Assembly (NCBI GenBank): GCA_004322425.1
Contig: SCVJ01000042.1
Span: 62,001-126,000, forward strand
Direction: 5' to 3'
DNA length: 64,000 bases
Source of the DNA: Chitinophagaceae bacterium
Lineage (GTDB): Bacteria > Bacteroidota > Bacteroidia > Chitinophagales > Chitinophagaceae
A program made the position numbers and the translations under genes. Positions 1 through 64,000 of this stretch are shown one piece after another (position 1 is the first letter of the stretch; every line of letters begins with the position of its first letter). Below the pieces are notes generated by a model that searched no databases, was not told where the DNA came from, and saw only the letters and a list, made by a program, of their open reading frames with translations.

Positions 1-2
1 CA

Positions 3-944
3 CCACAAGTTCAATTCGCCCAACTTCTAACTCAACACTTACCACAAACACTGAACTCAGTTTACTTTACAAACTCAGGTGCCGAAGCAACTGAAGGGGC
101 TATGAAATTGGCAAAGAGAGTTACAGGGAGAACAGAAATTATTGCTTTCAATAAGTCGTATCACGGATCTACACAAGGAGCTTTGAGTGTTATGGGAGAT
201 GAATATTGGCGAAATGCTTTTCGTCCACTTTTACCCGATGTATTGCATTTGGAATACAATTCTTTTACAGTATTGGAAAATATTACAGAGCGTACAGCCT
301 GTGTTATTGCAGAAACTGTGCAGGCTGAAGCTGGAATAATTGTTCCTTCAAAAGAATGGATGATGGCGTTACGAAAAAAATGCACTCAAGTAGGAGCACT
401 TTTAATTCTTGATGAAATACAAACAGGATTTGGAAGAACAGGAAAGCTTTGGGGATTTGAACATTTTGAAATTGTTCCAGATATAGTTTTACTCGGCAAA
501 GCCTTGGGTGGCGGTTTGCCGATGGGGGCATTCATTGCTGATAAAAAATTGATGGATCAGTTAGCCGAAAATCCACTGTTGGGACATATTACCACATTCG
601 GCGGACATCCAGTTTGTTGTGCAGCTGGTATGGCAGCATTCAATGTTTTGCAGGAAGAAAAGTTGATGGAGGAGATTACAAAAAAAGAAAAATTATTTCT
701 TTCATTATTGAATCACCCTAAAATAAAAGTAGTTCGCTCTTTTGGGTTGTGGTTGGCAATAGAGTTTGAATCGTTTGAAATAAATAAGAAAGTAATTGAT
801 GCTTGTATCGAAAACGGATTAGTTACCGATTGGTTTTTGTTTTCTTCCAATTGTTTAAGAATTTCACCACCGCTTATTATTAGTGAAAAAGAAATTATTT
901 CGGCTTGTAAGAAAATTATGAAAATATTAAAGAGAAGAAGCTAA
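3..944 (+). CDS. Class III (PLP-dependent) aminotransferase, acetylornithine/ornithine type; 5'-truncated by window edge
   Basis: The frame stays open upstream of the listed ATG (PQVQFAQLLTQHLPQTLNSVYFTNSGAEATEGAMKLAKRV). Motifs NSGAEATEGAMKLAK, DEIQTGFGRTGKLWGFEH and LGKALGGGLPMGA (PLP Lys) are typical of the family. Confidence 0.9.
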   Translation, partial: PQVQFAQLLTQHLPQTLNSVYFTNSGAEATEGAMKLAKRVTGRTEIIAFNKSYHGSTQGALSVMGDEYWRNAFRPLLPDVLHLEYNSFTVLENITERTACVIAETVQAEAGIIVPSKEWMMALRKKCTQVGALLILDEIQTGFGRTGKLWGFEHFEIVPDIVLLGKALGGGLPMGAFIADKKLMDQLAENPLLGHITTFGGHPVCCAAGMAAFNVLQEEKLMEEITKKEKLFLSLLNHPKIKVVRSFGLWLAIEFESFEINKKVIDACIENGLVTDWFLFSSNCLRISPPLIISEKEIISACKKIMKILKRRS

Positions 945-956
945 CTTTTTGTAAAC

Positions 957-1481
957 TCAATTTTCAACTTCCACAATTACTTCCACTTCTACTGCAATTC
1001 CGGATGGTAATGAATTCATTCCAACTGCCGATCTTGCATGTTTACCTTTTTCGCCAAAAATTTCTACCATAAAATCTGAATATCCATTTATAACCTTTGG
1101 ATGATTCGTAAAATCATCGGTAGCATTTACCATTCCCAACACTTTTACAATTCGCTTTACTTTATTTAAGTTTCCTAGCTCTGCTTTTAAAACAGAAATG
1201 TGATTTATGGCAACTAACCGAGCTGCTTCATAACCTTGTTCTAAAGTTAAGTCTCGACCAACCTTTCCAATTATTATACTACCATCGGGTTTGTTCGGTC
1301 CTTTCCCTGAAAGAAATAAAAGGTTTCCCACACGAATTACATTCACATAATTTCCAATGGGCTGAGAAGTTGCAGTTAAAATAATACCCTTGTCTTTTAG
1401 TTTTTGTTCCGGATCTTGAGCAATTAAATAAGATGGCATAAAGAGAAGTGTTATTAAAATAGAAAGTAAATATTTTTTCAT
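957..1481 (-). CDS. RidA/YjgF-family protein with N-terminal signal peptide
   Basis: Start taken at MKKYLLSILITLLFMPSYLIAQ (signal-like) rather than the longer ORF. RidA-like core GNLLFLSGKGP...ARSAVGMNSLPSGIAVEVEVIVEV. ATGA overlap with the upstream aquaporin stop. Confidence 0.85.
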   Translation of the reverse strand: MKKYLLSILITLLFMPSYLIAQDPEQKLKDKGIILTATSQPIGNYVNVIRVGNLLFLSGKGPNKPDGSIIIGKVGRDLTLEQGYEAARLVAINHISVLKAELGNLNKVKRIVKVLGMVNATDDFTNHPKVINGYSDFMVEIFGEKGKHARSAVGMNSLPSGIAVEVEVIVEVEN

Positions 1482-2194
1482 GCAATACTTGTGTAAAGAA
1501 AAACAGCTAATAAAGCACCAAGAATTGGGCCCACTACAGGAATCCAAGAATAACTCCAATCACTATTTCCTTTATTTTTTATGGGTAAAATGAAATGAGC
1601 AATTCGAGGGCCTAAATCTCTTGCAGGATTAATTGCATAACCAGTAGGTCCACCCAGCGATAGCCCAATTCCTAACAACAACAAAGCAACGGGTAACGCA
1701 TCTAGTGTACCTAAAGTTGCAGCAGAAGGAGTCATGGCCATTACTCCAAATACTAGAATAAATGTCCCAAGTGTTTCAGTGAAAAAATTTGTAAAGGAAT
1801 TTCTAATAGCTGGGCCGGTACAAAAAACAGCAAGTTTAGCAGCCGTATCATTTGTTTCGTCAAAATGTTGTTTGTAAGCAATCCATACAATTGTAGTGCC
1901 TACTATTGCGCCAGTAAATTGAGCTATCAAATAAGGAATAAGTAAATGCGAGTCAAATCCATTTAATGCAGTCATAGCAATAGTTACAGCTGGGTTCAAA
2001 TGTCCACTTCCTCCTAATTTTACCGAAGTATAAACTCCCAAGAAAACGGCCATCGCCCATCCCAACGTAATTACAAGCCAACCACTATTATTTCCTTTGG
2101 TTTTATTTAGAACAACATTGGCTACAACGCCATTTCCAATAATTAGCAATAAAGCAGTTCCAATAAATTCGCCGATAAAAGAGTTGGGTAACAT
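1478..2194 (-). CDS. glpF: MIP-family glycerol facilitator/aquaporin
   Basis: Two NPA boxes (GHLNPAVT, YAINPARDLGPR). The NPARD form is typical of glycerol facilitators. Adjacent to glpD and glpK. Confidence 0.93.
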   Translation of the reverse strand: MLPNSFIGEFIGTALLLIIGNGVVANVVLNKTKGNNSGWLVITLGWAMAVFLGVYTSVKLGGSGHLNPAVTIAMTALNGFDSHLLIPYLIAQFTGAIVGTTIVWIAYKQHFDETNDTAAKLAVFCTGPAIRNSFTNFFTETLGTFILVFGVMAMTPSAATLGTLDALPVALLLLGIGLSLGGPTGYAINPARDLGPRIAHFILPIKNKGNSDWSYSWIPVVGPILGALLAVFLYTSIA

Positions 2195-2197
2195 TTA

Positions 2198-3763
2198 TTA
2201 AGTTTTAATTGTAGTGGGAAGATAATGTTTTGCAACGAGATTAAAATTTTGTACTTCTTGTTTTTTCCATGCTTCATCTTTGCCCATAACATCTGCCATC
2301 AGTTCAGCTGTAATGGGAGCTGCTTCAATTGCAGCTTTTGCATTTAAAAATAGTGCTCGAGTTCTTCTGCTCAATGCATCTTCAATCGTCATACACATTT
2401 CATTTTGTACAGCCCATATTATTTCAGCTTTTGTAAAAGGAAGTTCGTTGTGAATGAGTTCCTTTAATTCTTTATTTGTTGTATAAAGCAACTGAATATT
2501 ATCTTCATCGGAGCCGTAATAATAAAGCGGCTTTTTAAAATCTGTATTTTCTTGATATCCGTGAATGGGCAAATTATTTGTACGACATATTTTTTCTAAT
2601 AATCCAGCTTGTCGAATGGCGACGGTTAAAACATCCTCTGCCATTTTTCGGTAGGTAGTCCATTTACCTCCGGCAATGCTGATTAATCCTGATGCTGAAA
2701 TAAAAATTCGATGATCTCTTGTAAGCGTTGACGTTGTTTTATTTTTTTCATTCAATAATGGACGTAACCCTGCAAACACACTTTTAATATCATTTTTCGT
2801 GGGACTTTTCGTAAGATATCGTCCCACATGATGCAAAACAAATTCAACTTCCGAAGTCAATGCAATAGGTTCGATATCAGTTTTACTTGTGGGAGTGTCG
2901 GTTGTTCCCACAATAATTTTATTATGCCAAGGAATGGCAAATAATACTCTGCCATCTTCAGTTTTGGGAATCATTAATGCTGTTTCTGAAGGAAAAAATT
3001 CTTTGTTGAACACCAAATGAATTCCCCGGCTTGGTGTAATTTGATGAACAAAAAACTCATTATCCATTTTAACAATGTCGTCATTGAAAACACCTGTGGC
3101 ATTAATAACCACTTTTGATTTTACTTCGTATTGTTTGTTTTCAAGTGTATCAGTTGCTGTCACGCCAACTATTTTATTTTTTACTTTCAGAAAACCATCA
3201 ACACTACAATAATTGAGAAGTGTGGCATCAAAATCTGCGGCAGTCATTGCCAAATGAATAGCCAATCGGGCATCATCAAATTGCCCGTCGTGATATAAAA
3301 CTCCTCCACGCAATCCTTCAGAATTTAATGTGGGTGCTAGTTTTAGTGTTTCTTGTTTTGATAAAAATTGAGATGGACCAAGTGCTAAATCTCCTGCCAT
3401 CCAATCATACAATTTCAATCCTATTCCATAAAAGGGTTGTTCCCAGATTTTATAATTGGGAATAATAAATGATTGATTTTTGACAATATGCGGTGCGTTT
3501 TTAAAAAGCAATCCTCTTTCTTTCAACGAATCAGTTACAAATTTTAATCTTCCTTGTTGTAAGTATCTAATTCCTCCGTGAATTAATTTTGTACTTCGGC
3601 TGGAAGTTCCTTTTGCAAAATCAAATTTTTCAAGAAGAATGGTTTTGTAACCACGAGAAGCAGCATCCACCGCAATTCCTAATCCCGTTGCGCCACCACC
3701 AATGATACAGATATCCCACTCTTTTTGGGAAACCATTTGCTGCAACATTTCGGCACGGTTCAT
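2198..3763 (-). CDS. glpD: Aerobic glycerol-3-phosphate dehydrogenase
   Basis: N-terminal FAD motif CIIGGGATGLGIAVDAASRGY; RSTKLIHGGIRYLQQGRL; GGKWTTYRKMAEDV. Confidence 0.95.
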   Translation of the reverse strand: MNRAEMLQQMVSQKEWDICIIGGGATGLGIAVDAASRGYKTILLEKFDFAKGTSSRSTKLIHGGIRYLQQGRLKFVTDSLKERGLLFKNAPHIVKNQSFIIPNYKIWEQPFYGIGLKLYDWMAGDLALGPSQFLSKQETLKLAPTLNSEGLRGGVLYHDGQFDDARLAIHLAMTAADFDATLLNYCSVDGFLKVKNKIVGVTATDTLENKQYEVKSKVVINATGVFNDDIVKMDNEFFVHQITPSRGIHLVFNKEFFPSETALMIPKTEDGRVLFAIPWHNKIIVGTTDTPTSKTDIEPIALTSEVEFVLHHVGRYLTKSPTKNDIKSVFAGLRPLLNEKNKTTSTLTRDHRIFISASGLISIAGGKWTTYRKMAEDVLTVAIRQAGLLEKICRTNNLPIHGYQENTDFKKPLYYYGSDEDNIQLLYTTNKELKELIHNELPFTKAEIIWAVQNEMCMTIEDALSRRTRALFLNAKAAIEAAPITAELMADVMGKDEAWKKQEVQNFNLVAKHYLPTTIKT

Positions 3764-3814
3764 TTATTTATTTATTATTACAGAAAGTTAGTTTGAAAAT
3801 ACAAACCATTAAAT

Positions 3815-5311
3815 TTATTGGTGCTCATCGCCCCAAAGGATACTCGCTTTTACAGCTCTTTGCCATCCTTTTAATAGTGATGTTCTTTTTTCTTCATTCA
3901 TAGAATTAGTAAATTCTTTTTCTACTTGCCATTGTTTTTGTATTTCGGATATGGAAGACCAAAATCCCGTTGCAAGTCCTGCTAAATAAGCGGCACCCAA
4001 TGCAGTTGTTTCAGTAATTTTTGGACGTACAACTTTCGTATTTAATATATCACTTTGAAATTGCATCAATTGATTATTGATGGTAGCACCACCATCTACA
4101 CGAAGTTCTGCTATACTAATTTTTGAATCGGCTTCCATTGCTTTTAGCACATCGAATGTTTGGTAGGCAATGCTATCTAAAGCAGCTTTTGCGATATGCG
4201 AATTGTTACTTCCTCTAGTTAATCCAAAAATACTTCCCCGTACTTGCTGATTCCAATAAGGTGCACCAAGACCTGCAAATGCAGGAACGATATAAACTCC
4301 TGCGGTATTTTCTACTTGTTGTGCAAGTACTTCAACTTCTTGAGAAGTATTGATAATTTTAATTCCATCGCGAAGCCACTGAACTACTGCACCGGCTATA
4401 AAAACACTTCCTTCTAATGCATATTCTGTTTTGTTATTAATTTTCCAAGCGATTGTTGTGAGTAAATTATTTTTTGAAAGAATTGCTTCTGTTCCAGTAT
4501 TCATCAGCATAAAACAACCAGTACCATACGTGTTTTTAACCATTCCCGGACGAATGCACATTTGCCCAAACAAAGCAGCTTGTTGATCTCCGGCATTTCC
4601 AGCAATAGGAATTGAAGTATTATTAATAATCGCTTCGCCAAATAATGTGCTGGATTCTTTTACTTCCGGTAAAATTGATTTTGGTATGGTGAACAGTTTC
4701 AATAAATCTTCATCCCACTCACCTATATGAATATTCAGCAACAGGGTTCGTGATGCGTTCGATGCATCGGTAGCGTGTACTTTTCCGTTTGTTAATTTCC
4801 AAATAAGCCAGCTGTCAATTGTGCCAAAAGCGAGTTCGCCTTTTTCTGCTTTTACTCTTGCACCAGGTACGTTATCTAAAATCCATTTCAGTTTGGTTGC
4901 AGAAAAATAAGCATCAAGTACGAGTCCTGTTTTTTGCTGAATTGTTTCTTTTAAACCATCAGCTTTAAGTTGATTACAGTAATCAGACGTTCTTCTATCT
5001 TGCCAAACAATGGCATTGTAAATTGGTTTTCCCGAACTTCTTTCCCATACTACTGTTGTTTCTCTTTGGTTAGTTATTCCAATAGCCGCAATTTGATTTA
5101 ATTCAATACCAGATTTTTCCGTTGCCTCTACAATTGTACTCAGCTGCGTTTCCCAAATTTCAATCGCATCATGTTCTACCCATCCTGGTTGTGGAAAAAT
5201 TTGTGAAAATTCTTTTTGTGCTGTTGCTCGAATATTTCCGTTGCTATCGAAAATAATACAACGACTGCTGGTGGTTCCGGCATCCAGTGCTAAAATGAAT
5301 TTTTCTTTCAT
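3815..5311 (-). CDS. glpK: Glycerol kinase
   Basis: FGGY kinase: [70 protein letters not shown]. Confidence 0.96.
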
Positions 5312-5452
5312 AAACTAAACATTAAATCAAAATAGTGATTTTTATTTTGCAGAAAGATAGGAAAAGGAATTAATAGAGCAGGTTACTTATAATTTAAATT
5401 TTCTTTTAAGCTTATTGTTAGCAGTAGTTGTTCTTATTGGTAATTAATGGAG

Positions 5453-6535
5453 CTATTTTGTTATAACATACCAATTGTTTTGAATATCGTGGGAAAGTTT
5501 GTTGGTCTGAACGGAACTGAAACCAGCATTTGATAAATACTCTTTTGTTTTTTCTTCGCCCCACATTGCCCCAAGTCCTTCGCCATCTTGAGCAAGTGAA
5601 ACGGTCATACAATGCATGCAGGAAATGGTGTACAAAAATGTTCCGATTGGATGTTTGATGTCTTCTTCAAGATGACTTGTTCCGCTAATATCTTGCATAA
5701 GATAAATACCGTCAGCTTTTAATGCGCGGTAAATTCCTTTCAAGACATTGAGTGGTTTCCCCTGGTCATGAATGGCATCGAATGTAGTAATGAAATCATA
5801 CTTCGCCACAAGTGCAGTTTGATGAAAGTCAGAGAGGTCTTTGATAATAAATTCAACATTCTTCAATCTACTCACGGCAGCCGCTGAACTAGCTGTTGCA
5901 ATTGCTTCAGCTGATAAATCCATGCCTGTAAAATGTGAATGAGGAAACAGCGCAGCCAGTTTATTAATAATTTTTCCCGAACCACATCCTACATCAAGCA
6001 TTTTAATTCCTGATTTTAGTTTTGTAATTAAATCAGGAACCAAAGGAATTATGTGACTTTCTAAAGAAGATAAAACAGATTGACCGCTGTCCTCAGCCAT
6101 CACTTCATGAAAACGGTGAAACTTGGAATAGGGAACACCACCACCATTTTTGAAACAGTTGATTATCTCGTCTTCTACTTCTCCCAACACCGCTGTATAT
6201 TGAGCAAACACAGCAATGTTATCTGCTCCGGCATTACGGGTAAGGCAAGCAGAATGTTCAGCCGGCAAATGATATGATTTTGATTCAGGATCATAATCAA
6301 TAACACCACCTGTAACCATTGCTCCGAGCCATTCTCTAACATAGCGTTCATTGAGTGCTGCTTTATCTGCAATTGCAGCAGAAGTAGCAAAGTCCATTTC
6401 AGCCATAGTATCAAACAATCCTGAACGATGACCAATAGAAGTCATAAGTGAAAGTGCACTTTTGTTAAGAGTGTCGATCAGCGAACTCGCAAAGGCCTCT
6501 GCTTTTAATTGATCGAAGTTTTGTTTATCTGCCAT
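5453..6535 (-). CDS. Class I SAM-dependent methyltransferase with N-terminal winged-helix-like domain
   Basis: SAM motif MLDVGCGSGKIINKLAALFP; N-terminal ADKAALNERYVREWLGAMVTGGVIDYD resembles winged-helix methyltransferases. Confidence 0.8.
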   Translation of the reverse strand: MADKQNFDQLKAEAFASSLIDTLNKSALSLMTSIGHRSGLFDTMAEMDFATSAAIADKAALNERYVREWLGAMVTGGVIDYDPESKSYHLPAEHSACLTRNAGADNIAVFAQYTAVLGEVEDEIINCFKNGGGVPYSKFHRFHEVMAEDSGQSVLSSLESHIIPLVPDLITKLKSGIKMLDVGCGSGKIINKLAALFPHSHFTGMDLSAEAIATASSAAAVSRLKNVEFIIKDLSDFHQTALVAKYDFITTFDAIHDQGKPLNVLKGIYRALKADGIYLMQDISGTSHLEEDIKHPIGTFLYTISCMHCMTVSLAQDGEGLGAMWGEEKTKEYLSNAGFSSVQTNKLSHDIQNNWYVITK

Positions 6536-6665
6536 TGTTATTGATTTAGATTGCTGGAATGCTATTGTTTACAATGACCGCTGACGAATAACTAGTATAT
6601 ATGTGCCATAATTTGCACTAAAGCTATCTAAAATTGGTTGGCTATGTGTTATAAATTAACGGGTT

Positions 6666-9600
6666 TTAAAAATCAACACCCATGGCTAAATAAAGAATTG
6701 GTTTTTCTTTAAAGAAGCCATTCATTTCCCATCCAGCATCTAATCTTAAAAAATAGCCAAGCAAAGTACTGCGTGCGCCAAATCCATAACCACCGGCAAA
6801 AGGCCCAATGCCACCAGCTTTTACTTTTACAACTAATGGAGGTTGTCCGTAAACGACGGATGGTCTTTCAATTTTATCATAGGCGCCATTCCATGCCGAT
6901 CCTAAATCAAAAAATTGAACGAGTTGAAAATTTCTTAAAAAAGCATTGTTGATGGGTTTATTTAAAAGTGTTGTAAAAAGCGGTAACCGAATTTCGCTGT
7001 TTACTACAAAAGCATTATTTCCATTTGCCACGTTCTGATTAAATCCTCTTAGATTAACAGCTAAACTTTGAAACGCATAATCAGTATCAAAGTCGGGCCT
7101 GTTGCTGTCATTGAATTTTGGGTAAAGCCAATTATCAACTCCGCCTAAATAATAAATAATTTTTTGTGGTCCCCAAGACACATCAAGTCCGCCGCGAACT
7201 GCCCAAATCAAATTTCGATAAATAGGTAAATAATATCGAGCATCTCCTCCAAAATTTAATGTGTAGGGATTAGAACCATTTACTGCTTTGTTGATGCGTG
7301 AATTCCAGTCAATATAAAATTTATAACGAAGACCATTCCAAATATTCAACGCCTTGCTGACGGCGTCGTCATGAACAAATTCTAAGTGCAATAATCCATA
7401 ATGATCTTTTAGATCATCGAGCAGTAACGTTAACGGAGGTGCTATCGCATCATTTGCTAAAACAACAATTCTGTCGGACCGATAACCAAAATTTGCACGA
7501 ACACTTTTTACACGATTAAATGGATAGGAAACAGATCCTTGATATAAATTAGTGAACATTTTTCCATTAAAGCTAATGCCAGCTCCAGTCAGTAAAACAC
7601 GACTACTATTTCTATAATAGGTGAGTCCGTAGTCAAACCTTTTTTTCAAATATTGGGTTGACATTACATATTCGTTATCCTTAAAATCAGGACCGATACG
7701 AAATCCACCGGCAAACTTCCAATCTTCAAATAAATCTGAAGTACCCACTCGTAAAATACCATTGAATGCGTTGCCGTTACTAAGTTTAATGGGGCCAACA
7801 CCGCCACCGTACGGCTGATATCGAGTTACCAAAACGTTGTTGTTAAATCCGCTTACTAAATAATCGTTGAAAAATTTAGGTGGACGATATTCAAAAAGTT
7901 TTGCCGTACTTAAAACGGAAGGGGTTGTTACGTCTTTTGTTTCCTTGATTAATTTATCTGATATTCCAATTTGTTTTTTTTCATCTGCAAACTCACTTTT
8001 AAAAAAATCGAGGTCTTGAACTTTAGTAGAATCATCTACAATCGGAATGTCCGTTTCTTTGGTAGAGAATTTTTCTTCTTCAATAATTTTTTTCAAATAT
8101 TCGGTTGGTCGAGTGGATATGTTTCTACGACGCAACACATTTTCATCAACGCGTAAACGATACAAGAATTTAAAATCGCCCTGGCGCACCACCTCACTTA
8201 TTTGTTGATTATCTCCGGCCGTTCTTGTTTCCAATAAACCACTTTGGTAATTAGTTATAGGAAAAACATACGAAGAATCATCCGTCACAGAAAAGAAACC
8301 AATCGAATCAACATCTTTTTTCTCCCATTCTTTCAAAATAGAATCTACTTCCATTTGATTGGGGTTATGCAACACTTCATCTCCAATATAAACCAGCGTA
8401 TCCATTCCTTCTCTTTTGGTGCTGAAAAATCCAGCATATCGATTGTTGATGCCATTAGCATCGCTGACAAACGTAAAATGGTTGGCGTTGTATTGCGAGG
8501 GATAGCGGGCATTGCCTTGTTTCAAATTACTCAGTTGAGAAACTTGTTTGAATTCTGATTTATTCCAATTGTCAATTAAAAAAATATTAAACCGATTGCT
8601 AGGCAAGGAATCATCACTGTTTTTCGATTCGGCTGTGTGGCGGTTACTGGAAAAAACTATACCGGTTTTATTTGGAAAAGTAACAAAGGAAGCATCTAAG
8701 TCATCATAAACATCATTGGTAATTTGCTCTACTGTTTGTTTGTCTATTTTGTAAACAAAAAGATCGGTTTGTCCACTTTTTACAGCACTAAATAAAAGTG
8801 TGTTGGCATCCAACATATATTTCATATCCTGAACTTGACTGAATTGTTTCAGCTCTGTAGTATGAATTTTTATTCGGTTAACAACATCGTAAACAAACAA
8901 ATTAATTTTTCCGTTCTTGCTATAAAGAACCGCTAGGCGCGATCCTTTACCATCCCAAGCAAGAATGGGATAATTTGGATTTTGTTCTTTTTCGCGGGTG
9001 CGTGTTCCAAATTTTAATAACAATTTTCTGTTTACAAAATTTTCATTTAAAATAACACTGTATCGGCCTTGATTATATTCAACTACTGCCCACGTAAGAC
9101 TTCTTTGTACTGGATTTGCATTAAATCGGATGAAATCTTTTTTATCAATTAATTCAGAAACGGAGAGCTGACCTTTAGGAACATTTCTTCTTCCTCGAAT
9201 ATCTTTAAAATATTTCTGACTTTCTTCAGTCATGAATTCCTGAAGTAGCTGCTTGAACTTTTTCTTTTTAGTAATCTTAAAAGTGGCACTATTTAGATTT
9301 TTATAAATGCGGCTGAGGTAAAGCAAATATGTTGTATTGCTTTTACCATATTTATCTCCAATATAGCGCCAGAATGAATGGCCCGCTAGCAGCGGCTTTT
9401 CGTGTGCTAGCTGATAAAAATTATTATAACGTCCACTAAGCATAGCCGATTTTAATTCATCGTCTAATTGAGTACTCCAATTTTCTCCGGCATAAGAAAT
9501 AAAACCGTCGGTGAGCCAAGGGGGTAAATCTAATAAAGCTTTGTTGGCTGCAAATTCTCCTAAGTCTTCACCAAACAACATATTCTCAACCAACACTTTT

Positions 9601-10037
9601 GCAATACCTTGTTTTAATTGTCTTTTTATGTTTTCGTGGTTCCCATCAAAAAAAATAACAATTTTATTATTAACTAACTGAGTTACACCACCTGTGTTTT
9701 GCCAGTCAATTCCCAGTCCGATATTACTTTGCTGAAACTCTTCAAAATTGTTGTAAACAATAATATTGGTGCGGCGTTGCATACCGTATTCAATAAACTC
9801 TTCAATAGCGGGTAATTCTTTTTCAGCAATTTGCGCCACATATTTTCCCAAGGCCAGTCCATCTTGACTAAAATAGGTATTGAAACTTTGTGTTTGATAA
9901 TATTTCCACTTTAATTTTTGGTATTGAACTCGGTTTTTACCAAACTCAACGGTGCTTACTTGTGCAAATGCGTTATTGAAAATGACAGCAAAAAGGATAA
10001 TGAGCTGTAAGGAGTATTTTTTCAGAAAAAATTTCAT
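6666..10037 (-). CDS. Large outer-membrane-associated protein: peptidase-like N-domain, TolB/PD40-like propeller, C-terminal BamA/surface-antigen-like beta-barrel
   Basis: 1123 aa with signal peptide; PPWLTDGFISYAGENW (gluzincin-like context); propeller-like repeats (e.g. GKGSRLAVLYSKNGKINLFVYDV); C-terminal YFLRLDAGWEMNGFFKEKPILYLAMGVDF ends in an aromatic like OM barrels. Confidence 0.75.
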   Translation of the reverse strand: MKFFLKKYSLQLIILFAVIFNNAFAQVSTVEFGKNRVQYQKLKWKYYQTQSFNTYFSQDGLALGKYVAQIAEKELPAIEEFIEYGMQRRTNIIVYNNFEEFQQSNIGLGIDWQNTGGVTQLVNNKIVIFFDGNHENIKRQLKQGIAKVLVENMLFGEDLGEFAANKALLDLPPWLTDGFISYAGENWSTQLDDELKSAMLSGRYNNFYQLAHEKPLLAGHSFWRYIGDKYGKSNTTYLLYLSRIYKNLNSATFKITKKKKFKQLLQEFMTEESQKYFKDIRGRRNVPKGQLSVSELIDKKDFIRFNANPVQRSLTWAVVEYNQGRYSVILNENFVNRKLLLKFGTRTREKEQNPNYPILAWDGKGSRLAVLYSKNGKINLFVYDVVNRIKIHTTELKQFSQVQDMKYMLDANTLLFSAVKSGQTDLFVYKIDKQTVEQITNDVYDDLDASFVTFPNKTGIVFSSNRHTAESKNSDDSLPSNRFNIFLIDNWNKSEFKQVSQLSNLKQGNARYPSQYNANHFTFVSDANGINNRYAGFFSTKREGMDTLVYIGDEVLHNPNQMEVDSILKEWEKKDVDSIGFFSVTDDSSYVFPITNYQSGLLETRTAGDNQQISEVVRQGDFKFLYRLRVDENVLRRRNISTRPTEYLKKIIEEEKFSTKETDIPIVDDSTKVQDLDFFKSEFADEKKQIGISDKLIKETKDVTTPSVLSTAKLFEYRPPKFFNDYLVSGFNNNVLVTRYQPYGGGVGPIKLSNGNAFNGILRVGTSDLFEDWKFAGGFRIGPDFKDNEYVMSTQYLKKRFDYGLTYYRNSSRVLLTGAGISFNGKMFTNLYQGSVSYPFNRVKSVRANFGYRSDRIVVLANDAIAPPLTLLLDDLKDHYGLLHLEFVHDDAVSKALNIWNGLRYKFYIDWNSRINKAVNGSNPYTLNFGGDARYYLPIYRNLIWAVRGGLDVSWGPQKIIYYLGGVDNWLYPKFNDSNRPDFDTDYAFQSLAVNLRGFNQNVANGNNAFVVNSEIRLPLFTTLLNKPINNAFLRNFQLVQFFDLGSAWNGAYDKIERPSVVYGQPPLVVKVKAGGIGPFAGGYGFGARSTLLGYFLRLDAGWEMNGFFKEKPILYLAMGVDF

Positions 10038-10139
10038 AAAATATGGGATCGTTTGAAATATTTATGTTTAAAAATTAATTCAATTATTAATTTTGTGATT
10101 GGAAAATCATTGGCACAACTAAAATACAAAAAACCAATC

Positions 10140-10781
10140 ATGTTACGTGTTAAAGTATTGACATTTAATCCCGTTCAGGAAAACACTTACGTTTTATATA
10201 ACGAAGAAAGGCAGTGTTGCATTGTAGATCCCGGTTGTTATTTTGAAAATGAAAAAGAAGAGTTGACAAAGTTTATCATGGAAGAGGGGCTTCAGCCAAC
10301 GCTTTTACTCAATACGCATTGTCATCTTGATCATGTTTTTGGCAATAAATATGTTTCTGAAAAATGGGGATTGAGCCTACATTTTCATGAAAAAGAGAAA
10401 CCCGTTTTTGATTTTGCTCCGCAGTCGGGAGAAATGTGGCAAATGCCATTTGAGAATTACAACGGGCCAATAATTTATATAAAAGAAAACACAACAGTGA
10501 ATGTTGGAAAAGATGAGTTAGAAATTCTGTTTACACCTGGGCATTCGCCAGGAAGTATTAGTTTTTATCATAAAGAAGGAGGGTTTGTAATAGGGGGTGA
10601 TGTGCTTTTTTATGGCAGTGTTGGTAGAACTGACTTGCCTGGAAGTGATGCTCAAACTTTAGTACGAAGTATTCAAACCCAACTTTTTACTTTGCCAAAC
10701 GATACAATAGTTTATTCGGGGCACGGACCAACCACTACTATTGAATTTGAAAAAGCTAACAATCCTTTTGTAAAACTTTAG
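10140..10781 (+). CDS. MBL-fold metallo-hydrolase (glyoxalase II-like)
   Basis: THCHLDHVFGN zinc motif, TPGHSPGSISFY, GGDVLFYGSVGRTDLPG, YSGHGPTTTIEFE. Internal Met at 10140 preferred over 10053. Confidence 0.88.
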   Translation: MLRVKVLTFNPVQENTYVLYNEERQCCIVDPGCYFENEKEELTKFIMEEGLQPTLLLNTHCHLDHVFGNKYVSEKWGLSLHFHEKEKPVFDFAPQSGEMWQMPFENYNGPIIYIKENTTVNVGKDELEILFTPGHSPGSISFYHKEGGFVIGGDVLFYGSVGRTDLPGSDAQTLVRSIQTQLFTLPNDTIVYSGHGPTTTIEFEKANNPFVKL

Positions 10782-12262
10782 AGAAATGTGAATCGCGATA
10801 TTATTTTTTTCAGAATTGGCACTTCCTGAAATTCTTTCTTTTCTACTTTTAACATTGTAAGTATAAAACAAGCGATTAAAAAAACTGCAGCAATCATGTT
10901 GATCCAAATGGAAAAATGTAACTGTAGAAATAATTGATGAACACCAAACAGTAAAACAGATAGCGCAATAAAAGAGAAAAGTTTTTTCCAAGCATACGGC
11001 ACAGGATAATATTTTTGACCTAGCCAATAACTTGTTATCATCATAAATCCATAACACAGTACGGTGGCAATTGCACTTGCAAAATATCCAATGCGTGGAA
11101 TAAAAATTACGTTAAACACAATAGTGATGGCTACGCCACCCATTGTAATCAATGCACCCAATTTGTTTTTGTCTTTAAGTTTATACCAAATAGAAAGGTT
11201 GTAATAAATACCTAAAAATATTTTTGCCAAGGCTAGAATCGGTACAATCATTATCCCTTGTGCATATTCTGGGTGTTTTGTAGTGAGCAGTAATTTCCAA
11301 ACATCAAGAAATAAAACGATGAATAAAAAGCAAAGACAACAAACAATGACAAAAAATTTCATCACTCTGGCGTACGTTTCAGGTGCTTGTTTGTTGGCTG
11401 ATTGTTGAAAGAAGAAAGGTTCAGCTCCCATCCTAAAAGCTTGAATGAAGAGAATAATCAATATCGCCAATTTATAATTGGCAGAATAAATTCCGTTGGC
11501 AGATTTTGCTTGCTCAATTGTTCCCTCAAAAAATCGAAGAATTAATTGCCGATCGATTGTTTCATTTATCATACCACCGAAACCAACAATAATTAAAGGA
11601 AGAGCATATACCACCATTTTATTTCTAAGTGGTTTGTCGAACTCCCATCTGATGAGTAATAATTCTTTTGAAAGAAATAAAAGAGTAAGGGCGCTGGCAA
11701 TAAGATTGGCAAGAAAAACATAACCGATGTTCACCGTTGTATTAAACCATATTGGATAAATCCAGAAAAAGAAAATTTGTAATCCGATAGTTAAAAAAAT
11801 ATTGGCAAGTTTAATGAAAGCATATTTACGCGGTTTGTTTTGCTGACGCAACACACAAAATGGTAAAGTTGCAAGTGTATCCGCAGCAACAATTAGCACC
11901 AACCAAGTAATCCATTCCGGATTGCTATCAATATGCATGAAAGCCGCCAAGGGATTTCGGTAGAACAATAATAAAGCGACAAAAATAATTGTAGTTCCCA
12001 AAAGTGAAACAAAACCGGTGGAATAGATAGTGTACGGTTTCTTTTCATCTTGTACAAATCGGAAATAAGCCGTTTCCATGCCATATGTAAATAGAATTCC
12101 TAATAAAGCTGCGTTAGCGTAGAAGAGTGATACATCGCCATATTCAGCACTTTTAAAAAGATAAACGTGTAGAAAGGTGAGTAAATAATTTAAAAATCTA
12201 CCGCCCACATTACTAAGGCCGTACCAAAGAGTTTGCCCTGCCAGTTTTTTAATACTACTCAA
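10778..12262 (-). CDS. Polysaccharide flippase/MATE-like multi-TM protein
   Basis: Many TM segments; N-terminal LAGQTLWYGLSNVGGRFLNYLLTFLHVYLF is typical of Wzx-like flippases. Confidence 0.82.
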   Translation of the reverse strand: MSSIKKLAGQTLWYGLSNVGGRFLNYLLTFLHVYLFKSAEYGDVSLFYANAALLGILFTYGMETAYFRFVQDEKKPYTIYSTGFVSLLGTTIIFVALLLFYRNPLAAFMHIDSNPEWITWLVLIVAADTLATLPFCVLRQQNKPRKYAFIKLANIFLTIGLQIFFFWIYPIWFNTTVNIGYVFLANLIASALTLLFLSKELLLIRWEFDKPLRNKMVVYALPLIIVGFGGMINETIDRQLILRFFEGTIEQAKSANGIYSANYKLAILIILFIQAFRMGAEPFFFQQSANKQAPETYARVMKFFVIVCCLCFLFIVLFLDVWKLLLTTKHPEYAQGIMIVPILALAKIFLGIYYNLSIWYKLKDKNKLGALITMGGVAITIVFNVIFIPRIGYFASAIATVLCYGFMMITSYWLGQKYYPVPYAWKKLFSFIALSVLLFGVHQLFLQLHFSIWINMIAAVFLIACFILTMLKVEKKEFQEVPILKKIISRFTFL

Positions 12263-12343
12263 GAGATAGTTTTATAGTAACAAAAATAACTTTCAGTGGT
12301 GAAACTTGCATCACAATTTTTAAATGGTATCGTAAAATGTAAT

Positions 12344-13426
12344 TTAATGTTTATCAATGTTATTAAATGATTTGTTTTCGGGATCGGAAAAGCGATATGA
12401 TTTCAACAACGTACTATCTGTCAGTGTTCGAAGAAAAGCTATTAAATCAACTGTTTGCGCTCTGTTGAATCGAATTCCATTTTGCAACAATGAATCCAAG
12501 GTTGTGCTTTTATTAATTTTATTGCCGTAATGTTCAACACAAGCTTTGATACTTTGATATCGTCCATCGTGCATAAATGGTGCTGATACTGCAATATTGC
12601 GAAGAGAAGGAACTTTAAATTTTAAAGAGTCTTCGCTTTTACCGGTAATTTTCATTCTTCCAAAGTCGTTAAGAAATGTATCCAATGAAAGTCCGATATT
12701 TCGATACGACAAATCTGTAAACAAAGGTTCGGGGTGGCAGGAAGCGCAATTGGTTTTATACAAAAGGTAACCTCGTTCTTCATAAGGAGTGAATGTTGCT
12801 ATTCCTTTTTTCATTCGATCATATTTAGAATCGGCTGAAACGATCGATCCTGTAAATTGGGCAAGAGCTTTTAAAATTCTTTGTCCTGTAATTTTTTCAT
12901 CACCAAAAGAAGATTTAAACATTTTGCGATAATCTTTCTCTTTTTTTAATTTTTGAATGATCGTATTCATAGTTTCCGCCATTTCGTTTGGCGAAGTCAA
13001 TGGTGCCAACGGTTGCACTTCAAGGTGATTTATTCCACCGTCGTGATGAAATTCTTTTTGCCAAGCAAGATTAAAAAGTGCAATGGCATTTCTTTGGGTT
13101 GAACTATTATTAAATCCGTGACTGAAGCTGTGATCGTAAGTAGAAAAGGCGGCAAACTGTTGATGGCAGCTGCCACATGAAAAATTGCCGTCTTTGGAAA
13201 GTCTTCCATCGTAAAACAGTTTTCTTCCTAAATCAAATCCCTCTTGAGTGAGTTTGTTTTGTTCAAATTTATAATGTGGCATTGGAAACCCATCGGGAAT
13301 TTCTTGCTGTAATGGAGTATTTCCTTTACCATTATTTGAAGTAGCAGATGAAAATGATTGTACTATTTGTGAAAACAAAAAAACAAATAATAGCATCGCA
13401 ACTATTGTTATTCTAATAGTTTTCAT
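12344..13426 (-). CDS. Diheme cytochrome c peroxidase/MauG-family protein (MbnH-like by context)
   Basis: Two CxxCH heme motifs (CGSCHQ, CASCHP); FYDGRLSKDGNFSCGSCH; FMHDGRYQSI. Next to an MbnP-like gene. Confidence 0.9.
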   Translation of the reverse strand: MKTIRITIVAMLLFVFLFSQIVQSFSSATSNNGKGNTPLQQEIPDGFPMPHYKFEQNKLTQEGFDLGRKLFYDGRLSKDGNFSCGSCHQQFAAFSTYDHSFSHGFNNSSTQRNAIALFNLAWQKEFHHDGGINHLEVQPLAPLTSPNEMAETMNTIIQKLKKEKDYRKMFKSSFGDEKITGQRILKALAQFTGSIVSADSKYDRMKKGIATFTPYEERGYLLYKTNCASCHPEPLFTDLSYRNIGLSLDTFLNDFGRMKITGKSEDSLKFKVPSLRNIAVSAPFMHDGRYQSIKACVEHYGNKINKSTTLDSLLQNGIRFNRAQTVDLIAFLRTLTDSTLLKSYRFSDPENKSFNNIDKH

Positions 13427-13432
13427 TTCTTA

Positions 13433-14191
13433 TTAATTGGTACCAACAGATTTTATTCGAAACATGTCTTTGTAATTTTCTGCAAACTGAACTGCCAATT
13501 TTCCGGGAATTGTACAAGCAGGATATTGACTAATGGGAAGTTCATATTTGTTGCTAAACCATGTTGCAATATCGGCTTCAAGAGTGATTAAAGCTTTTTT
13601 AGTTTCATCTAGTTTAACAACTTGAGGCAACGAAAATTGAATTGTTTTTAATGTATTATCCTCTTTTTTAAAACCACCAATATGATATTCAATTTTATTA
13701 TGAACGGATTTAGAATACGAAGAACTTCCTTCAAGTTTAGCCATAATATATCCGGAATTCCAAGTCCAAAACATTCCATTAATTGGATCCAGTGCATCTG
13801 CTTGCGCTCCGGACATATTTTTTATACTATCAACGCCTAATAAAAAACGAAGAGTTGTATAATCGCCTGATGGAATTTCTAGCGATATTGTTTTTGATGC
13901 GACAACTTCTTCATCAATTAAAAAGTAGGAATCTTGTAAAAAATGTTTTTTGCCTGTATTTGAATTTGATAGTTCAATGTTGCTGATATAATATTTAAAT
14001 TTTGAAACCGTAAAGTCCTCGCCGATGGAGTTTTTATAGGCACTGTCGAATGAAAGATATTTATCCTTTACCAAATGTTGAAACTGCAAAACAAGTGTTC
14101 CTTTTTCCGTTGGTTTTACTTTCGAGTTAGAAAATGAAAAAAGTAATAATGTCAAAAGTGAGAACAACAATAGCGGTAATCTTAATTTCAT
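13433..14191 (-). CDS. MbnP-like protein
   Basis: Signal-like N-terminus MKLRLPLLLFSLLTLLLFSFS; LGVDSIKNMSGAQADALDPINGMFWTWNSGYIMAKLEG and YHIGG match the pattern of the MbnP-like family. Confidence 0.8.
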   Translation of the reverse strand: MKLRLPLLLFSLLTLLLFSFSNSKVKPTEKGTLVLQFQHLVKDKYLSFDSAYKNSIGEDFTVSKFKYYISNIELSNSNTGKKHFLQDSYFLIDEEVVASKTISLEIPSGDYTTLRFLLGVDSIKNMSGAQADALDPINGMFWTWNSGYIMAKLEGSSSYSKSVHNKIEYHIGGFKKEDNTLKTIQFSLPQVVKLDETKKALITLEADIATWFSNKYELPISQYPACTIPGKLAVQFAENYKDMFRIKSVGTN

Positions 14192-14204
14192 TTTGCTAAA
14201 ATAT

Positions 14205-14609
14205 TTAATCCGCATCGTGTCTGATTTTTTTTCTACTCATTTTTGTTTCCGCTTTCTTCTTTTTACTTTCAACTCGTTTTTCCTTTGTTGCTTTACTGAC
14301 TTTTGTAGCAATGCGTGCTTTCTTTTTTAGCAGTGCATTGGTAATCAATTTGGCCATCTTTTGCAATACTTCGTCTTTGTTGGAATATTGTGTTCGATGC
14401 GTTTGTGATTTTACAAATAATTGTCCTTTTGCATTTATTCGATTGGAAAGTTTAGAGAGTAAAATTAATTTTTGATCTTCTCTAAAAAATGTAGAAGACG
14501 AGATATCGAAAAACCCGGTAACGGCAGTTTCTACTTTATTTACATTTTGTCCGCCTTTGCCACCACTACGGCTGGTTTTGAAAAATATTTCAGAACTATA
14601 CGTTCCCAT
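14205..14609 (-). CDS. arfB: Peptidyl-tRNA hydrolase ArfB/YaeJ-like (class I RF GGQ domain)
   Basis: FFKTSRSGGKGGQNVNKVETAVTGFFDI GGQ motif; short ORF with basic C-terminus. Confidence 0.9.
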   Translation of the reverse strand: MGTYSSEIFFKTSRSGGKGGQNVNKVETAVTGFFDISSSTFFREDQKLILLSKLSNRINAKGQLFVKSQTHRTQYSNKDEVLQKMAKLITNALLKKKARIATKVSKATKEKRVESKKKKAETKMSRKKIRHDAD

Positions 14610-14681
14610 TTGTTGTGCTATTTTAATCTACGACACTATCAAAATTAATAATGAATACTGAGAAACTATTATCTTGCCGTA

Positions 14682-15134
14682 ATGAAAGCGGTAATTCAAA
14701 GAGTATCGAATGCGAGTGTAACTATCGAGGATAAAATAGTTGGAAAAATTGACACTGGGCTTTTGATCCTGATAGGTATTGAAGATGCAGATACAAAGGA
14801 TGATATTGATTGGCTATGCGGAAAAATTGTAAACCTTCGGATATTTAATGATGCCAATGGCGTGATGAATGTATCGGTTAAAGAAAGTAAAGGTGAATTG
14901 TTAGTCGTTAGCCAGTTTACATTGCACGCATCTACAAAGAAAGGGAATCGTCCTTCCTATAGTAAAGCAAGCACGGCAGCAATTGCCATTCCTATTTATC
15001 AACAATTTTTAGATCAACTGTCAAATGAAATGGGAGAAAATGTGAAGGCAGGAAAATTTGGTGCTGATATGAAAGTTGAATTGATTAATGATGGTCCGGT
15101 TACCATAATCATCGACACTAAAAATAAAGAGTAA
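14682..15134 (+). CDS. dtd: D-aminoacyl-tRNA deacylase
   Basis: MKAVIQRVSNASVTIEDKIVGKI, GELLVVSQFTLHAST, KKGNRPSYSKAS, NDGPVTIIIDTK. Confidence 0.95.
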   Translation: MKAVIQRVSNASVTIEDKIVGKIDTGLLILIGIEDADTKDDIDWLCGKIVNLRIFNDANGVMNVSVKESKGELLVVSQFTLHASTKKGNRPSYSKASTAAIAIPIYQQFLDQLSNEMGENVKAGKFGADMKVELINDGPVTIIIDTKNKE

Positions 15135-15165
15135 TTTTTAAAAACAAAAGGGATTGCGAAAGACA

Positions 15166-16065
15166 TTAATTTTCATACTCTTTATTGTATTTCTTAAGTT
15201 TTTTAAGCGTTTCGTTAACATAAACCATTCGTTCATCTTTGTTAAAGCCGTCATGCCTTTCTTTAATAAAACCATCTTTCCCAATTATTAATTCTATGGG
15301 GTATCCCTCAATCTTAATGAGATTTTTTATTGTATTAAATTTATCATATAGAATAGGGATTTTTATTTCGGGATGCCTATTTACAAATTTTATTACTTCA
15401 TCTATGCTGTCTATTCTTCCGTTAATTACAGTTATTATTTTTAACGTAGTATCGTAAGAGGCTTTTTCAGAAAGTGCCCGTAAAGGCTGTAGCTTAAGTA
15501 CACATTGATAGCAGCTTAAAAACCAATTATCAAGAAGAACTGTTTTATTAGTAAGGTTGTTCAATTGATAGGGGGTGCCATCTAAATTTGAAAATTCAAG
15601 TTTGTTATAAACATTAAAATTGCCATCTATTTTTTGCCTGTTTAGAGTTAGGTTGAAGTAATGATGAGGTGTAAAATAAAAAGAAATGAAAAGAAATGTA
15701 AAAGTTGTTATAGTTAAAAGCGAATAAAATAGCCATGATTTTTTATTTTTTGCTTCTTTACTCCTAGTAAACTGACCTATAAGAAAAGCAAGAGCTGCCA
15801 GTATAAATGTTATTGGGCTATAGGTTGGAAAGAGTTTAGGGTTTACAATTACACCAACTATATTCAAGAGCAATAGTGGAAGTAAAAATAGAAAAATATT
15901 TACTCCAATATTTTTCCGATTAATCATTAAACTACTAAGAAGATATAAAATAGTTGTAGTGCTGTAAGTAATTAGCATAAACTGCAATGAAAGTGTAAAG
16001 TTTACTGCTATAGCCACGGCACAGGAAAAAACAGTAATCAAAGAGATTTTTATTAGGCGACTCAT
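15166..16065 (-). CDS. Multi-TM protein with C-terminal thioredoxin/TlpA-like domain
   Basis: N-terminal TM helices, then LLDNWFLSCYQCVLKLQPL (CxxC) and GYPIELIIGKDGFI in a redoxin-like arrangement. Confidence 0.7.
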   Translation of the reverse strand: MSRLIKISLITVFSCAVAIAVNFTLSLQFMLITYSTTTILYLLSSLMINRKNIGVNIFLFLLPLLLLNIVGVIVNPKLFPTYSPITFILAALAFLIGQFTRSKEAKNKKSWLFYSLLTITTFTFLFISFYFTPHHYFNLTLNRQKIDGNFNVYNKLEFSNLDGTPYQLNNLTNKTVLLDNWFLSCYQCVLKLQPLRALSEKASYDTTLKIITVINGRIDSIDEVIKFVNRHPEIKIPILYDKFNTIKNLIKIEGYPIELIIGKDGFIKERHDGFNKDERMVYVNETLKKLKKYNKEYEN

Positions 16066-16209
16066 TTACAAATTGAATTAAGTGTTGCTCCACACCCTTT
16101 TACAGTTGACTTACATATCCATTCGGCTTTTACGTCATCTATTAAAGTTACACAAGGGAAGTGGAGCCTCCAATATTATTTTCCTAAAACTTATAATCTG
16201 CTCGGGCAT

Positions 16210-16217
16210 TATCTTTG
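16210..16217 (+). promoter_or_regulatory. Bacteroidota-type -7 element TATCTTTG upstream of glyS
   Basis: Exact TAnnTTTG match 7 nt upstream of the glyS ATG. No clear -33 element seen. Confidence 0.5.
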
Positions 16218-16224
16218 CCAAATT

Positions 16225-17694
16225 ATGGCAACAGACAGTAATCAATTTCAGAAAATTATTTCTCATTGTAAAGAATATGGGTTTATTTTTCCCGGCAGTG
16301 AAATTTATGACGGGCAACAAGCCGTATACGATTACGGCCAATGGGGCAGCGAGTTAAAAAAGAATATCAAAGATTATTGGTGGGATAGCATGACGCGTAT
16401 GCACGAAAATATAGTTGGCATTGATGCAGCTATTTTTATGCATCCCACTACGTGGAAAGCGTCGGGGCATATTGATAATTTCAACGATCCGATGATTGAT
16501 AATAAAGACAGCAAAAAAAGATATCGTGTAGATCATTTGATTGAAACATTTGCAGAAGAGCTAACTTCATCTGGTAATGAAATTTTAGCCAATGAAATAC
16601 TTTCTTCGATGGAAAGCTTATTGGCTAAAGATGATTTTTTGGGATTGAAAAAATTAATTGAGGATAAAAAAATTAAATGCAACATTAGCGGAACCTGTAA
16701 TTGGACTGATGTTCGGCAGTTTAATTTAATGTTCTCCACTGAATTTGGTTCTACTGCTTCAGAAAACGGGGAAGATAATATAGTGTATTTGCGTCCCGAA
16801 ACTGCTCAAGGAATATTTGTTAATTTTTTGAATGTGCAAAAAACAGGAAGGATGAAAATACCGTTTGGTATTGCACAAATAGGAAAAGCATTTCGCAATG
16901 AAATTGTGGCAAGGCAATTCATTTTTCGTATGCGCGAATTTGAACAAATGGAAATGCAATTTTTTATTCGTCCCGGCACACAAAAACAGTGGTATGAATT
17001 TTGGAAAGCTGAACGATTAAAATGGCATTTGAGTTTGGGAACTTCCACCGATAATTATCGTTTTCATGATCATATTAAATTAGCGCATTATGCGGATGCG
17101 GCTTGTGATATTGAATATAATTTTCCAATAGGGTTTAAAGAAGTGGAAGGCATTCATTCCAGAACAGATTTTGATTTGAAACAACATCAGGAATTCAGCA
17201 AAAAGAAAATGCAGTATTTCGATAATGATATTGATGAAGCAACAGGAAAACCATTTGGAAATTATATTCCTTATGTAATTGAAACATCCATTGGACTGGA
17301 TAGAATGTTTCTATTAGTGATGAGTCAGGCTTATACAGAAGAAGATTTGAGTACGGCTGAAAAGCAAGACAGTCGCGTGGTTTTAAAGTTTCCAGCAAAG
17401 CTTGCTCCATTGAAATTGGCCGTATTGCCACTCGTTAAAAAAGATGGATTACCGGAAATAGCAAGAAAAATTATGGACGATTGTAAATCTTCCTTTCGTT
17501 GTTTTTATGAAGAAAAAGATACCATTGGCAAACGCTATCGTCGAATGGATGCTATTGGTACTCCATTCTGTGTTACGGTTGATTATCAAACCAAAGAAGA
17601 TAATACGGTTACAATTCGTTATCGCGATTCAATGAAACAAGAAAGGATTTCCATTGAGAGTTTAAAAGATATTGTACTTTTAGCTATTCGATAA
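16225..17694 (+). CDS. glyS: Glycine--tRNA ligase (homodimeric type)
   Basis: FIFPGSEIYDG, YLRPETAQGIFVNFLNVQKTGRMKIPFGIAQIGKAFRNEI, MREFEQMEMQFF, ETSIGLDRMFL. Confidence 0.96.
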   Translation: MATDSNQFQKIISHCKEYGFIFPGSEIYDGQQAVYDYGQWGSELKKNIKDYWWDSMTRMHENIVGIDAAIFMHPTTWKASGHIDNFNDPMIDNKDSKKRYRVDHLIETFAEELTSSGNEILANEILSSMESLLAKDDFLGLKKLIEDKKIKCNISGTCNWTDVRQFNLMFSTEFGSTASENGEDNIVYLRPETAQGIFVNFLNVQKTGRMKIPFGIAQIGKAFRNEIVARQFIFRMREFEQMEMQFFIRPGTQKQWYEFWKAERLKWHLSLGTSTDNYRFHDHIKLAHYADAACDIEYNFPIGFKEVEGIHSRTDFDLKQHQEFSKKKMQYFDNDIDEATGKPFGNYIPYVIETSIGLDRMFLLVMSQAYTEEDLSTAEKQDSRVVLKFPAKLAPLKLAVLPLVKKDGLPEIARKIMDDCKSSFRCFYEEKDTIGKRYRRMDAIGTPFCVTVDYQTKEDNTVTIRYRDSMKQERISIESLKDIVLLAIR

Positions 17695-17704
17695 AATTAT
17701 TTGT

Positions 17705-18241
17705 ATGAAAAAAATAATATTTTCATTGTTGTTGCTAGTTAGTTCAATGACAACATTTGCTCAAGAAAAAGAAAATAGCAATTCAGGTTCTTCAAAGGGA
17801 ACTTCATTCTTTGCAGAATTAGGTGGCCCCGGCATTTTATTTTCTGCCAACTTGGATAAAAGATTTTCAAATTCTCAATTCGGATGGGGTGGAAGAGCTG
17901 GACTGGGCTTTGTTTCCGGTTATATTGTTACGGATAATTTTGGGGATTATAATCAAGCTTCTGTCGTAACTCTTCCGATTCAAATCAATTACATATTTGG
18001 TAAAACGGGTTCATCGCATACATTCGAAGTAGGTGGCGGATTTACAGTTGCAGGAAAAAAAATAGAGATTATGGATTTTTATGATGAGAAAGGAGGAACG
18101 AATTTTTTTGGTACCGCTTCATTTATGTATAGGCGCCAACCTGCGGATGGTGGTTTTATCTGGCGCGTTGGGTTTACGCCATTGATTGCTAAAGGATATA
18201 TCCAAGCATTTGTGGGAGTAAGTGTGGGTTATAGTTTTTAA
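17705..18241 (+). CDS. Putative outer-membrane beta-barrel protein
   Basis: Signal peptide MKKIIFSLLLLVSSMTTFAQ; Gly/aromatic-rich strands ending VGVSVGYSF. Confidence 0.65.
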   Translation: MKKIIFSLLLLVSSMTTFAQEKENSNSGSSKGTSFFAELGGPGILFSANLDKRFSNSQFGWGGRAGLGFVSGYIVTDNFGDYNQASVVTLPIQINYIFGKTGSSHTFEVGGGFTVAGKKIEIMDFYDEKGGTNFFGTASFMYRRQPADGGFIWRVGFTPLIAKGYIQAFVGVSVGYSF

Positions 18242-18693
18242 ACTCCAAATTGTCGCAGATGATGATCGATGTGTTTCCACATTGTTTTACCCCATTGTTC
18301 TGCTGTAAATTTTCCAAAGAAAGGATGTATTTTATCTCCAATTCCAAAACTACCTGCTTGATAAAATTTTTCAATTAAATCCAACAGTTGTTTTTTTTCT
18401 TCTTCAAATTTGCGTTCATCTTTTATAATAAAAATAGGAGAAGTGGGTAGGCTATTCTTCCAAGGAGCATCGTTATACATTATTTTTTTTACCATCCAAC
18501 CAATCAATCTTCCTAAAAGTAAACGGCGTACAGGTTTTCCTTTTAAGAGTATTTTAAATCCAATTTGTAAATGAGCTAACATTTGTCCAACGCTCATCTT
18601 TCCCCATTGGCCTTTTGAGTCTGCCGATAAATTGTTTATTCGAGTATTTGTTTCTTGATAAGTTTCTGTATCGAAAAGATTTTTTATAAACAT
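18238..18693 (-). CDS. DUF1569/DinB-like protein
   Basis: Start at MFIKNLFDTETYQETNTRINN; GKMSVGQMLAHLQIGFK and WGKTMWKHIDHHLRQFGV are DinB-superfamily-like His motifs. Confidence 0.75.
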   Translation of the reverse strand: MFIKNLFDTETYQETNTRINNLSADSKGQWGKMSVGQMLAHLQIGFKILLKGKPVRRLLLGRLIGWMVKKIMYNDAPWKNSLPTSPIFIIKDERKFEEEKKQLLDLIEKFYQAGSFGIGDKIHPFFGKFTAEQWGKTMWKHIDHHLRQFGV

Positions 18694-18697
18694 TCTA

Positions 18698-19057
18698 TTA
18701 AAAAATTTGTTCAAAATAAGGAATCTCTTCGCTGCTAATATTTTCTTTTTGTTGCCAATACGCCAGTGTAACAATTTGCCCTTTTGCAGTTTTTAATGTT
18801 CTTCCAAAAATGGCATTGGTGGAATTAAAAGAAACATCAGTAACGCCCAAGGTAAAAGTTTCAATAACGGGTTCTTGTATTTCACTTGGAGTAGGTACTA
18901 TTTTTGGAGGAGGAGAAGGAACTACCACTACAGTAAAATTATTCTTCTCTAATAATTGTTTTAAAAAAATTACACGATCTGGTGAAACAGTTTTTTCAAC
19001 GACAGCACATTTTTTTCCTTCCAAGTCTTCAAATTCGTGATTTTTATTGATTGCCAT
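18698..19057 (-). CDS. Uncharacterised small protein downstream of nuoN
   Basis: Start at MAINKNHEFEDLEGKKCAVVEK; 21 nt after the nuoN stop and same strand; no family recognised. Confidence 0.65.
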   Translation of the reverse strand: MAINKNHEFEDLEGKKCAVVEKTVSPDRVIFLKQLLEKNNFTVVVVPSPPPKIVPTPSEIQEPVIETFTLGVTDVSFNSTNAIFGRTLKTAKGQIVTLAYWQQKENISSEEIPYFEQIF

Positions 19058-19078
19058 AAACCAAAAGTTTGTGATCAA

Positions 19079-20485
19079 TTATTTTAATAAAGAAAAAATA
19101 TAGTTGTAAACAGTATTAAAAATACCGGTACAAATTATTCCAATAACACATAGTAACAGTGCTAGTTTTGGGAAAAGATGAACTTTTATTTTTTCGATGG
19201 GCTTTTCATTTTTAGTCATAAAAATTGCCTGAATCACTCGCAAATAATAAAATAAAGCAACCACCATATTTAATGCAGCAATTGTAATAAGCAAATAGTT
19301 TCCTTTGCTTGCTCCGGCTAGTAACAAGAAAAATTTTCCAAAGAAACCTGCTGTGGGAGGAATGCCGGCTAAAGAAAATAAGGCAAGGGCTAAAACCCAA
19401 CTCAATGTTGGATTAGTTTTATAAAACCCATTAAAATCATTCATTGATTCTTTTCCTGTTTGTGCACTCACAATTGTCAATACTCCGAATGCTGCAAGAT
19501 TTGAAAAAAGATAAATGACAATAAAAAACACAACGGATGCCGTACTGACAATATTTTGTCCACTTATTCCAATTAAAATAAAACCTACTTGTGCAATGGA
19601 TGAAAATGCAAGAAATCGTTTCATGTTTTGTTGGCGAAGCGCAAAAAGATTTCCGACAATCATTGTAAGAATAGAAAGTAAAAACAACATGTTGTACCAA
19701 CTAGTTGATAGAGGCTCAAATACAGTATATAAAACTGAAGTGAATACAAAAAGAACTGCACCTTTTGAAATCACCGATAAATAACTAGTAACCGCTACTG
19801 GCGCGCCTTCGTAAACGTCGGCTGTCCACAAATGAAATGGAACTGCTGATATTTTAAATGCAAAACCTGTGAGTAATAAAATAAATGAAAATAGTTGCAA
19901 GGGGCTTCCGTTGAGCGCAGCAGGTATTTCAACAAAATTTAAAGTTCCTATCGTTCCATAAAGTAATGAAATACCAAACAGCAAAAGAGTAGAAGAAAAG
20001 GCTGATGAAATAATCATTTTGAATGCCGCTTCGGAAGATTGGCGTTTTTCTAAATCAAAATTGGTGAGCGCCGCCAATGGAATTGTAGAAAGTTCTAACG
20101 CTAAATAAAACATTAGTAAATTATTACTGGAGAGCATAAAATACATTCCTAATAAAGTTGACAACATCAAGATGTAAAATTCCACAAGGTGTTTGTGGGT
20201 TTTCAACCAGTCGTAAGATTGTAATGAAATAATGAGTACGCCAACATTCAGTATGTTTTTTTCAAAAATCAATAAATCATTTGTTTGAAACATGTCACCA
20301 AAAAGCGTTCCGGAATTAGTTGTAAAAAAGCCGCCAATCAGATTTATGAGCAACAGTAGATTTATGATATTTAACAGGTTTACTTTACTCAACTCTTTAC
20401 TGCTGAGTTTTAAAAAAAGCAGTATAAAAATTATTATGGTTAATAATAGTTCTTGTAGCATCAATTGTAAAAAATCAGATAGCAT
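19079..20485 (-). CDS. nuoN: NADH-quinone oxidoreductase subunit N
   Basis: Multi-TM antiporter-like protein; ALELSTIPLAAL, FHLWTADVYEGAPVAVTSYLSVISKGA, LSLAGIPPTAGFFGKF. Confidence 0.93.
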   Translation of the reverse strand: MLSDFLQLMLQELLLTIIIFILLFLKLSSKELSKVNLLNIINLLLLINLIGGFFTTNSGTLFGDMFQTNDLLIFEKNILNVGVLIISLQSYDWLKTHKHLVEFYILMLSTLLGMYFMLSSNNLLMFYLALELSTIPLAALTNFDLEKRQSSEAAFKMIISSAFSSTLLLFGISLLYGTIGTLNFVEIPAALNGSPLQLFSFILLLTGFAFKISAVPFHLWTADVYEGAPVAVTSYLSVISKGAVLFVFTSVLYTVFEPLSTSWYNMLFLLSILTMIVGNLFALRQQNMKRFLAFSSIAQVGFILIGISGQNIVSTASVVFFIVIYLFSNLAAFGVLTIVSAQTGKESMNDFNGFYKTNPTLSWVLALALFSLAGIPPTAGFFGKFFLLLAGASKGNYLLITIAALNMVVALFYYLRVIQAIFMTKNEKPIEKIKVHLFPKLALLLCVIGIICTGIFNTVYNYIFSLLK

Positions 20486-20495
20486 TTTTAAAAAA

Positions 20496-21992
20496 CTATT
20501 TAATTAATAATTTGTTTATGATAATTTCTGTGCCCGGACTTAATAAATCTTTTAACCAAAAAGGACTTATTCCAATAGCGATGATTACGGTAACTAATAA
20601 AATAACAGCCAATCGTTCGTTCCAACTTGCATCACTTAAAATAGCGTGTTCCTTATTTTTTAAAGGGCCCATTATTACACTGCCAGTTGCTCTTAATATA
20701 TACACAGCTGTTACTACAATAGAAGCACAAGCAAGTATAGTTACGATTCGATAAAACAAATCTACTTTTTCCCAAGCACCAACAAAGACGGTTACTTCAG
20801 CAACAAAACCGCTCAGTCCTGGTAATCCCAAAGAACACAAACCGGCAATTACAAAAGCAGTAGAAATGAATGGAAGTACTTTTAGTAATCCACCTAATTG
20901 TGCTACTTGCCTCGAATGAGTTCGATCGTAAATCATTCCAATTACTGCGAAAAAGAGAGCCGTCATCAAGCCATGAGAAACCATTTGAAGAACAGCGCCA
21001 TCAATTGCAGTTTTTGTAAGTATTCCAATTCCCAGTAAAACAAATCCGCAATGACTAACGGATGAATAGGCGTTTATATATTTTAAATCCGTTTGCATCA
21101 TGGTAGCAAAGGCACCATAAATAATAGCAATGATGGCAAGAACAATAATTATTGTGGAATATTCCTTTGCAGCTTCGGGCATTAAATAAGTAGCTACTCT
21201 CAAACAACCATAGCCACCCAATTTCATAGAAATTCCGGCAAGAAACATAGAAGCCGCAGTAGGCGCAGATGAATGTCCATCGGGAACCCAAGTATGAAAA
21301 GGAAATAGAGCCGTAAAAATTCCAAAACCAATAAATGCAAAAGGGAAAAATAATTTTTGAACTGCAATGGGTAAATTAAGTGAAGCAATTTGTACTAAAT
21401 CAAAAGTTGGAGTTCCATTAATATTGGAATCAAAATAGATTCCTGCAAAGGCAACGAAAACCAGTGCAGATCCGCCCATTAGCATCAAGACCAATTTCAT
21501 GGCACTATATTCTTTTTTACCACTACCCCAAATTCCAATGAGTAAAAATTTTGGTATCACCGCTACTTCAAGAAAAAAGAAAAGTGTAAATAGATCAAGC
21601 GCAATAAAAAATCCATATGCACCAAGACTTAACAATAAAAGTAAAAAGAAAAATTCTTTACTTCGATGTTCCATATTCCAGGAAACTAAAACTCCGGCTA
21701 GCACGACAAATGCCGTAAGTAAAATCATAGCAATTGAAATTCCATCTACTCCAATATGGAAATTAATATTTAAAGGAGCATACCAAGTAATATTATTTTC
21801 GAAATAGAAATGAGCCAGATTGCCCGCTTCTCTTTCCACTATATAAAAGTAGAATAAGGCAATACTGAATATTAGTTGAGCAATAGATCCCAGCAAAGCA
21901 ATGGTACGAATTTGCTTTTGGCTATTCGGTAAAAGCATCGCTAGTACAGTGAATAGCGGAATTAATATGAGCGGCAATAAACTTATTTCCAT
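20496..21992 (-). CDS. nuoM: NADH-quinone oxidoreductase subunit M
   Basis: FPFHTWVPDGHSSAPTAASMFLAGISMKLGGYG; SSVSHCGFVLLGI; GLPGLSGFVAE. Confidence 0.94.
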   Translation of the reverse strand: MEISLLPLILIPLFTVLAMLLPNSQKQIRTIALLGSIAQLIFSIALFYFYIVEREAGNLAHFYFENNITWYAPLNINFHIGVDGISIAMILLTAFVVLAGVLVSWNMEHRSKEFFFLLLLLSLGAYGFFIALDLFTLFFFLEVAVIPKFLLIGIWGSGKKEYSAMKLVLMLMGGSALVFVAFAGIYFDSNINGTPTFDLVQIASLNLPIAVQKLFFPFAFIGFGIFTALFPFHTWVPDGHSSAPTAASMFLAGISMKLGGYGCLRVATYLMPEAAKEYSTIIIVLAIIAIIYGAFATMMQTDLKYINAYSSVSHCGFVLLGIGILTKTAIDGAVLQMVSHGLMTALFFAVIGMIYDRTHSRQVAQLGGLLKVLPFISTAFVIAGLCSLGLPGLSGFVAEVTVFVGAWEKVDLFYRIVTILACASIVVTAVYILRATGSVIMGPLKNKEHAILSDASWNERLAVILLVTVIIAIGISPFWLKDLLSPGTEIIINKLLIK

Positions 21993-23911
21993 AAATAAAT
22001 AAAGACTACTAACATTGAAATTATACCTGCAAAAAAGTAAAGTAAATAATGTTGAATTTTTCCTGACTGCACTTTTCGAATCAAGAAAGAAATATTTTGT
22101 GTACTGTTGGCAATGCCATTCATCATCCCATCTACAATATTTTTATCAATCCAAGCAGCTGGACGTCCTACTAGATTAAAAATTATTTTTTCAGTTATAA
22201 AAAGATAAAGCTCGTCCACATAAAATTTATGATAAGCAGCTCGATAAATGCTGCCGAAAGAAACTGCCAGTTGTTTTGCTTTGTTACTTTCATTTTTGTA
22301 AATCCACAAAGCGATTAAAATGCCTGCAACTGCAATTGTAACGGGTGCTATGGAAAAAATTGGGTCAAAATGTGAAGCTGCTACTTTGTTGTTGAAAGAA
22401 ATATATTTTCCAAAAGGAATAAATCCAACAAGAACCGAACAGGTTGCTAAAAGAACAAGAGGTAATTTCATCGTCCACGTTCCTTCATGATGGAAATGGT
22501 GAAGTTCTTTTTGTTTGTTCCAGAATATTGAAAAGTATAAACGGAACATATAAAATGCCGTTAATCCAGAAGTAATTAAGGCAATAAAAAATACAATTTT
22601 ATTTGAATGATAGGCGGCTAATAATATTTCTTCTTTACTAAAAAATCCTGCGAAAGGTGGTATCCCTGCGATTGCCAAGCAAGCAATTAAAAACGTCAGA
22701 TGAGTAATCGGCATATATTTTCTTAATCCACCCATATCTTTCATTTCGTTGCTGTGCACAATATGTATTATTGCGCCCGCAGCAAGAAATAATAACGATT
22801 TGAAAAATGCATGAGTGAATAAATGAAATAAGGAAGCAGTATATCCTAAAGAATTTTCTATACCCACGTTTGAACTTCCGATTGCAAACATCATAAATCC
22901 AATTTGAGACATAGTAGAATATGCCAATACTCTTTTGATATCTGTTTGTGTACACGCAATAACGGCTGCTAAAAATGCAGAAATCAATCCAACAAATGTT
23001 ACAATATTCAATGCAGTTTCTGCAATAGAAAAAAGAGGGAATAAGCGAGCTACTAAAAAAACTCCAGCAACCACCATTGTTGCAGCGTGAATTAATGCAG
23101 AAACAGGAGTGGGGCCTTCCATTGCATCCGGCAACCAAATGTGCAATGGGAACATGGCGCTTTTGCCAGCACCACCCATAAAAATTAAAATCAAACTCCA
23201 AGTTAAAATACTTACACCCGCAAAGGAGGCTGTAGTTATTGCAGTGAATTGTAAAGATTGTGTATCCGTTAATTGACGAATAAGTGTGCTGAATTCAAAA
23301 CTATCTCCATAATAGCCCAATAAAAGAATACCGATGAGAAAACCTAAATCTGCAAATCGAGTAACAACGAATGCTTTTTTTGATGCAGCTACTGCAGCAG
23401 GTTTTTCAAAATAAAATCCGATTAATAAAAAAGAAGACACCCCAACCAATTCCCAAAAAATATAAATTTGAAATAGATTACTGGATATGATTAATCCTAA
23501 CATGGAAAAGGTGAAAAGAGAAAGAAAAGAAAAATAAGTTGCTAATCTCTCTTCACCTTTCATATAACCGATACTGAAAAGATGCACCATGAATGAAATA
23601 AATGTTACAACAACCAGCATCATTACAGAAATAGGATCCATCAAAATACCCAGGTCAATGGATAAATTATTTGAAAAACTAAGCCAGGTGATATGGAAGA
23701 CAGTAAGAGTTGGATAAGTTCCGTTGATGGGGCCTTCTACAATAAAATAATTATAAGATGTGTACAGCGCCAACAACGTACATGTTAGCAATAATAGTGA
23801 ACCGATAACGCCAGAGCTTTTTGAAAAATATTTTTTTCCGAATAAACCCAACACAACAAATCCGCATAAGGGCAATAAGAGAATTAAGGATATGATAATT
23901 GAGTAATTCAT
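21983..23911 (-). CDS. nuoL: NADH-quinone oxidoreductase subunit L
   Basis: FWELVGVSSFLLIGFYFEKPAAVAASKKAFVVTRFADLGF; FPLHIWLPDAMEGPTPVSALIHAATMVVAGVFL. Confidence 0.95.
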   Translation of the reverse strand: MNYSIIISLILLLPLCGFVVLGLFGKKYFSKSSGVIGSLLLLTCTLLALYTSYNYFIVEGPINGTYPTLTVFHITWLSFSNNLSIDLGILMDPISVMMLVVVTFISFMVHLFSIGYMKGEERLATYFSFLSLFTFSMLGLIISSNLFQIYIFWELVGVSSFLLIGFYFEKPAAVAASKKAFVVTRFADLGFLIGILLLGYYGDSFEFSTLIRQLTDTQSLQFTAITTASFAGVSILTWSLILIFMGGAGKSAMFPLHIWLPDAMEGPTPVSALIHAATMVVAGVFLVARLFPLFSIAETALNIVTFVGLISAFLAAVIACTQTDIKRVLAYSTMSQIGFMMFAIGSSNVGIENSLGYTASLFHLFTHAFFKSLLFLAAGAIIHIVHSNEMKDMGGLRKYMPITHLTFLIACLAIAGIPPFAGFFSKEEILLAAYHSNKIVFFIALITSGLTAFYMFRLYFSIFWNKQKELHHFHHEGTWTMKLPLVLLATCSVLVGFIPFGKYISFNNKVAASHFDPIFSIAPVTIAVAGILIALWIYKNESNKAKQLAVSFGSIYRAAYHKFYVDELYLFITEKIIFNLVGRPAAWIDKNIVDGMMNGIANSTQNISFLIRKVQSGKIQHYLLYFFAGIISMLVVFIYLWK

Positions 23912-23913
23912 TA

Positions 23914-24228
23914 TTAGTATTTCATTTCTGTTGCATCTTCTACATCAATGGATTGATGGCTGCGATAAAGGTTAATAATGATGGCAATAGCTACTGCAGC
24001 TTCGGCAGCAGCAATGGCAATGATGAAAATGGTAAAAAAGATTCCATCTAATCTTTCAGGAAATAAATATTTGTTGAAAGCAACAAAATTAATGTTCACG
24101 CTATTTAATATTAATTCAACGGCCATCAACATAGTAATCATATTGCGACGTGTAAATAACCCATACAAGCCAATGAAAAATAAAGCCGTGCTCAAAAATA
24201 AAATATGATTTATAGAAATTTCATTCAT
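23914..24228 (-). CDS. nuoK: NADH-quinone oxidoreductase subunit K
   Basis: LFTRRNMITMLMAVELILNSVNINFVAF; AIAAAEAAVAIAIIINLYR. Confidence 0.94.
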   Translation of the reverse strand: MNEISINHILFLSTALFFIGLYGLFTRRNMITMLMAVELILNSVNINFVAFNKYLFPERLDGIFFTIFIIAIAAAEAAVAIAIIINLYRSHQSIDVEDATEMKY

Positions 24229-24740
24229 TTTTCTATCGGTTTAGATTTCATTGCAATAACAATACAACCTACCATGGCGGCCAATAATAGAATGCTTACC
24301 ACTTCAAAGGGCAGCGCAAATCCTGTATTGTCTGTGGCAAGCATGTGAGTTCCAATTCTTTCAATATCGGAATCAAAATATTTATTTTCAATTCGAAAAC
24401 CATTCTGATAAATAAGTAAATACGTTAGTGCAAACCCGAAGAATATTGCTAACGCAGATAGTAGTATTCTGGAAGAGGATACTTTAGGCATTTCCTTTCC
24501 GGATTGTTGTGTTAAAAAAATTGAAAAAATAATTAAGACCACAATACCGCCAACATAAACAACAATCTGAACTGCTGCAATAAATTCAACAGCGAGCCAA
24601 AAATAAAGTCCTGCAATTCCAATTAACGAGAACAAAAGCCAAATAGCAGAGCGAAATATTTTTCGAGTAGTAACGGATAAAATTGCTGCAGCTAAAATAA
24701 ATGTCGCTAAAAAATAAAATATGATGGATGTTGCGCTCAA
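24225..24740 (-). CDS. nuoJ: NADH-quinone oxidoreductase subunit J
   Basis: LFSLIGIAGLYFWLAVEFIAAVQIVVYVGGIVVLIIFSIFLTQ. Confidence 0.92.
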   Translation of the reverse strand: MSATSIIFYFLATFILAAAILSVTTRKIFRSAIWLLFSLIGIAGLYFWLAVEFIAAVQIVVYVGGIVVLIIFSIFLTQQSGKEMPKVSSSRILLSALAIFFGFALTYLLIYQNGFRIENKYFDSDIERIGTHMLATDNTGFALPFEVVSILLLAAMVGCIVIAMKSKPIEK

Positions 24741-24760
24741 AGTAGTTGGTTTAAAAATTG

Positions 24761-25237
24761 TTATTCTATTCCTGCTCTAATTTTTGAATCGGGTTTATTT
24801 AAAATTTTTGTCAATTTGCTTCTATCAAATACACTGTGCTCAAATGTGTTTGCCATTTTTATGGCATCTGTCGGACAAGCCACAATACACAAATTGCAAA
24901 AAGTGCATAAATCTAAATGATAAACAAATGTATTAAGTGCTTTTTTCTTTTTTCCTTCAGGTGTTGTATCAATTTGGGTAATAATTTTTATGGTGGCGTT
25001 GGGGCAAGCTAACTCGCAAGCGGTACAGCCGGTGCAAGCATGTTCATTATTTTCATCGTGAATCATCACCACTTCTCCTCTAAAACGTTCCGGTAAGCTT
25101 AGAGAATCTTTGTTGTCGGGGTATTGTTGGGTAATGATTTCCTTATGATGCGTAAAATAATATCCTGTTCGTCTCATGCCGATGAGCAACGACTTAACAG
25201 CGTAATAAATATCCTGTAAATATTTTTTTAAAAACAT
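24761..25237 (-). CDS. nuoI: NADH-quinone oxidoreductase subunit I (2x[4Fe-4S])
   Basis: CTGCTACELACP and CTFCNLCIVACPTDAI ferredoxin motifs; RFRGE. Confidence 0.94.
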   Translation of the reverse strand: MFLKKYLQDIYYAVKSLLIGMRRTGYYFTHHKEIITQQYPDNKDSLSLPERFRGEVVMIHDENNEHACTGCTACELACPNATIKIITQIDTTPEGKKKKALNTFVYHLDLCTFCNLCIVACPTDAIKMANTFEHSVFDRSKLTKILNKPDSKIRAGIE

Positions 25238-25248
25238 AATTTAATCAA

Positions 25249-26325
25249 TTAAAAATGCCAACCCATAATTGCCATTAATGTGGTTAATAATAAATTAAAC
25301 ATACTGATAGGCAACAAATATTTCCATTCTAAATTTAATAACTGATCAATGCGCAAACGCGGAAAAGTCCACCGGAACCACATGATGATAAAAATCAGAA
25401 AAAAAGTTTTTCCAAAAAGCCATAGCGACGAAGGAATATAATCCATCAATTCATTGAATCTCGTATCTGTGCCAAAATGCAACGGCATCCATCCTCCTAA
25501 AAACAAAGTGGCACCCAATACACATACAATAAAAATATTAACATACTCTGCCAAGAAAAATAAAGCAAACTTCATTCCTGAATATTCTGTATGAAAACCT
25601 GCAGTCAACTCGCTTTCAGCTTCGGCTAAATCAAAAGGTGCACGATTTGTTTCTGCTGTAACTGCAATGATAAAAATTACAAAAGCGATGAGGGCAGGGA
25701 TATGTCCTTTAAAAATCCACCAACCATCCGACTGTGATTGAATAATTGTCGATATTTTTAAACTTCCAGTTAGTATTACAATTGTGATAATAGAAAGTCC
25801 GGCCGATAATTCATAACTCACAATTTGTGCGCCACTTCGCATAGCTCCCAGCAATGAATATTTATTGTTGCTCGCCCAACCGGCCATTAAAATCCCAATA
25901 ACTGAAACCGAAGAAACAGAGGCAACAAATAGAATGCCAATGTTTAAATCCCATAGTTGAAAATTTTTTGCAAAAGCCAATGGAGCTAAGATTACCATTG
26001 CAACAATCATTACAATAAAAGGTGCCAGATTGAATAAAAATTTATCTGCGCCATTTGGCGTCATTCCTTCTTTTACCATCAATTTCAATGTATCCGCAAC
26101 TGTTTGAAACATTCCCTTCGGGCCCACTCGATTTGGTCCAAGCCTTACTTGCATATACGCAGAAACTTTGCGTTCCATCATAATTAATATCAAACCCAAC
26201 ATTGAAAATAGCCCTATCGCACTTACTGCAACAATCACCAATTCTATCAACAATGCCGTAGTTGAATTAAAGGTGATGTTTAACCAAGTATGAATTATGT
26301 CGGCTATGTTTTCTAAACTGGGCAT
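25249..26325 (-). CDS. nuoH: NADH-quinone oxidoreductase subunit H
   Basis: ERKVSAYMQVRLGPNRVGPKGMFQTVADTLKL; AETNRAPFDLAEAESELTAGFHTEYSGMKFALFFLAEY. Confidence 0.96.
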   Translation of the reverse strand: MPSLENIADIIHTWLNITFNSTTALLIELVIVAVSAIGLFSMLGLILIMMERKVSAYMQVRLGPNRVGPKGMFQTVADTLKLMVKEGMTPNGADKFLFNLAPFIVMIVAMVILAPLAFAKNFQLWDLNIGILFVASVSSVSVIGILMAGWASNNKYSLLGAMRSGAQIVSYELSAGLSIITIVILTGSLKISTIIQSQSDGWWIFKGHIPALIAFVIFIIAVTAETNRAPFDLAEAESELTAGFHTEYSGMKFALFFLAEYVNIFIVCVLGATLFLGGWMPLHFGTDTRFNELMDYIPSSLWLFGKTFFLIFIIMWFRWTFPRLRIDQLLNLEWKYLLPISMFNLLLTTLMAIMGWHF

Positions 26326-26368
26326 ATAGTTTTATAAAACTTCTTTAGTTGGTTTTATTAATTTAATA

Positions 26369-27496
26369 TCATCTGTCAATATCTGGAATAACTAAATCAA
26401 GTGAACCCATGATGGCAATCAAATCGCCAATCTTACTTCCTCTTGCCATAAAATCTAAAGCACTTAAATTAGAAAATCCGGGCGATCTAAATTTAATTCT
26501 GTATGGTGTGGTTCCGCCTTCACTCACAATGTACACACCAAATTCTCCACGCGCTGTTTCTATTTGCGAATAAAATTCTCCTTTGGGTAATTTTAATACT
26601 GCTTTTGTTTTTGCTTGAAAATCACCTTCGGGAATAACGTCAATTAATTGTTCAATTATTGAAAGTGATTGTTTCATTTCTCTCATACGAACCATATAAC
26701 GTGCAAAGCAATCGCCACCAGTTTCAATTATTTCATCAAACTTTAGTTGTGAATAAATTTCGTAAGGATTGAGTTTACGTACATCACAATAAACTCCGCT
26801 ACCTCTTGCTACTGGACCAGTACAGCCATAAGAAATAGCATCTTCTTTTGAGATAATGCCAATTCCTTTTGTCCTATTTTGAAAAATAATATTGTCGGTT
26901 AATAATTCATCATACTCAACTATCTTACTTTTGAAATGTGGAATAAATTCTTTTACTCTTTTTTGAAAATTAGGATGAAGATCTGCCATCACACCTCCGG
27001 GAACCATATAATTCATCGTGAGACGAGTACCACAGGTTTCTTCAAAAATATCGTTGATCATTTCTCTTTCACGAAAAGCATGAAAGAACGGTGTGAGTGC
27101 TCCAATATCCATAGCATTCGCACCCCACCAAAGTTGATGAGAAGCCATTCTTGTTAATTCATCCATCAATACACGAATGGCTTGTGCTCGTGGAGGAACC
27201 TCAATTTGCAATCCATTTTCTATACATAAAGCGCAACCATGATTATTAATGTGCGATGAGAGATAATCCATTTTGCTGGTTACATATATGAATTGACGAT
27301 AACTTAAACTTTCACACATTTTTTCAATCGATCGATGGATATAACCAAGATGAGGTTCAATTTTTTTTATGGTTTCACCATTTAATGTAATGACCAAGTG
27401 TAATACACCGTGTGTGGAAGGGTGCTGTGGGCCTACGTTTATTATTAAATCGCCTTCAATTGAAGTATCCTGCACTATGTCGGTTTCGCGGTACAT
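26369..27496 (-). CDS. nuoD: NADH-quinone oxidoreductase subunit D
   Basis: NVGPQHPSTHGVLHLVITLNGE; GYIHRSIEKMCE; ARGEFGVYIVSEGGTTPYRIKFRSPGFSNL. Confidence 0.96.
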   Translation of the reverse strand: MYRETDIVQDTSIEGDLIINVGPQHPSTHGVLHLVITLNGETIKKIEPHLGYIHRSIEKMCESLSYRQFIYVTSKMDYLSSHINNHGCALCIENGLQIEVPPRAQAIRVLMDELTRMASHQLWWGANAMDIGALTPFFHAFREREMINDIFEETCGTRLTMNYMVPGGVMADLHPNFQKRVKEFIPHFKSKIVEYDELLTDNIIFQNRTKGIGIISKEDAISYGCTGPVARGSGVYCDVRKLNPYEIYSQLKFDEIIETGGDCFARYMVRMREMKQSLSIIEQLIDVIPEGDFQAKTKAVLKLPKGEFYSQIETARGEFGVYIVSEGGTTPYRIKFRSPGFSNLSALDFMARGSKIGDLIAIMGSLDLVIPDIDR

Positions 27497-27975
27497 TAAA
27501 GTTTTATCATATTTATAGGATCTTCAAAATCTTTTAACATTGGTCTTTTATTTTCCCAGCCATCGGGCAAAATGAGTAACCGTAAATCAGGGTGATGTAA
27601 AAAATTTACACCAAACATTTCATAAACTTCTCGTTCATGAAATTCGGCAGTACGCCAGATTGATGACACTGTTTCAATTTCAGGATGTTCTCTATCTAAT
27701 GTTATTTGTAAAACTAGAGGTTGTCGATGTGTAGTGGATGTAAAATGATACACCATCGTCAAATGAGTTTTCCAATCTATACAAGTGAGGCAAAATAAAA
27801 AATCAAAGTGGAATGAAAGATTTGTTTTGAGTTGGGTTACAACATTCAAAAAATCTTCTTTAGAAATATTCATTTTCAACCAAGTTCCACTTTCATCAAT
27901 AGTTGCAGAAGGTATCTCAGTTGTAAATTGAGGAAATAATTCAATGAGTTTTATTTTCAAATCTTCTTTTGTCAT
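27496..27975 (-). CDS. nuoC: NADH-quinone oxidoreductase subunit C
   Basis: VSSIWRTAEFHEREVYEMFGVNFLHHPDLRLLILPDGWENKRPMLKDF. Confidence 0.94.
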   Translation of the reverse strand: MTKEDLKIKLIELFPQFTTEIPSATIDESGTWLKMNISKEDFLNVVTQLKTNLSFHFDFLFCLTCIDWKTHLTMVYHFTSTTHRQPLVLQITLDREHPEIETVSSIWRTAEFHEREVYEMFGVNFLHHPDLRLLILPDGWENKRPMLKDFEDPINMIKL

Positions 27976-28529
27976 TGAATAACCTGTTCGGGTTTTTGCA
28001 TTCTAATTTGTTCTCTGGTAAGCCCACTTTTTATTTTTTCTTGTAAAGTAATCATCGCATGAAGTAATGCTTCGGGTCGTGGCGGACAACCGGCAATATA
28101 AACATCAACAGGAATTATATGATCTGCTCCTTTTACAACAGAATACGTATTGTAAAAAAAAGGCCCTCCGCTAGTAGCGCAAGCGCCCATAGCTATTACA
28201 TATTTAGGATCGGCCATTTGATCGTACAATCTTTTCAGCACAGGCCCCATTTTATTAACAATGGTTCCGGCAATAATAATTACATCAGCTTGGCGGGGCG
28301 TTGCTCTTGCTACTTCAAAACCAAATCGACTCCAATCATATTTTGCACCGGCCGTACTCATCATTTCAATAGCGCAACAACTAGTTCCAAAAACTAATGG
28401 CCATAAAGAATTTGATCGTGCCCAATTGATTACATCATCAATTCTACTTAACAGAACTCCTCCGGTGGGCGACGGATGTACTGTTCCTGGAAAAGCATCC
28501 ATTTGTGATGTGGTAGGTTTTATATCCAC
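27972..28529 (-). CDS. nuoB: NADH-quinone oxidoreductase subunit B
   Basis: FGTSCCAIEMMSTAGAKYDWSRFGFEVARATPRQADVIIIAGT; MGACATSGGPF; YIAGCPPRPEALLHA. Confidence 0.96.
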   Translation of the reverse strand: MDIKPTTSQMDAFPGTVHPSPTGGVLLSRIDDVINWARSNSLWPLVFGTSCCAIEMMSTAGAKYDWSRFGFEVARATPRQADVIIIAGTIVNKMGPVLKRLYDQMADPKYVIAMGACATSGGPFFYNTYSVVKGADHIIPVDVYIAGCPPRPEALLHAMITLQEKIKSGLTREQIRMQKPEQVIQ

Positions 28530-28870
28530 TTTAAAGCTCCTTTTTTGTGGGCATATAAAAACCCGATAAATAATATGAAAAAGAAAATAACAATTTCAAC
28601 AAACGCTAACCATCCCATACTTTTTGCCACAACTGCCCAAGGGTAAAGAAAAATAAGTTCAACATCAAAAATTAAAAAGATAAGTGCAAACAAATAATAT
28701 CCCACATTAAATTGTACCCAACTTGGCCCACGTGTGGGTACACCACATTCGTAGGTTTCACCTTTTTGTTTATTCTTCGTTGCTTTTAAAACTATTTTGG
28801 AAACCAGCATTGCAATACCGGAAAAAGCAATGGCAGCAATTATTAAAACAATTAGTGAAGAAGCGCCCAT
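28520..28870 (-). CDS. nuoA: NADH-quinone oxidoreductase subunit A
   Basis: YECGVPTRGPSWVQFNVGYYLFALIFLIFDVELIFLYPWAV. Confidence 0.94.
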   Translation of the reverse strand: MGASSLIVLIIAAIAFSGIAMLVSKIVLKATKNKQKGETYECGVPTRGPSWVQFNVGYYLFALIFLIFDVELIFLYPWAVVAKSMGWLAFVEIVIFFFILFIGFLYAHKKGALKWI

Positions 28871-28944
28871 AGCGAATTTGTGTTTGTACGAAAATAAGAA
28901 CTCCTATTTACAAAACGAACAGAGAGTTGTCAATTTTAAAACAG

Positions 28945-29667
28945 TTATCCGTATAATTCCTGGTGAATGGATTTTTTGTCATAACCCAATTCGACGATTC
29001 GATTTTTGGCTTCATCAATCATATTCTTCCATCCGCATAAAAAGAAATGGGCGGGTTGTTTTGATCCACAGAGTTCTTCATAAATGACATGCAAGTATCC
29101 GGTTCGTCCTTCCCACTGTTCTCGGGATAATACAGGAATGTATTGAAAAGTTGGAAGTTCCTTTTGTAATTGAGATAATTCATTATGATACAACAAATCT
29201 TCTTTTGTTCTTGTACCAAAAATTAAATAAATATTTTGGTGTGATATTTTTTTATTATTAATGTGATGAGCCATACTTCTGAATGGAGCAATACCCGTAC
29301 CGGTACAAATGAAAAAGAGATCATGATTCAAGTCATCTTCTTTTAGTGTAAATACTCCTTGTGGTCCACGAAATACTAATTCACTTCCTATATTTATTTC
29401 ATTAAAAAGATAGGTTGTTCCGGCGCCAAGTTTGTTGAGAACAATAATTAATTCAAAAATATTACTACCGTCGGGACTGTTGGCAATTGAATAACTCCGT
29501 AGTCGTTTATTTACTTTTTCATGAATGGGTAAATCTAGTGTTACAAATTGTCCGGGTGTAAATTGAAACTCTGTGATTTCAGGCACTTCAATCCAAAATT
29601 TTTTGGTATTGTAGGTTTCGTCTTCAATACGAATTACGTTTCCTTTTATCCAAGGTAATAATGCCAT
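28945..29667 (-). CDS. FNR-superfamily FAD/NAD(P)H-dependent oxidoreductase (ferredoxin-NADP reductase-like)
   Basis: FAD motif KRLRSYSIANSP; GPQGVFTL; nucleotide motif FICTGTGIAPFRSM; IFGTRTKEDLLYHNEL; FFLCGWKNMIDEAK. No fused 2Fe-2S domain. Confidence 0.88.
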   Translation of the reverse strand: MALLPWIKGNVIRIEDETYNTKKFWIEVPEITEFQFTPGQFVTLDLPIHEKVNKRLRSYSIANSPDGSNIFELIIVLNKLGAGTTYLFNEINIGSELVFRGPQGVFTLKEDDLNHDLFFICTGTGIAPFRSMAHHINNKKISHQNIYLIFGTRTKEDLLYHNELSQLQKELPTFQYIPVLSREQWEGRTGYLHVIYEELCGSKQPAHFFLCGWKNMIDEAKNRIVELGYDKKSIHQELYG

Positions 29668-29725
29668 TTGCTAAAGTTAATATACAAAAGTGAATGAACC
29701 AATCCTTGTTTTTGAAACTATATTA

Positions 29726-30265
29726 TCACAAATGGGCATCAGGCTCCAACAGCACAATTGTTTTGCTTCTTGCGAAATATTTTTTTCCTCTCCAATAATA
29801 TCCTAAAACAAGTTCTGAATTTTTAATAATTCGAGCTAAATAGCGAGATCGAAAAGTAGCCATATCGCTTATGAGACCAATAGGATAGGCTAGTACAATT
29901 TTATTATTTGTATTGGGAACTAAATAGGTTGTATCGCCTAATGTGTTTGCAGGGTAAATAAGTTTAGTAACGGGTGTGGTTGCAATTTTTTCACATTTTG
30001 CTTTGAATCTTTTTCCGGATATCCATAAATCAACCGGTTCGATTTCTTCCAAATTATCTGTTTCAATATAAAACCAATAATTATAAGTTGGAAGGTGCTC
30101 GGTTCTGATGGTATTTCCTTTTTCATCAGTTATCTTTTGTAAAATTCCAGGAATATTATCCTGTTTGTAGGCATAAATTTCTTTTATTGGAAATGAATAT
30201 TGTGCAAATACTGCACTATTTAAGAGCAAGCCAAATAGGATAGAAGTGATTAATTTCTTTTTCAA
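29726..30265 (-). CDS. Exported hypothetical protein
   Basis: Signal peptide MKKKLITSILFGLLLNSAVFAQ; 3 nt downstream of the T9SS cargo gene on the same strand. Confidence 0.7.
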   Translation of the reverse strand: MKKKLITSILFGLLLNSAVFAQYSFPIKEIYAYKQDNIPGILQKITDEKGNTIRTEHLPTYNYWFYIETDNLEEIEPVDLWISGKRFKAKCEKIATTPVTKLIYPANTLGDTTYLVPNTNNKIVLAYPIGLISDMATFRSRYLARIIKNSELVLGYYWRGKKYFARSKTIVLLEPDAHL

Positions 30266-30268
30266 AAT

Positions 30269-33253
30269 CTAGTTCATTATTTTTTGAACATGCTTGTATT
30301 TGCCATTATCGCTGGTAATACAAATGATATAAATCCCTTTAGCATTTTTAGTTAAGTTAATAACACCATCTTGATAATTTTTTTCTTCACGTTTTATTTC
30401 TTGCCCATTTATATTTAGAAGTTGAATTAAAATCTTTTTGACTTCATATTGGGTTCCTATTTTATATTGTATCAAATTACTTCCAGCAGTTGGAAATACA
30501 TTCGCAATAAATTTTTTATCGTTTAAAACCGGATTAATAATTCCCGTAACCGGATTAAAGTTGGGTGTGCCGAGAAAAGAATAATAAATTCCGTTACCGT
30601 GTGTTCCCACCAACAGTACATTATCAGTTGCACGATATGACAAAGATGAAATGACTGCAAAATTTATTTCCGCTGAACCTTCTCTCTGCCAAACTGGAGA
30701 TCCGCCACCAGCAACTGTAGTGCCTAAATTTTCAACACCAAATAAACCGGCTGATGTGCCAACATAATATTCTGTAACTGGATTATTACTTGCGTCTTTT
30801 TTAACGGTAATCATACAACTGCGAGCAGAAATATAACCCGACGAAATAGTTCCTGCTAAGTTGCCTTCTGCTTGCCTCCAAGTTGGGCTTGCACTTTTTG
30901 CATTATTTGTCCACCAAATATTCGTTACATTATTTAAGCTGCTTCCCGATGTTACACCGTAGTTTGAAACAACTAACATTATCTCGTTATCATTATTTGG
31001 ATTTACTGAAATGTCTTGAATATTTAAGTTGGCTGTATTGGATGGAGAAATATTAACCGGTGCAGAAAGAATAGCGGTATTTCGCGGATCATCCAAACGA
31101 AATACTTTCCCGTCAGTAGTTCCGATATAAAGTACATGACCTGAGTTATAATTTCCACGACTAAATGCAAGTGCACGAATAGCAATATTAGTTCCATTGG
31201 AAACATTTACAGCATTAGAAACGCCGGTCAATTCTGTCCAACCAGATGATGAAACAGTTGAAGCTGCAGTTGTGCGGAAAAGTCTGTTGAAATTTATATA
31301 ATACAAGTCTTCAGTATTATCTGGATTTAATTTGAAGTTGGTAACAAATTCACCAAACTCTGTAGTGGAACCGGTATAAGACGGTGTAAGTCCAGTCGGG
31401 CGAATATCAGTTGTACTAAAAGATGATTGAAGCACTCCTCTTCTTATGGAACCTAATTGGATTCCTGCATATAAATATTGTGTGCTTCCATTTCTTTTTG
31501 ATATTCCTACAGCAACTCCATCGCCACCAACTAAACGACGATGATTATTACTATCCGAAGCAGGTACTCCAACTATTCCACTTTTATCTCTGAACTGAGT
31601 TCCGTTATCTTGAGCACCACCAACGAAATTATTAATTCCCGTTTCGGGATCAATAGCTACATAATAATATTGTAAGGTTTGATAATTGTTCAAATTAGTC
31701 CAAGAAACTGTTGAGCCACTTGCGGTAATGTCATTTGTTACTTGTATGCCACCATCATTTGAACAAATAGCTACATTAGAATTAGATGGATTAAATGCAA
31801 TGTTATGAATGTCGGGATGGCTATTGGCATAAAAAGTCAACGTAGGTAATGTGTTCCCGTAACCACCAATCCAAGATGAACCAGCGGCTGAAGAAAATCC
31901 ATTAGTAGATCGGTAAAGACTTGTTCCTCCTAAAATAACAAAATTGGGATCGTTTGGTTTTACTGCAATCAATAAATCATATCCACCCTGAATAGCAAAT
32001 GGATCTGTAGCCTCGTGATTACCACCTGAAAAATCGGGAAGATTAGCAGATAGATTTGTCCAAGTATTTCCACTCGTCATATCTAGTTTAAACAAATCAG
32101 CTTCCTTGCTAAAGCTTGGGCTTGCATTAGAAAGTCCATTTTGATATAGTGTGTAAAGAATATTTTCATTTGAAGGAGCCAATGCCAATAAAATTCTTCT
32201 TGTATCGTAGTAGTTCGATCCGCTAACAACTTGATATGTGTGAGCATTGCCTCGCCAATCTGCAACTGAATCAACTCCTAAAATAGAACCACCAGCTAAT
32301 CGAGTAAATGAATTCTGATCGCCAGATGTTGATTTCCAAACTCCCCGCAAACTAAAATCCGGAGCGGCTCCTGTGTAGCCAAGATAAACTTTTCCTGTTG
32401 CAGAAATTACAACATCACTTTGTCCATTTACTGCAAACGATGCAGTAGTGCTTCCAAAAACAGTTTGAAAAGTTGTACCACCATCAACCGTACGCATCAA
32501 TCGGCGATGTCCTGCAACATAAAGATTTCCGTTAACCGGGTTGATTGCTAATTTATGTACATAGTCAAAGGGGTGATCAAATCGTTCTGCAATACCGGAG
32601 GCAATTGCAGCGCCATTAATATCTGTAATGTTGTTTAGTGGTAATCGAATCCAAGTGGCTCCGTTGTCGGTTGATTTAAAAATTCCGTGCGCAAAATAAC
32701 CGGCACCAATTGCTTCTGTTGAATTACCAACATATTCTCCGCCACCGGCAAACCAAGTATCTTGTTGTCCAGATCTTGGATCTTGAACAACAGTAGCCAC
32801 ATTATGTATTTCGTTTGAAGGAGAAACTCTTGTCCAATTTGCTCCTCCATCTGTTGTTCTATAAATACCACCACTAATACTTCCCGCAATAATTACTCTG
32901 TTTGTAGTTCCGTTGAAACGCACATCGTATGCTAATGCTCTTGTTCTACCACCAATGTTGTTGGGGCCTGCTGGAAAATAAGTGTTTTGTGAAGCAGTTC
33001 TGTTTACACTATTCGATAAATTACGAATTGGAATTGTTTTTGCAAATTCAATTTCGTGTTCACGCATTCCAATAGGAATTTCTCCCGTTGTTGGATCTTT
33101 AATCATATCGGCATCATATTTCCAACGTAATAAATGATAAGCCGATTGTTTTATTTCTTCTTTATTTACTGAACTATTGTTTTTCAGTAAATAACAAATA
33201 GAGGCAACACCAACAACCAACAAAAAGGCAATTAATATTTTTAATTTCTGCAT
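30269..33253 (-). CDS. BNR/sortilin-like propeller protein with T9SS type A C-terminal sorting domain
   Basis: Repeated RTTDGGANWTRV / KSTDNGATWIRL / RTVDGGTTFQTV BNR (Asp-box) motifs; C-terminal NINGQEIKREEKNYQDGVINLTKNAKGIYIICITSDNGKYKHVQKIMN fits a T9SS type A CTD. Confidence 0.9.
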   Translation of the reverse strand: MQKLKILIAFLLVVGVASICYLLKNNSSVNKEEIKQSAYHLLRWKYDADMIKDPTTGEIPIGMREHEIEFAKTIPIRNLSNSVNRTASQNTYFPAGPNNIGGRTRALAYDVRFNGTTNRVIIAGSISGGIYRTTDGGANWTRVSPSNEIHNVATVVQDPRSGQQDTWFAGGGEYVGNSTEAIGAGYFAHGIFKSTDNGATWIRLPLNNITDINGAAIASGIAERFDHPFDYVHKLAINPVNGNLYVAGHRRLMRTVDGGTTFQTVFGSTTASFAVNGQSDVVISATGKVYLGYTGAAPDFSLRGVWKSTSGDQNSFTRLAGGSILGVDSVADWRGNAHTYQVVSGSNYYDTRRILLALAPSNENILYTLYQNGLSNASPSFSKEADLFKLDMTSGNTWTNLSANLPDFSGGNHEATDPFAIQGGYDLLIAVKPNDPNFVILGGTSLYRSTNGFSSAAGSSWIGGYGNTLPTLTFYANSHPDIHNIAFNPSNSNVAICSNDGGIQVTNDITASGSTVSWTNLNNYQTLQYYYVAIDPETGINNFVGGAQDNGTQFRDKSGIVGVPASDSNNHRRLVGGDGVAVGISKRNGSTQYLYAGIQLGSIRRGVLQSSFSTTDIRPTGLTPSYTGSTTEFGEFVTNFKLNPDNTEDLYYINFNRLFRTTAASTVSSSGWTELTGVSNAVNVSNGTNIAIRALAFSRGNYNSGHVLYIGTTDGKVFRLDDPRNTAILSAPVNISPSNTANLNIQDISVNPNNDNEIMLVVSNYGVTSGSSLNNVTNIWWTNNAKSASPTWRQAEGNLAGTISSGYISARSCMITVKKDASNNPVTEYYVGTSAGLFGVENLGTTVAGGGSPVWQREGSAEINFAVISSLSYRATDNVLLVGTHGNGIYYSFLGTPNFNPVTGIINPVLNDKKFIANVFPTAGSNLIQYKIGTQYEVKKILIQLLNINGQEIKREEKNYQDGVINLTKNAKGIYIICITSDNGKYKHVQKIMN

Positions 33254-33354
33254 ATAAAATTCATGAATTTGTATCGTAAAAACTGATAATAAATATACGG
33301 CTCATTTTTAAATGAACGGAATCTCCGCAACTATTTATTATTTTTACAGCCAAC

Positions 33355-36300
33355 ATGAGTGTACAAGGGTTGTTGGATTTGTATAAAAATTCTCCCCGTC
33401 TTTTTCAATTGACGGACAAGCTTTCTATTGACAGACCTCAAAAAATAAGGGTAGAAAATCTTGCCGGAAGTTCAAAACAGTTTCTTTTTTCAGCAGTTTT
33501 ACAGCAATCAAGGCTCGCTCAATTGAACCATTTAGTTGTGTGTAATGATGCGGAGGAGGCGGCTTATTTTCATAATAATGTGGAGCAACTCACCAATGCG
33601 TTAAATATTTTTTATTTTCCTTCTTCGTTCAAGCATCCAAAAGATTTTACTCGGCTTCACAGTAGTCACGTGATGATGCGAACGGAAGCAATTACAAAAA
33701 TTGCTACACAATTCAAGCAAAACAATTCAGTCAATAAAAAAATTCTAATTACTTACCCCGAGGCGTTAATTGAAAAAGTAGTATTGCCTGATTTGATTTC
33801 ATCCAGTTTAATTTTTATTAAAGTTGGAGATGAATTGAAAGTAGAAAATTTACTGTTGCAGTTATCGAATTATGGATTTGAAAGAACTGATTTTGTTTAT
33901 GAACCCGGACAATTTGCTATTCGAGGTGGCATTCTGGATATTTATTCTTTTGGAAATGAAAAACCATATCGGATTGAATTGTTTGGGAATGATGTGGAGT
34001 CCATAAGAATTGTGGATCCTGAATCGCAAATGAGTGAGCGAAAGCTTTTACAAGTCAGCATTATCCCAAATGTTGAAATAAAATTTTCTGACACAGAAAA
34101 AATTTCACTTATAGAATTTTTTCCGGCCAATACTGTTATTTGGTTGCAAGATGAAGAACTGATATTTGAAAAGATAAAAAAAATCGAACAAACTTTTCGT
34201 GAGTTTAATAAAACAGGAAAAGAGGAACTTGAAGAAAATAAAAGCAATGACGACGAATCTGAACTTCGAATTCATTTGTCGAATAAAGATTTTTGTACTG
34301 GTGAAGAATTGGAAAAACAATTTGCTACTCGGCGTTGCATTTTGTTTGAAAACAATTCGAGTAGAAAAATGAGTTCAAACGAATCTGCTATTTCATTTAC
34401 TATAAAAAATCAGCCAACATTCAATCGCAATTTTGATTTATTGATTAGCGATTTAAAAAACTGGGAAAAGAATGGATTCAGTATTTATTTGTTTGCAGAA
34501 AATCCAAAACAGTTAGAACGATTGTACAACATTTTTGAAGATGTAAAAGCCAACATTCATTTTACTCCCATTGCCACTGCCATTCACGAAGGGTTTATTG
34601 ATGAAGATGTAAAAATAGTTTGCTACACCGATCACCAAATATTTCAACGCTATCATAAATACCGCATCAAACAAGTTTATAATAAAAGCAAAGCACTTAC
34701 TTTACGCATACTTCGTGAATTACATCCCGGCGATTTTGTAACGCATATTGATCATGGTGTTGGTGTTTTCAGTGGGTTGCAAAAATTGGAATCGAATGGA
34801 AGAGTGCAAGAAGCCGTGCGGATTATTTACAAAGACAGTGATGTTCTTTATGTTAATATTAACTCGCTGCACAAGATTGCAAAGTATTCTGGTAAAGAAG
34901 GCACTATTCCAAAAATCAATAAACTAGGAAGCGATGTTTGGAATAAATTAAAAGAAAAAGCAAAAGTAAAAGTTAAAACCATTGCGTTTGATTTAATAAA
35001 ACTTTATGCGCAACGAAAAGCACAAATGGGCTTTGCACATACACCGGACAATTATTTACAAACAGAATTGGAAGCTTCTTTTATCTACGAAGACACTCCG
35101 GATCAAGCCACAGCAACAAGCGATGTAAAAAAAGATATGGAATCCTCATCACCAATGGATCGATTGGTTTGCGGCGATGTAGGATTTGGTAAAACAGAAA
35201 TTGCCATTCGAGCTGCTTTCAAATCTTGTGTTGATGGAAAGCAAGCGGCAATATTAGTTCCCACTACCATTTTGGCATTTCAGCATTATAAAACATTTTC
35301 TGATCGGTTGAAAGATTTTCCGGTTACGATTGATTATATCAACCGATTTAAATCTTCGAAAGAAAAAAAAGAAATACTTCAAAAACTTGAAGCTGGAAAA
35401 ATTGATATCATTATTGGTACACACGGATTACTAAGTAAAGATGTGAAATTTAAAGACCTTGGATTGTTGGTTGTTGACGAAGAACAAAAATTTGGCGTAG
35501 GACATAAGGAAAAAATTAAAACCTTTAAAACAGCAGTTGATTGCTTAACATTAACGGCAACTCCAATTCCAAGAACACTTCAGTTTTCGTTGATGGGGGC
35601 AAGAGATTTGAGTATTATCAATACTGCGCCACCAAATCGGCAGCCCATTCAAACGGAAGTTTCAGTTTTTAATCAGGACTTAATCCGCGAGGCAATTTAT
35701 TATGAAACAGAACGTGGTGGACAAGTTTTTTTTATTCATAATCGTATTCTGGGATTGCCAGAAATAGCAACACTACTGCAAGGACTTTGTCCCGATTTGA
35801 GTATTGGATTAGCGCACGGTCAAATGGAAGGACATCAATTAGAAAAACATATTCTTGATTTTATTGATAAAAAATATGATGTGTTGGTTTGTACTAATAT
35901 TGTTGAAAGTGGCGTAGATATTTCCAATGTCAATACAATTTTTATTCATAATGCGCATCAATTTGGATTAAGCGATTTGCATCAATTGCGCGGTAGAGTG
36001 GGACGCAGTAATAAAAAAGCTTTTTGCTATTTATTGGCACCACCCAAAAGTACTTTGCCAGATGACTCCAGAAAAAGATTACAAACTTTAGAACAACATG
36101 CCGATTTGGGAAGTGGTTTTCAAATTGCCATGCGTGATTTGGATATTCGTGGCGCCGGCAATATGCTGGGTGGTGAGCAGAGTGGTTTTATGACTGAGAT
36201 TGGTTTTGAAACCTATCAAAAAATTCTGGATGAAGCCATTCGTGAATTAAAAAGAACTGAATTTAAAGAGTTATTCAAAGATGAAATTTCTAAACAAGAC

Positions 36301-36783
36301 GATTTTGTATCAGAATGTAGTATTGATACGGATTTGGAAATTTTAATTCCCGATGAATATGTAGAAAGTATTACAGAAAGATTATCGCTGTATCAGCGAT
36401 TAGACAATTGCGAAACGGAGGATATTTTGCAGAATATGGCGAAGGAATTAAAAGATAGGTTTGGAGAATTGCCTACTGCTGTAAGCGATCTTTTTGTAAC
36501 GGTTCGTTGTCGTTGGATAGCTGTAAAGCTGGGATTTGAAAAGTTAGTTTTAAAAGACAATCAGTTGCGTTGTCATTTTATCAATAAGCACGATTCACCA
36601 TTTTTTGAATCAGTCATCTTTAAAAAAATTCTATTGTTTTTGCAAACTGAAACGAATGTTGCTCGTTTAAAACAAAAAGGAAAATTATTTTTGTTGCAAG
36701 TGGAGCCCATCAAAGAGATGGATTCTTTATTACAATTTTTGCAAAAAATGCATCGATTTTGTTTTGAAAAAATAAGCCAATAA
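33355..36783 (+). CDS. mfd: Transcription-repair coupling factor
   Basis: CarD/RID region PGDFVTHIDHGVGVFSGLQ; helicase motifs MDRLVCGDVGFGKTEIAIRAAF, VDEEQKFGVGHKE, LTATPIPRTLQFSLMGARDLS, QLRGRVGRS; C-terminal TRCF domain. Confidence 0.97.
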   Translation: MSVQGLLDLYKNSPRLFQLTDKLSIDRPQKIRVENLAGSSKQFLFSAVLQQSRLAQLNHLVVCNDAEEAAYFHNNVEQLTNALNIFYFPSSFKHPKDFTRLHSSHVMMRTEAITKIATQFKQNNSVNKKILITYPEALIEKVVLPDLISSSLIFIKVGDELKVENLLLQLSNYGFERTDFVYEPGQFAIRGGILDIYSFGNEKPYRIELFGNDVESIRIVDPESQMSERKLLQVSIIPNVEIKFSDTEKISLIEFFPANTVIWLQDEELIFEKIKKIEQTFREFNKTGKEELEENKSNDDESELRIHLSNKDFCTGEELEKQFATRRCILFENNSSRKMSSNESAISFTIKNQPTFNRNFDLLISDLKNWEKNGFSIYLFAENPKQLERLYNIFEDVKANIHFTPIATAIHEGFIDEDVKIVCYTDHQIFQRYHKYRIKQVYNKSKALTLRILRELHPGDFVTHIDHGVGVFSGLQKLESNGRVQEAVRIIYKDSDVLYVNINSLHKIAKYSGKEGTIPKINKLGSDVWNKLKEKAKVKVKTIAFDLIKLYAQRKAQMGFAHTPDNYLQTELEASFIYEDTPDQATATSDVKKDMESSSPMDRLVCGDVGFGKTEIAIRAAFKSCVDGKQAAILVPTTILAFQHYKTFSDRLKDFPVTIDYINRFKSSKEKKEILQKLEAGKIDIIIGTHGLLSKDVKFKDLGLLVVDEEQKFGVGHKEKIKTFKTAVDCLTLTATPIPRTLQFSLMGARDLSIINTAPPNRQPIQTEVSVFNQDLIREAIYYETERGGQVFFIHNRILGLPEIATLLQGLCPDLSIGLAHGQMEGHQLEKHILDFIDKKYDVLVCTNIVESGVDISNVNTIFIHNAHQFGLSDLHQLRGRVGRSNKKAFCYLLAPPKSTLPDDSRKRLQTLEQHADLGSGFQIAMRDLDIRGAGNMLGGEQSGFMTEIGFETYQKILDEAIRELKRTEFKELFKDEISKQDDFVSECSIDTDLEILIPDEYVESITERLSLYQRLDNCETEDILQNMAKELKDRFGELPTAVSDLFVTVRCRWIAVKLGFEKLVLKDNQLRCHFINKHDSPFFESVIFKKILLFLQTETNVARLKQKGKLFLLQVEPIKEMDSLLQFLQKMHRFCFEKISQ

Positions 36784-36786
36784 AAA

Positions 36787-36820
36787 AAGGGGCATTAAGC
36801 CCCTTAAAAATTTTTCTTTT
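36787..36820. terminator. Bidirectional Rho-independent terminator between mfd and the 67-aa ORF
   Basis: Perfect 7-bp stem AAGGGGC/GCCCCTT with loop ATTAA; A-run on the left (T-run on minus strand) and T-rich tract on the right. Confidence 0.75.
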
Positions 36821-36827
36821 TAAAATA

Positions 36828-37031
36828 TTACCAGCCTTGTTTTGCAAAACCAGCCTTTATAGCTGCTAAAGCTTTAGCTTCATTACAAAGTGTGGTAAGT
36901 TTATTTCCTTTACCGTCGTTTCCTTGAGCCATATAAGCTCCTCTTGCCGTTTTTGTAACTACAGCATCTAGCATTGGAACACCTTTTTCTTTAGTTTTTA
37001 CATTGTAAGCCGTTAATTGTGCGTTGCTCAT
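36828..37031 (-). CDS. Small hypothetical protein (67 aa)
   Basis: Complete ORF in an otherwise empty intergenic region, immediately followed by a strong terminator. MSNAQLTAYNVKTKEKGVPMLDAVVTKTARGAYMAQGNDGKGNKLTTLCNEAKALAAIKAGFAKQGW. Confidence 0.7.
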   Translation of the reverse strand: MSNAQLTAYNVKTKEKGVPMLDAVVTKTARGAYMAQGNDGKGNKLTTLCNEAKALAAIKAGFAKQGW

Positions 37032-37159
37032 GGTAGTTGTTTTTGTGTTAGTAATAACTGAAAATAAGCATTTTATGAAAATTAGCCTTAAAAATTAGTA
37101 CAGAAAGTTATAAAAAATGTGCATATTAGCTATAACTAATTTATTTTTAACGACTTAGC

Positions 37160-39157
<1,998 letters not shown>

Positions 39158-39271
39158 TTAATAATTAATAAAAATAAGTGGGACGAAAGTACGAAAAATA
39201 CAGGTGCCAAGAGGCTTTTACGTAATATTTATTTGAGAAAATGGAGAATAAAAAGAGGGTCTAAAAAAGTG

Positions 39272-40675
39272 TCATCTTTTTACAATTTGTGCCGATAAAG
39301 TCGCTTCGGTACAAACCTTATTTCCAACAAAAACAGTTCCCTGCATTTCGCAAATACCACGACGAATAGGGGAAACAAGTTCCATTTTTAACAACATGGT
39401 ATCGCCGGGTTTTACCATATGTTTGAATTTACAATTCTCAATCTTAATAAAGTAAGTATCGTATTTCCCAATAGGGCTTAGATTGATTGCTAATAGTCCA
39501 CCACATTGCGCTAACGCTTCTATTTGTAATACGCCTGGCATTACAGGATTACCAGGGAAATGACCTTGAAAATACCATTCATTGAAAGAAACATTTTTAA
39601 CACCTACAATGTATTTATCATTAAGCTCAATTACTTTGTCCAGCAATAAAAATGGAGCTCGATGGGGTAATATGGCTTCTATTTGCGGCACATCATAAAC
39701 AGGAGGATGGCTGGGATTATAAATGGGAATGTTTTTATTATGTTTTTTCTTTTTGATATACTGTTTTATTTTTTTGGCAAAAGCAACATTGCTGTTATGC
39801 CCAGGCCGGTTGGCAATAATTTGTGCTTTTATGGGATATCCAATTAAAGCAAGATCGCCAATTATATCCAATAATTTGTGCCGAGCTGGTTCATTTGGAA
39901 AATTCAGTTCTACATTATTCAAATAGCCATCACTTTTTACTTCTATTTTTTCTTTTTTAAAAATTTTATGTAAGCGCTTCATCTCTTCTGCATCTACTGC
40001 TTTGTCAACAATTACAATCGCATTATTAATGTCGCCTCCTTTAATTAGATTATCATCCAATAAGGTTTCTAATTCGTGTAAAAAGCAAAACGTTCGACAG
40101 GGTGCAATTTCTTTTTCAAAATCTTGAATAGATTTTAAGCCAGCGTGTTGCGTTCCTAAAACGGGTGAATTAAAATCAATAAGAGTAGTAATGCTGTAAT
40201 TTGTTGCTGGCATCGCCACCATTTCTACGCGCTTTTTGTCATCGATGTAATCAATATTCTCGTCAATACTGTACCAAATTTTTGCTGCATCTTGTTCTAC
40301 AACACCTGCCGATTTTATTAATTCTACAAAGGGAGTTGAGCTTCCATCTATAATGGGTATTTCGGGACCGTTAACTTCAATTAAGCAATTGTCAACACCC
40401 ATACCAACCAGAGCTGCTAAAATATGTTCTACTGTACTTACTTTTCCACCGTTAGCTTCCAAGGTTGTACCACGGCTTGTATCGGTAACTAAATCACAAT
40501 CTGCTTTTATTATCGGCTGATCTGGTAAATCTATTCTCTGAAATTGAATTCCAAATCCTGGACTTGCAGGATTTAATTTCATCTTTACAACAATACCTGT
40601 GTGCAATCCTGTTCCAGAAATGCTTACATCAGAATTAATACTATGCTGTTTATCCGGATTGAAGTTTGAATCCAT
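39272..40675 (-). CDS. lpxC/fabZ: Bifunctional UDP-3-O-acyl-GlcNAc deacetylase/3-hydroxyacyl-ACP dehydratase (LpxC-FabZ fusion)
   Basis: LpxC: GTGLHTGIVVKMKL, TVEHILAALVGMGVDNC, HKLLDIIGDLALIG. FabZ: ILPHRAPFLLLDKV, FNEWYFQGHFPGNPVMPGVLQIEALAQCGG. Start at MDSNFNPDKQ. Confidence 0.95.
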   Translation of the reverse strand: MDSNFNPDKQHSINSDVSISGTGLHTGIVVKMKLNPASPGFGIQFQRIDLPDQPIIKADCDLVTDTSRGTTLEANGGKVSTVEHILAALVGMGVDNCLIEVNGPEIPIIDGSSTPFVELIKSAGVVEQDAAKIWYSIDENIDYIDDKKRVEMVAMPATNYSITTLIDFNSPVLGTQHAGLKSIQDFEKEIAPCRTFCFLHELETLLDDNLIKGGDINNAIVIVDKAVDAEEMKRLHKIFKKEKIEVKSDGYLNNVELNFPNEPARHKLLDIIGDLALIGYPIKAQIIANRPGHNSNVAFAKKIKQYIKKKKHNKNIPIYNPSHPPVYDVPQIEAILPHRAPFLLLDKVIELNDKYIVGVKNVSFNEWYFQGHFPGNPVMPGVLQIEALAQCGGLLAINLSPIGKYDTYFIKIENCKFKHMVKPGDTMLLKMELVSPIRRGICEMQGTVFVGNKVCTEATLSAQIVKR

Positions 40676-40694
40676 GCAAAATTTTTGAGATGGG

Positions 40695-40702
40695 CAAAGA
40701 TA
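40695..40702 (-). promoter_or_regulatory. -7 element TATCTTTG upstream of lpxC/fabZ
   Basis: CAAAGATA on the + strand is TATCTTTG on the minus strand, just upstream of the Met at 40675. It lies inside the 5' extension of the longer listed ORF (to 40705), so supports the shorter start. Confidence 0.5.
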
Positions 40703-40758
40703 CAATTCAGTGTTGAAATGAATAAGGGGGAGTGTTGGATGATTTTAATTCAAATTTA

Positions 40759-41811
40759 TTACTGAACTTTTTCAGCCATTAATTTTTTTACTAACTCTTC
40801 AAGTTCTTGTATTCTCTTTTCCAAATCGGGTAGTTTTCGTTTGATAGCTTGACTTCGAAGTTCAGCAGTGTGTTCGAATGCTGGAGTTCCACTTACTGTT
40901 TTACCAGATTCAATTGATTTAGTAGCGCCACTTTGAGCTGCAATTTTTACACCATCGCCAATTTGAATATGTCCTGCTATACCTACTTGCCCGCCCAACA
41001 TAACATTGTTGCCAATTTTTGTACTGCCACTAATTCCTGATTGCGCTGCAATTGCCGAGTTGTTTCCTATTTCTACATTGTGTGCTACTTGAATTAAGTT
41101 ATCCAACTTCGTTCCTTTTTTAATTCGTGTAGAACCCATCGTTGCTCTGTCAATAGTTGTATTGGCGCCTATTTCAACATCATCTTCAATAACTACATTT
41201 CCTATTTGTGGAATCTTTTTAAAACTTCCATCTGCTTGAGAAGCAAATCCAAATCCATCACTTCCAATTACTGCACCAGCATGAATAATTACATTATTTC
41301 CAATAATACAATTGTGAAAAATTTTAACACCCGGATAAATAATTGCATTATCGCCTACTATCACATTGTTTCCTAAAAAAACTCCTGAATAAATTTTTGT
41401 GTTTTTCCCGAGCTTCACATTTTCGTTGATGCAAGCAAACACACCAATAAAAACGTTGTTACCAATTTGAACTGATGGCGCAACATAAGAGGGTTGTTGA
41501 ACTCCAGATAGCTGATTCGTAAATTGCTCATCGTATTTTTCCAACAATAAACTAAAAGCTAAATAAGCATCGGCAACACGAATTAGTGTTGCTGCAACTG
41601 GTTTTTTTAAATTCAAATGTTGATTTACAATAACAATCGAAGCCTTAGTAGTGTATAAAAATTCTTCGTATTTATCGTTCGCCAAAAAACTGAGTTGCAT
41701 TTGTTCTGCCTCTTCAATTTTCCCAAGGCTATTAACAGTTACTGAAGCATCTCCTTCCACAGTACCTTGAATCAATGCTGCTATTTGTGTTGCTGATAAC
41801 TGCATATTCAT
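40759..41811 (-). CDS. lpxD: UDP-3-O-acylglucosamine N-acyltransferase
   Basis: Hexapeptide repeats; [71 protein letters not shown]. Confidence 0.96.
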
Positions 41812-41914
41812 ACAAGCAAATGTCTTTTGAAGATTAAATTTGGGTTCGGCTTTCTATTGAAAAATACAGGTTGAATAAATAAATTTTTTTGAGTGAAAAT
41901 GAACTGAAAATTTA

Positions 41915-43132
41915 TTATTTTCTCAAGTAACAAATGTAGTGTTTTTTAACGGTGCTTACTAGTGGTTGCTGAATCAATGCATGATCCACGGTGGAAATAT
42001 CTTTTATGGAATTGTCTTTGTATAAAATATTTATTCTTTCCTCTAGTGGGTTATAGGCAGTGTTGGTTACTTGTCCTGTAAATACAAAATAGCTAGCTTC
42101 TTCTTCAGAAATAGATAGTTGCTTTGCTACTAATTTTTTATTTTCTGCAATTGTAGCAAGTGCTAATGGAATAGATTGAAATTTTACTTTCAATAAGTTG
42201 CGATTAATGAGCATGCTACAGAGTAATGACAATATTTTATCCGAATGAGACATCCAGTTTTTTACTGTACAGATTACATCGGCATCATCCAAATTGCAGA
42301 ATAAATCTATATGTTTTTCTGCCTGCTGATTGGTTTGATAGTGATGTAAAAAAAAGTCGAATGAAGTGGTTGCGGCCGCAATATTTTCTCCCTTTGTAAT
42401 CAACTCTTTTGCCCGTTGAATAATTTTTACCATCATTTCTTCGGCACATAAAACAGTTTTGTGTAAGTACACTTGCCAATACATTAATCTTCGTGCTACT
42501 AAAAATTTTTCTATGGAATAAATTCCTTTTTCTTCAACAACTAATTCACCATTATGTACCGTGAGCATTTTTAAAATTCGATCGTAGCCAATAACTCCTT
42601 CGGATACGCCAGTAAAAAAACTATCGCGTGTGAGATAGTCCATTCTGTCCATATCCAATTGGCCAGAAATTAATTGATGAAGAAATTTTTTGGGATACGT
42701 ATTTGTAAAAATTTCAATGGCAGTTTGTAATTGGCCATCAAATTGCTTGTTTAAAATTTTCATAATGTGCAAGGAAAGAATTTCGTGTTGCACATCTTTT
42801 ATAAGTTCATTTTCCAACGTATGAGAAAATGGTCCGTGTCCCACATCATGCAATAGAATGGCAATTTTTGAACCCAACTCTTCTTCGGGAGTGATGTCAA
42901 TTTTTTTACTTTTCAATTCATTTAATGCGCTGCACATTAAATGGTACGCACCTAAAGAATGATGGAGCCTTGAATGTACAGCACCGGGATAAACTAAATG
43001 TGCGAATGCCATTTGATAGATCCGTCGTAAACGCTGATAATAAGGGTGAGCCACTATTTCCAAAATCAACGGATGATCAATCGTGATAAATCCATAAACA
43101 GGATCGTTAATAATTTTTCTGTACTGTGCCAT
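41915..43132 (-). CDS. HD-domain phosphohydrolase (dGTPase-like)
   Basis: HSRLHHSLGAYHLM; ILLHDVGHGPFSHTLE; QLDMDRMDYLTRDSFFTGV. Confidence 0.88.
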   Translation of the reverse strand: MAQYRKIINDPVYGFITIDHPLILEIVAHPYYQRLRRIYQMAFAHLVYPGAVHSRLHHSLGAYHLMCSALNELKSKKIDITPEEELGSKIAILLHDVGHGPFSHTLENELIKDVQHEILSLHIMKILNKQFDGQLQTAIEIFTNTYPKKFLHQLISGQLDMDRMDYLTRDSFFTGVSEGVIGYDRILKMLTVHNGELVVEEKGIYSIEKFLVARRLMYWQVYLHKTVLCAEEMMVKIIQRAKELITKGENIAAATTSFDFFLHHYQTNQQAEKHIDLFCNLDDADVICTVKNWMSHSDKILSLLCSMLINRNLLKVKFQSIPLALATIAENKKLVAKQLSISEEEASYFVFTGQVTNTAYNPLEERINILYKDNSIKDISTVDHALIQQPLVSTVKKHYICYLRK

Positions 43133-43171
43133 AGCAATGGTTGAAAAGCTTGTTTGTAGGAATCAAGATAG

Positions 43172-43179
43172 CAAAACTA
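43172..43179 (-). promoter_or_regulatory. Candidate -7 element TAGTTTTG for the HD-domain gene
   Basis: CAAAACTA on + strand is TAGTTTTG on minus, matching TAnnTTTG, in the divergent spacer. Confidence 0.35.
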
Positions 43180-43200
43180 CAATTGCAAACTTGAAAAAGC

Positions 43201-43208
43201 TAAATTTG
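43201..43208 (+). promoter_or_regulatory. Candidate -7 element TAAATTTG for porX
   Basis: Matches TAnnTTTG, 20 nt upstream of the ATG at 43229. Confidence 0.4.
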
Positions 43209-43228
43209 AGTGTTCAACCAATTTACAA

Positions 43229-44785
43229 ATGGCGCAAGCAAAAATACTTTGGGTAGATGATGAGATTGAAAGTCTTCAGTCGCAAAAAATATTTTTGGAA
43301 TCAAAAGGGTATTCTATTCAAACGGTAACCAACGGATTTGATGCCATAGATTTTGTAAAAGAAAATCAAGTTGATGTTGTTTTGATGGATGAATCTATGC
43401 CTGGCATCAGCGGATTGGAAACGCTAGCAAAAATTAAAGAAATCAACCGACAACTTCCTGTTGTATTGATTACTAAAAATGAAACAGAAAATTTAATGAA
43501 CGATGCGATTGGTTCTCAAATAAGTGATTATTTAATAAAACCGGTAAATCCCAATCAGGTACTGCTGAGTTTGAAAAAAATTTTGGACAACAAAAAATTG
43601 ATTTCAGAAAAAACAACTACAGCCTATCAGCAACAATTTCGAGAACTTTTTATGGTGCTGAATAGTAAGCCCGATTTTCAAGAATGGATTAGTGTTTATA
43701 AAAAACTTATTTATTGGGAATTGGAAATGGAAAAAAGTGATAGTAATGAAATGCTGGAAGTTTTACAATTGCAAAAAAGTGAAGCTAACACGGAGTTTAG
43801 CAAGTTTATCAGTAACCATTATCTTTCGTGGTTGCAATCTAAATCTTCAGCAAAACCTATTTTATCGCATACATTGATGCAACAAAAAGTATTGCCTTTT
43901 TTGGAGAAGGAAGTTCCTTTATTTTTTATTTTAATTGACAACTTACGCTTTGATCAATGGAAAGCCATTGAACCTATTTTTATTCAAAATTTTCGGATTG
44001 TTGAGGAAGAATGTTTTTACAGCATTTTACCAACCACTACGCAATATGCTCGTAATTCAATTCTGTCGGGCTTGTTGCCAGTTGATATTGCGGCACAATT
44101 CCCAAATGAATGGAAAAATGATGAAGAGGAAGTCGGAAAAAATTTACACGAAGAAACTTTTCTTCGTTCACAATTGCACCGACTTGGAAAAGGAAATTTA
44201 AAAGTATCGTTTACAAAAATTGTAAACAACCAAGCAGGAATTAACTTGGTAAATAATGTTCATAATTTATTACACAATGATTTGAATGTAGTGGTGTACA
44301 ATTTTGTAGATATGCTTAGTCATGCAAGAACAGAAATGGAAGTGTTGAAAGAATTGGCAAGTGATGAAATAAGCTATCGATCTATTACTCAAAGTTGGTT
44401 TGAACATAGTCCGTTGTATCAAGCGCTAAAAAAAATTGCGGGTAAAAATATTCGAATAGTGCTGGCTACCGATCATGGAAGTATAAAAGTGAAAAAAGCT
44501 TGCAAAGTGGTGGGAGATAAACAAACAACTACCAATCTTCGTTACAAGCACGGACGAAATTTAAGTTATGAAGCCAAAGAGGTATTGGCTTTTCGAAATC
44601 CTCAAGAAGCAGGATTGCCGGGCCCCTCTATTAATTCATCATATATTTTTGCCAAAGAAGACGGCTATCTCTGTTATCCAAACAATTACAACCATTTTGC
44701 AAATTATTATCGTAATACATTTCAACACGGAGGTGTAAGTTTGGAGGAAATGATTGTGCCTGTCATTAAAATGGCTAGCAAGTAA
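43229..44785 (+). CDS. porX: Response regulator with PglZ/alkaline-phosphatase-like effector domain (T9SS regulator PorX)
   Basis: Receiver ILWVDDEIESLQSQKIFLESKGY...VLMDESMPGISGLETL...DYLIKPVNPNQVLLSLKKIL; effector IDNLRFDQWKAIEPIF, YARNSILSGLLP, LATDHGSIKV, YKHGRNLSYE. Confidence 0.93.
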   Translation: MAQAKILWVDDEIESLQSQKIFLESKGYSIQTVTNGFDAIDFVKENQVDVVLMDESMPGISGLETLAKIKEINRQLPVVLITKNETENLMNDAIGSQISDYLIKPVNPNQVLLSLKKILDNKKLISEKTTTAYQQQFRELFMVLNSKPDFQEWISVYKKLIYWELEMEKSDSNEMLEVLQLQKSEANTEFSKFISNHYLSWLQSKSSAKPILSHTLMQQKVLPFLEKEVPLFFILIDNLRFDQWKAIEPIFIQNFRIVEEECFYSILPTTTQYARNSILSGLLPVDIAAQFPNEWKNDEEEVGKNLHEETFLRSQLHRLGKGNLKVSFTKIVNNQAGINLVNNVHNLLHNDLNVVVYNFVDMLSHARTEMEVLKELASDEISYRSITQSWFEHSPLYQALKKIAGKNIRIVLATDHGSIKVKKACKVVGDKQTTTNLRYKHGRNLSYEAKEVLAFRNPQEAGLPGPSINSSYIFAKEDGYLCYPNNYNHFANYYRNTFQHGGVSLEEMIVPVIKMASK

Positions 44786-44852
44786 TGGCGGATTTTTTTT
44801 AGGAATAATTTTAAAAATTGATTTACCAGTTGCGTTAACTTTGTATTCTTTT

Positions 44853-45128
44853 ATGAAATACACACAATCAGCACTTGATAAGTTAGAAGCAATAGTTGAG
44901 GAAGCAGGATATGTAATTCGTTATGAACGGGGAACATTTCAAAGCGGCTATTGTATATTGGAGTTGAAAAAAGTGGTTGTACTCAATAAATTTTTACCAA
45001 CCGAAGGTCGCATTAATACTATGTTCGATCTTATTCCTCAATTGGAAATTAACAAAGAGTTGTTGAGCGATGAGTCGAAGAAAACATATTCCAAACTCAT
45101 CGTAAAACAAACGGAAGAAAGTAATTGA
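44853..45128 (+). CDS. Small uncharacterised protein (91 aa)
   Basis: Start MKYTQSALDKLEAIVEEAGYVIRYERGTFQSGYCILELKKVVVLNKFLPTEGRI. Internal Met chosen because the longer ORF overlaps porX. Confidence 0.8.
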   Translation: MKYTQSALDKLEAIVEEAGYVIRYERGTFQSGYCILELKKVVVLNKFLPTEGRINTMFDLIPQLEINKELLSDESKKTYSKLIVKQTEESN

Positions 45129-45188
45129 AAAAAGGAATAACTTTTTTTGTAGAATCTGATATTGTTATTTTGAGTTATAAATTTACAA

Positions 45189-45968
45189 GTGAATTATCCT
45201 CCGCTTAAAATTACTTTTCTTGGAACGGGTACCAGCAGTGGTGTGCCAATGATTTCTTGTAATTGCGAAGTGTGTGCTTCTGTCGATAAAAAAGATAAAC
45301 GACTTCGGCCCAGTGTTCTCATTCAATCATCCACTACAACAATTGTAATTGATACAACACCTGATTTTCGTTATCAAATGCTGCGAGAGAATGTCAAACA
45401 ACTGGATGCGGTTTTGTTAACACATTCTCATAAAGATCATATTGCGGGATTGGATGATGTGCGGGCTTTTAATTTTTTTTATAAAAAGGTGATGCCAGTT
45501 TATGCTAATTCTGCAACAGAGACAGCCATTCAAAAAGAATTTAGCTATGTTTTTTCAGGAGAAAAATATCCTGGTATTCCGGTGTTGGATCTAATTACTA
45601 TTCCCGAAGAGCTATTTTTTATTGGCGATATTCCCGTAATTCCTATAAAAGTATGGCATCATAAAATGGCTGTATTAGGATTTCGTTTCGGAAATTTTAC
45701 CTACATCACCGATGCAAACAAAATTGATGATTCCGAAAAAGAAAAAATAAAGGGTAGTAAGGTTATGGTTTTAAATGCTTTACGTAAACAACAGCATCTC
45801 TCTCATTTTACACTGGGAGAAGCCATTGATTTGGTTAAGGAAATTCAAGTACCAACAGCTTATTTTACACATATTTCACATCAATTGGGAATTCATCAAC
45901 AAGTAGAAGCCGAACTTCCCGAAGGAATACATCTCGCATTTGACGGATTGGTTTTACAGCTGCAGTAG
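45189..45968 (+). CDS. MBL-fold metallo-hydrolase, PhnP-like; GTG start
   Basis: FLGTGTSSGVPMISCNCEVCAS; LLTHSHKDHIAGLDDVRAFNFF; YITDANKI; FTHISHQLG. Confidence 0.9.
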   Translation: MNYPPLKITFLGTGTSSGVPMISCNCEVCASVDKKDKRLRPSVLIQSSTTTIVIDTTPDFRYQMLRENVKQLDAVLLTHSHKDHIAGLDDVRAFNFFYKKVMPVYANSATETAIQKEFSYVFSGEKYPGIPVLDLITIPEELFFIGDIPVIPIKVWHHKMAVLGFRFGNFTYITDANKIDDSEKEKIKGSKVMVLNALRKQQHLSHFTLGEAIDLVKEIQVPTAYFTHISHQLGIHQQVEAELPEGIHLAFDGLVLQLQ

Positions 45969-46039
45969 TATTATTTTTTATACTAACACTTGTTAGATTC
46001 TACATTTCGCTCGTATCTTGCGCCCTCTAATTTTCAAAC

Positions 46040-47182
46040 ATGAACTTTCAACCAAGCGAAATAACCCTTCAAGTTGCACAAACCGCAAAAGATTTTGCAA
46101 TTCAACACATCAAACCTCATATTATGGAGTGGGATGAAGCGCAAGAATTTCCAGTTAAAATTTTTAAAGCAATGGGAAAACTGGGATTGATGGGCGTTCT
46201 TGTTCCGGAACAATATGGCGGATCAGGACTTGGCTATTTTGAATATAAAGTGGTGGTGGAAGAAATATCCAAAGTTTGCGGATCCATTGGATTGAGCGTT
46301 GCGGCACATAATTCACTTTGCGTGGGACATATTCTGTCGTTTGGAAATGAAGAGCAAAAGAAAAAATATTTACCCAAACTTGCTACTGCCGAACATATTG
46401 GTGCATGGGGATTAACAGAAGCTAATACAGGAAGTGATGCCGGTAATATGAAATGTACTGCTACAAAAGATGGCAATGATTGGATAATAAATGGCACTAA
46501 AAATTGGATTACGCACGGTAAAACCGGAGACATTGCGGTTGTAATTTGCAGCACTGGAGCACCAAGAACAAAAAATAATGCAACTGCATTTATTGTAGAA
46601 AGAGGAACGGTTGGTTTTTCTGCTGGCAAAAAAGAAAACAAATTGGGAATGCGTGCAAGCGAAACAGCAGAAATGGTTTTTGATAATTGTCGTGTTTCGG
46701 ATGAAAACCGAATTGGTGAAATTGGCGACGGGTTTAAACAATCATTGAAAGTATTGGATGGCGGGCGAATTTCTATTGCTACACTTTCTTTGGGAATTGC
46801 AAGAGGTGCTTATGAAGCAGCTTTGAAATATTCGCAAGAACGATATCAGTTCGATCAACCCATTTCTAATTTTCAAGGAATTTCTTTTAAGCTTGCCGAT
46901 ATGGCTACAGAAATAGCTGCTGCCGAATTATTGATTTTACAAGCTTGCGATCAAAAAAACAGAGGAGAAAATGTTACCAAAACCTCGGCTATGGCCAAAT
47001 ATTATGCCAGCGAAGTAGCCGTAAGAGTTGCCAACGATGCTTTACAAGTTTTTGGTGGATATGGCTATACCAAAGATTTTCCGGTAGAAAAATTTTATCG
47101 CGATGCCAAACTTTGCACAATTGGCGAAGGCACTTCCGAAATTCAGAAATTAGTTATTTCAAGAGCAGTACTTAAAAACTAA
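46040..47182 (+). CDS. Acyl-CoA dehydrogenase
   Basis: WGLTEANTGSDAGNMKCTATKDG; KLGMRASETAEMVFDNCRV; LDGGRISIATLSLGIARGAYEAA; QVFGGYGYTKDFPVEKFYRDAKLCTIGEGTSEIQ. Confidence 0.95.
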   Translation: MNFQPSEITLQVAQTAKDFAIQHIKPHIMEWDEAQEFPVKIFKAMGKLGLMGVLVPEQYGGSGLGYFEYKVVVEEISKVCGSIGLSVAAHNSLCVGHILSFGNEEQKKKYLPKLATAEHIGAWGLTEANTGSDAGNMKCTATKDGNDWIINGTKNWITHGKTGDIAVVICSTGAPRTKNNATAFIVERGTVGFSAGKKENKLGMRASETAEMVFDNCRVSDENRIGEIGDGFKQSLKVLDGGRISIATLSLGIARGAYEAALKYSQERYQFDQPISNFQGISFKLADMATEIAAAELLILQACDQKNRGENVTKTSAMAKYYASEVAVRVANDALQVFGGYGYTKDFPVEKFYRDAKLCTIGEGTSEIQKLVISRAVLKN

Positions 47183-47183
47183 A

Positions 47184-47204
47184 AACCCAACTATCTGTTG
47201 GGTT
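47184..47204. terminator. Bidirectional terminator hairpin between convergent acyl-CoA dehydrogenase and S9 peptidase genes
   Basis: Perfect 8-bp stem AACCCAAC/GTTGGGTT, loop TATCT; minus strand followed by TTTAGTTTTT-type tract. Confidence 0.65.
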
Positions 47205-47212
47205 CTTAAAAT

Positions 47213-49333
47213 TTAAAAAGGTCTTACTGGTTGTTTGGCTGGTTGCCAGAAAATTTCAGGCATCGGGCGTTGCAGTAAGTGTTGGTAATAAAAATTATAG
47301 GCTTCAGTTCTATTATGAATGCCTTTGGCAGCATTAACAGCGCCAATTCCGTGTCGTTCGGACGGATACACCATAAACTCAAAATGTTTTTTAAGATCTT
47401 GTAATTTATTAATAAGGGCCAAACTATTTTGCATGTGCACATTATCATCCGATGTGCCATGAACGATACGAAGTGTTCCTTTTAGTTTATCGGCATAATT
47501 CATTACTGAAGTAATTTTATAACCTTCTGGATTTTCTTTGGGTGTGTCCATAAATCGTTCGGTATAATGAGTGTCATAAAATTGCCAATCAGTTACCGAT
47601 GAATTTGCAATGCCGTGTGTAAAAACATCGGCGCCATACGTGAGTGCCATGCAAGTCATATAACCGCCAAAACTTCCACCAGTAATTCCAATTCGAGTTC
47701 CATCAACAAATGATTTTCCTTTCAACCAATTGCCACATTGCATATAATCTTCAATCTCATATTTTCCTAATTGACGGTGAATAAAATTCATTCCTTTTTT
47801 CCCAAAATGTCCGCTGCTGCGATTGTCAAATGCAACTTGTATCATTCCTTCCTGTGCCCACCAAAGTTCTTGAGCTGAAGTTTTCCAACTATCGTAAACG
47901 GTTCCAGCATTAGGACCTCCATAAATACTTACTAGCACCGGATATTTTTTTGTCGGATCGAAATTGATGGGGTATGTAATTTGCACCGGTAAATCAAACA
48001 ATCCATCTGCCGATTTTACACGAACCAATTCTTTTTTAGGCAATTCATACGCTGAAAATTCTTCGCCTTTTGTATTTCCCAATTCGCGAATTTGTTTTCC
48101 ATTTATATCCATCAACACCATTGTGGTTGGAGTTTGAAGATTGGAATACGTAGTAATAAAGTAGCTGTTGTTGGGCGAAAGATTAAAACCTGTGAAAGAA
48201 TTATCGCCAAAGGAAAGTCTCTTCAAATTTTTTCCGTCAAAAGAAGCTTGGTATAAATCCCAACGAGTCGAATTTTCCTTGCGGGCATTAAAGTAAATCA
48301 GCTTTGCTTTTTCATCCATTTTATAAATACTGCCAACGGTAAAATCGCCATTTGTAATTCTATTCATTTCTTTACCGTTTGCATCATGCAAATAATATTG
48401 AGCCCATCCAGACTTATCGGATTTTAAAATAAAATTTTTACCAGAAGGAAGAAATTCAATTCTGTCATCTTGATCTAAATCAATCCAAGTAGTTTGCTGT
48501 TCATCGTAAATTGAAGTTTTCTTTCCAGAATTTTTATCAATATCAAAAACAGTTAAGTGATCTTGTCCTCTGTTCATCCAAGAAATCCAAAGTTTATTTT
48601 CCGGAGTCCATAATGCGGCACCAAAATATTGATCATCTTTTTCATTAAAATCTGCCCAAATTGTTTTTTGTGTTTCAATGTTTACCAATCCAATTTTTAC
48701 TTCGGGATTTTTATCGCCCACTTTTGGATACGATTCATTTTCCAAATAACCGTGCTGCTCTTTAATTACATAAATGGGAAACGTAGGAACTTGAGAGTCA
48801 TCAAAACGCATAAAGCAAATTGATTTACTATCAGGGCTCCACCAAAAAGCTTTGTAGCGGCTTGCTCGTCCAAGTATTTCTTCAAAATAAACCCAGGAAG
48901 CATACCCATTTTTTATAAATTCACTTCCGTCAAAACTAAGTCGTGTGTCTATTTTTGTTTCGGCATTGCGGATGTATAAATCATTATTTAATGTATATGC
49001 CGCCAACGCACCATCAGGAGATTGTGTAAAATTTTTTGCACCCGCTGGAGCTGAAAAATCTTTTTTTATTTGCGGTTGTTCTGTTTTGTTTTCATATAAA
49101 ACGGCTTCACCAGTTTTAACATTTACCGAATACGATTTTGTTTTTCCATCACTTTCTCTACGCATTTCCGAAAAATGAGTATCATCTATCCATCCGCTAA
49201 TTTGCGGTAGAGGTTTACTCATATTAGTTGGCTTCATATTAAAAGCCTGTTCGTAACTCACTGCCTTTTTTTGTGCAAATGAAACCAAAGAAATACTAGT
49301 TGATAAAACAACTAACGCTACAAAATTTTTCAT
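47213..49333 (-). CDS. S9 (DPP IV-like) prolyl peptidase with signal peptide
   Basis: Nucleophile motif GITGGSFGGYMTCMALTYG; VSIYGGPNAGTVYDSW; VHGTSDDNVHMQNS; PSERHGIG. Confidence 0.94.
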   Translation of the reverse strand: MKNFVALVVLSTSISLVSFAQKKAVSYEQAFNMKPTNMSKPLPQISGWIDDTHFSEMRRESDGKTKSYSVNVKTGEAVLYENKTEQPQIKKDFSAPAGAKNFTQSPDGALAAYTLNNDLYIRNAETKIDTRLSFDGSEFIKNGYASWVYFEEILGRASRYKAFWWSPDSKSICFMRFDDSQVPTFPIYVIKEQHGYLENESYPKVGDKNPEVKIGLVNIETQKTIWADFNEKDDQYFGAALWTPENKLWISWMNRGQDHLTVFDIDKNSGKKTSIYDEQQTTWIDLDQDDRIEFLPSGKNFILKSDKSGWAQYYLHDANGKEMNRITNGDFTVGSIYKMDEKAKLIYFNARKENSTRWDLYQASFDGKNLKRLSFGDNSFTGFNLSPNNSYFITTYSNLQTPTTMVLMDINGKQIRELGNTKGEEFSAYELPKKELVRVKSADGLFDLPVQITYPINFDPTKKYPVLVSIYGGPNAGTVYDSWKTSAQELWWAQEGMIQVAFDNRSSGHFGKKGMNFIHRQLGKYEIEDYMQCGNWLKGKSFVDGTRIGITGGSFGGYMTCMALTYGADVFTHGIANSSVTDWQFYDTHYTERFMDTPKENPEGYKITSVMNYADKLKGTLRIVHGTSDDNVHMQNSLALINKLQDLKKHFEFMVYPSERHGIGAVNAAKGIHNRTEAYNFYYQHLLQRPMPEIFWQPAKQPVRPF

Positions 49334-49441
49334 ATTTTTTTTAATTAAGGAGTTGGAAAGTTACAAGGAAATTTAATTTAGCCAATACCGTTCGTAAATC
49401 AAATTGGAAAAGTTCTGGAAAGTTATTGTGCAAATAGAAAT

Positions 49442-51265
49442 CTATCTCACTTCTTGCATCTCCACTAATTTTTTATAAAAACCATTTTGAGCAATAAGAT
49501 GGTCGTGGCTACCGCGTTCAACAATTTGTCCTTTTTGTAAAACTAATATTTCATCGGCGTGGCGGATGGTAGATAATCTATGTGCAATTACAATGCTGGT
49601 TCTGTTTTGCATCATATTGTTGATGGCATCTTGCACCAATCTTTCGCTTTCTGTATCTAAAGAAGAAGTTGCTTCGTCCAAAATTAGGATGGGTGGATTT
49701 TTCAAAACGGCTCTGGCAATGGTTAACCTTTGTTTTTCGCCTCCGCTAAGTTTATTGCCGCGGTCGCCAATATTGGTGTTGTAACCCTTTTCTTTTTGAA
49801 TTATAAACTGATGGGCGTTTGCAATTTTAGCAGCAGAAATTATTTCTTCTTCGGTGGCATCTGGTTTTCCTAATTGGATATTATGGCTAATAGTATCGTT
49901 AAATAAAATGGGTTCTTGTGTTACAATACTCATTACATTTCTCACGGATTGCAATGAATAGTTTTTAATATTTATTCCATCAATCAATACTTCGCCGCTT
50001 GTAGCATCATGAAATCGTGGAATCAAATCGGCTAATGTTGTCTTTCCGCCACCCGAAGCGCCCACTAAGGCAATGGTTTCTCCTTTTTCTACAGTAAAAT
50101 TGATGTGGTCGAGAATGACTGAATCTCCATACGAAAAACAAACGTTTTTAAATTCAATCTTGTCATTAAAAAAGTTCAGTTGTTGCCCATTTTTATTTTC
50201 ATCAAGAAGAACGGGTGTTTGTAAAATTTCTTCAATTCTTCCAATAGCGGCCGTTCCTTTTCGCATATTGCTAAATGAAATAGAAAGCGCTTTAGCGGGA
50301 TTAATTAAGTTATAAAAAATTCCGAGATAACCAATAAATGTCGAAGCCTCCAAGGCAATTTCATTTTTGATAACCAAACTGCCGCCATAATAAAGTACCG
50401 CACAAAATAAGGTAACGCCCATTACTTCGGAAAGTGGCGAAGCTAAATCTCTACGGTAGCTGATATTATTTTTGGCTTGTAGCAATTCATTGTTTGTATT
50501 GAAAAATTTTGCTCTTAAAATTTTTTCAATGTTGAATGCTTTAATTACGCGCAAGCCACCCAAAGTTTCATCCAATGTGGCCAATGTTTCGCCATATTTG
50601 TTGGCTACTTGTTGGGATTGTTGTTTTAACGATTTTGTAATTTGTCCAATAACTAAACTCAGTACAGGTATTAGCAATAACAGAAATAAAGTAAGTTGAA
50701 AACTAAGCGCAAATAAAAAACCAAGTGTTACTATTATGGTCAATGGATCGCGCAACCAACCTTCCAAAGTTCCTACCACCGAATTTTCAATTTCGCTAAC
50801 ATCATTCGTCATTCGGCTCATTAAATCACCCTTTCTTTTTTCGTTAAAAAATCCAATCGGTAATCGAAGTACTTTGTCGTATAAATCTTCTCGAAACTGA
50901 TTGACGATTTTATTTTTTAGCGGATTCAAAACATAAAAAGACAAATAAAGAAATAGGTTTTTTAGAAAAATAAAAGTAATCATCAGCAAACAAATAAAAC
51001 CAAGTGTAGGAATTTTGCCGTGATCATTTACCCAGTTCTCCAAAAAAAATTTCACGCTTTGAATTAGCGTAGAACTTCCTTGTTTAATTTCAATTGTAGT
51101 AACAGAAAACGTTTTGGAGGTGCCAAAAATTAATTCCAAAAAAGGCATCAACATACCGATGGAAACAATGGAAAATACAATGCTTAGCACTGTAAAAAAA
51201 ACATACAAAACCACCTTTTTTTTATAGGCCGATAAGTAAGTAAAAATTCTAGAATATTTCCTCAT
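49442..51265 (-). CDS. ABC exporter, fused permease-ATPase (MsbA-like)
   Basis: Walker A VGASGGGKTTLADLI; signature KLSGGEKQRLTIARAVL; Walker B PPILILDEATSSLDTESE; N-terminal TM domain GDLMSRMTNDVSEIENSV. Confidence 0.94.
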   Translation of the reverse strand: MRKYSRIFTYLSAYKKKVVLYVFFTVLSIVFSIVSIGMLMPFLELIFGTSKTFSVTTIEIKQGSSTLIQSVKFFLENWVNDHGKIPTLGFICLLMITFIFLKNLFLYLSFYVLNPLKNKIVNQFREDLYDKVLRLPIGFFNEKRKGDLMSRMTNDVSEIENSVVGTLEGWLRDPLTIIVTLGFLFALSFQLTLFLLLLIPVLSLVIGQITKSLKQQSQQVANKYGETLATLDETLGGLRVIKAFNIEKILRAKFFNTNNELLQAKNNISYRRDLASPLSEVMGVTLFCAVLYYGGSLVIKNEIALEASTFIGYLGIFYNLINPAKALSISFSNMRKGTAAIGRIEEILQTPVLLDENKNGQQLNFFNDKIEFKNVCFSYGDSVILDHINFTVEKGETIALVGASGGGKTTLADLIPRFHDATSGEVLIDGINIKNYSLQSVRNVMSIVTQEPILFNDTISHNIQLGKPDATEEEIISAAKIANAHQFIIQKEKGYNTNIGDRGNKLSGGEKQRLTIARAVLKNPPILILDEATSSLDTESERLVQDAINNMMQNRTSIVIAHRLSTIRHADEILVLQKGQIVERGSHDHLIAQNGFYKKLVEMQEVR

Positions 51266-51359
51266 GGGGTAATGCTGCCGTAGATGCGGTAAAAGTAGTT
51301 AATTTTGTTGTTGCATTATTGATTTTCAACAACTACTCGTATAGTTTAACGGATAACAA

Positions 51360-51728
51360 ATGGAAGAAGGAAAAAGACAAAAGCAAATTGCCGGTTTATT
51401 AAATGTAGAAATGAATGGCATTTTTCAACACTTGGGATTAACCATGATAGGTGGAGGAATGGTTTCAATTGCTTCTGTTCAGATTACACCCGACTTATTG
51501 GAAGCAAGATTTTATTTAAGCTTTTTTCAAGTAAAGGATGTGACAATCGCATTAAAAAAAATTGAAGACCGTCATCACGAAATAAAAAAAGAATTAACTT
51601 CAAAAGTGCGCCACCAATTGAGGAGCATGCCGGTATTAAAATTTTTTAGAGACGATACGCTGGATCAGGTCTTTAAAATAGAAGAGTTGTTTAAAAATAT
51701 AAAAGATCAACAGCACAAAGGAGAATAG
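51360..51728 (+). CDS. rbfA: Ribosome-binding factor A
   Basis: RQKQIAGLLNVEMNGIFQ; VQITPDLLEARFYLSFF; RHQLRSMPVLKFFRDDTLDQ. Confidence 0.88.
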   Translation: MEEGKRQKQIAGLLNVEMNGIFQHLGLTMIGGGMVSIASVQITPDLLEARFYLSFFQVKDVTIALKKIEDRHHEIKKELTSKVRHQLRSMPVLKFFRDDTLDQVFKIEELFKNIKDQQHKGE

Positions 51729-51732
51729 CTTC

Positions 51733-52956
51733 ATGAATTTATTCTTTGCTTGGCGATATTTTAATTCAAAAAAATCTACTACTGCCATCAATGTTATTGC
51801 TTGGATTAGCATTGTAGCCATGACTTTTGGCACAGCGGCATTGATTTTAGTATTAAGTGTGTTTAATGGTTTTGAAGGATTGGTAAAATCACTCTACTCC
51901 TCTTTTTATACCGACTTAAAAATTTTTCCTGCTCAAGGAAAAGTATTATCGCTTACTCAAGATCAATTAAATAAACTAAAAGGTTTTTCGGGAGTAGAAA
52001 ATTACTCATTGATAGCTGAGGAGAAAGCATTGTTACAAAATGGTGAACAGCAATCTATCGTAAGTTTGAAAGGGGTTGATGAGAATTATCAATATGTGAG
52101 TGGCGTTGCAAAATCAATTATAAGAGGAACATTTGAATTGGGTGATGCCGAAAATGCAAAAATTGTTTTGGGTGCAGGAATCGAAAATGCAATCGGGGTT
52201 CAATCCGACAGAAATTTATTCCCTTTAGTAATTCATATTCCAAAAAGAACTACTGGAAACAACTTACAGCTGAATTCAAATATTGCGAGTGGTGTACTTA
52301 ATTCGTCGGGAGCATTTGCCATTCAACAGGATTTTGATAATAAATATGCCATTACAAATCTTGCTTTTGTAAAAGGAATGATGGGGATGGCAACCAATGA
52401 ATACAGCGCTGTAGAGATATCTACAACGGATGAAACAAATGCTGATGAGATAAAAAATAATATTGCACAGTTTTTAGGGAAAGAATATTTAGTGCTAACT
52501 CGGTTTGAGCAAAATCGAAATTTATATTCAATCATGCAGGCCGAAAAATGGGTAATTTTTGCAGTGCTCTGCCTTATTTTAATAGTGGCCGCTTTTAATA
52601 TCATTGGTGCTTTAACGATGCTGGTGTTGGAAAAAGAAAAAGACATTAGTGTATTATACGCATTGGGTGGAAGTACAAATTTTATTCAGAAAATATTTTT
52701 AAGTACAGGAATGTTATTAGCTGTAATTGGTGGAGCAATGGGAATGCTTTTAGCAACGGCTGTGGCTTGGTTGCAAGTTGAATATAAACTAATCCCTTTG
52801 CAGGGAGGATCATTTTTGATTAATTATTTTCCAGTACAATTAAAACTTTCCGATTATTTATTGGTGGGAATATCTGTAATTGTAATTGCTCTACTTGCCT
52901 CTTGGATTCCTTCGCGAAAGGCTGCTCTGCAAAAATTTTCTTTACGAAGCGAGTAA
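51733..52956 (+). CDS. LolC/E-like ABC transporter permease (FtsX/MacB-PCD)
   Basis: FFAWRYFNSKKSTTAINVIAWISIVAMTFGTAALILVLSVFNGFEGLVKSLY; IIGALTMLVLEKEKDISVLYALGGS; ASWIPSRKAA. Confidence 0.88.
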   Translation: MNLFFAWRYFNSKKSTTAINVIAWISIVAMTFGTAALILVLSVFNGFEGLVKSLYSSFYTDLKIFPAQGKVLSLTQDQLNKLKGFSGVENYSLIAEEKALLQNGEQQSIVSLKGVDENYQYVSGVAKSIIRGTFELGDAENAKIVLGAGIENAIGVQSDRNLFPLVIHIPKRTTGNNLQLNSNIASGVLNSSGAFAIQQDFDNKYAITNLAFVKGMMGMATNEYSAVEISTTDETNADEIKNNIAQFLGKEYLVLTRFEQNRNLYSIMQAEKWVIFAVLCLILIVAAFNIIGALTMLVLEKEKDISVLYALGGSTNFIQKIFLSTGMLLAVIGGAMGMLLATAVAWLQVEYKLIPLQGGSFLINYFPVQLKLSDYLLVGISVIVIALLASWIPSRKAALQKFSLRSE

Positions 52957-52964
52957 AGTATTTA

Positions 52965-53798
52965 TTAATAATCTCCCAAAGTTTCTGGTAATTGAGCCAA
53001 AGCTTTTGCAAGCTGTTCGTCATTGGGTGCTACTCCGTGCCAATTATGATCGTTTTCCATAAAATCAACTCCTTTACTCATAATGGTGCGCATCATAATG
53101 GCAATTGGTTTTCCATTACCTACTTGTAATTTGGCTTTTTCTAAAACAGCTACAACATCATCCATATCGTTGCCATCCATTTCCAAAGTGCTCCATCCGA
53201 AAGCATCAAATTTTTGGCGAATATTTCCAAGTCCCATTACTTTTTCAGTAGGTCCATCAATTTGTTGGTTGTTCCAGTCAATTGTAGCAATTAAATTGTC
53301 AACTTTATGATGAGCCGCAAACATTATGGCTTCCCAAATTTGACCTTCGTTCAATTCTCCATCTCCATGAAGCGAGTAAACAATGTTTGTTTCTTTATTT
53401 AATTTTTTGGTTAAAGCAGCACCAATAGCAACACTCATACCTTGCCCCAAAGATCCAGAAGCAATTCTAACGCCGGGCAAATGCTCGTGAGTAGCAGGAT
53501 GGCCTTGTAAACGAGAATTGATTTTTCTGAAACTGCTTAGTTCTTTTATATCAAAATAACCAGAGCGAGCAAGTGTACTATAAAATACAGGAGAGATATG
53601 TCCATTGGAAAGTACAAAAATATCCTCGTTTGTTCCATCCATTGTAAATGCTGGATTGTGCTTCATAGCGTTAAAATACAAAGCAGTAAAGTAGTCTGCG
53701 CAACCCAAAGATCCTCCCGGATGACCCGAGTTAACTCCATGAACCATTCTTAAAATATCTCTTCTTATTTGCGATGCTATTTTTTTTAATTCTGGCAT
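52965..53798 (-). CDS. Transketolase N-terminal (thiamine-binding) subunit
   Basis: GHPGGSLGCADYFTALYF; GSLGQGMSVAIGAAL; SLHGDGELNEGQIWEAIMFAAHHKVDNLIATIDWNNQQIDG. Start at MPELKKIASQ. Confidence 0.93.
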   Translation of the reverse strand: MPELKKIASQIRRDILRMVHGVNSGHPGGSLGCADYFTALYFNAMKHNPAFTMDGTNEDIFVLSNGHISPVFYSTLARSGYFDIKELSSFRKINSRLQGHPATHEHLPGVRIASGSLGQGMSVAIGAALTKKLNKETNIVYSLHGDGELNEGQIWEAIMFAAHHKVDNLIATIDWNNQQIDGPTEKVMGLGNIRQKFDAFGWSTLEMDGNDMDDVVAVLEKAKLQVGNGKPIAIMMRTIMSKGVDFMENDHNWHGVAPNDEQLAKALAQLPETLGDY

Positions 53799-53966
53799 AA
53801 TATCTTGTTTATTAGTTAAACTATAAGTAAGTTTAACAATCAGAAGGATAATTTGATTTTTGCAAAAGTGCAAATATTTTTTTAAAAAAATGAAGTTGTC
53901 CTTTTTTTAATCAAACCAGAGTACAGAAAATAAAAATCATGTTTCTCAAAAACCAAACCATTCGCT

Positions 53967-55061
53967 ATGATTTATTTAATCTTCCCCCTTATCCTCTCAT
54001 TCATTATTACGTTCATTTGTCTTCCCACTATTACTAAACTTTCAGAAGCCAGAATAGAGCGTATAAATGTTGAAGGAAAGAATAAGAATAAAAAATTAAG
54101 TAATGCTTTTGGCGGACTGGGAATTTTTGCCGGATTTATTTTAGCTACCCTTTTATTTATTTTCGAAAAGCAAAATTTGTATTTGAGCTTTATTGTAGCC
54201 GCCATTATTATTCAGTTTACTATTGGATTGATGGATGATTTAGTTGGATTATCGAATTTTAAAAAAACTCTTGGACAACTGATTGTTTCGTCCATTCTTA
54301 TTTTTGGTGGCGGACTTCAAATTTCTAGTTTACAAGGACTGTTCGGTATTGAAACTTTGCCCCAAATCATAAGCATTGCAATCAGCTATGCAACTATAAT
54401 TGGTATCATACAACTCGTAGATTTTGTGGATGACAAATATGGATTTGCAAGCATTTTGGGAATTCTTTCCACAAGCTTTTTCGCTGTGTTCTTTTTCTTA
54501 AATGGAGAAATGGTATTTGCAATGATGGCGTTGGCAATGGCGGGAGGCCTTTTTGCAACTCTGATTTATAATTATAAATCAATCAAATTGTGTATCGGAA
54601 ATTCTGGACTATTAGTGATGGGAATCGTTAATGCAATATTAGTTATGAAGTTTATTGGATTTTCCAGTGTTACTACAAGTAATTTTTCGGTTGGATCTTC
54701 TATAATAATTGCCATTGCAGTTTTACGAATTCCACTTGGAGATAAGCTTGTGTCGTGGTTTCGTAATTCTATTAATAAAGAAAAATTTTCTATAAAAACA
54801 CATATAATTTTACACGAAAAGGGAACTAGTCGAAATAAAACAACATTATTATTGTTTGGCGGAGGGTTGTTATTTATTTTACTTTCACTTTTTTTAGACT
54901 CGATTTTACCTCCAACTGTTGTTTTATTAATTCAAGTGTTAGTTGGAATTACAGTCTATAATTTTGTATCCCAATTGAAGTCAAAAAATGTTCTTGAATT
55001 TCTCAAGCAAGAGAAAGAAAAATTTATTAATCAAGAATTGAGTAAAGATGAGGCCGCTTAA
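53967..55061 (+). CDS. MraY/WecA-like phosphoglycosyl transferase homologue, divergent
   Basis: Multi-TM; NAFGGLGIFAGF; GLMDDLVGLSNFKKTLGQLIVSSILIFGGG; YNYKSIKLCIGNSGLLVMG. Some conserved motifs altered (see findings). Confidence 0.75.
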   Translation: MIYLIFPLILSFIITFICLPTITKLSEARIERINVEGKNKNKKLSNAFGGLGIFAGFILATLLFIFEKQNLYLSFIVAAIIIQFTIGLMDDLVGLSNFKKTLGQLIVSSILIFGGGLQISSLQGLFGIETLPQIISIAISYATIIGIIQLVDFVDDKYGFASILGILSTSFFAVFFFLNGEMVFAMMALAMAGGLFATLIYNYKSIKLCIGNSGLLVMGIVNAILVMKFIGFSSVTTSNFSVGSSIIIAIAVLRIPLGDKLVSWFRNSINKEKFSIKTHIILHEKGTSRNKTTLLLFGGGLLFILLSLFLDSILPPTVVLLIQVLVGITVYNFVSQLKSKNVLEFLKQEKEKFINQELSKDEAA

Positions 55062-55092
55062 ATTGAGTGGTTTCAAATCATTTTTAGCAGTA

Positions 55093-55115
55093 TAATTTTG
55101 TATTCAGTAAATTTG
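55093..55115 (+). promoter_or_regulatory. Tandem candidate -7 elements (TAATTTTG, TAAATTTG) upstream of frr
   Basis: Two TAnnTTTG matches at 55093-55100 and 55108-55115, within 50 nt of the frr ATG. Confidence 0.35.
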
Positions 55116-55140
55116 GCATTCCAACATTTCATTTATTAAT

Positions 55141-55701
55141 ATGGAAGAACTTAATACTATTTTGCACAATGCGGGTGATCTTATGCACAAATCAATCAAT
55201 CATTTGGAAACGGAGCTTGTAAAAATTCGTGCTGGAAAAGCAAGCCCTCAAATAGTTGATGGAATTATGGTAGATTATTATGGATCGGCAATGCCATTGA
55301 ATCAGGTTTCAAATATTAGTGTTGTAGATGCCCGAACCTTGTCCATTCAACCTTGGGAAAAAAATATGTTGCAACCTATTGAACGTGCAATTAGTGCTGC
55401 AAATATTGGCATCAATCCTCAAAATGACGGAACAATCATTCGATTATTTCTTCCTCCATTAACAGAAGAAAGACGAAAAGAGCTTGTAAAAAAATGCTTT
55501 GCAGAAGGAGAACACTCAAAGATTTCAATTCGAACTATACGAAGAGATGCAATTGAAAATATAAAAAAGTTACAAAAGAATGGTTTGAGCGAAGATGCAA
55601 CAAAAGACGCTGAAGCACTTGTTCAAATTAGTACCGATAAATTCATAGCCGCAATTGAAAAACATTTAGTGACAAAAGAGAAAGAAATAATGTCTGTTTA
55701 G
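55141..55701 (+). CDS. frr: Ribosome recycling factor
   Basis: KIRAGKASPQIVDGIMVDYYGSAMPLNQVSNISVVDARTLSIQPWEK; LTEERRKELVKKC; RTIRRDAIENIKKL. Confidence 0.96.
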   Translation: MEELNTILHNAGDLMHKSINHLETELVKIRAGKASPQIVDGIMVDYYGSAMPLNQVSNISVVDARTLSIQPWEKNMLQPIERAISAANIGINPQNDGTIIRLFLPPLTEERRKELVKKCFAEGEHSKISIRTIRRDAIENIKKLQKNGLSEDATKDAEALVQISTDKFIAAIEKHLVTKEKEIMSV

Positions 55702-55722
55702 TTGAAAAGTTTCAACCTTTTT
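55701..55722. terminator. Terminator-like hairpin downstream of frr
   Basis: Stem GTTGAA/TTCAAC with 4-nt loop followed by CCTTTTTAAA, between convergent frr and EamA genes. Confidence 0.5.
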
Positions 55723-55731
55723 AAACAACAT

Positions 55732-56637
55732 TTACTGTTCGATTGTTTTAGACTCCTGCTTGTTTGCAAGGTAAACACCAAACAAAATAATTCCAAGGCA
55801 TCCAATTTTAATGGCGCTAATTTTTTCTCCGTCTATATAACCCAGTAACAGTGCTATAAATGGGATTCCATAAGTTACAAGAGAAGCAAATAAAACTCCA
55901 GCTCTTTTTACTAGCATATAAAATAAGGCAGTTGCAATGGCGCTTCCCAAAACTCCCAATAAAACAGTGTAGCTAATAGACTTTTGAATAAGTGAATCGC
56001 TAAAATTGAGCGACAAAAAATCTTGTTGCCACAGAATTAATGCTGTAGGAATAATCATAAAAGAAAGCGAAACGGTAGCTGCGTGAATGGGGTGAACACC
56101 TTTTAAGAATTTGCCAACCATGTTTACATTAATGCCGTACAAAAGAGTAGCCAATAAGATGAGAAGAGAATAACTAAGATTTTCAAAGCTTATATCTTTT
56201 TCGCCAGTAAAAGAAGGCAATAAAATAAGTAAAAGCAAACCAAGGAAGCCAATTAAAACACCAGTTATTTTCTCGGTTTGTACTTTGGTTTTAAACAATA
56301 ATATTCCTACTACAATAACGGAAATCGGCGTCAAGGAGTTTAAGATGCCCCCTAGCGATCCATCGAGTTTTATCATCGCGGCAGCAAATAAAAAGGCGGG
56401 GATTAGATTTCCAAAAACAGCACTCAAAATCACCACTCCTAATTTATTTTTTGGTATTTTCTTAAAATACATAATTCCAAAAGGGACAAAAACAAATGCG
56501 GCAGAAAAAATTCTTAAAGCGGCAATTTGAGCTGCCGAAAGCCCAACACTACTATCTTTCATTAATTTAAAGGAACTGCCCCAAATAATACAAAGTAGAA
56601 TAAATATGCCCCAACTAATATGACTATCTTTTTTCAT
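55732..56637 (-). CDS. DMT-family (EamA) transporter
   Basis: Ten-TM pattern; LLCIIWGSSFKLMKDSSVGLSAAQIAALRIFSAAFVFVP; internal EamA duplication. Confidence 0.88.
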   Translation of the reverse strand: MKKDSHISWGIFILLCIIWGSSFKLMKDSSVGLSAAQIAALRIFSAAFVFVPFGIMYFKKIPKNKLGVVILSAVFGNLIPAFLFAAAMIKLDGSLGGILNSLTPISVIVVGILLFKTKVQTEKITGVLIGFLGLLLLILLPSFTGEKDISFENLSYSLLILLATLLYGINVNMVGKFLKGVHPIHAATVSLSFMIIPTALILWQQDFLSLNFSDSLIQKSISYTVLLGVLGSAIATALFYMLVKRAGVLFASLVTYGIPFIALLLGYIDGEKISAIKIGCLGIILFGVYLANKQESKTIEQ

Positions 56638-56801
56638 AGGGCGCAAAGGTCAGAAAACGGAACGACAATAATTAGTTTTTATCGGTTAAGAATTCTCAAA
56701 AAAGGGGTTCATCAATTTCGATTTTATCTGTTTTAGCTTTCTCTGTTTTCAATTTAGTGTTCAGGGCATCTTAGCTTTAAATTTTTCTATCAGAAAATGT
56801 G

Positions 56802-56831
56802 TTTGAAATAAGAATTAAACTATTATCTTTG
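56802..56831 (+). promoter_or_regulatory. Bacteroidota-type promoter TTTG-N18-TATCTTTG
   Basis: TTTG at 56802-56805 and TATCTTTG at 56824-56831, 50 nt upstream of the DUF3078-like ATG. Confidence 0.6.
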
Positions 56832-56881
56832 ATTCCACCGTCAAAAGCGGTAATTGATTTTATTAAACTTAACTAACAGGT

Positions 56882-57865
56882 ATGAGAAAACTCATCTTTA
56901 CATTTTTAGCATTAACTATTTCATTCTCTTTGGTTGCTCAGCAAGAAAAAGAGTGTTGCAAAAAAAACGAGGGAGCTGCTTGTTGCAAAGCTGATAAAGA
57001 ATGCGTAAGTAAGAGTGGATGGTCAAAAAAGGGAGAATTTAATTTTATAGTTGGGCAAGGTGGCAGTCGCAATTGGGCTGCGGGATCTCAGCGATTTTCT
57101 TTAATGGGTGATGTTACTTTGAATTTTCAGGCTAACAGAACTTGGAGAAAAAATATTTGGGAGAACAATTTCGATCTTGCTTACGGAGTATTAAACATTA
57201 GTAAAGTTGGGCTTAGAAAAATTGATGATAAAATTGATTTTACTTCTTTGTTTCGCCATAGTGTTTCTAAAAATAATGTAATTGGTGTTGGAGGTTGGTT
57301 CAATATGCGTTCTCAATTTCATAATGGGTACGACTATACTGCAACAGGGAAAAATAGAATTTCTGGTTTAATGGCTCCGGGATATTTAACCTTGGCTCCT
57401 GGTATTGAATTAAGACCCAAATGCTTTAGCATGTTTATTTCTCCGGTTGCTTCTCGTATGATTGTTTTCACAAACGAACCATATAGTTTCCAATATCAAG
57501 GTGGTGTAAAACCTGATGGAACTTCTGAAGTTCCACTTTCTTGGTTTTATAATGTAGATCCTGAAAGAAAAGTTCGATTTGAATTTGGTGCTTTGGTTTC
57601 TACTAAATTGTCAAAGAATATTGCCAAAAATGTTGGCTACAGAACACGCTTGGATGTTTTCTCAAATTATGTTGATGATCCTCAAAACATCGATGTTTTT
57701 TGGAATAATAATTTTGAATTTAAAGTCAATAAATGTTTGTCAGCAAGTTATACTTTCGATTTAATTTATGACGATGATGTTAAAATGTTTGGTCCTCTAA
57801 AAAATAAGGCAGCTACTCAAATGCGTAGTCAGTTGGGTGTTGGATTAGTTGCAAAATTTAGATAA
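56882..57865 (+). CDS. DUF3078-like outer-membrane protein with Cys-rich N-terminus
   Basis: Signal peptide ending SLVAQ; GGSRNWAAGSQRFSLMGDVTLNFQANRTWRKNIWENNFDLAYG; C-terminal QLGVGLVAKFR barrel-like. Confidence 0.8.
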   Translation: MRKLIFTFLALTISFSLVAQQEKECCKKNEGAACCKADKECVSKSGWSKKGEFNFIVGQGGSRNWAAGSQRFSLMGDVTLNFQANRTWRKNIWENNFDLAYGVLNISKVGLRKIDDKIDFTSLFRHSVSKNNVIGVGGWFNMRSQFHNGYDYTATGKNRISGLMAPGYLTLAPGIELRPKCFSMFISPVASRMIVFTNEPYSFQYQGGVKPDGTSEVPLSWFYNVDPERKVRFEFGALVSTKLSKNIAKNVGYRTRLDVFSNYVDDPQNIDVFWNNNFEFKVNKCLSASYTFDLIYDDDVKMFGPLKNKAATQMRSQLGVGLVAKFR

Positions 57866-57890
57866 ATAATATTTTTTAAAAGGTTGTAAG

Positions 57891-57920
57891 TCCCGTTACT
57901 TTGTGGCGGGATTTTTTTTT
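57891..57920 (+). terminator. Rho-independent terminator downstream of DUF3078-like gene
   Basis: TCCCG...CGGGA stem followed by 9 T (57912-57920). Confidence 0.75.
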
Positions 57921-57938
57921 ATTCCTTAAATAAATTAC

Positions 57939-58727
57939 TTGAATACTATTTCCTATCAAATAAAATTGCCACAATTTGAAGGCCCTTTTGATCTCCTTCT
58001 TTTTTTTATTGAAAGAGATGAATTGGATATTTATAATATCCCCATTACCAGAATTACAAACGATTTTTTGGAATATGTGCAAGCACAGGAATCTTTGAAT
58101 ATTGAGCTTTCCAGTGAGTTTATTCTTTTTATTGCTACGCTAATGCGTATAAAAGCAAAAATGCTTTTACCACGAAAAGAAATTGATGCGCAAGGAAATG
58201 AAATTGATCCACGGCAAGAGTTGATCAGCAAAATTTTGGAGTACAAAAGGTTCAAGGAAGCTTCTGCAAAAATGGCGGAAATGGAAGCTGCAAGAATGTT
58301 AATGATTAAGCGAGGAAGTTTACAAAGTGAGCTAATAAGTATTGGTGAGCAAGCAGCGGAAGGAACGGAACTACAAACCATAACACTTTTTCGATTAATG
58401 CGTGCATTTGAAAAAGTAATGCTTCGTTATCAAGATAAAAAAAATCGACCAGCTCACACAGTTGTTAAGTATGAATATACCATGGAGGAAAGTCGTAATA
58501 AAATGGTGGCGATGGCGGAGCGAGAAAAAAATATTTCTTTCGAAATAATATTCAGTACTTGTGAAAATCGTGTACATGCCATATTCATATTTCTTTCTCT
58601 TTTAGAATTAATTCAAGAAAAGTTTTTGAAAATAGTTATGGGAGAGGGGAAAAATAATTTTATTATTGAGTACAACGAATCGGAAAATAGATTAGCAGAA
58701 TTATCAGAACAAAATCAACCACAATAA
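57939..58727 (+). CDS. scpA: Segregation and condensation protein A; TTG start
   Basis: QIKLPQFEGPFDLLLFFIERDELDIYNIPITRITNDFLEYVQ; LMRIKAKMLLPR; C-terminal VHAIFIFLSLLELIQ. Confidence 0.93.
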   Translation: MNTISYQIKLPQFEGPFDLLLFFIERDELDIYNIPITRITNDFLEYVQAQESLNIELSSEFILFIATLMRIKAKMLLPRKEIDAQGNEIDPRQELISKILEYKRFKEASAKMAEMEAARMLMIKRGSLQSELISIGEQAAEGTELQTITLFRLMRAFEKVMLRYQDKKNRPAHTVVKYEYTMEESRNKMVAMAEREKNISFEIIFSTCENRVHAIFIFLSLLELIQEKFLKIVMGEGKNNFIIEYNESENRLAELSEQNQPQ

Positions 58728-58736
58728 ATTAATATT

Positions 58737-59147
58737 ATGAAAAGAACTGCAACAGCAATTTGGAATGGAACCGGAAAAGAAGGTGCTGGAATTTTAGCTA
58801 CACAGTCGGGTGTATTACAAAATACGGCATACGATTTCAAAAGTAGGTTCGAAGATGGTTCGTACACAAATCCTGAAGAATTAGTGGCCGCTGCTCACGC
58901 AGGTTGCTTTTCTATGAAGTTGAGTTTTGTATTAGGTGCTGCAGGTTTTACTGCTGAAAGTATCAATACAGAATGTACCATAACACTTGAAAGTGGAACT
59001 ATTACAGAAAGTCATTTAGCGGTTACTGCTAGTGTTCCTGGAATATCAGCTGAACTATTTTCAGCAAGTGCCGATGAAGCGAAAGCCAATTGCCCTATCA
59101 GTAAATTGCTGAATACAAATATTACAATGCAAGCTTCTTTGGTATAA
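58737..59147 (+). CDS. OsmC-family peroxiredoxin-like protein
   Basis: TNPEELVAAAHAGCFSMKLSFVL and EAKANCPISKLLN (two conserved Cys). Confidence 0.92.
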   Translation: MKRTATAIWNGTGKEGAGILATQSGVLQNTAYDFKSRFEDGSYTNPEELVAAAHAGCFSMKLSFVLGAAGFTAESINTECTITLESGTITESHLAVTASVPGISAELFSASADEAKANCPISKLLNTNITMQASLV

Positions 59148-59179
59148 GTTTAAATCCTATTAAATAGTATTGATTACGC

Positions 59180-59213
59180 AACAGCAGTATTAATTATAAC
59201 AGCTGTTTTTTTT
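59180..59213 (+). terminator. Possible Rho-independent terminator downstream of the OsmC-family gene
   Basis: AACAGC (59180-59185)...GCTGTT (59202-59207) stem followed by T-run; overlaps the 3' end of the convergent gene. Confidence 0.4.
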
Positions 59214-59903
59214 AGCTAACCATTGATGCAACTTAATGATTAGGAAAAAGTGCAGTAGTGCCGCTGCCTGTAAGCCAATGAGATAGTAGGGCCATTCTCC
59301 AATTAGAAATGGATTGTTTGCAAGAGGCCTATGTCTTAAATACATATAATTAGAGTCAATCAGAAAGTTTAATACGCCAACGGTTGGCAAAGTGAGTTGC
59401 GTAATTGCAAGTATTTTCAACCACGACCATGCCCGAGGGGAATAGCTTAAACGCGTAGTTGCATAAATTCCTGCAATCAATATTCCGCCATGAGAAATTG
59501 TGTAATCTATTAGTTTAAAAACAGATCTGCCAGTTGTGAGTTCTGGAGTTATAAATGAATGAATAGCACCTGCACTCCAACAAAGTAATATTTCATACAC
59601 CCATTGACTTTTAGAAAACATTAAATAAATTGATAGAAATACAGAAAGCGAACAAAGCTGTAGCGGCAGGGAAGTTGAAATATTCCAAGAATTGCTACCA
59701 ATCATATTAAGCTGTCCTGCAACAAAATTCAACAGCATAATTGTACCAATATATTTTCCAACTTTATTTCTAAAGTCCTCCGACTTATTTTTAGTATAAT
59801 ACAACAAAAAACAAAGGGCGGTAATCCAAGCAAAATTTATCATCCACCAATCTGCACTCAACACTTCAACTGCATAGTGAAAAGCATTCGGATCCATAAG
59901 CAT
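59190..59903 (-). CDS. YwaF/TIGR02206-like integral membrane protein
   Basis: Six-plus TM; STSLPLQLCSLSVFLSIYLMF; ISHGGILIAGIYATTRL; NYMYLRHRPLANNPFLIGEWPYYL. Confidence 0.8.
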   Translation of the reverse strand: MLMDPNAFHYAVEVLSADWWMINFAWITALCFLLYYTKNKSEDFRNKVGKYIGTIMLLNFVAGQLNMIGSNSWNISTSLPLQLCSLSVFLSIYLMFSKSQWVYEILLCWSAGAIHSFITPELTTGRSVFKLIDYTISHGGILIAGIYATTRLSYSPRAWSWLKILAITQLTLPTVGVLNFLIDSNYMYLRHRPLANNPFLIGEWPYYLIGLQAAALLHFFLIIKLHQWLAKKNSCYN

Positions 59904-59965
59904 TCAGTTTGGGCTGTAAAATAGGAAAAAAACACATTAAAGAAAGGCAGAAATTATATCATGTA

Positions 59966-61903
59966 TTAATCGAGATTATACGTGCTAACTTTTATTTTAT
60001 CCTTCATCATTTCTCTAACTGAGTCAATAATAGCTTGCGTGTTGTAGCCGCATTCTTGATGAAGTTCTTTAAGTGTACCGTGTTCAATTATTTGATCTGG
60101 AATACCCAAAATTTTTACAGTTGATTTGAAGTTATTAGCATTCATAAATTCAAGTACGGCACTACCAAACCCACCAACAACGGTTCCATCCTCTACTGTA
60201 ATTATTTTTTCAAAGTTGCTAAAAACTTCAAACAACATTTCTTTATCGATAGGTTTTACAAAACGGAGATCATAATGAGCCGGATTCAATCCATCATTTT
60301 TTAATTCACGAATGGCAGCTGCTGCAAAATTTCCGGGATGTCCGTATGAAAGTATGGCAATATCTTGCCCGTCTTTTAGTTTTCTTCCTTTGCCAATTTC
60401 TATTTCTTTGAATGGAGTTTTCCAATCGGGTGTTACACCTTCGCCTCTCGGGTATCTAATTACGAATGGATTTTTTGAAGTAGCTAGTTGCGAGGTATAC
60501 ATTAAGTTACGAAGTTCAATTTCATTCATGGGAGCACTTACAATCATATTGGGGATACATCGCATATAAGCAATATCGTAACAGCCATGATGTGTGGGCC
60601 CATCGTCTCCAACCAATCCAGCTCTGTCTAAACAAAATACAACAGGTAAATTTTGAATAGCAACATCGTGAACCACTTGATCGTACGCACGTTGCATGAA
60701 TGAAGAATAAATATTGCAAAAAACTTTCATTCCTTGTGTTGCCATTCCTGCACTGAGTGTTACAGCATGTTGTTCACAAATACCAACGTCGAAGGCTCGA
60801 TGCGGCATTTTTTCCATCATATATTTTAAAGAAGAACCACTTGGCATGGCAGGAGTAATGCCAATAATTTTATCGTTTTTTTCTGCAAGCTCAACTATTG
60901 TGTGTCCAAATACATCTTGATATTTTGGTGGCTGCGGAAGGTCGAACTTCTTTTTATGAATTTCACCAGTTATTTTATCGAACAAACCTGGTGCGTGCCA
61001 TTTGGTTTGATCTTTTTCTGCTAAGGCATGACCTTTCCCTTTGGTGGTAACTATATGTAAAAGCTTTGGACCAGGAATTTGGCGTAAGTCTTTTAATGCA
61101 TCCACCAACTTGGTAATATTGTGTCCATCAATTGGGCCAAAATAGCGCAGTTTGAGAGCTTCAAATAAATTGGACTGATTACTAATCATTCCTTTAATTC
61201 CCTCTCTTAACTTGTGCACCATTGACCGAGAGAAATTTTTTCCAATAGGTAATTTTCCTAATAAGTTCCAAACATCATCTTTCAGAATATTGTAAGTTGG
61301 AGACGTTGAAATATCGGTTAAATATTCTTTTAATGCACCCACGTTGGGGTCAATGCTCATGCAATTGTCGTTGAGAATAATCAGTATATCGGTATCTGCA
61401 ACACCTGCATGATTCATAGCTTCAAAAGCTAAACCCGCAGTAAGAGAGCCGTCGCCAATTATTGCTACTGATTTTCTGTCTTTCTCGCCGTTATATTTTG
61501 AAGCCATCGCCATTCCCAATGCAGCCGAAATAGAAGTAGAGGAGTGCCCTACACCAAATGCATCGTAGTTACTTTCATCTCTTTTGGGAAAGCCGCTAAT
61601 CCCTTTATATTTTCTGTTGGTTGTAAAATTATCTCGTCTGCCTGTAAGTATTTTATGCCCGTATGCTTGATGGCCTACATCCCAAACCAATTGGTCATAA
61701 GGTGTGTTATAAATATAATGGAGCGCCACGGTAAGTTCTACAACTCCCAAACTAGCACCAAAATGTCCACCATGAACACTTACAACATCAATTATAAATT
61801 GACGTAATTCATCACAAACTTGATGCAGTTTCTCTGGCGATAATTTTTTTAAATCATCCGGAGTGTTGATATTTTGTAAAAGTGGCCCCGGGGTTATTTG
61901 CAT
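59966..61903 (-). CDS. dxs: 1-deoxy-D-xylulose-5-phosphate synthase
   Basis: HGGHFGASLGVVELTVALHYIYNTPYDQLVWDVGHQAYGHKILTGRRD; GDGSLTAGLAFEAMNHAG; DRAGLVGDDGPTHHGCYDIAYMRCIPN. Confidence 0.96.
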   Translation of the reverse strand: MQITPGPLLQNINTPDDLKKLSPEKLHQVCDELRQFIIDVVSVHGGHFGASLGVVELTVALHYIYNTPYDQLVWDVGHQAYGHKILTGRRDNFTTNRKYKGISGFPKRDESNYDAFGVGHSSTSISAALGMAMASKYNGEKDRKSVAIIGDGSLTAGLAFEAMNHAGVADTDILIILNDNCMSIDPNVGALKEYLTDISTSPTYNILKDDVWNLLGKLPIGKNFSRSMVHKLREGIKGMISNQSNLFEALKLRYFGPIDGHNITKLVDALKDLRQIPGPKLLHIVTTKGKGHALAEKDQTKWHAPGLFDKITGEIHKKKFDLPQPPKYQDVFGHTIVELAEKNDKIIGITPAMPSGSSLKYMMEKMPHRAFDVGICEQHAVTLSAGMATQGMKVFCNIYSSFMQRAYDQVVHDVAIQNLPVVFCLDRAGLVGDDGPTHHGCYDIAYMRCIPNMIVSAPMNEIELRNLMYTSQLATSKNPFVIRYPRGEGVTPDWKTPFKEIEIGKGRKLKDGQDIAILSYGHPGNFAAAAIRELKNDGLNPAHYDLRFVKPIDKEMLFEVFSNFEKIITVEDGTVVGGFGSAVLEFMNANNFKSTVKILGIPDQIIEHGTLKELHQECGYNTQAIIDSVREMMKDKIKVSTYNLD

Positions 61904-62065
61904 AAAAAATATTTCGGTGTAAAATTAAGGCTTAAATATGTTTTATAAGTCCTAATAATATGCTTTCAATAAAGAATCATAAAATACTGATTTGGCGTTA
62001 ATTTTCCTTTTACCAACTGTAATAGCCACTAATCAAAACAAATGTCATTCAGGAGCGAAACCCTT

Positions 62066-62073
62066 TAAATTTG
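62066..62073 (+). promoter_or_regulatory. Candidate -7 element TAAATTTG upstream of the LytS-like kinase
   Basis: Exact TAnnTTTG match 18 nt upstream of the ATG at 62092. Confidence 0.4.
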
Positions 62074-62091
62074 CAACTATAGGACAGTTAT

Positions 62092-63162
62092 ATGAAACAC
62101 AAAACAAGATATTGGTTTTTTCAATTGGGTGGATGGGGCTCGGTTACGTTGATTAACATTTTTTTTGCGTACTCGTTTGATCGATTAGATACAATACACG
62201 ATAGAAATGTAATTTTTGGAAGGCTAACCTTTTTTATTCTTCTTGGTATTTTGTTTACACACTTTATGCGTTTTATTTTAAAAACATTTAAAGTTTTGCA
62301 AAAAAGTCTAAAACTTCAATTACTGCAATTATTATTTATTACAGTAATCATTGCCATTGCTACTTCTGTATTCCATAATTTATTGATAAGTAAATTTGAT
62401 ATTTTAACTAAAACAGAGAAAGCTTTCAAAGATGACTTTCTCCTTTTGACTTTAAGTGGGTCCTTTTATTTCTTTTTATATTTTTTAATTTGGAACTTAA
62501 TTTATTTTTCGTACCATTTTGTTTCCAAAAGCCAAAAGCAACAATTAGATACACTGCAATTGGAGTCATTAGTAAAAGAGTTGGAATTACAAACGATAAA
62601 AGCCCATATTAATCCTCACTTTATTTTCAATTCCATGAACAGCATTAGAGCATTAATAGATGAAGATCCATCGCGTGCACGAAATGCAATTACAGAATTG
62701 AGTAATATTTTAAGAAGTAGTTTGCATACAGAAAAAATAGAAACCGTTTCGTTCGAAAAAGAATTACATATTGTTAAAGATTATTTGGCACTGGAAAAAA
62801 TGCGTTTCGAAGATCGGCTACAAGTTATTTATGAAGTTGAAACTGCAACTACAACCAAAATGGTACCTCCAATGATGGTACAGATTTTAGTTGAAAATGC
62901 CATTAAACACGGTATCAGTAAGAGTATTAGTGGAGGCGAAGTAAAAATTAGTTCAAAAATAATTGACAATTATCATGTGTTGGCTGTTCAAAATACAGGT
63001 CAACTTATTGAACTAATACAAACAGAAACAGAAGAGGGCAAAACTTTTGGAATTCCCAGCACAATTGCACGGCTTCGACTTTTATATGGAGACAAAGCTC
63101 ATTTTACTATTAAGCAACTAAATGCAGAAACAGTAGAAGCAAAAATATTGTTGCCAGTGTAG
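62092..63162 (+). CDS. LytS/YehU-like sensor histidine kinase
   Basis: Four-TM N-terminus; INPHFIFNSMNSIRALIDEDPSRARNAITELSNILRSSL; VPPMMVQILVENAIKHGIS. Confidence 0.93.
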   Translation: MKHKTRYWFFQLGGWGSVTLINIFFAYSFDRLDTIHDRNVIFGRLTFFILLGILFTHFMRFILKTFKVLQKSLKLQLLQLLFITVIIAIATSVFHNLLISKFDILTKTEKAFKDDFLLLTLSGSFYFFLYFLIWNLIYFSYHFVSKSQKQQLDTLQLESLVKELELQTIKAHINPHFIFNSMNSIRALIDEDPSRARNAITELSNILRSSLHTEKIETVSFEKELHIVKDYLALEKMRFEDRLQVIYEVETATTTKMVPPMMVQILVENAIKHGISKSISGGEVKISSKIIDNYHVLAVQNTGQLIELIQTETEEGKTFGIPSTIARLRLLYGDKAHFTIKQLNAETVEAKILLPV

Positions 63163-63187
63163 TTTGTTGAATGTTAAACTAATTATT

Positions 63188-63916
63188 ATGAGAGCAATCA
63201 TTATTGACGACGAAAGATTAGCAAGAACAGAACTTAAGAGATTGTTGCAACAGTTTCCTGAAATTGAAATTGTTGATGAAGCCACCAATGTGGATGAGGC
63301 TATTACTAAAATTGATAAACTACAACCCGATCTTATTTTTTTAGATATTCAAATGCCCGGTAAATCTGGCTTTGATTTATTGAGTGAAATGGATTTAGTT
63401 CCCTATGTGATTTTTACCACTGCGTATGATGAATATGCTCTAAAGGCTTTTGAAGTAAATGCCTTGGACTATTTATTAAAACCCATTGAGCCTTTACGAC
63501 TGGCTGATGCCATTCAAAAGCTGCATAATTTAGAAAAGAAAGAAAACAAACTATCTACAGATGTTACTAATAACAAATCACTATCCGAGTACGACCAAGT
63601 TTTTGTAAAAGATGGAGAACGGTGCTGGTTTGTAAATCTAAATGAAATTCGACTTTTTGAAAGTGTTGGTAATTATGCCAAAGTGTTTTTTGGCAGCAAT
63701 AAACCACTCGTATTAAAATCGCTAAATTCCTTGGAAGAGAGATTGGATGATAAAATGTTTTTCCGTGCCAACCGAAAGCATATTGTCAATCTTAGAATGA
63801 TTGAAAAAATTGAAACTTATTTTAACGGTGGGCTTTTACTTGAATTGAAAGGTGGAGAAAAAATTGAAGTGAGCAGAAGGCAAACGGTAAAATTCAAAGA
63901 AAAAATGAGTTTATAA
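63188..63916 (+). CDS. LytTR-family response regulator
   Basis: MRAIIIDDERLARTELKRLL; DLIFLDIQMPGKSGFDLL; KPIEPLRLADAI; C-terminal LytTR FFRANRKHIVNLRMIEKIE. Start moved to 63188. Confidence 0.93.
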   Translation: MRAIIIDDERLARTELKRLLQQFPEIEIVDEATNVDEAITKIDKLQPDLIFLDIQMPGKSGFDLLSEMDLVPYVIFTTAYDEYALKAFEVNALDYLLKPIEPLRLADAIQKLHNLEKKENKLSTDVTNNKSLSEYDQVFVKDGERCWFVNLNEIRLFESVGNYAKVFFGSNKPLVLKSLNSLEERLDDKMFFRANRKHIVNLRMIEKIETYFNGGLLLELKGGEKIEVSRRQTVKFKEKMSL

Positions 63917-63920
63917 TAAA

Positions 63921-64000
63921 TCAACTGATTTTAATGGTAGTACTATGAACGGCGGCGGCTATTTCTGTAATTAAGGAGCTGTCTTTTTCAATTGCATTAC
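63921..64000 (-). CDS. Possible 3' end of a minus-strand CDS truncated by window edge
   Basis: Minus frame reads ...NAIEKDSSLITEIAAAVHSTTIKIS* ending 4 nt from the convergent LytTR gene. Too short to identify. Confidence 0.35.
   Translation of the reverse strand, partial: NAIEKDSSLITEIAAAVHSTTIKIS

Follow-up and report, generated by a model that had tools for sequence, protein, structure and literature searches.

The DNA analysed here (64,000 nt, hereafter the window) belongs to contig C15 in an assembly of 2.24 Mb in 318 contigs that is listed as 100% complete. It carries a cluster of 11 genes, nuoABCDHIJKLMN, which runs from position 28870 down to 19079 on the minus strand (Table 1). None of nuoE, nuoF and nuoG was found between these genes. 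With these 11 genes clustered and E, F and G absent, the locus has the composition of an 11-subunit (N-module-less) complex I, in which the nuoI product is the expected point of electron entry. A small gene that we term nuoX follows nuoN, and a gene of the FNR superfamily lies 74 nt upstream of nuoA on the same strand. An earlier note on this DNA had proposed the FNR as electron-input partner of the complex; its description of the 240-aa FNR gene, with motifs, strand and 74-nt gap to nuoA, was confirmed from the sequence.

Table 1. Features of the nuo locus and its surroundings in the window
Feature	Position	Strand	Remark
mfd	33355..36783	+	FNR neighbour conserved with or without nuo (76/120 FNR loci)
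FNR-superfamily flavoprotein, 240 aa	28945..29667	-	FAD and NAD(P) domains, no 2Fe-2S domain (motifs, Pfam, fold)
TATTTTCG, promoter-like box	28889..28896	-	26 nt before nuoA ATG; TAnnTTYG conservation in related spacers
nuoA	28520..28870	-	
nuoB	27972..28529	-	
nuoC	27496..27975	-	
nuoD	26369..27496	-	query for the 11-gene locus survey
nuoH	25249..26325	-	
nuoI	24761..25237	-	two 4Fe-4S clusters
nuoJ	24225..24740	-	from position in cluster and conservation in relatives
nuoK	23914..24228	-	
nuoL	21983..23911	-	
nuoM	20496..21992	-	
nuoN	19079..20485	-	
nuoX	18698..19057	-	119-aa protein of no known family, directly after nuoN; start codon from alignment
glyS	16225..17694	+	far border of the slot filled by nuo (FNR-glyS synteny in nuo-free loci; beyond nuo in G005)

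The FNR open reading frame contains RLRSYS and CTGTGIAPFRSM and matched the Pfam families FAD_binding_6 (2e-13) and NAD_binding_1 (2e-22). These two domains, the RxYS and GTGIAP motifs and the fold place the protein in the FNR superfamily. Its confident AlphaFold model (pLDDT 95.5) matched GcoB, NqrF, BenC and FPR (TM 0.8-0.9, identity about 20-27%). The best sequence-profile matches in the PDB (7e-33 to 1e-31) were BenC-type oxygenase reductases and the FAD domain of NqrF, which together with the P450 reductase GcoB also head the fold matches. Unlike BenC and NqrF, however, the window FNR has no 2Fe-2S domain, scores far under the NCBIfam cut-offs and is not adjoined by oxygenase or nqr genes in the loci read. 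It resembles E. coli FPR (1fdr), a ferredoxin/flavodoxin-NADP+ reductase, in both domains and in size (25% identity, TM about 0.8), but it remained far below the curated cut-offs for ferredoxin--NADP+ reductases (PRK10926, 59 bits vs 390; PetH, 55 vs 600). Of the Ser-Arg..Tyr residues associated with NADP(H) binding, S181 was invariant, and R182 and Y191 were conserved at 90% or more; in NqrF, which uses NADH, the aligned positions read S-D. By analogy with known FNRs, NADP(H) appears likelier than NADH as the substrate. The closest named relatives of the gene were found in Chitinophagaceae and other Bacteroidota assemblies.

Although the FNR gene and nuoA lie on the same strand, 74 nt apart, the spacer between them contains a conserved promoter-like box. 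The earlier note had reported TATTTTCG at this position and cautioned that it could be a separate nuoA promoter. The box is there, and the caution has gained weight: among 29 distinct spacers between FNR and nuoA, 23 contained TAnnTTYG, roughly 25 nt ahead of nuoA, compared with a mean of 3.9 after shuffling, and 0/300 shuffles reached 23. Counted at -45..-10, it was present in 14/19 (0.8 expected). A similar box was found in 8/32 loci with neither FNR nor kor adjoining (1.0 expected) and in 0/14 loci linked to kor or ferredoxin alone. The conserved box resembles the Bacteroidota -7 box. Its conservation suggests that nuo probably has its own promoter, favouring a separate transcript over an fnr-nuo transcription unit, and membership of the FNR in the nuo operon is weakened by it. 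By eye, many of the FNR-nuoA spacers (28889-28944 in the window, and those of relatives) have in common a TTGATAACTCTCAT-like stretch upstream of the TATATTCG-type box (about -25); it is possibly a regulator site.

We surveyed 120 genomes of the family (at least 90% complete), of which 50 carry a window-type NuoD (at least 68% identity) and 70 do not; many are metagenome-assembled, and the counts are uncorrected for kinship. FNR orthologues (E <= 1e-50) were detected in 99/120 genomes, 47/50 with the 11-gene locus and 52/70 without (Fisher p = 0.006, kinship uncorrected). Co-occurrence was thus not strict, with the FNR absent from three locus bearers. Among 31 sampled genomes of the order outside the family that carry the 11-gene locus, about half had an FNR homologue and those of family f9 mostly had none; in 0 of these 31 did FNR and nuoD share a contig. 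A dedicated FNR subunit of the complex was rejected on this distribution in family and order genomes.

Immediate same-strand adjacency of fnr and nuoA was kept in 16 of the 50 locus-bearing family genomes (G000, G005, G033, G148, G068, G070, G111, G064, G099, G140, G115, G108, G025, G027, G104 and G084). The more constant neighbour was mfd, present in 76/120 FNR loci (some genomes counted twice), compared with 15 in which nuoA was the next gene downstream. The common nuo-free order was mfd< FNR> <glyS <dtd. The nuo unit lies between FNR and glyS both in the window and in G005; in G140 and G027, glyS is found about 7-8 kb further along. The genes of the conserved block to which the FNR belongs have unrelated functions, so that conserved adjacency within it says little about a functional tie. 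On the NuoD tree, adjacency required nine label changes; a single origin is compatible with this, and both insertion and loss of nuo at the slot are possible. The conservation of adjacency named as a check in the earlier note gave a mixed result: it was kept in a minority of locus bearers and the FNR persists in most non-bearers, yet in the FNR neighbourhoods read the gene never stood beside a 14-gene nuo locus, all nuo neighbours being of the 11-gene type.

Two genes lie between FNR and mfd in the window (29726-33253, minus strand). One encodes a 179-aa protein that matched no Pfam family, the other a BNR-repeat-like secreted protein of 994 aa that carries a weak Por secretion tail; both genes are variable in relatives. 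In family f3, the 11-gene cluster is split over two places (L239 with L274 in G190; L283 with L273 in G038), and the part ending in nuoM-nuoN-nuoX directly precedes FNR, which in L239, and likewise in L283, comes about 100 nt after nuoK-L-M-N-X. In f9 genomes, 3-4 kb of other genes separate nuoL from nuoM (L299:2487-5198; L301:4898-9176; L314:360-4008). In L299 they encode an ATPase-like protein of 583 aa and an HNH-like one of 244 aa, which may represent a defence system inserted into the nuo operon.

The earlier note had taken NuoEFG to be missing, which holds for the window locus and not for the genome. A PF01512 search located NuoF on contig C67 as part of a nuoD-E-F-G stretch; the second nuo locus to which this stretch belongs additionally has A, B, C, H, I, K, L, M and N. 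The presence of nuoEFG elsewhere had been named in the same note as speaking against its proposal. NuoB, C, D and I are 47, 29, 35 and 33% identical between the second and the window locus. A NuoF-family protein was detected in 119/120 family genomes, including 49/50 bearers of the 11-gene locus, a few of the matches (550-600 aa) possibly being other diaphorases. The sole bearer without a PF01512 match was G100 (95% completeness).

In genomes without FNR adjacency, the genes beside nuoA were often one for a 4Fe-4S ferredoxin of 115 aa and, after it, korA and korB. The latter two encode a 2-oxoacid:ferredoxin oxidoreductase (TIGR03710, 654 bits, cut-off 483; TIGR02177, 248 bits, just below 262). 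Ferredoxin and/or korAB directly adjoined nuoA in 15 loci from four families and in several orientations: ferredoxin and kor on the same strand as nuoA in the family (L038, L055, L056, L060), korA-korB-nuoA on the same strand with gaps under about 25 nt (L291 of f11, L293 of f19), a divergent arrangement (L064, L065 and L067 in the family; L285, L286, L288, L297 and L298 in f9) and ferredoxin without kor (L068). No FNR homologue (E <= 1e-35) was found in 4/5 of the f9 genomes with the divergent arrangement. korB was present in 50/50 locus-bearing and 55/70 other family genomes. Full KorAB and ferredoxin families adjoin nuoA in relatives, unlike in the window genome, where korB (contig C27) and the ferredoxin (contig C177, 64%) lie on separate contigs, neither of them linked to nuo. 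The linkage supports, without proving, an electron path from 2-oxoacid via KorAB, ferredoxin and NuoI to menaquinone.

The distribution of nuoX was much tighter than that of FNR. The gene was present in 50/50 locus-bearing and 1/70 other family genomes, and in the single exception (G106) it stands behind a nuoN, the contig being short. It stood after nuoN in every locus for which nuoN and the next 400 nt were read; these loci represent eight family codes (f1, f3, f5, f9, f11, f15, f17, f19). The nuoX profile had no match in the 14-type locus stretches read (L001, L002). NuoX comprises a beta-alpha-beta N-terminal part, an Ala/Pro-rich linker and a conserved GVTDV..N..FGR C-terminal part. It had no NCBIfam, PDB sequence or credible Pfam match, and the best hit of a PDB fold search was not below E 0.6. 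Matches of six NuoX members to Pfam DEC-1_N (best 2.6e-4) were rejected as an artefact of the linker. In cyanobacterial NDH-1, ferredoxin is the donor and is docked by NdhS; NuoX showed no significant fold match. NuoX may be an accessory or docking subunit. We tentatively suggest that it could be an unrecognised twelfth component of the N-module-less complex I in this order, docking KorAB-charged ferredoxin and thus doing an NdhS-like job without resembling NdhS. A DUF1569/DinB-like gene follows nuoX in the window (18238-18774, minus strand) and is kept in G005, G033, G140, G108, G027 and G068.

Taken together, we favour, at a probability of roughly two in three, that the FNR is a general, widely kept reductase whose adjacency to nuoA is mainly positional, and that the 11-gene complex is a ferredoxin:menaquinone oxidoreductase fed by KorAB. 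We infer every electron-transfer step in this reading from gene content, linkage and conservation. The FNR would be an ordinary flavin reductase of its superfamily, single-domain and dependent on NAD(P)H, and the 11-gene nuo unit, with its own putative promoter, would fill the slot between FNR and glyS, which would make the adjacency mainly positional. KorAB would reduce the 115-aa ferredoxin, which would pass electrons to NuoI, and their onward transfer to menaquinone would be coupled to ion pumping. An exchange of electrons between NADP(H) and this ferredoxin pool may be mediated by the FNR, which would be neither a dedicated subunit nor the main input; most likely it is at most an indirect partner of the complex. 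This reading is supported by the many FNR-bearing genomes without the locus, the locus bearers without FNR (three in the family and most in f9), the mfd-FNR-glyS synteny without nuo and the conserved box before nuoA. It is also supported by the 15 loci with ferredoxin/korAB beside nuoA, including f9 genomes without FNR, by korB in all 50 bearers, by the same ferredoxin and korB on other contigs of the window genome and by the proposal for Desulfitobacterium hafniense of a ferredoxin donor fed by pyruvate:ferredoxin oxidoreductase (PMC11238625). Against it stand the occurrence of FNR-nuoA adjacency in many genera, the f3 arrangement, which is harder to ascribe to chance, and the mild, kinship-uncorrected enrichment of FNR with the locus. 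Moreover, kor is unlinked to nuo in the window genome, and korB also occurs in most non-bearers.

The strongest competing explanation follows the original proposal: as a functional partner for electron input, the FNR would oxidise NAD(P)H, reduce ferredoxin or NuoI directly and so replace the N-module, at least where KorAB is unlinked. It draws on the same-strand adjacency across 74 nt retained in 16/50 bearers, on the FNR after nuoN-nuoX in a second family (f3), on residues compatible with NADP(H) binding and on the restriction of nuo neighbours to the 11-gene type. We nevertheless regard the proposal as unlikely, as most orthologues have no adjoining complex, many have none in the genome, many f9 locus bearers have no FNR, a promoter-like box lies inside the spacer and nuoEFG is present elsewhere. 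In addition, at equal ratios it is energetically unfavourable for NADPH to reduce a low-potential ferredoxin. Some association between FNR and the 11-gene nuo locus is real, but ferredoxin-KorAB outcompetes the FNR as electron-input partner.

Alternatively, NuoEFG of the second locus could also dock onto the 11-gene complex and make NADH its donor. The window genome has nuoE, F and G, and nearly all locus-bearing family genomes have a NuoF-family protein. However, the two loci share just about 29-47% identity in NuoB, C, D and I, G100 has the 11-gene locus without a PF01512 match, and the repeated ferredoxin-korAB linkage indicates a different donor, so that we consider such docking highly improbable. 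More improbable still is an assembly or regulatory role of the FNR, for instance as a reductase aiding general Fe-S cluster assembly and co-localised by weak selection, with which its broad distribution and conserved single-domain architecture would agree but to which nothing specific points, no assembly genes adjoining the FNR in the loci read.

EFG-less complexes of this kind are already known. The 11-subunit complex I-like enzymes of Bacteroides fragilis (PMC7002350) and D. hafniense (PMC11238625) and cyanobacterial NDH-1 share nuoABCDHIJKLMN without EFG, and a non-NADH donor is expected. In B. fragilis, the EFG-less nuo made no contribution to NADH:quinone activity, and the donor was drawn as unknown (PMC7002350). 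The D. hafniense study called the donor unresolved and favoured pyruvate:ferredoxin oxidoreductase with ferredoxin (PMC11238625), and reduced ferredoxin was suggested as electron source for an EFG-less cluster of Melioribacter (PMC3534657). In contrast to these systems, the window genome combines the locus with a 14-type locus, nuoX follows nuoN, and nuoA is linked to ferredoxin-korAB in relatives. In the open-licence literature we found no description of kor-fdx-nuo or fnr-nuo linkage in Bacteroidota or of nuoX.

Published work has yet to settle the direct donor of bacterial 11-subunit complex I (PMC11238625; PMC7002350), and the FNR is probably not the answer. The repeated linkage of nuoA with ferredoxin and KorAB, together with a strictly co-occurring small protein, provides specific and testable candidates in a group that has cultured members.
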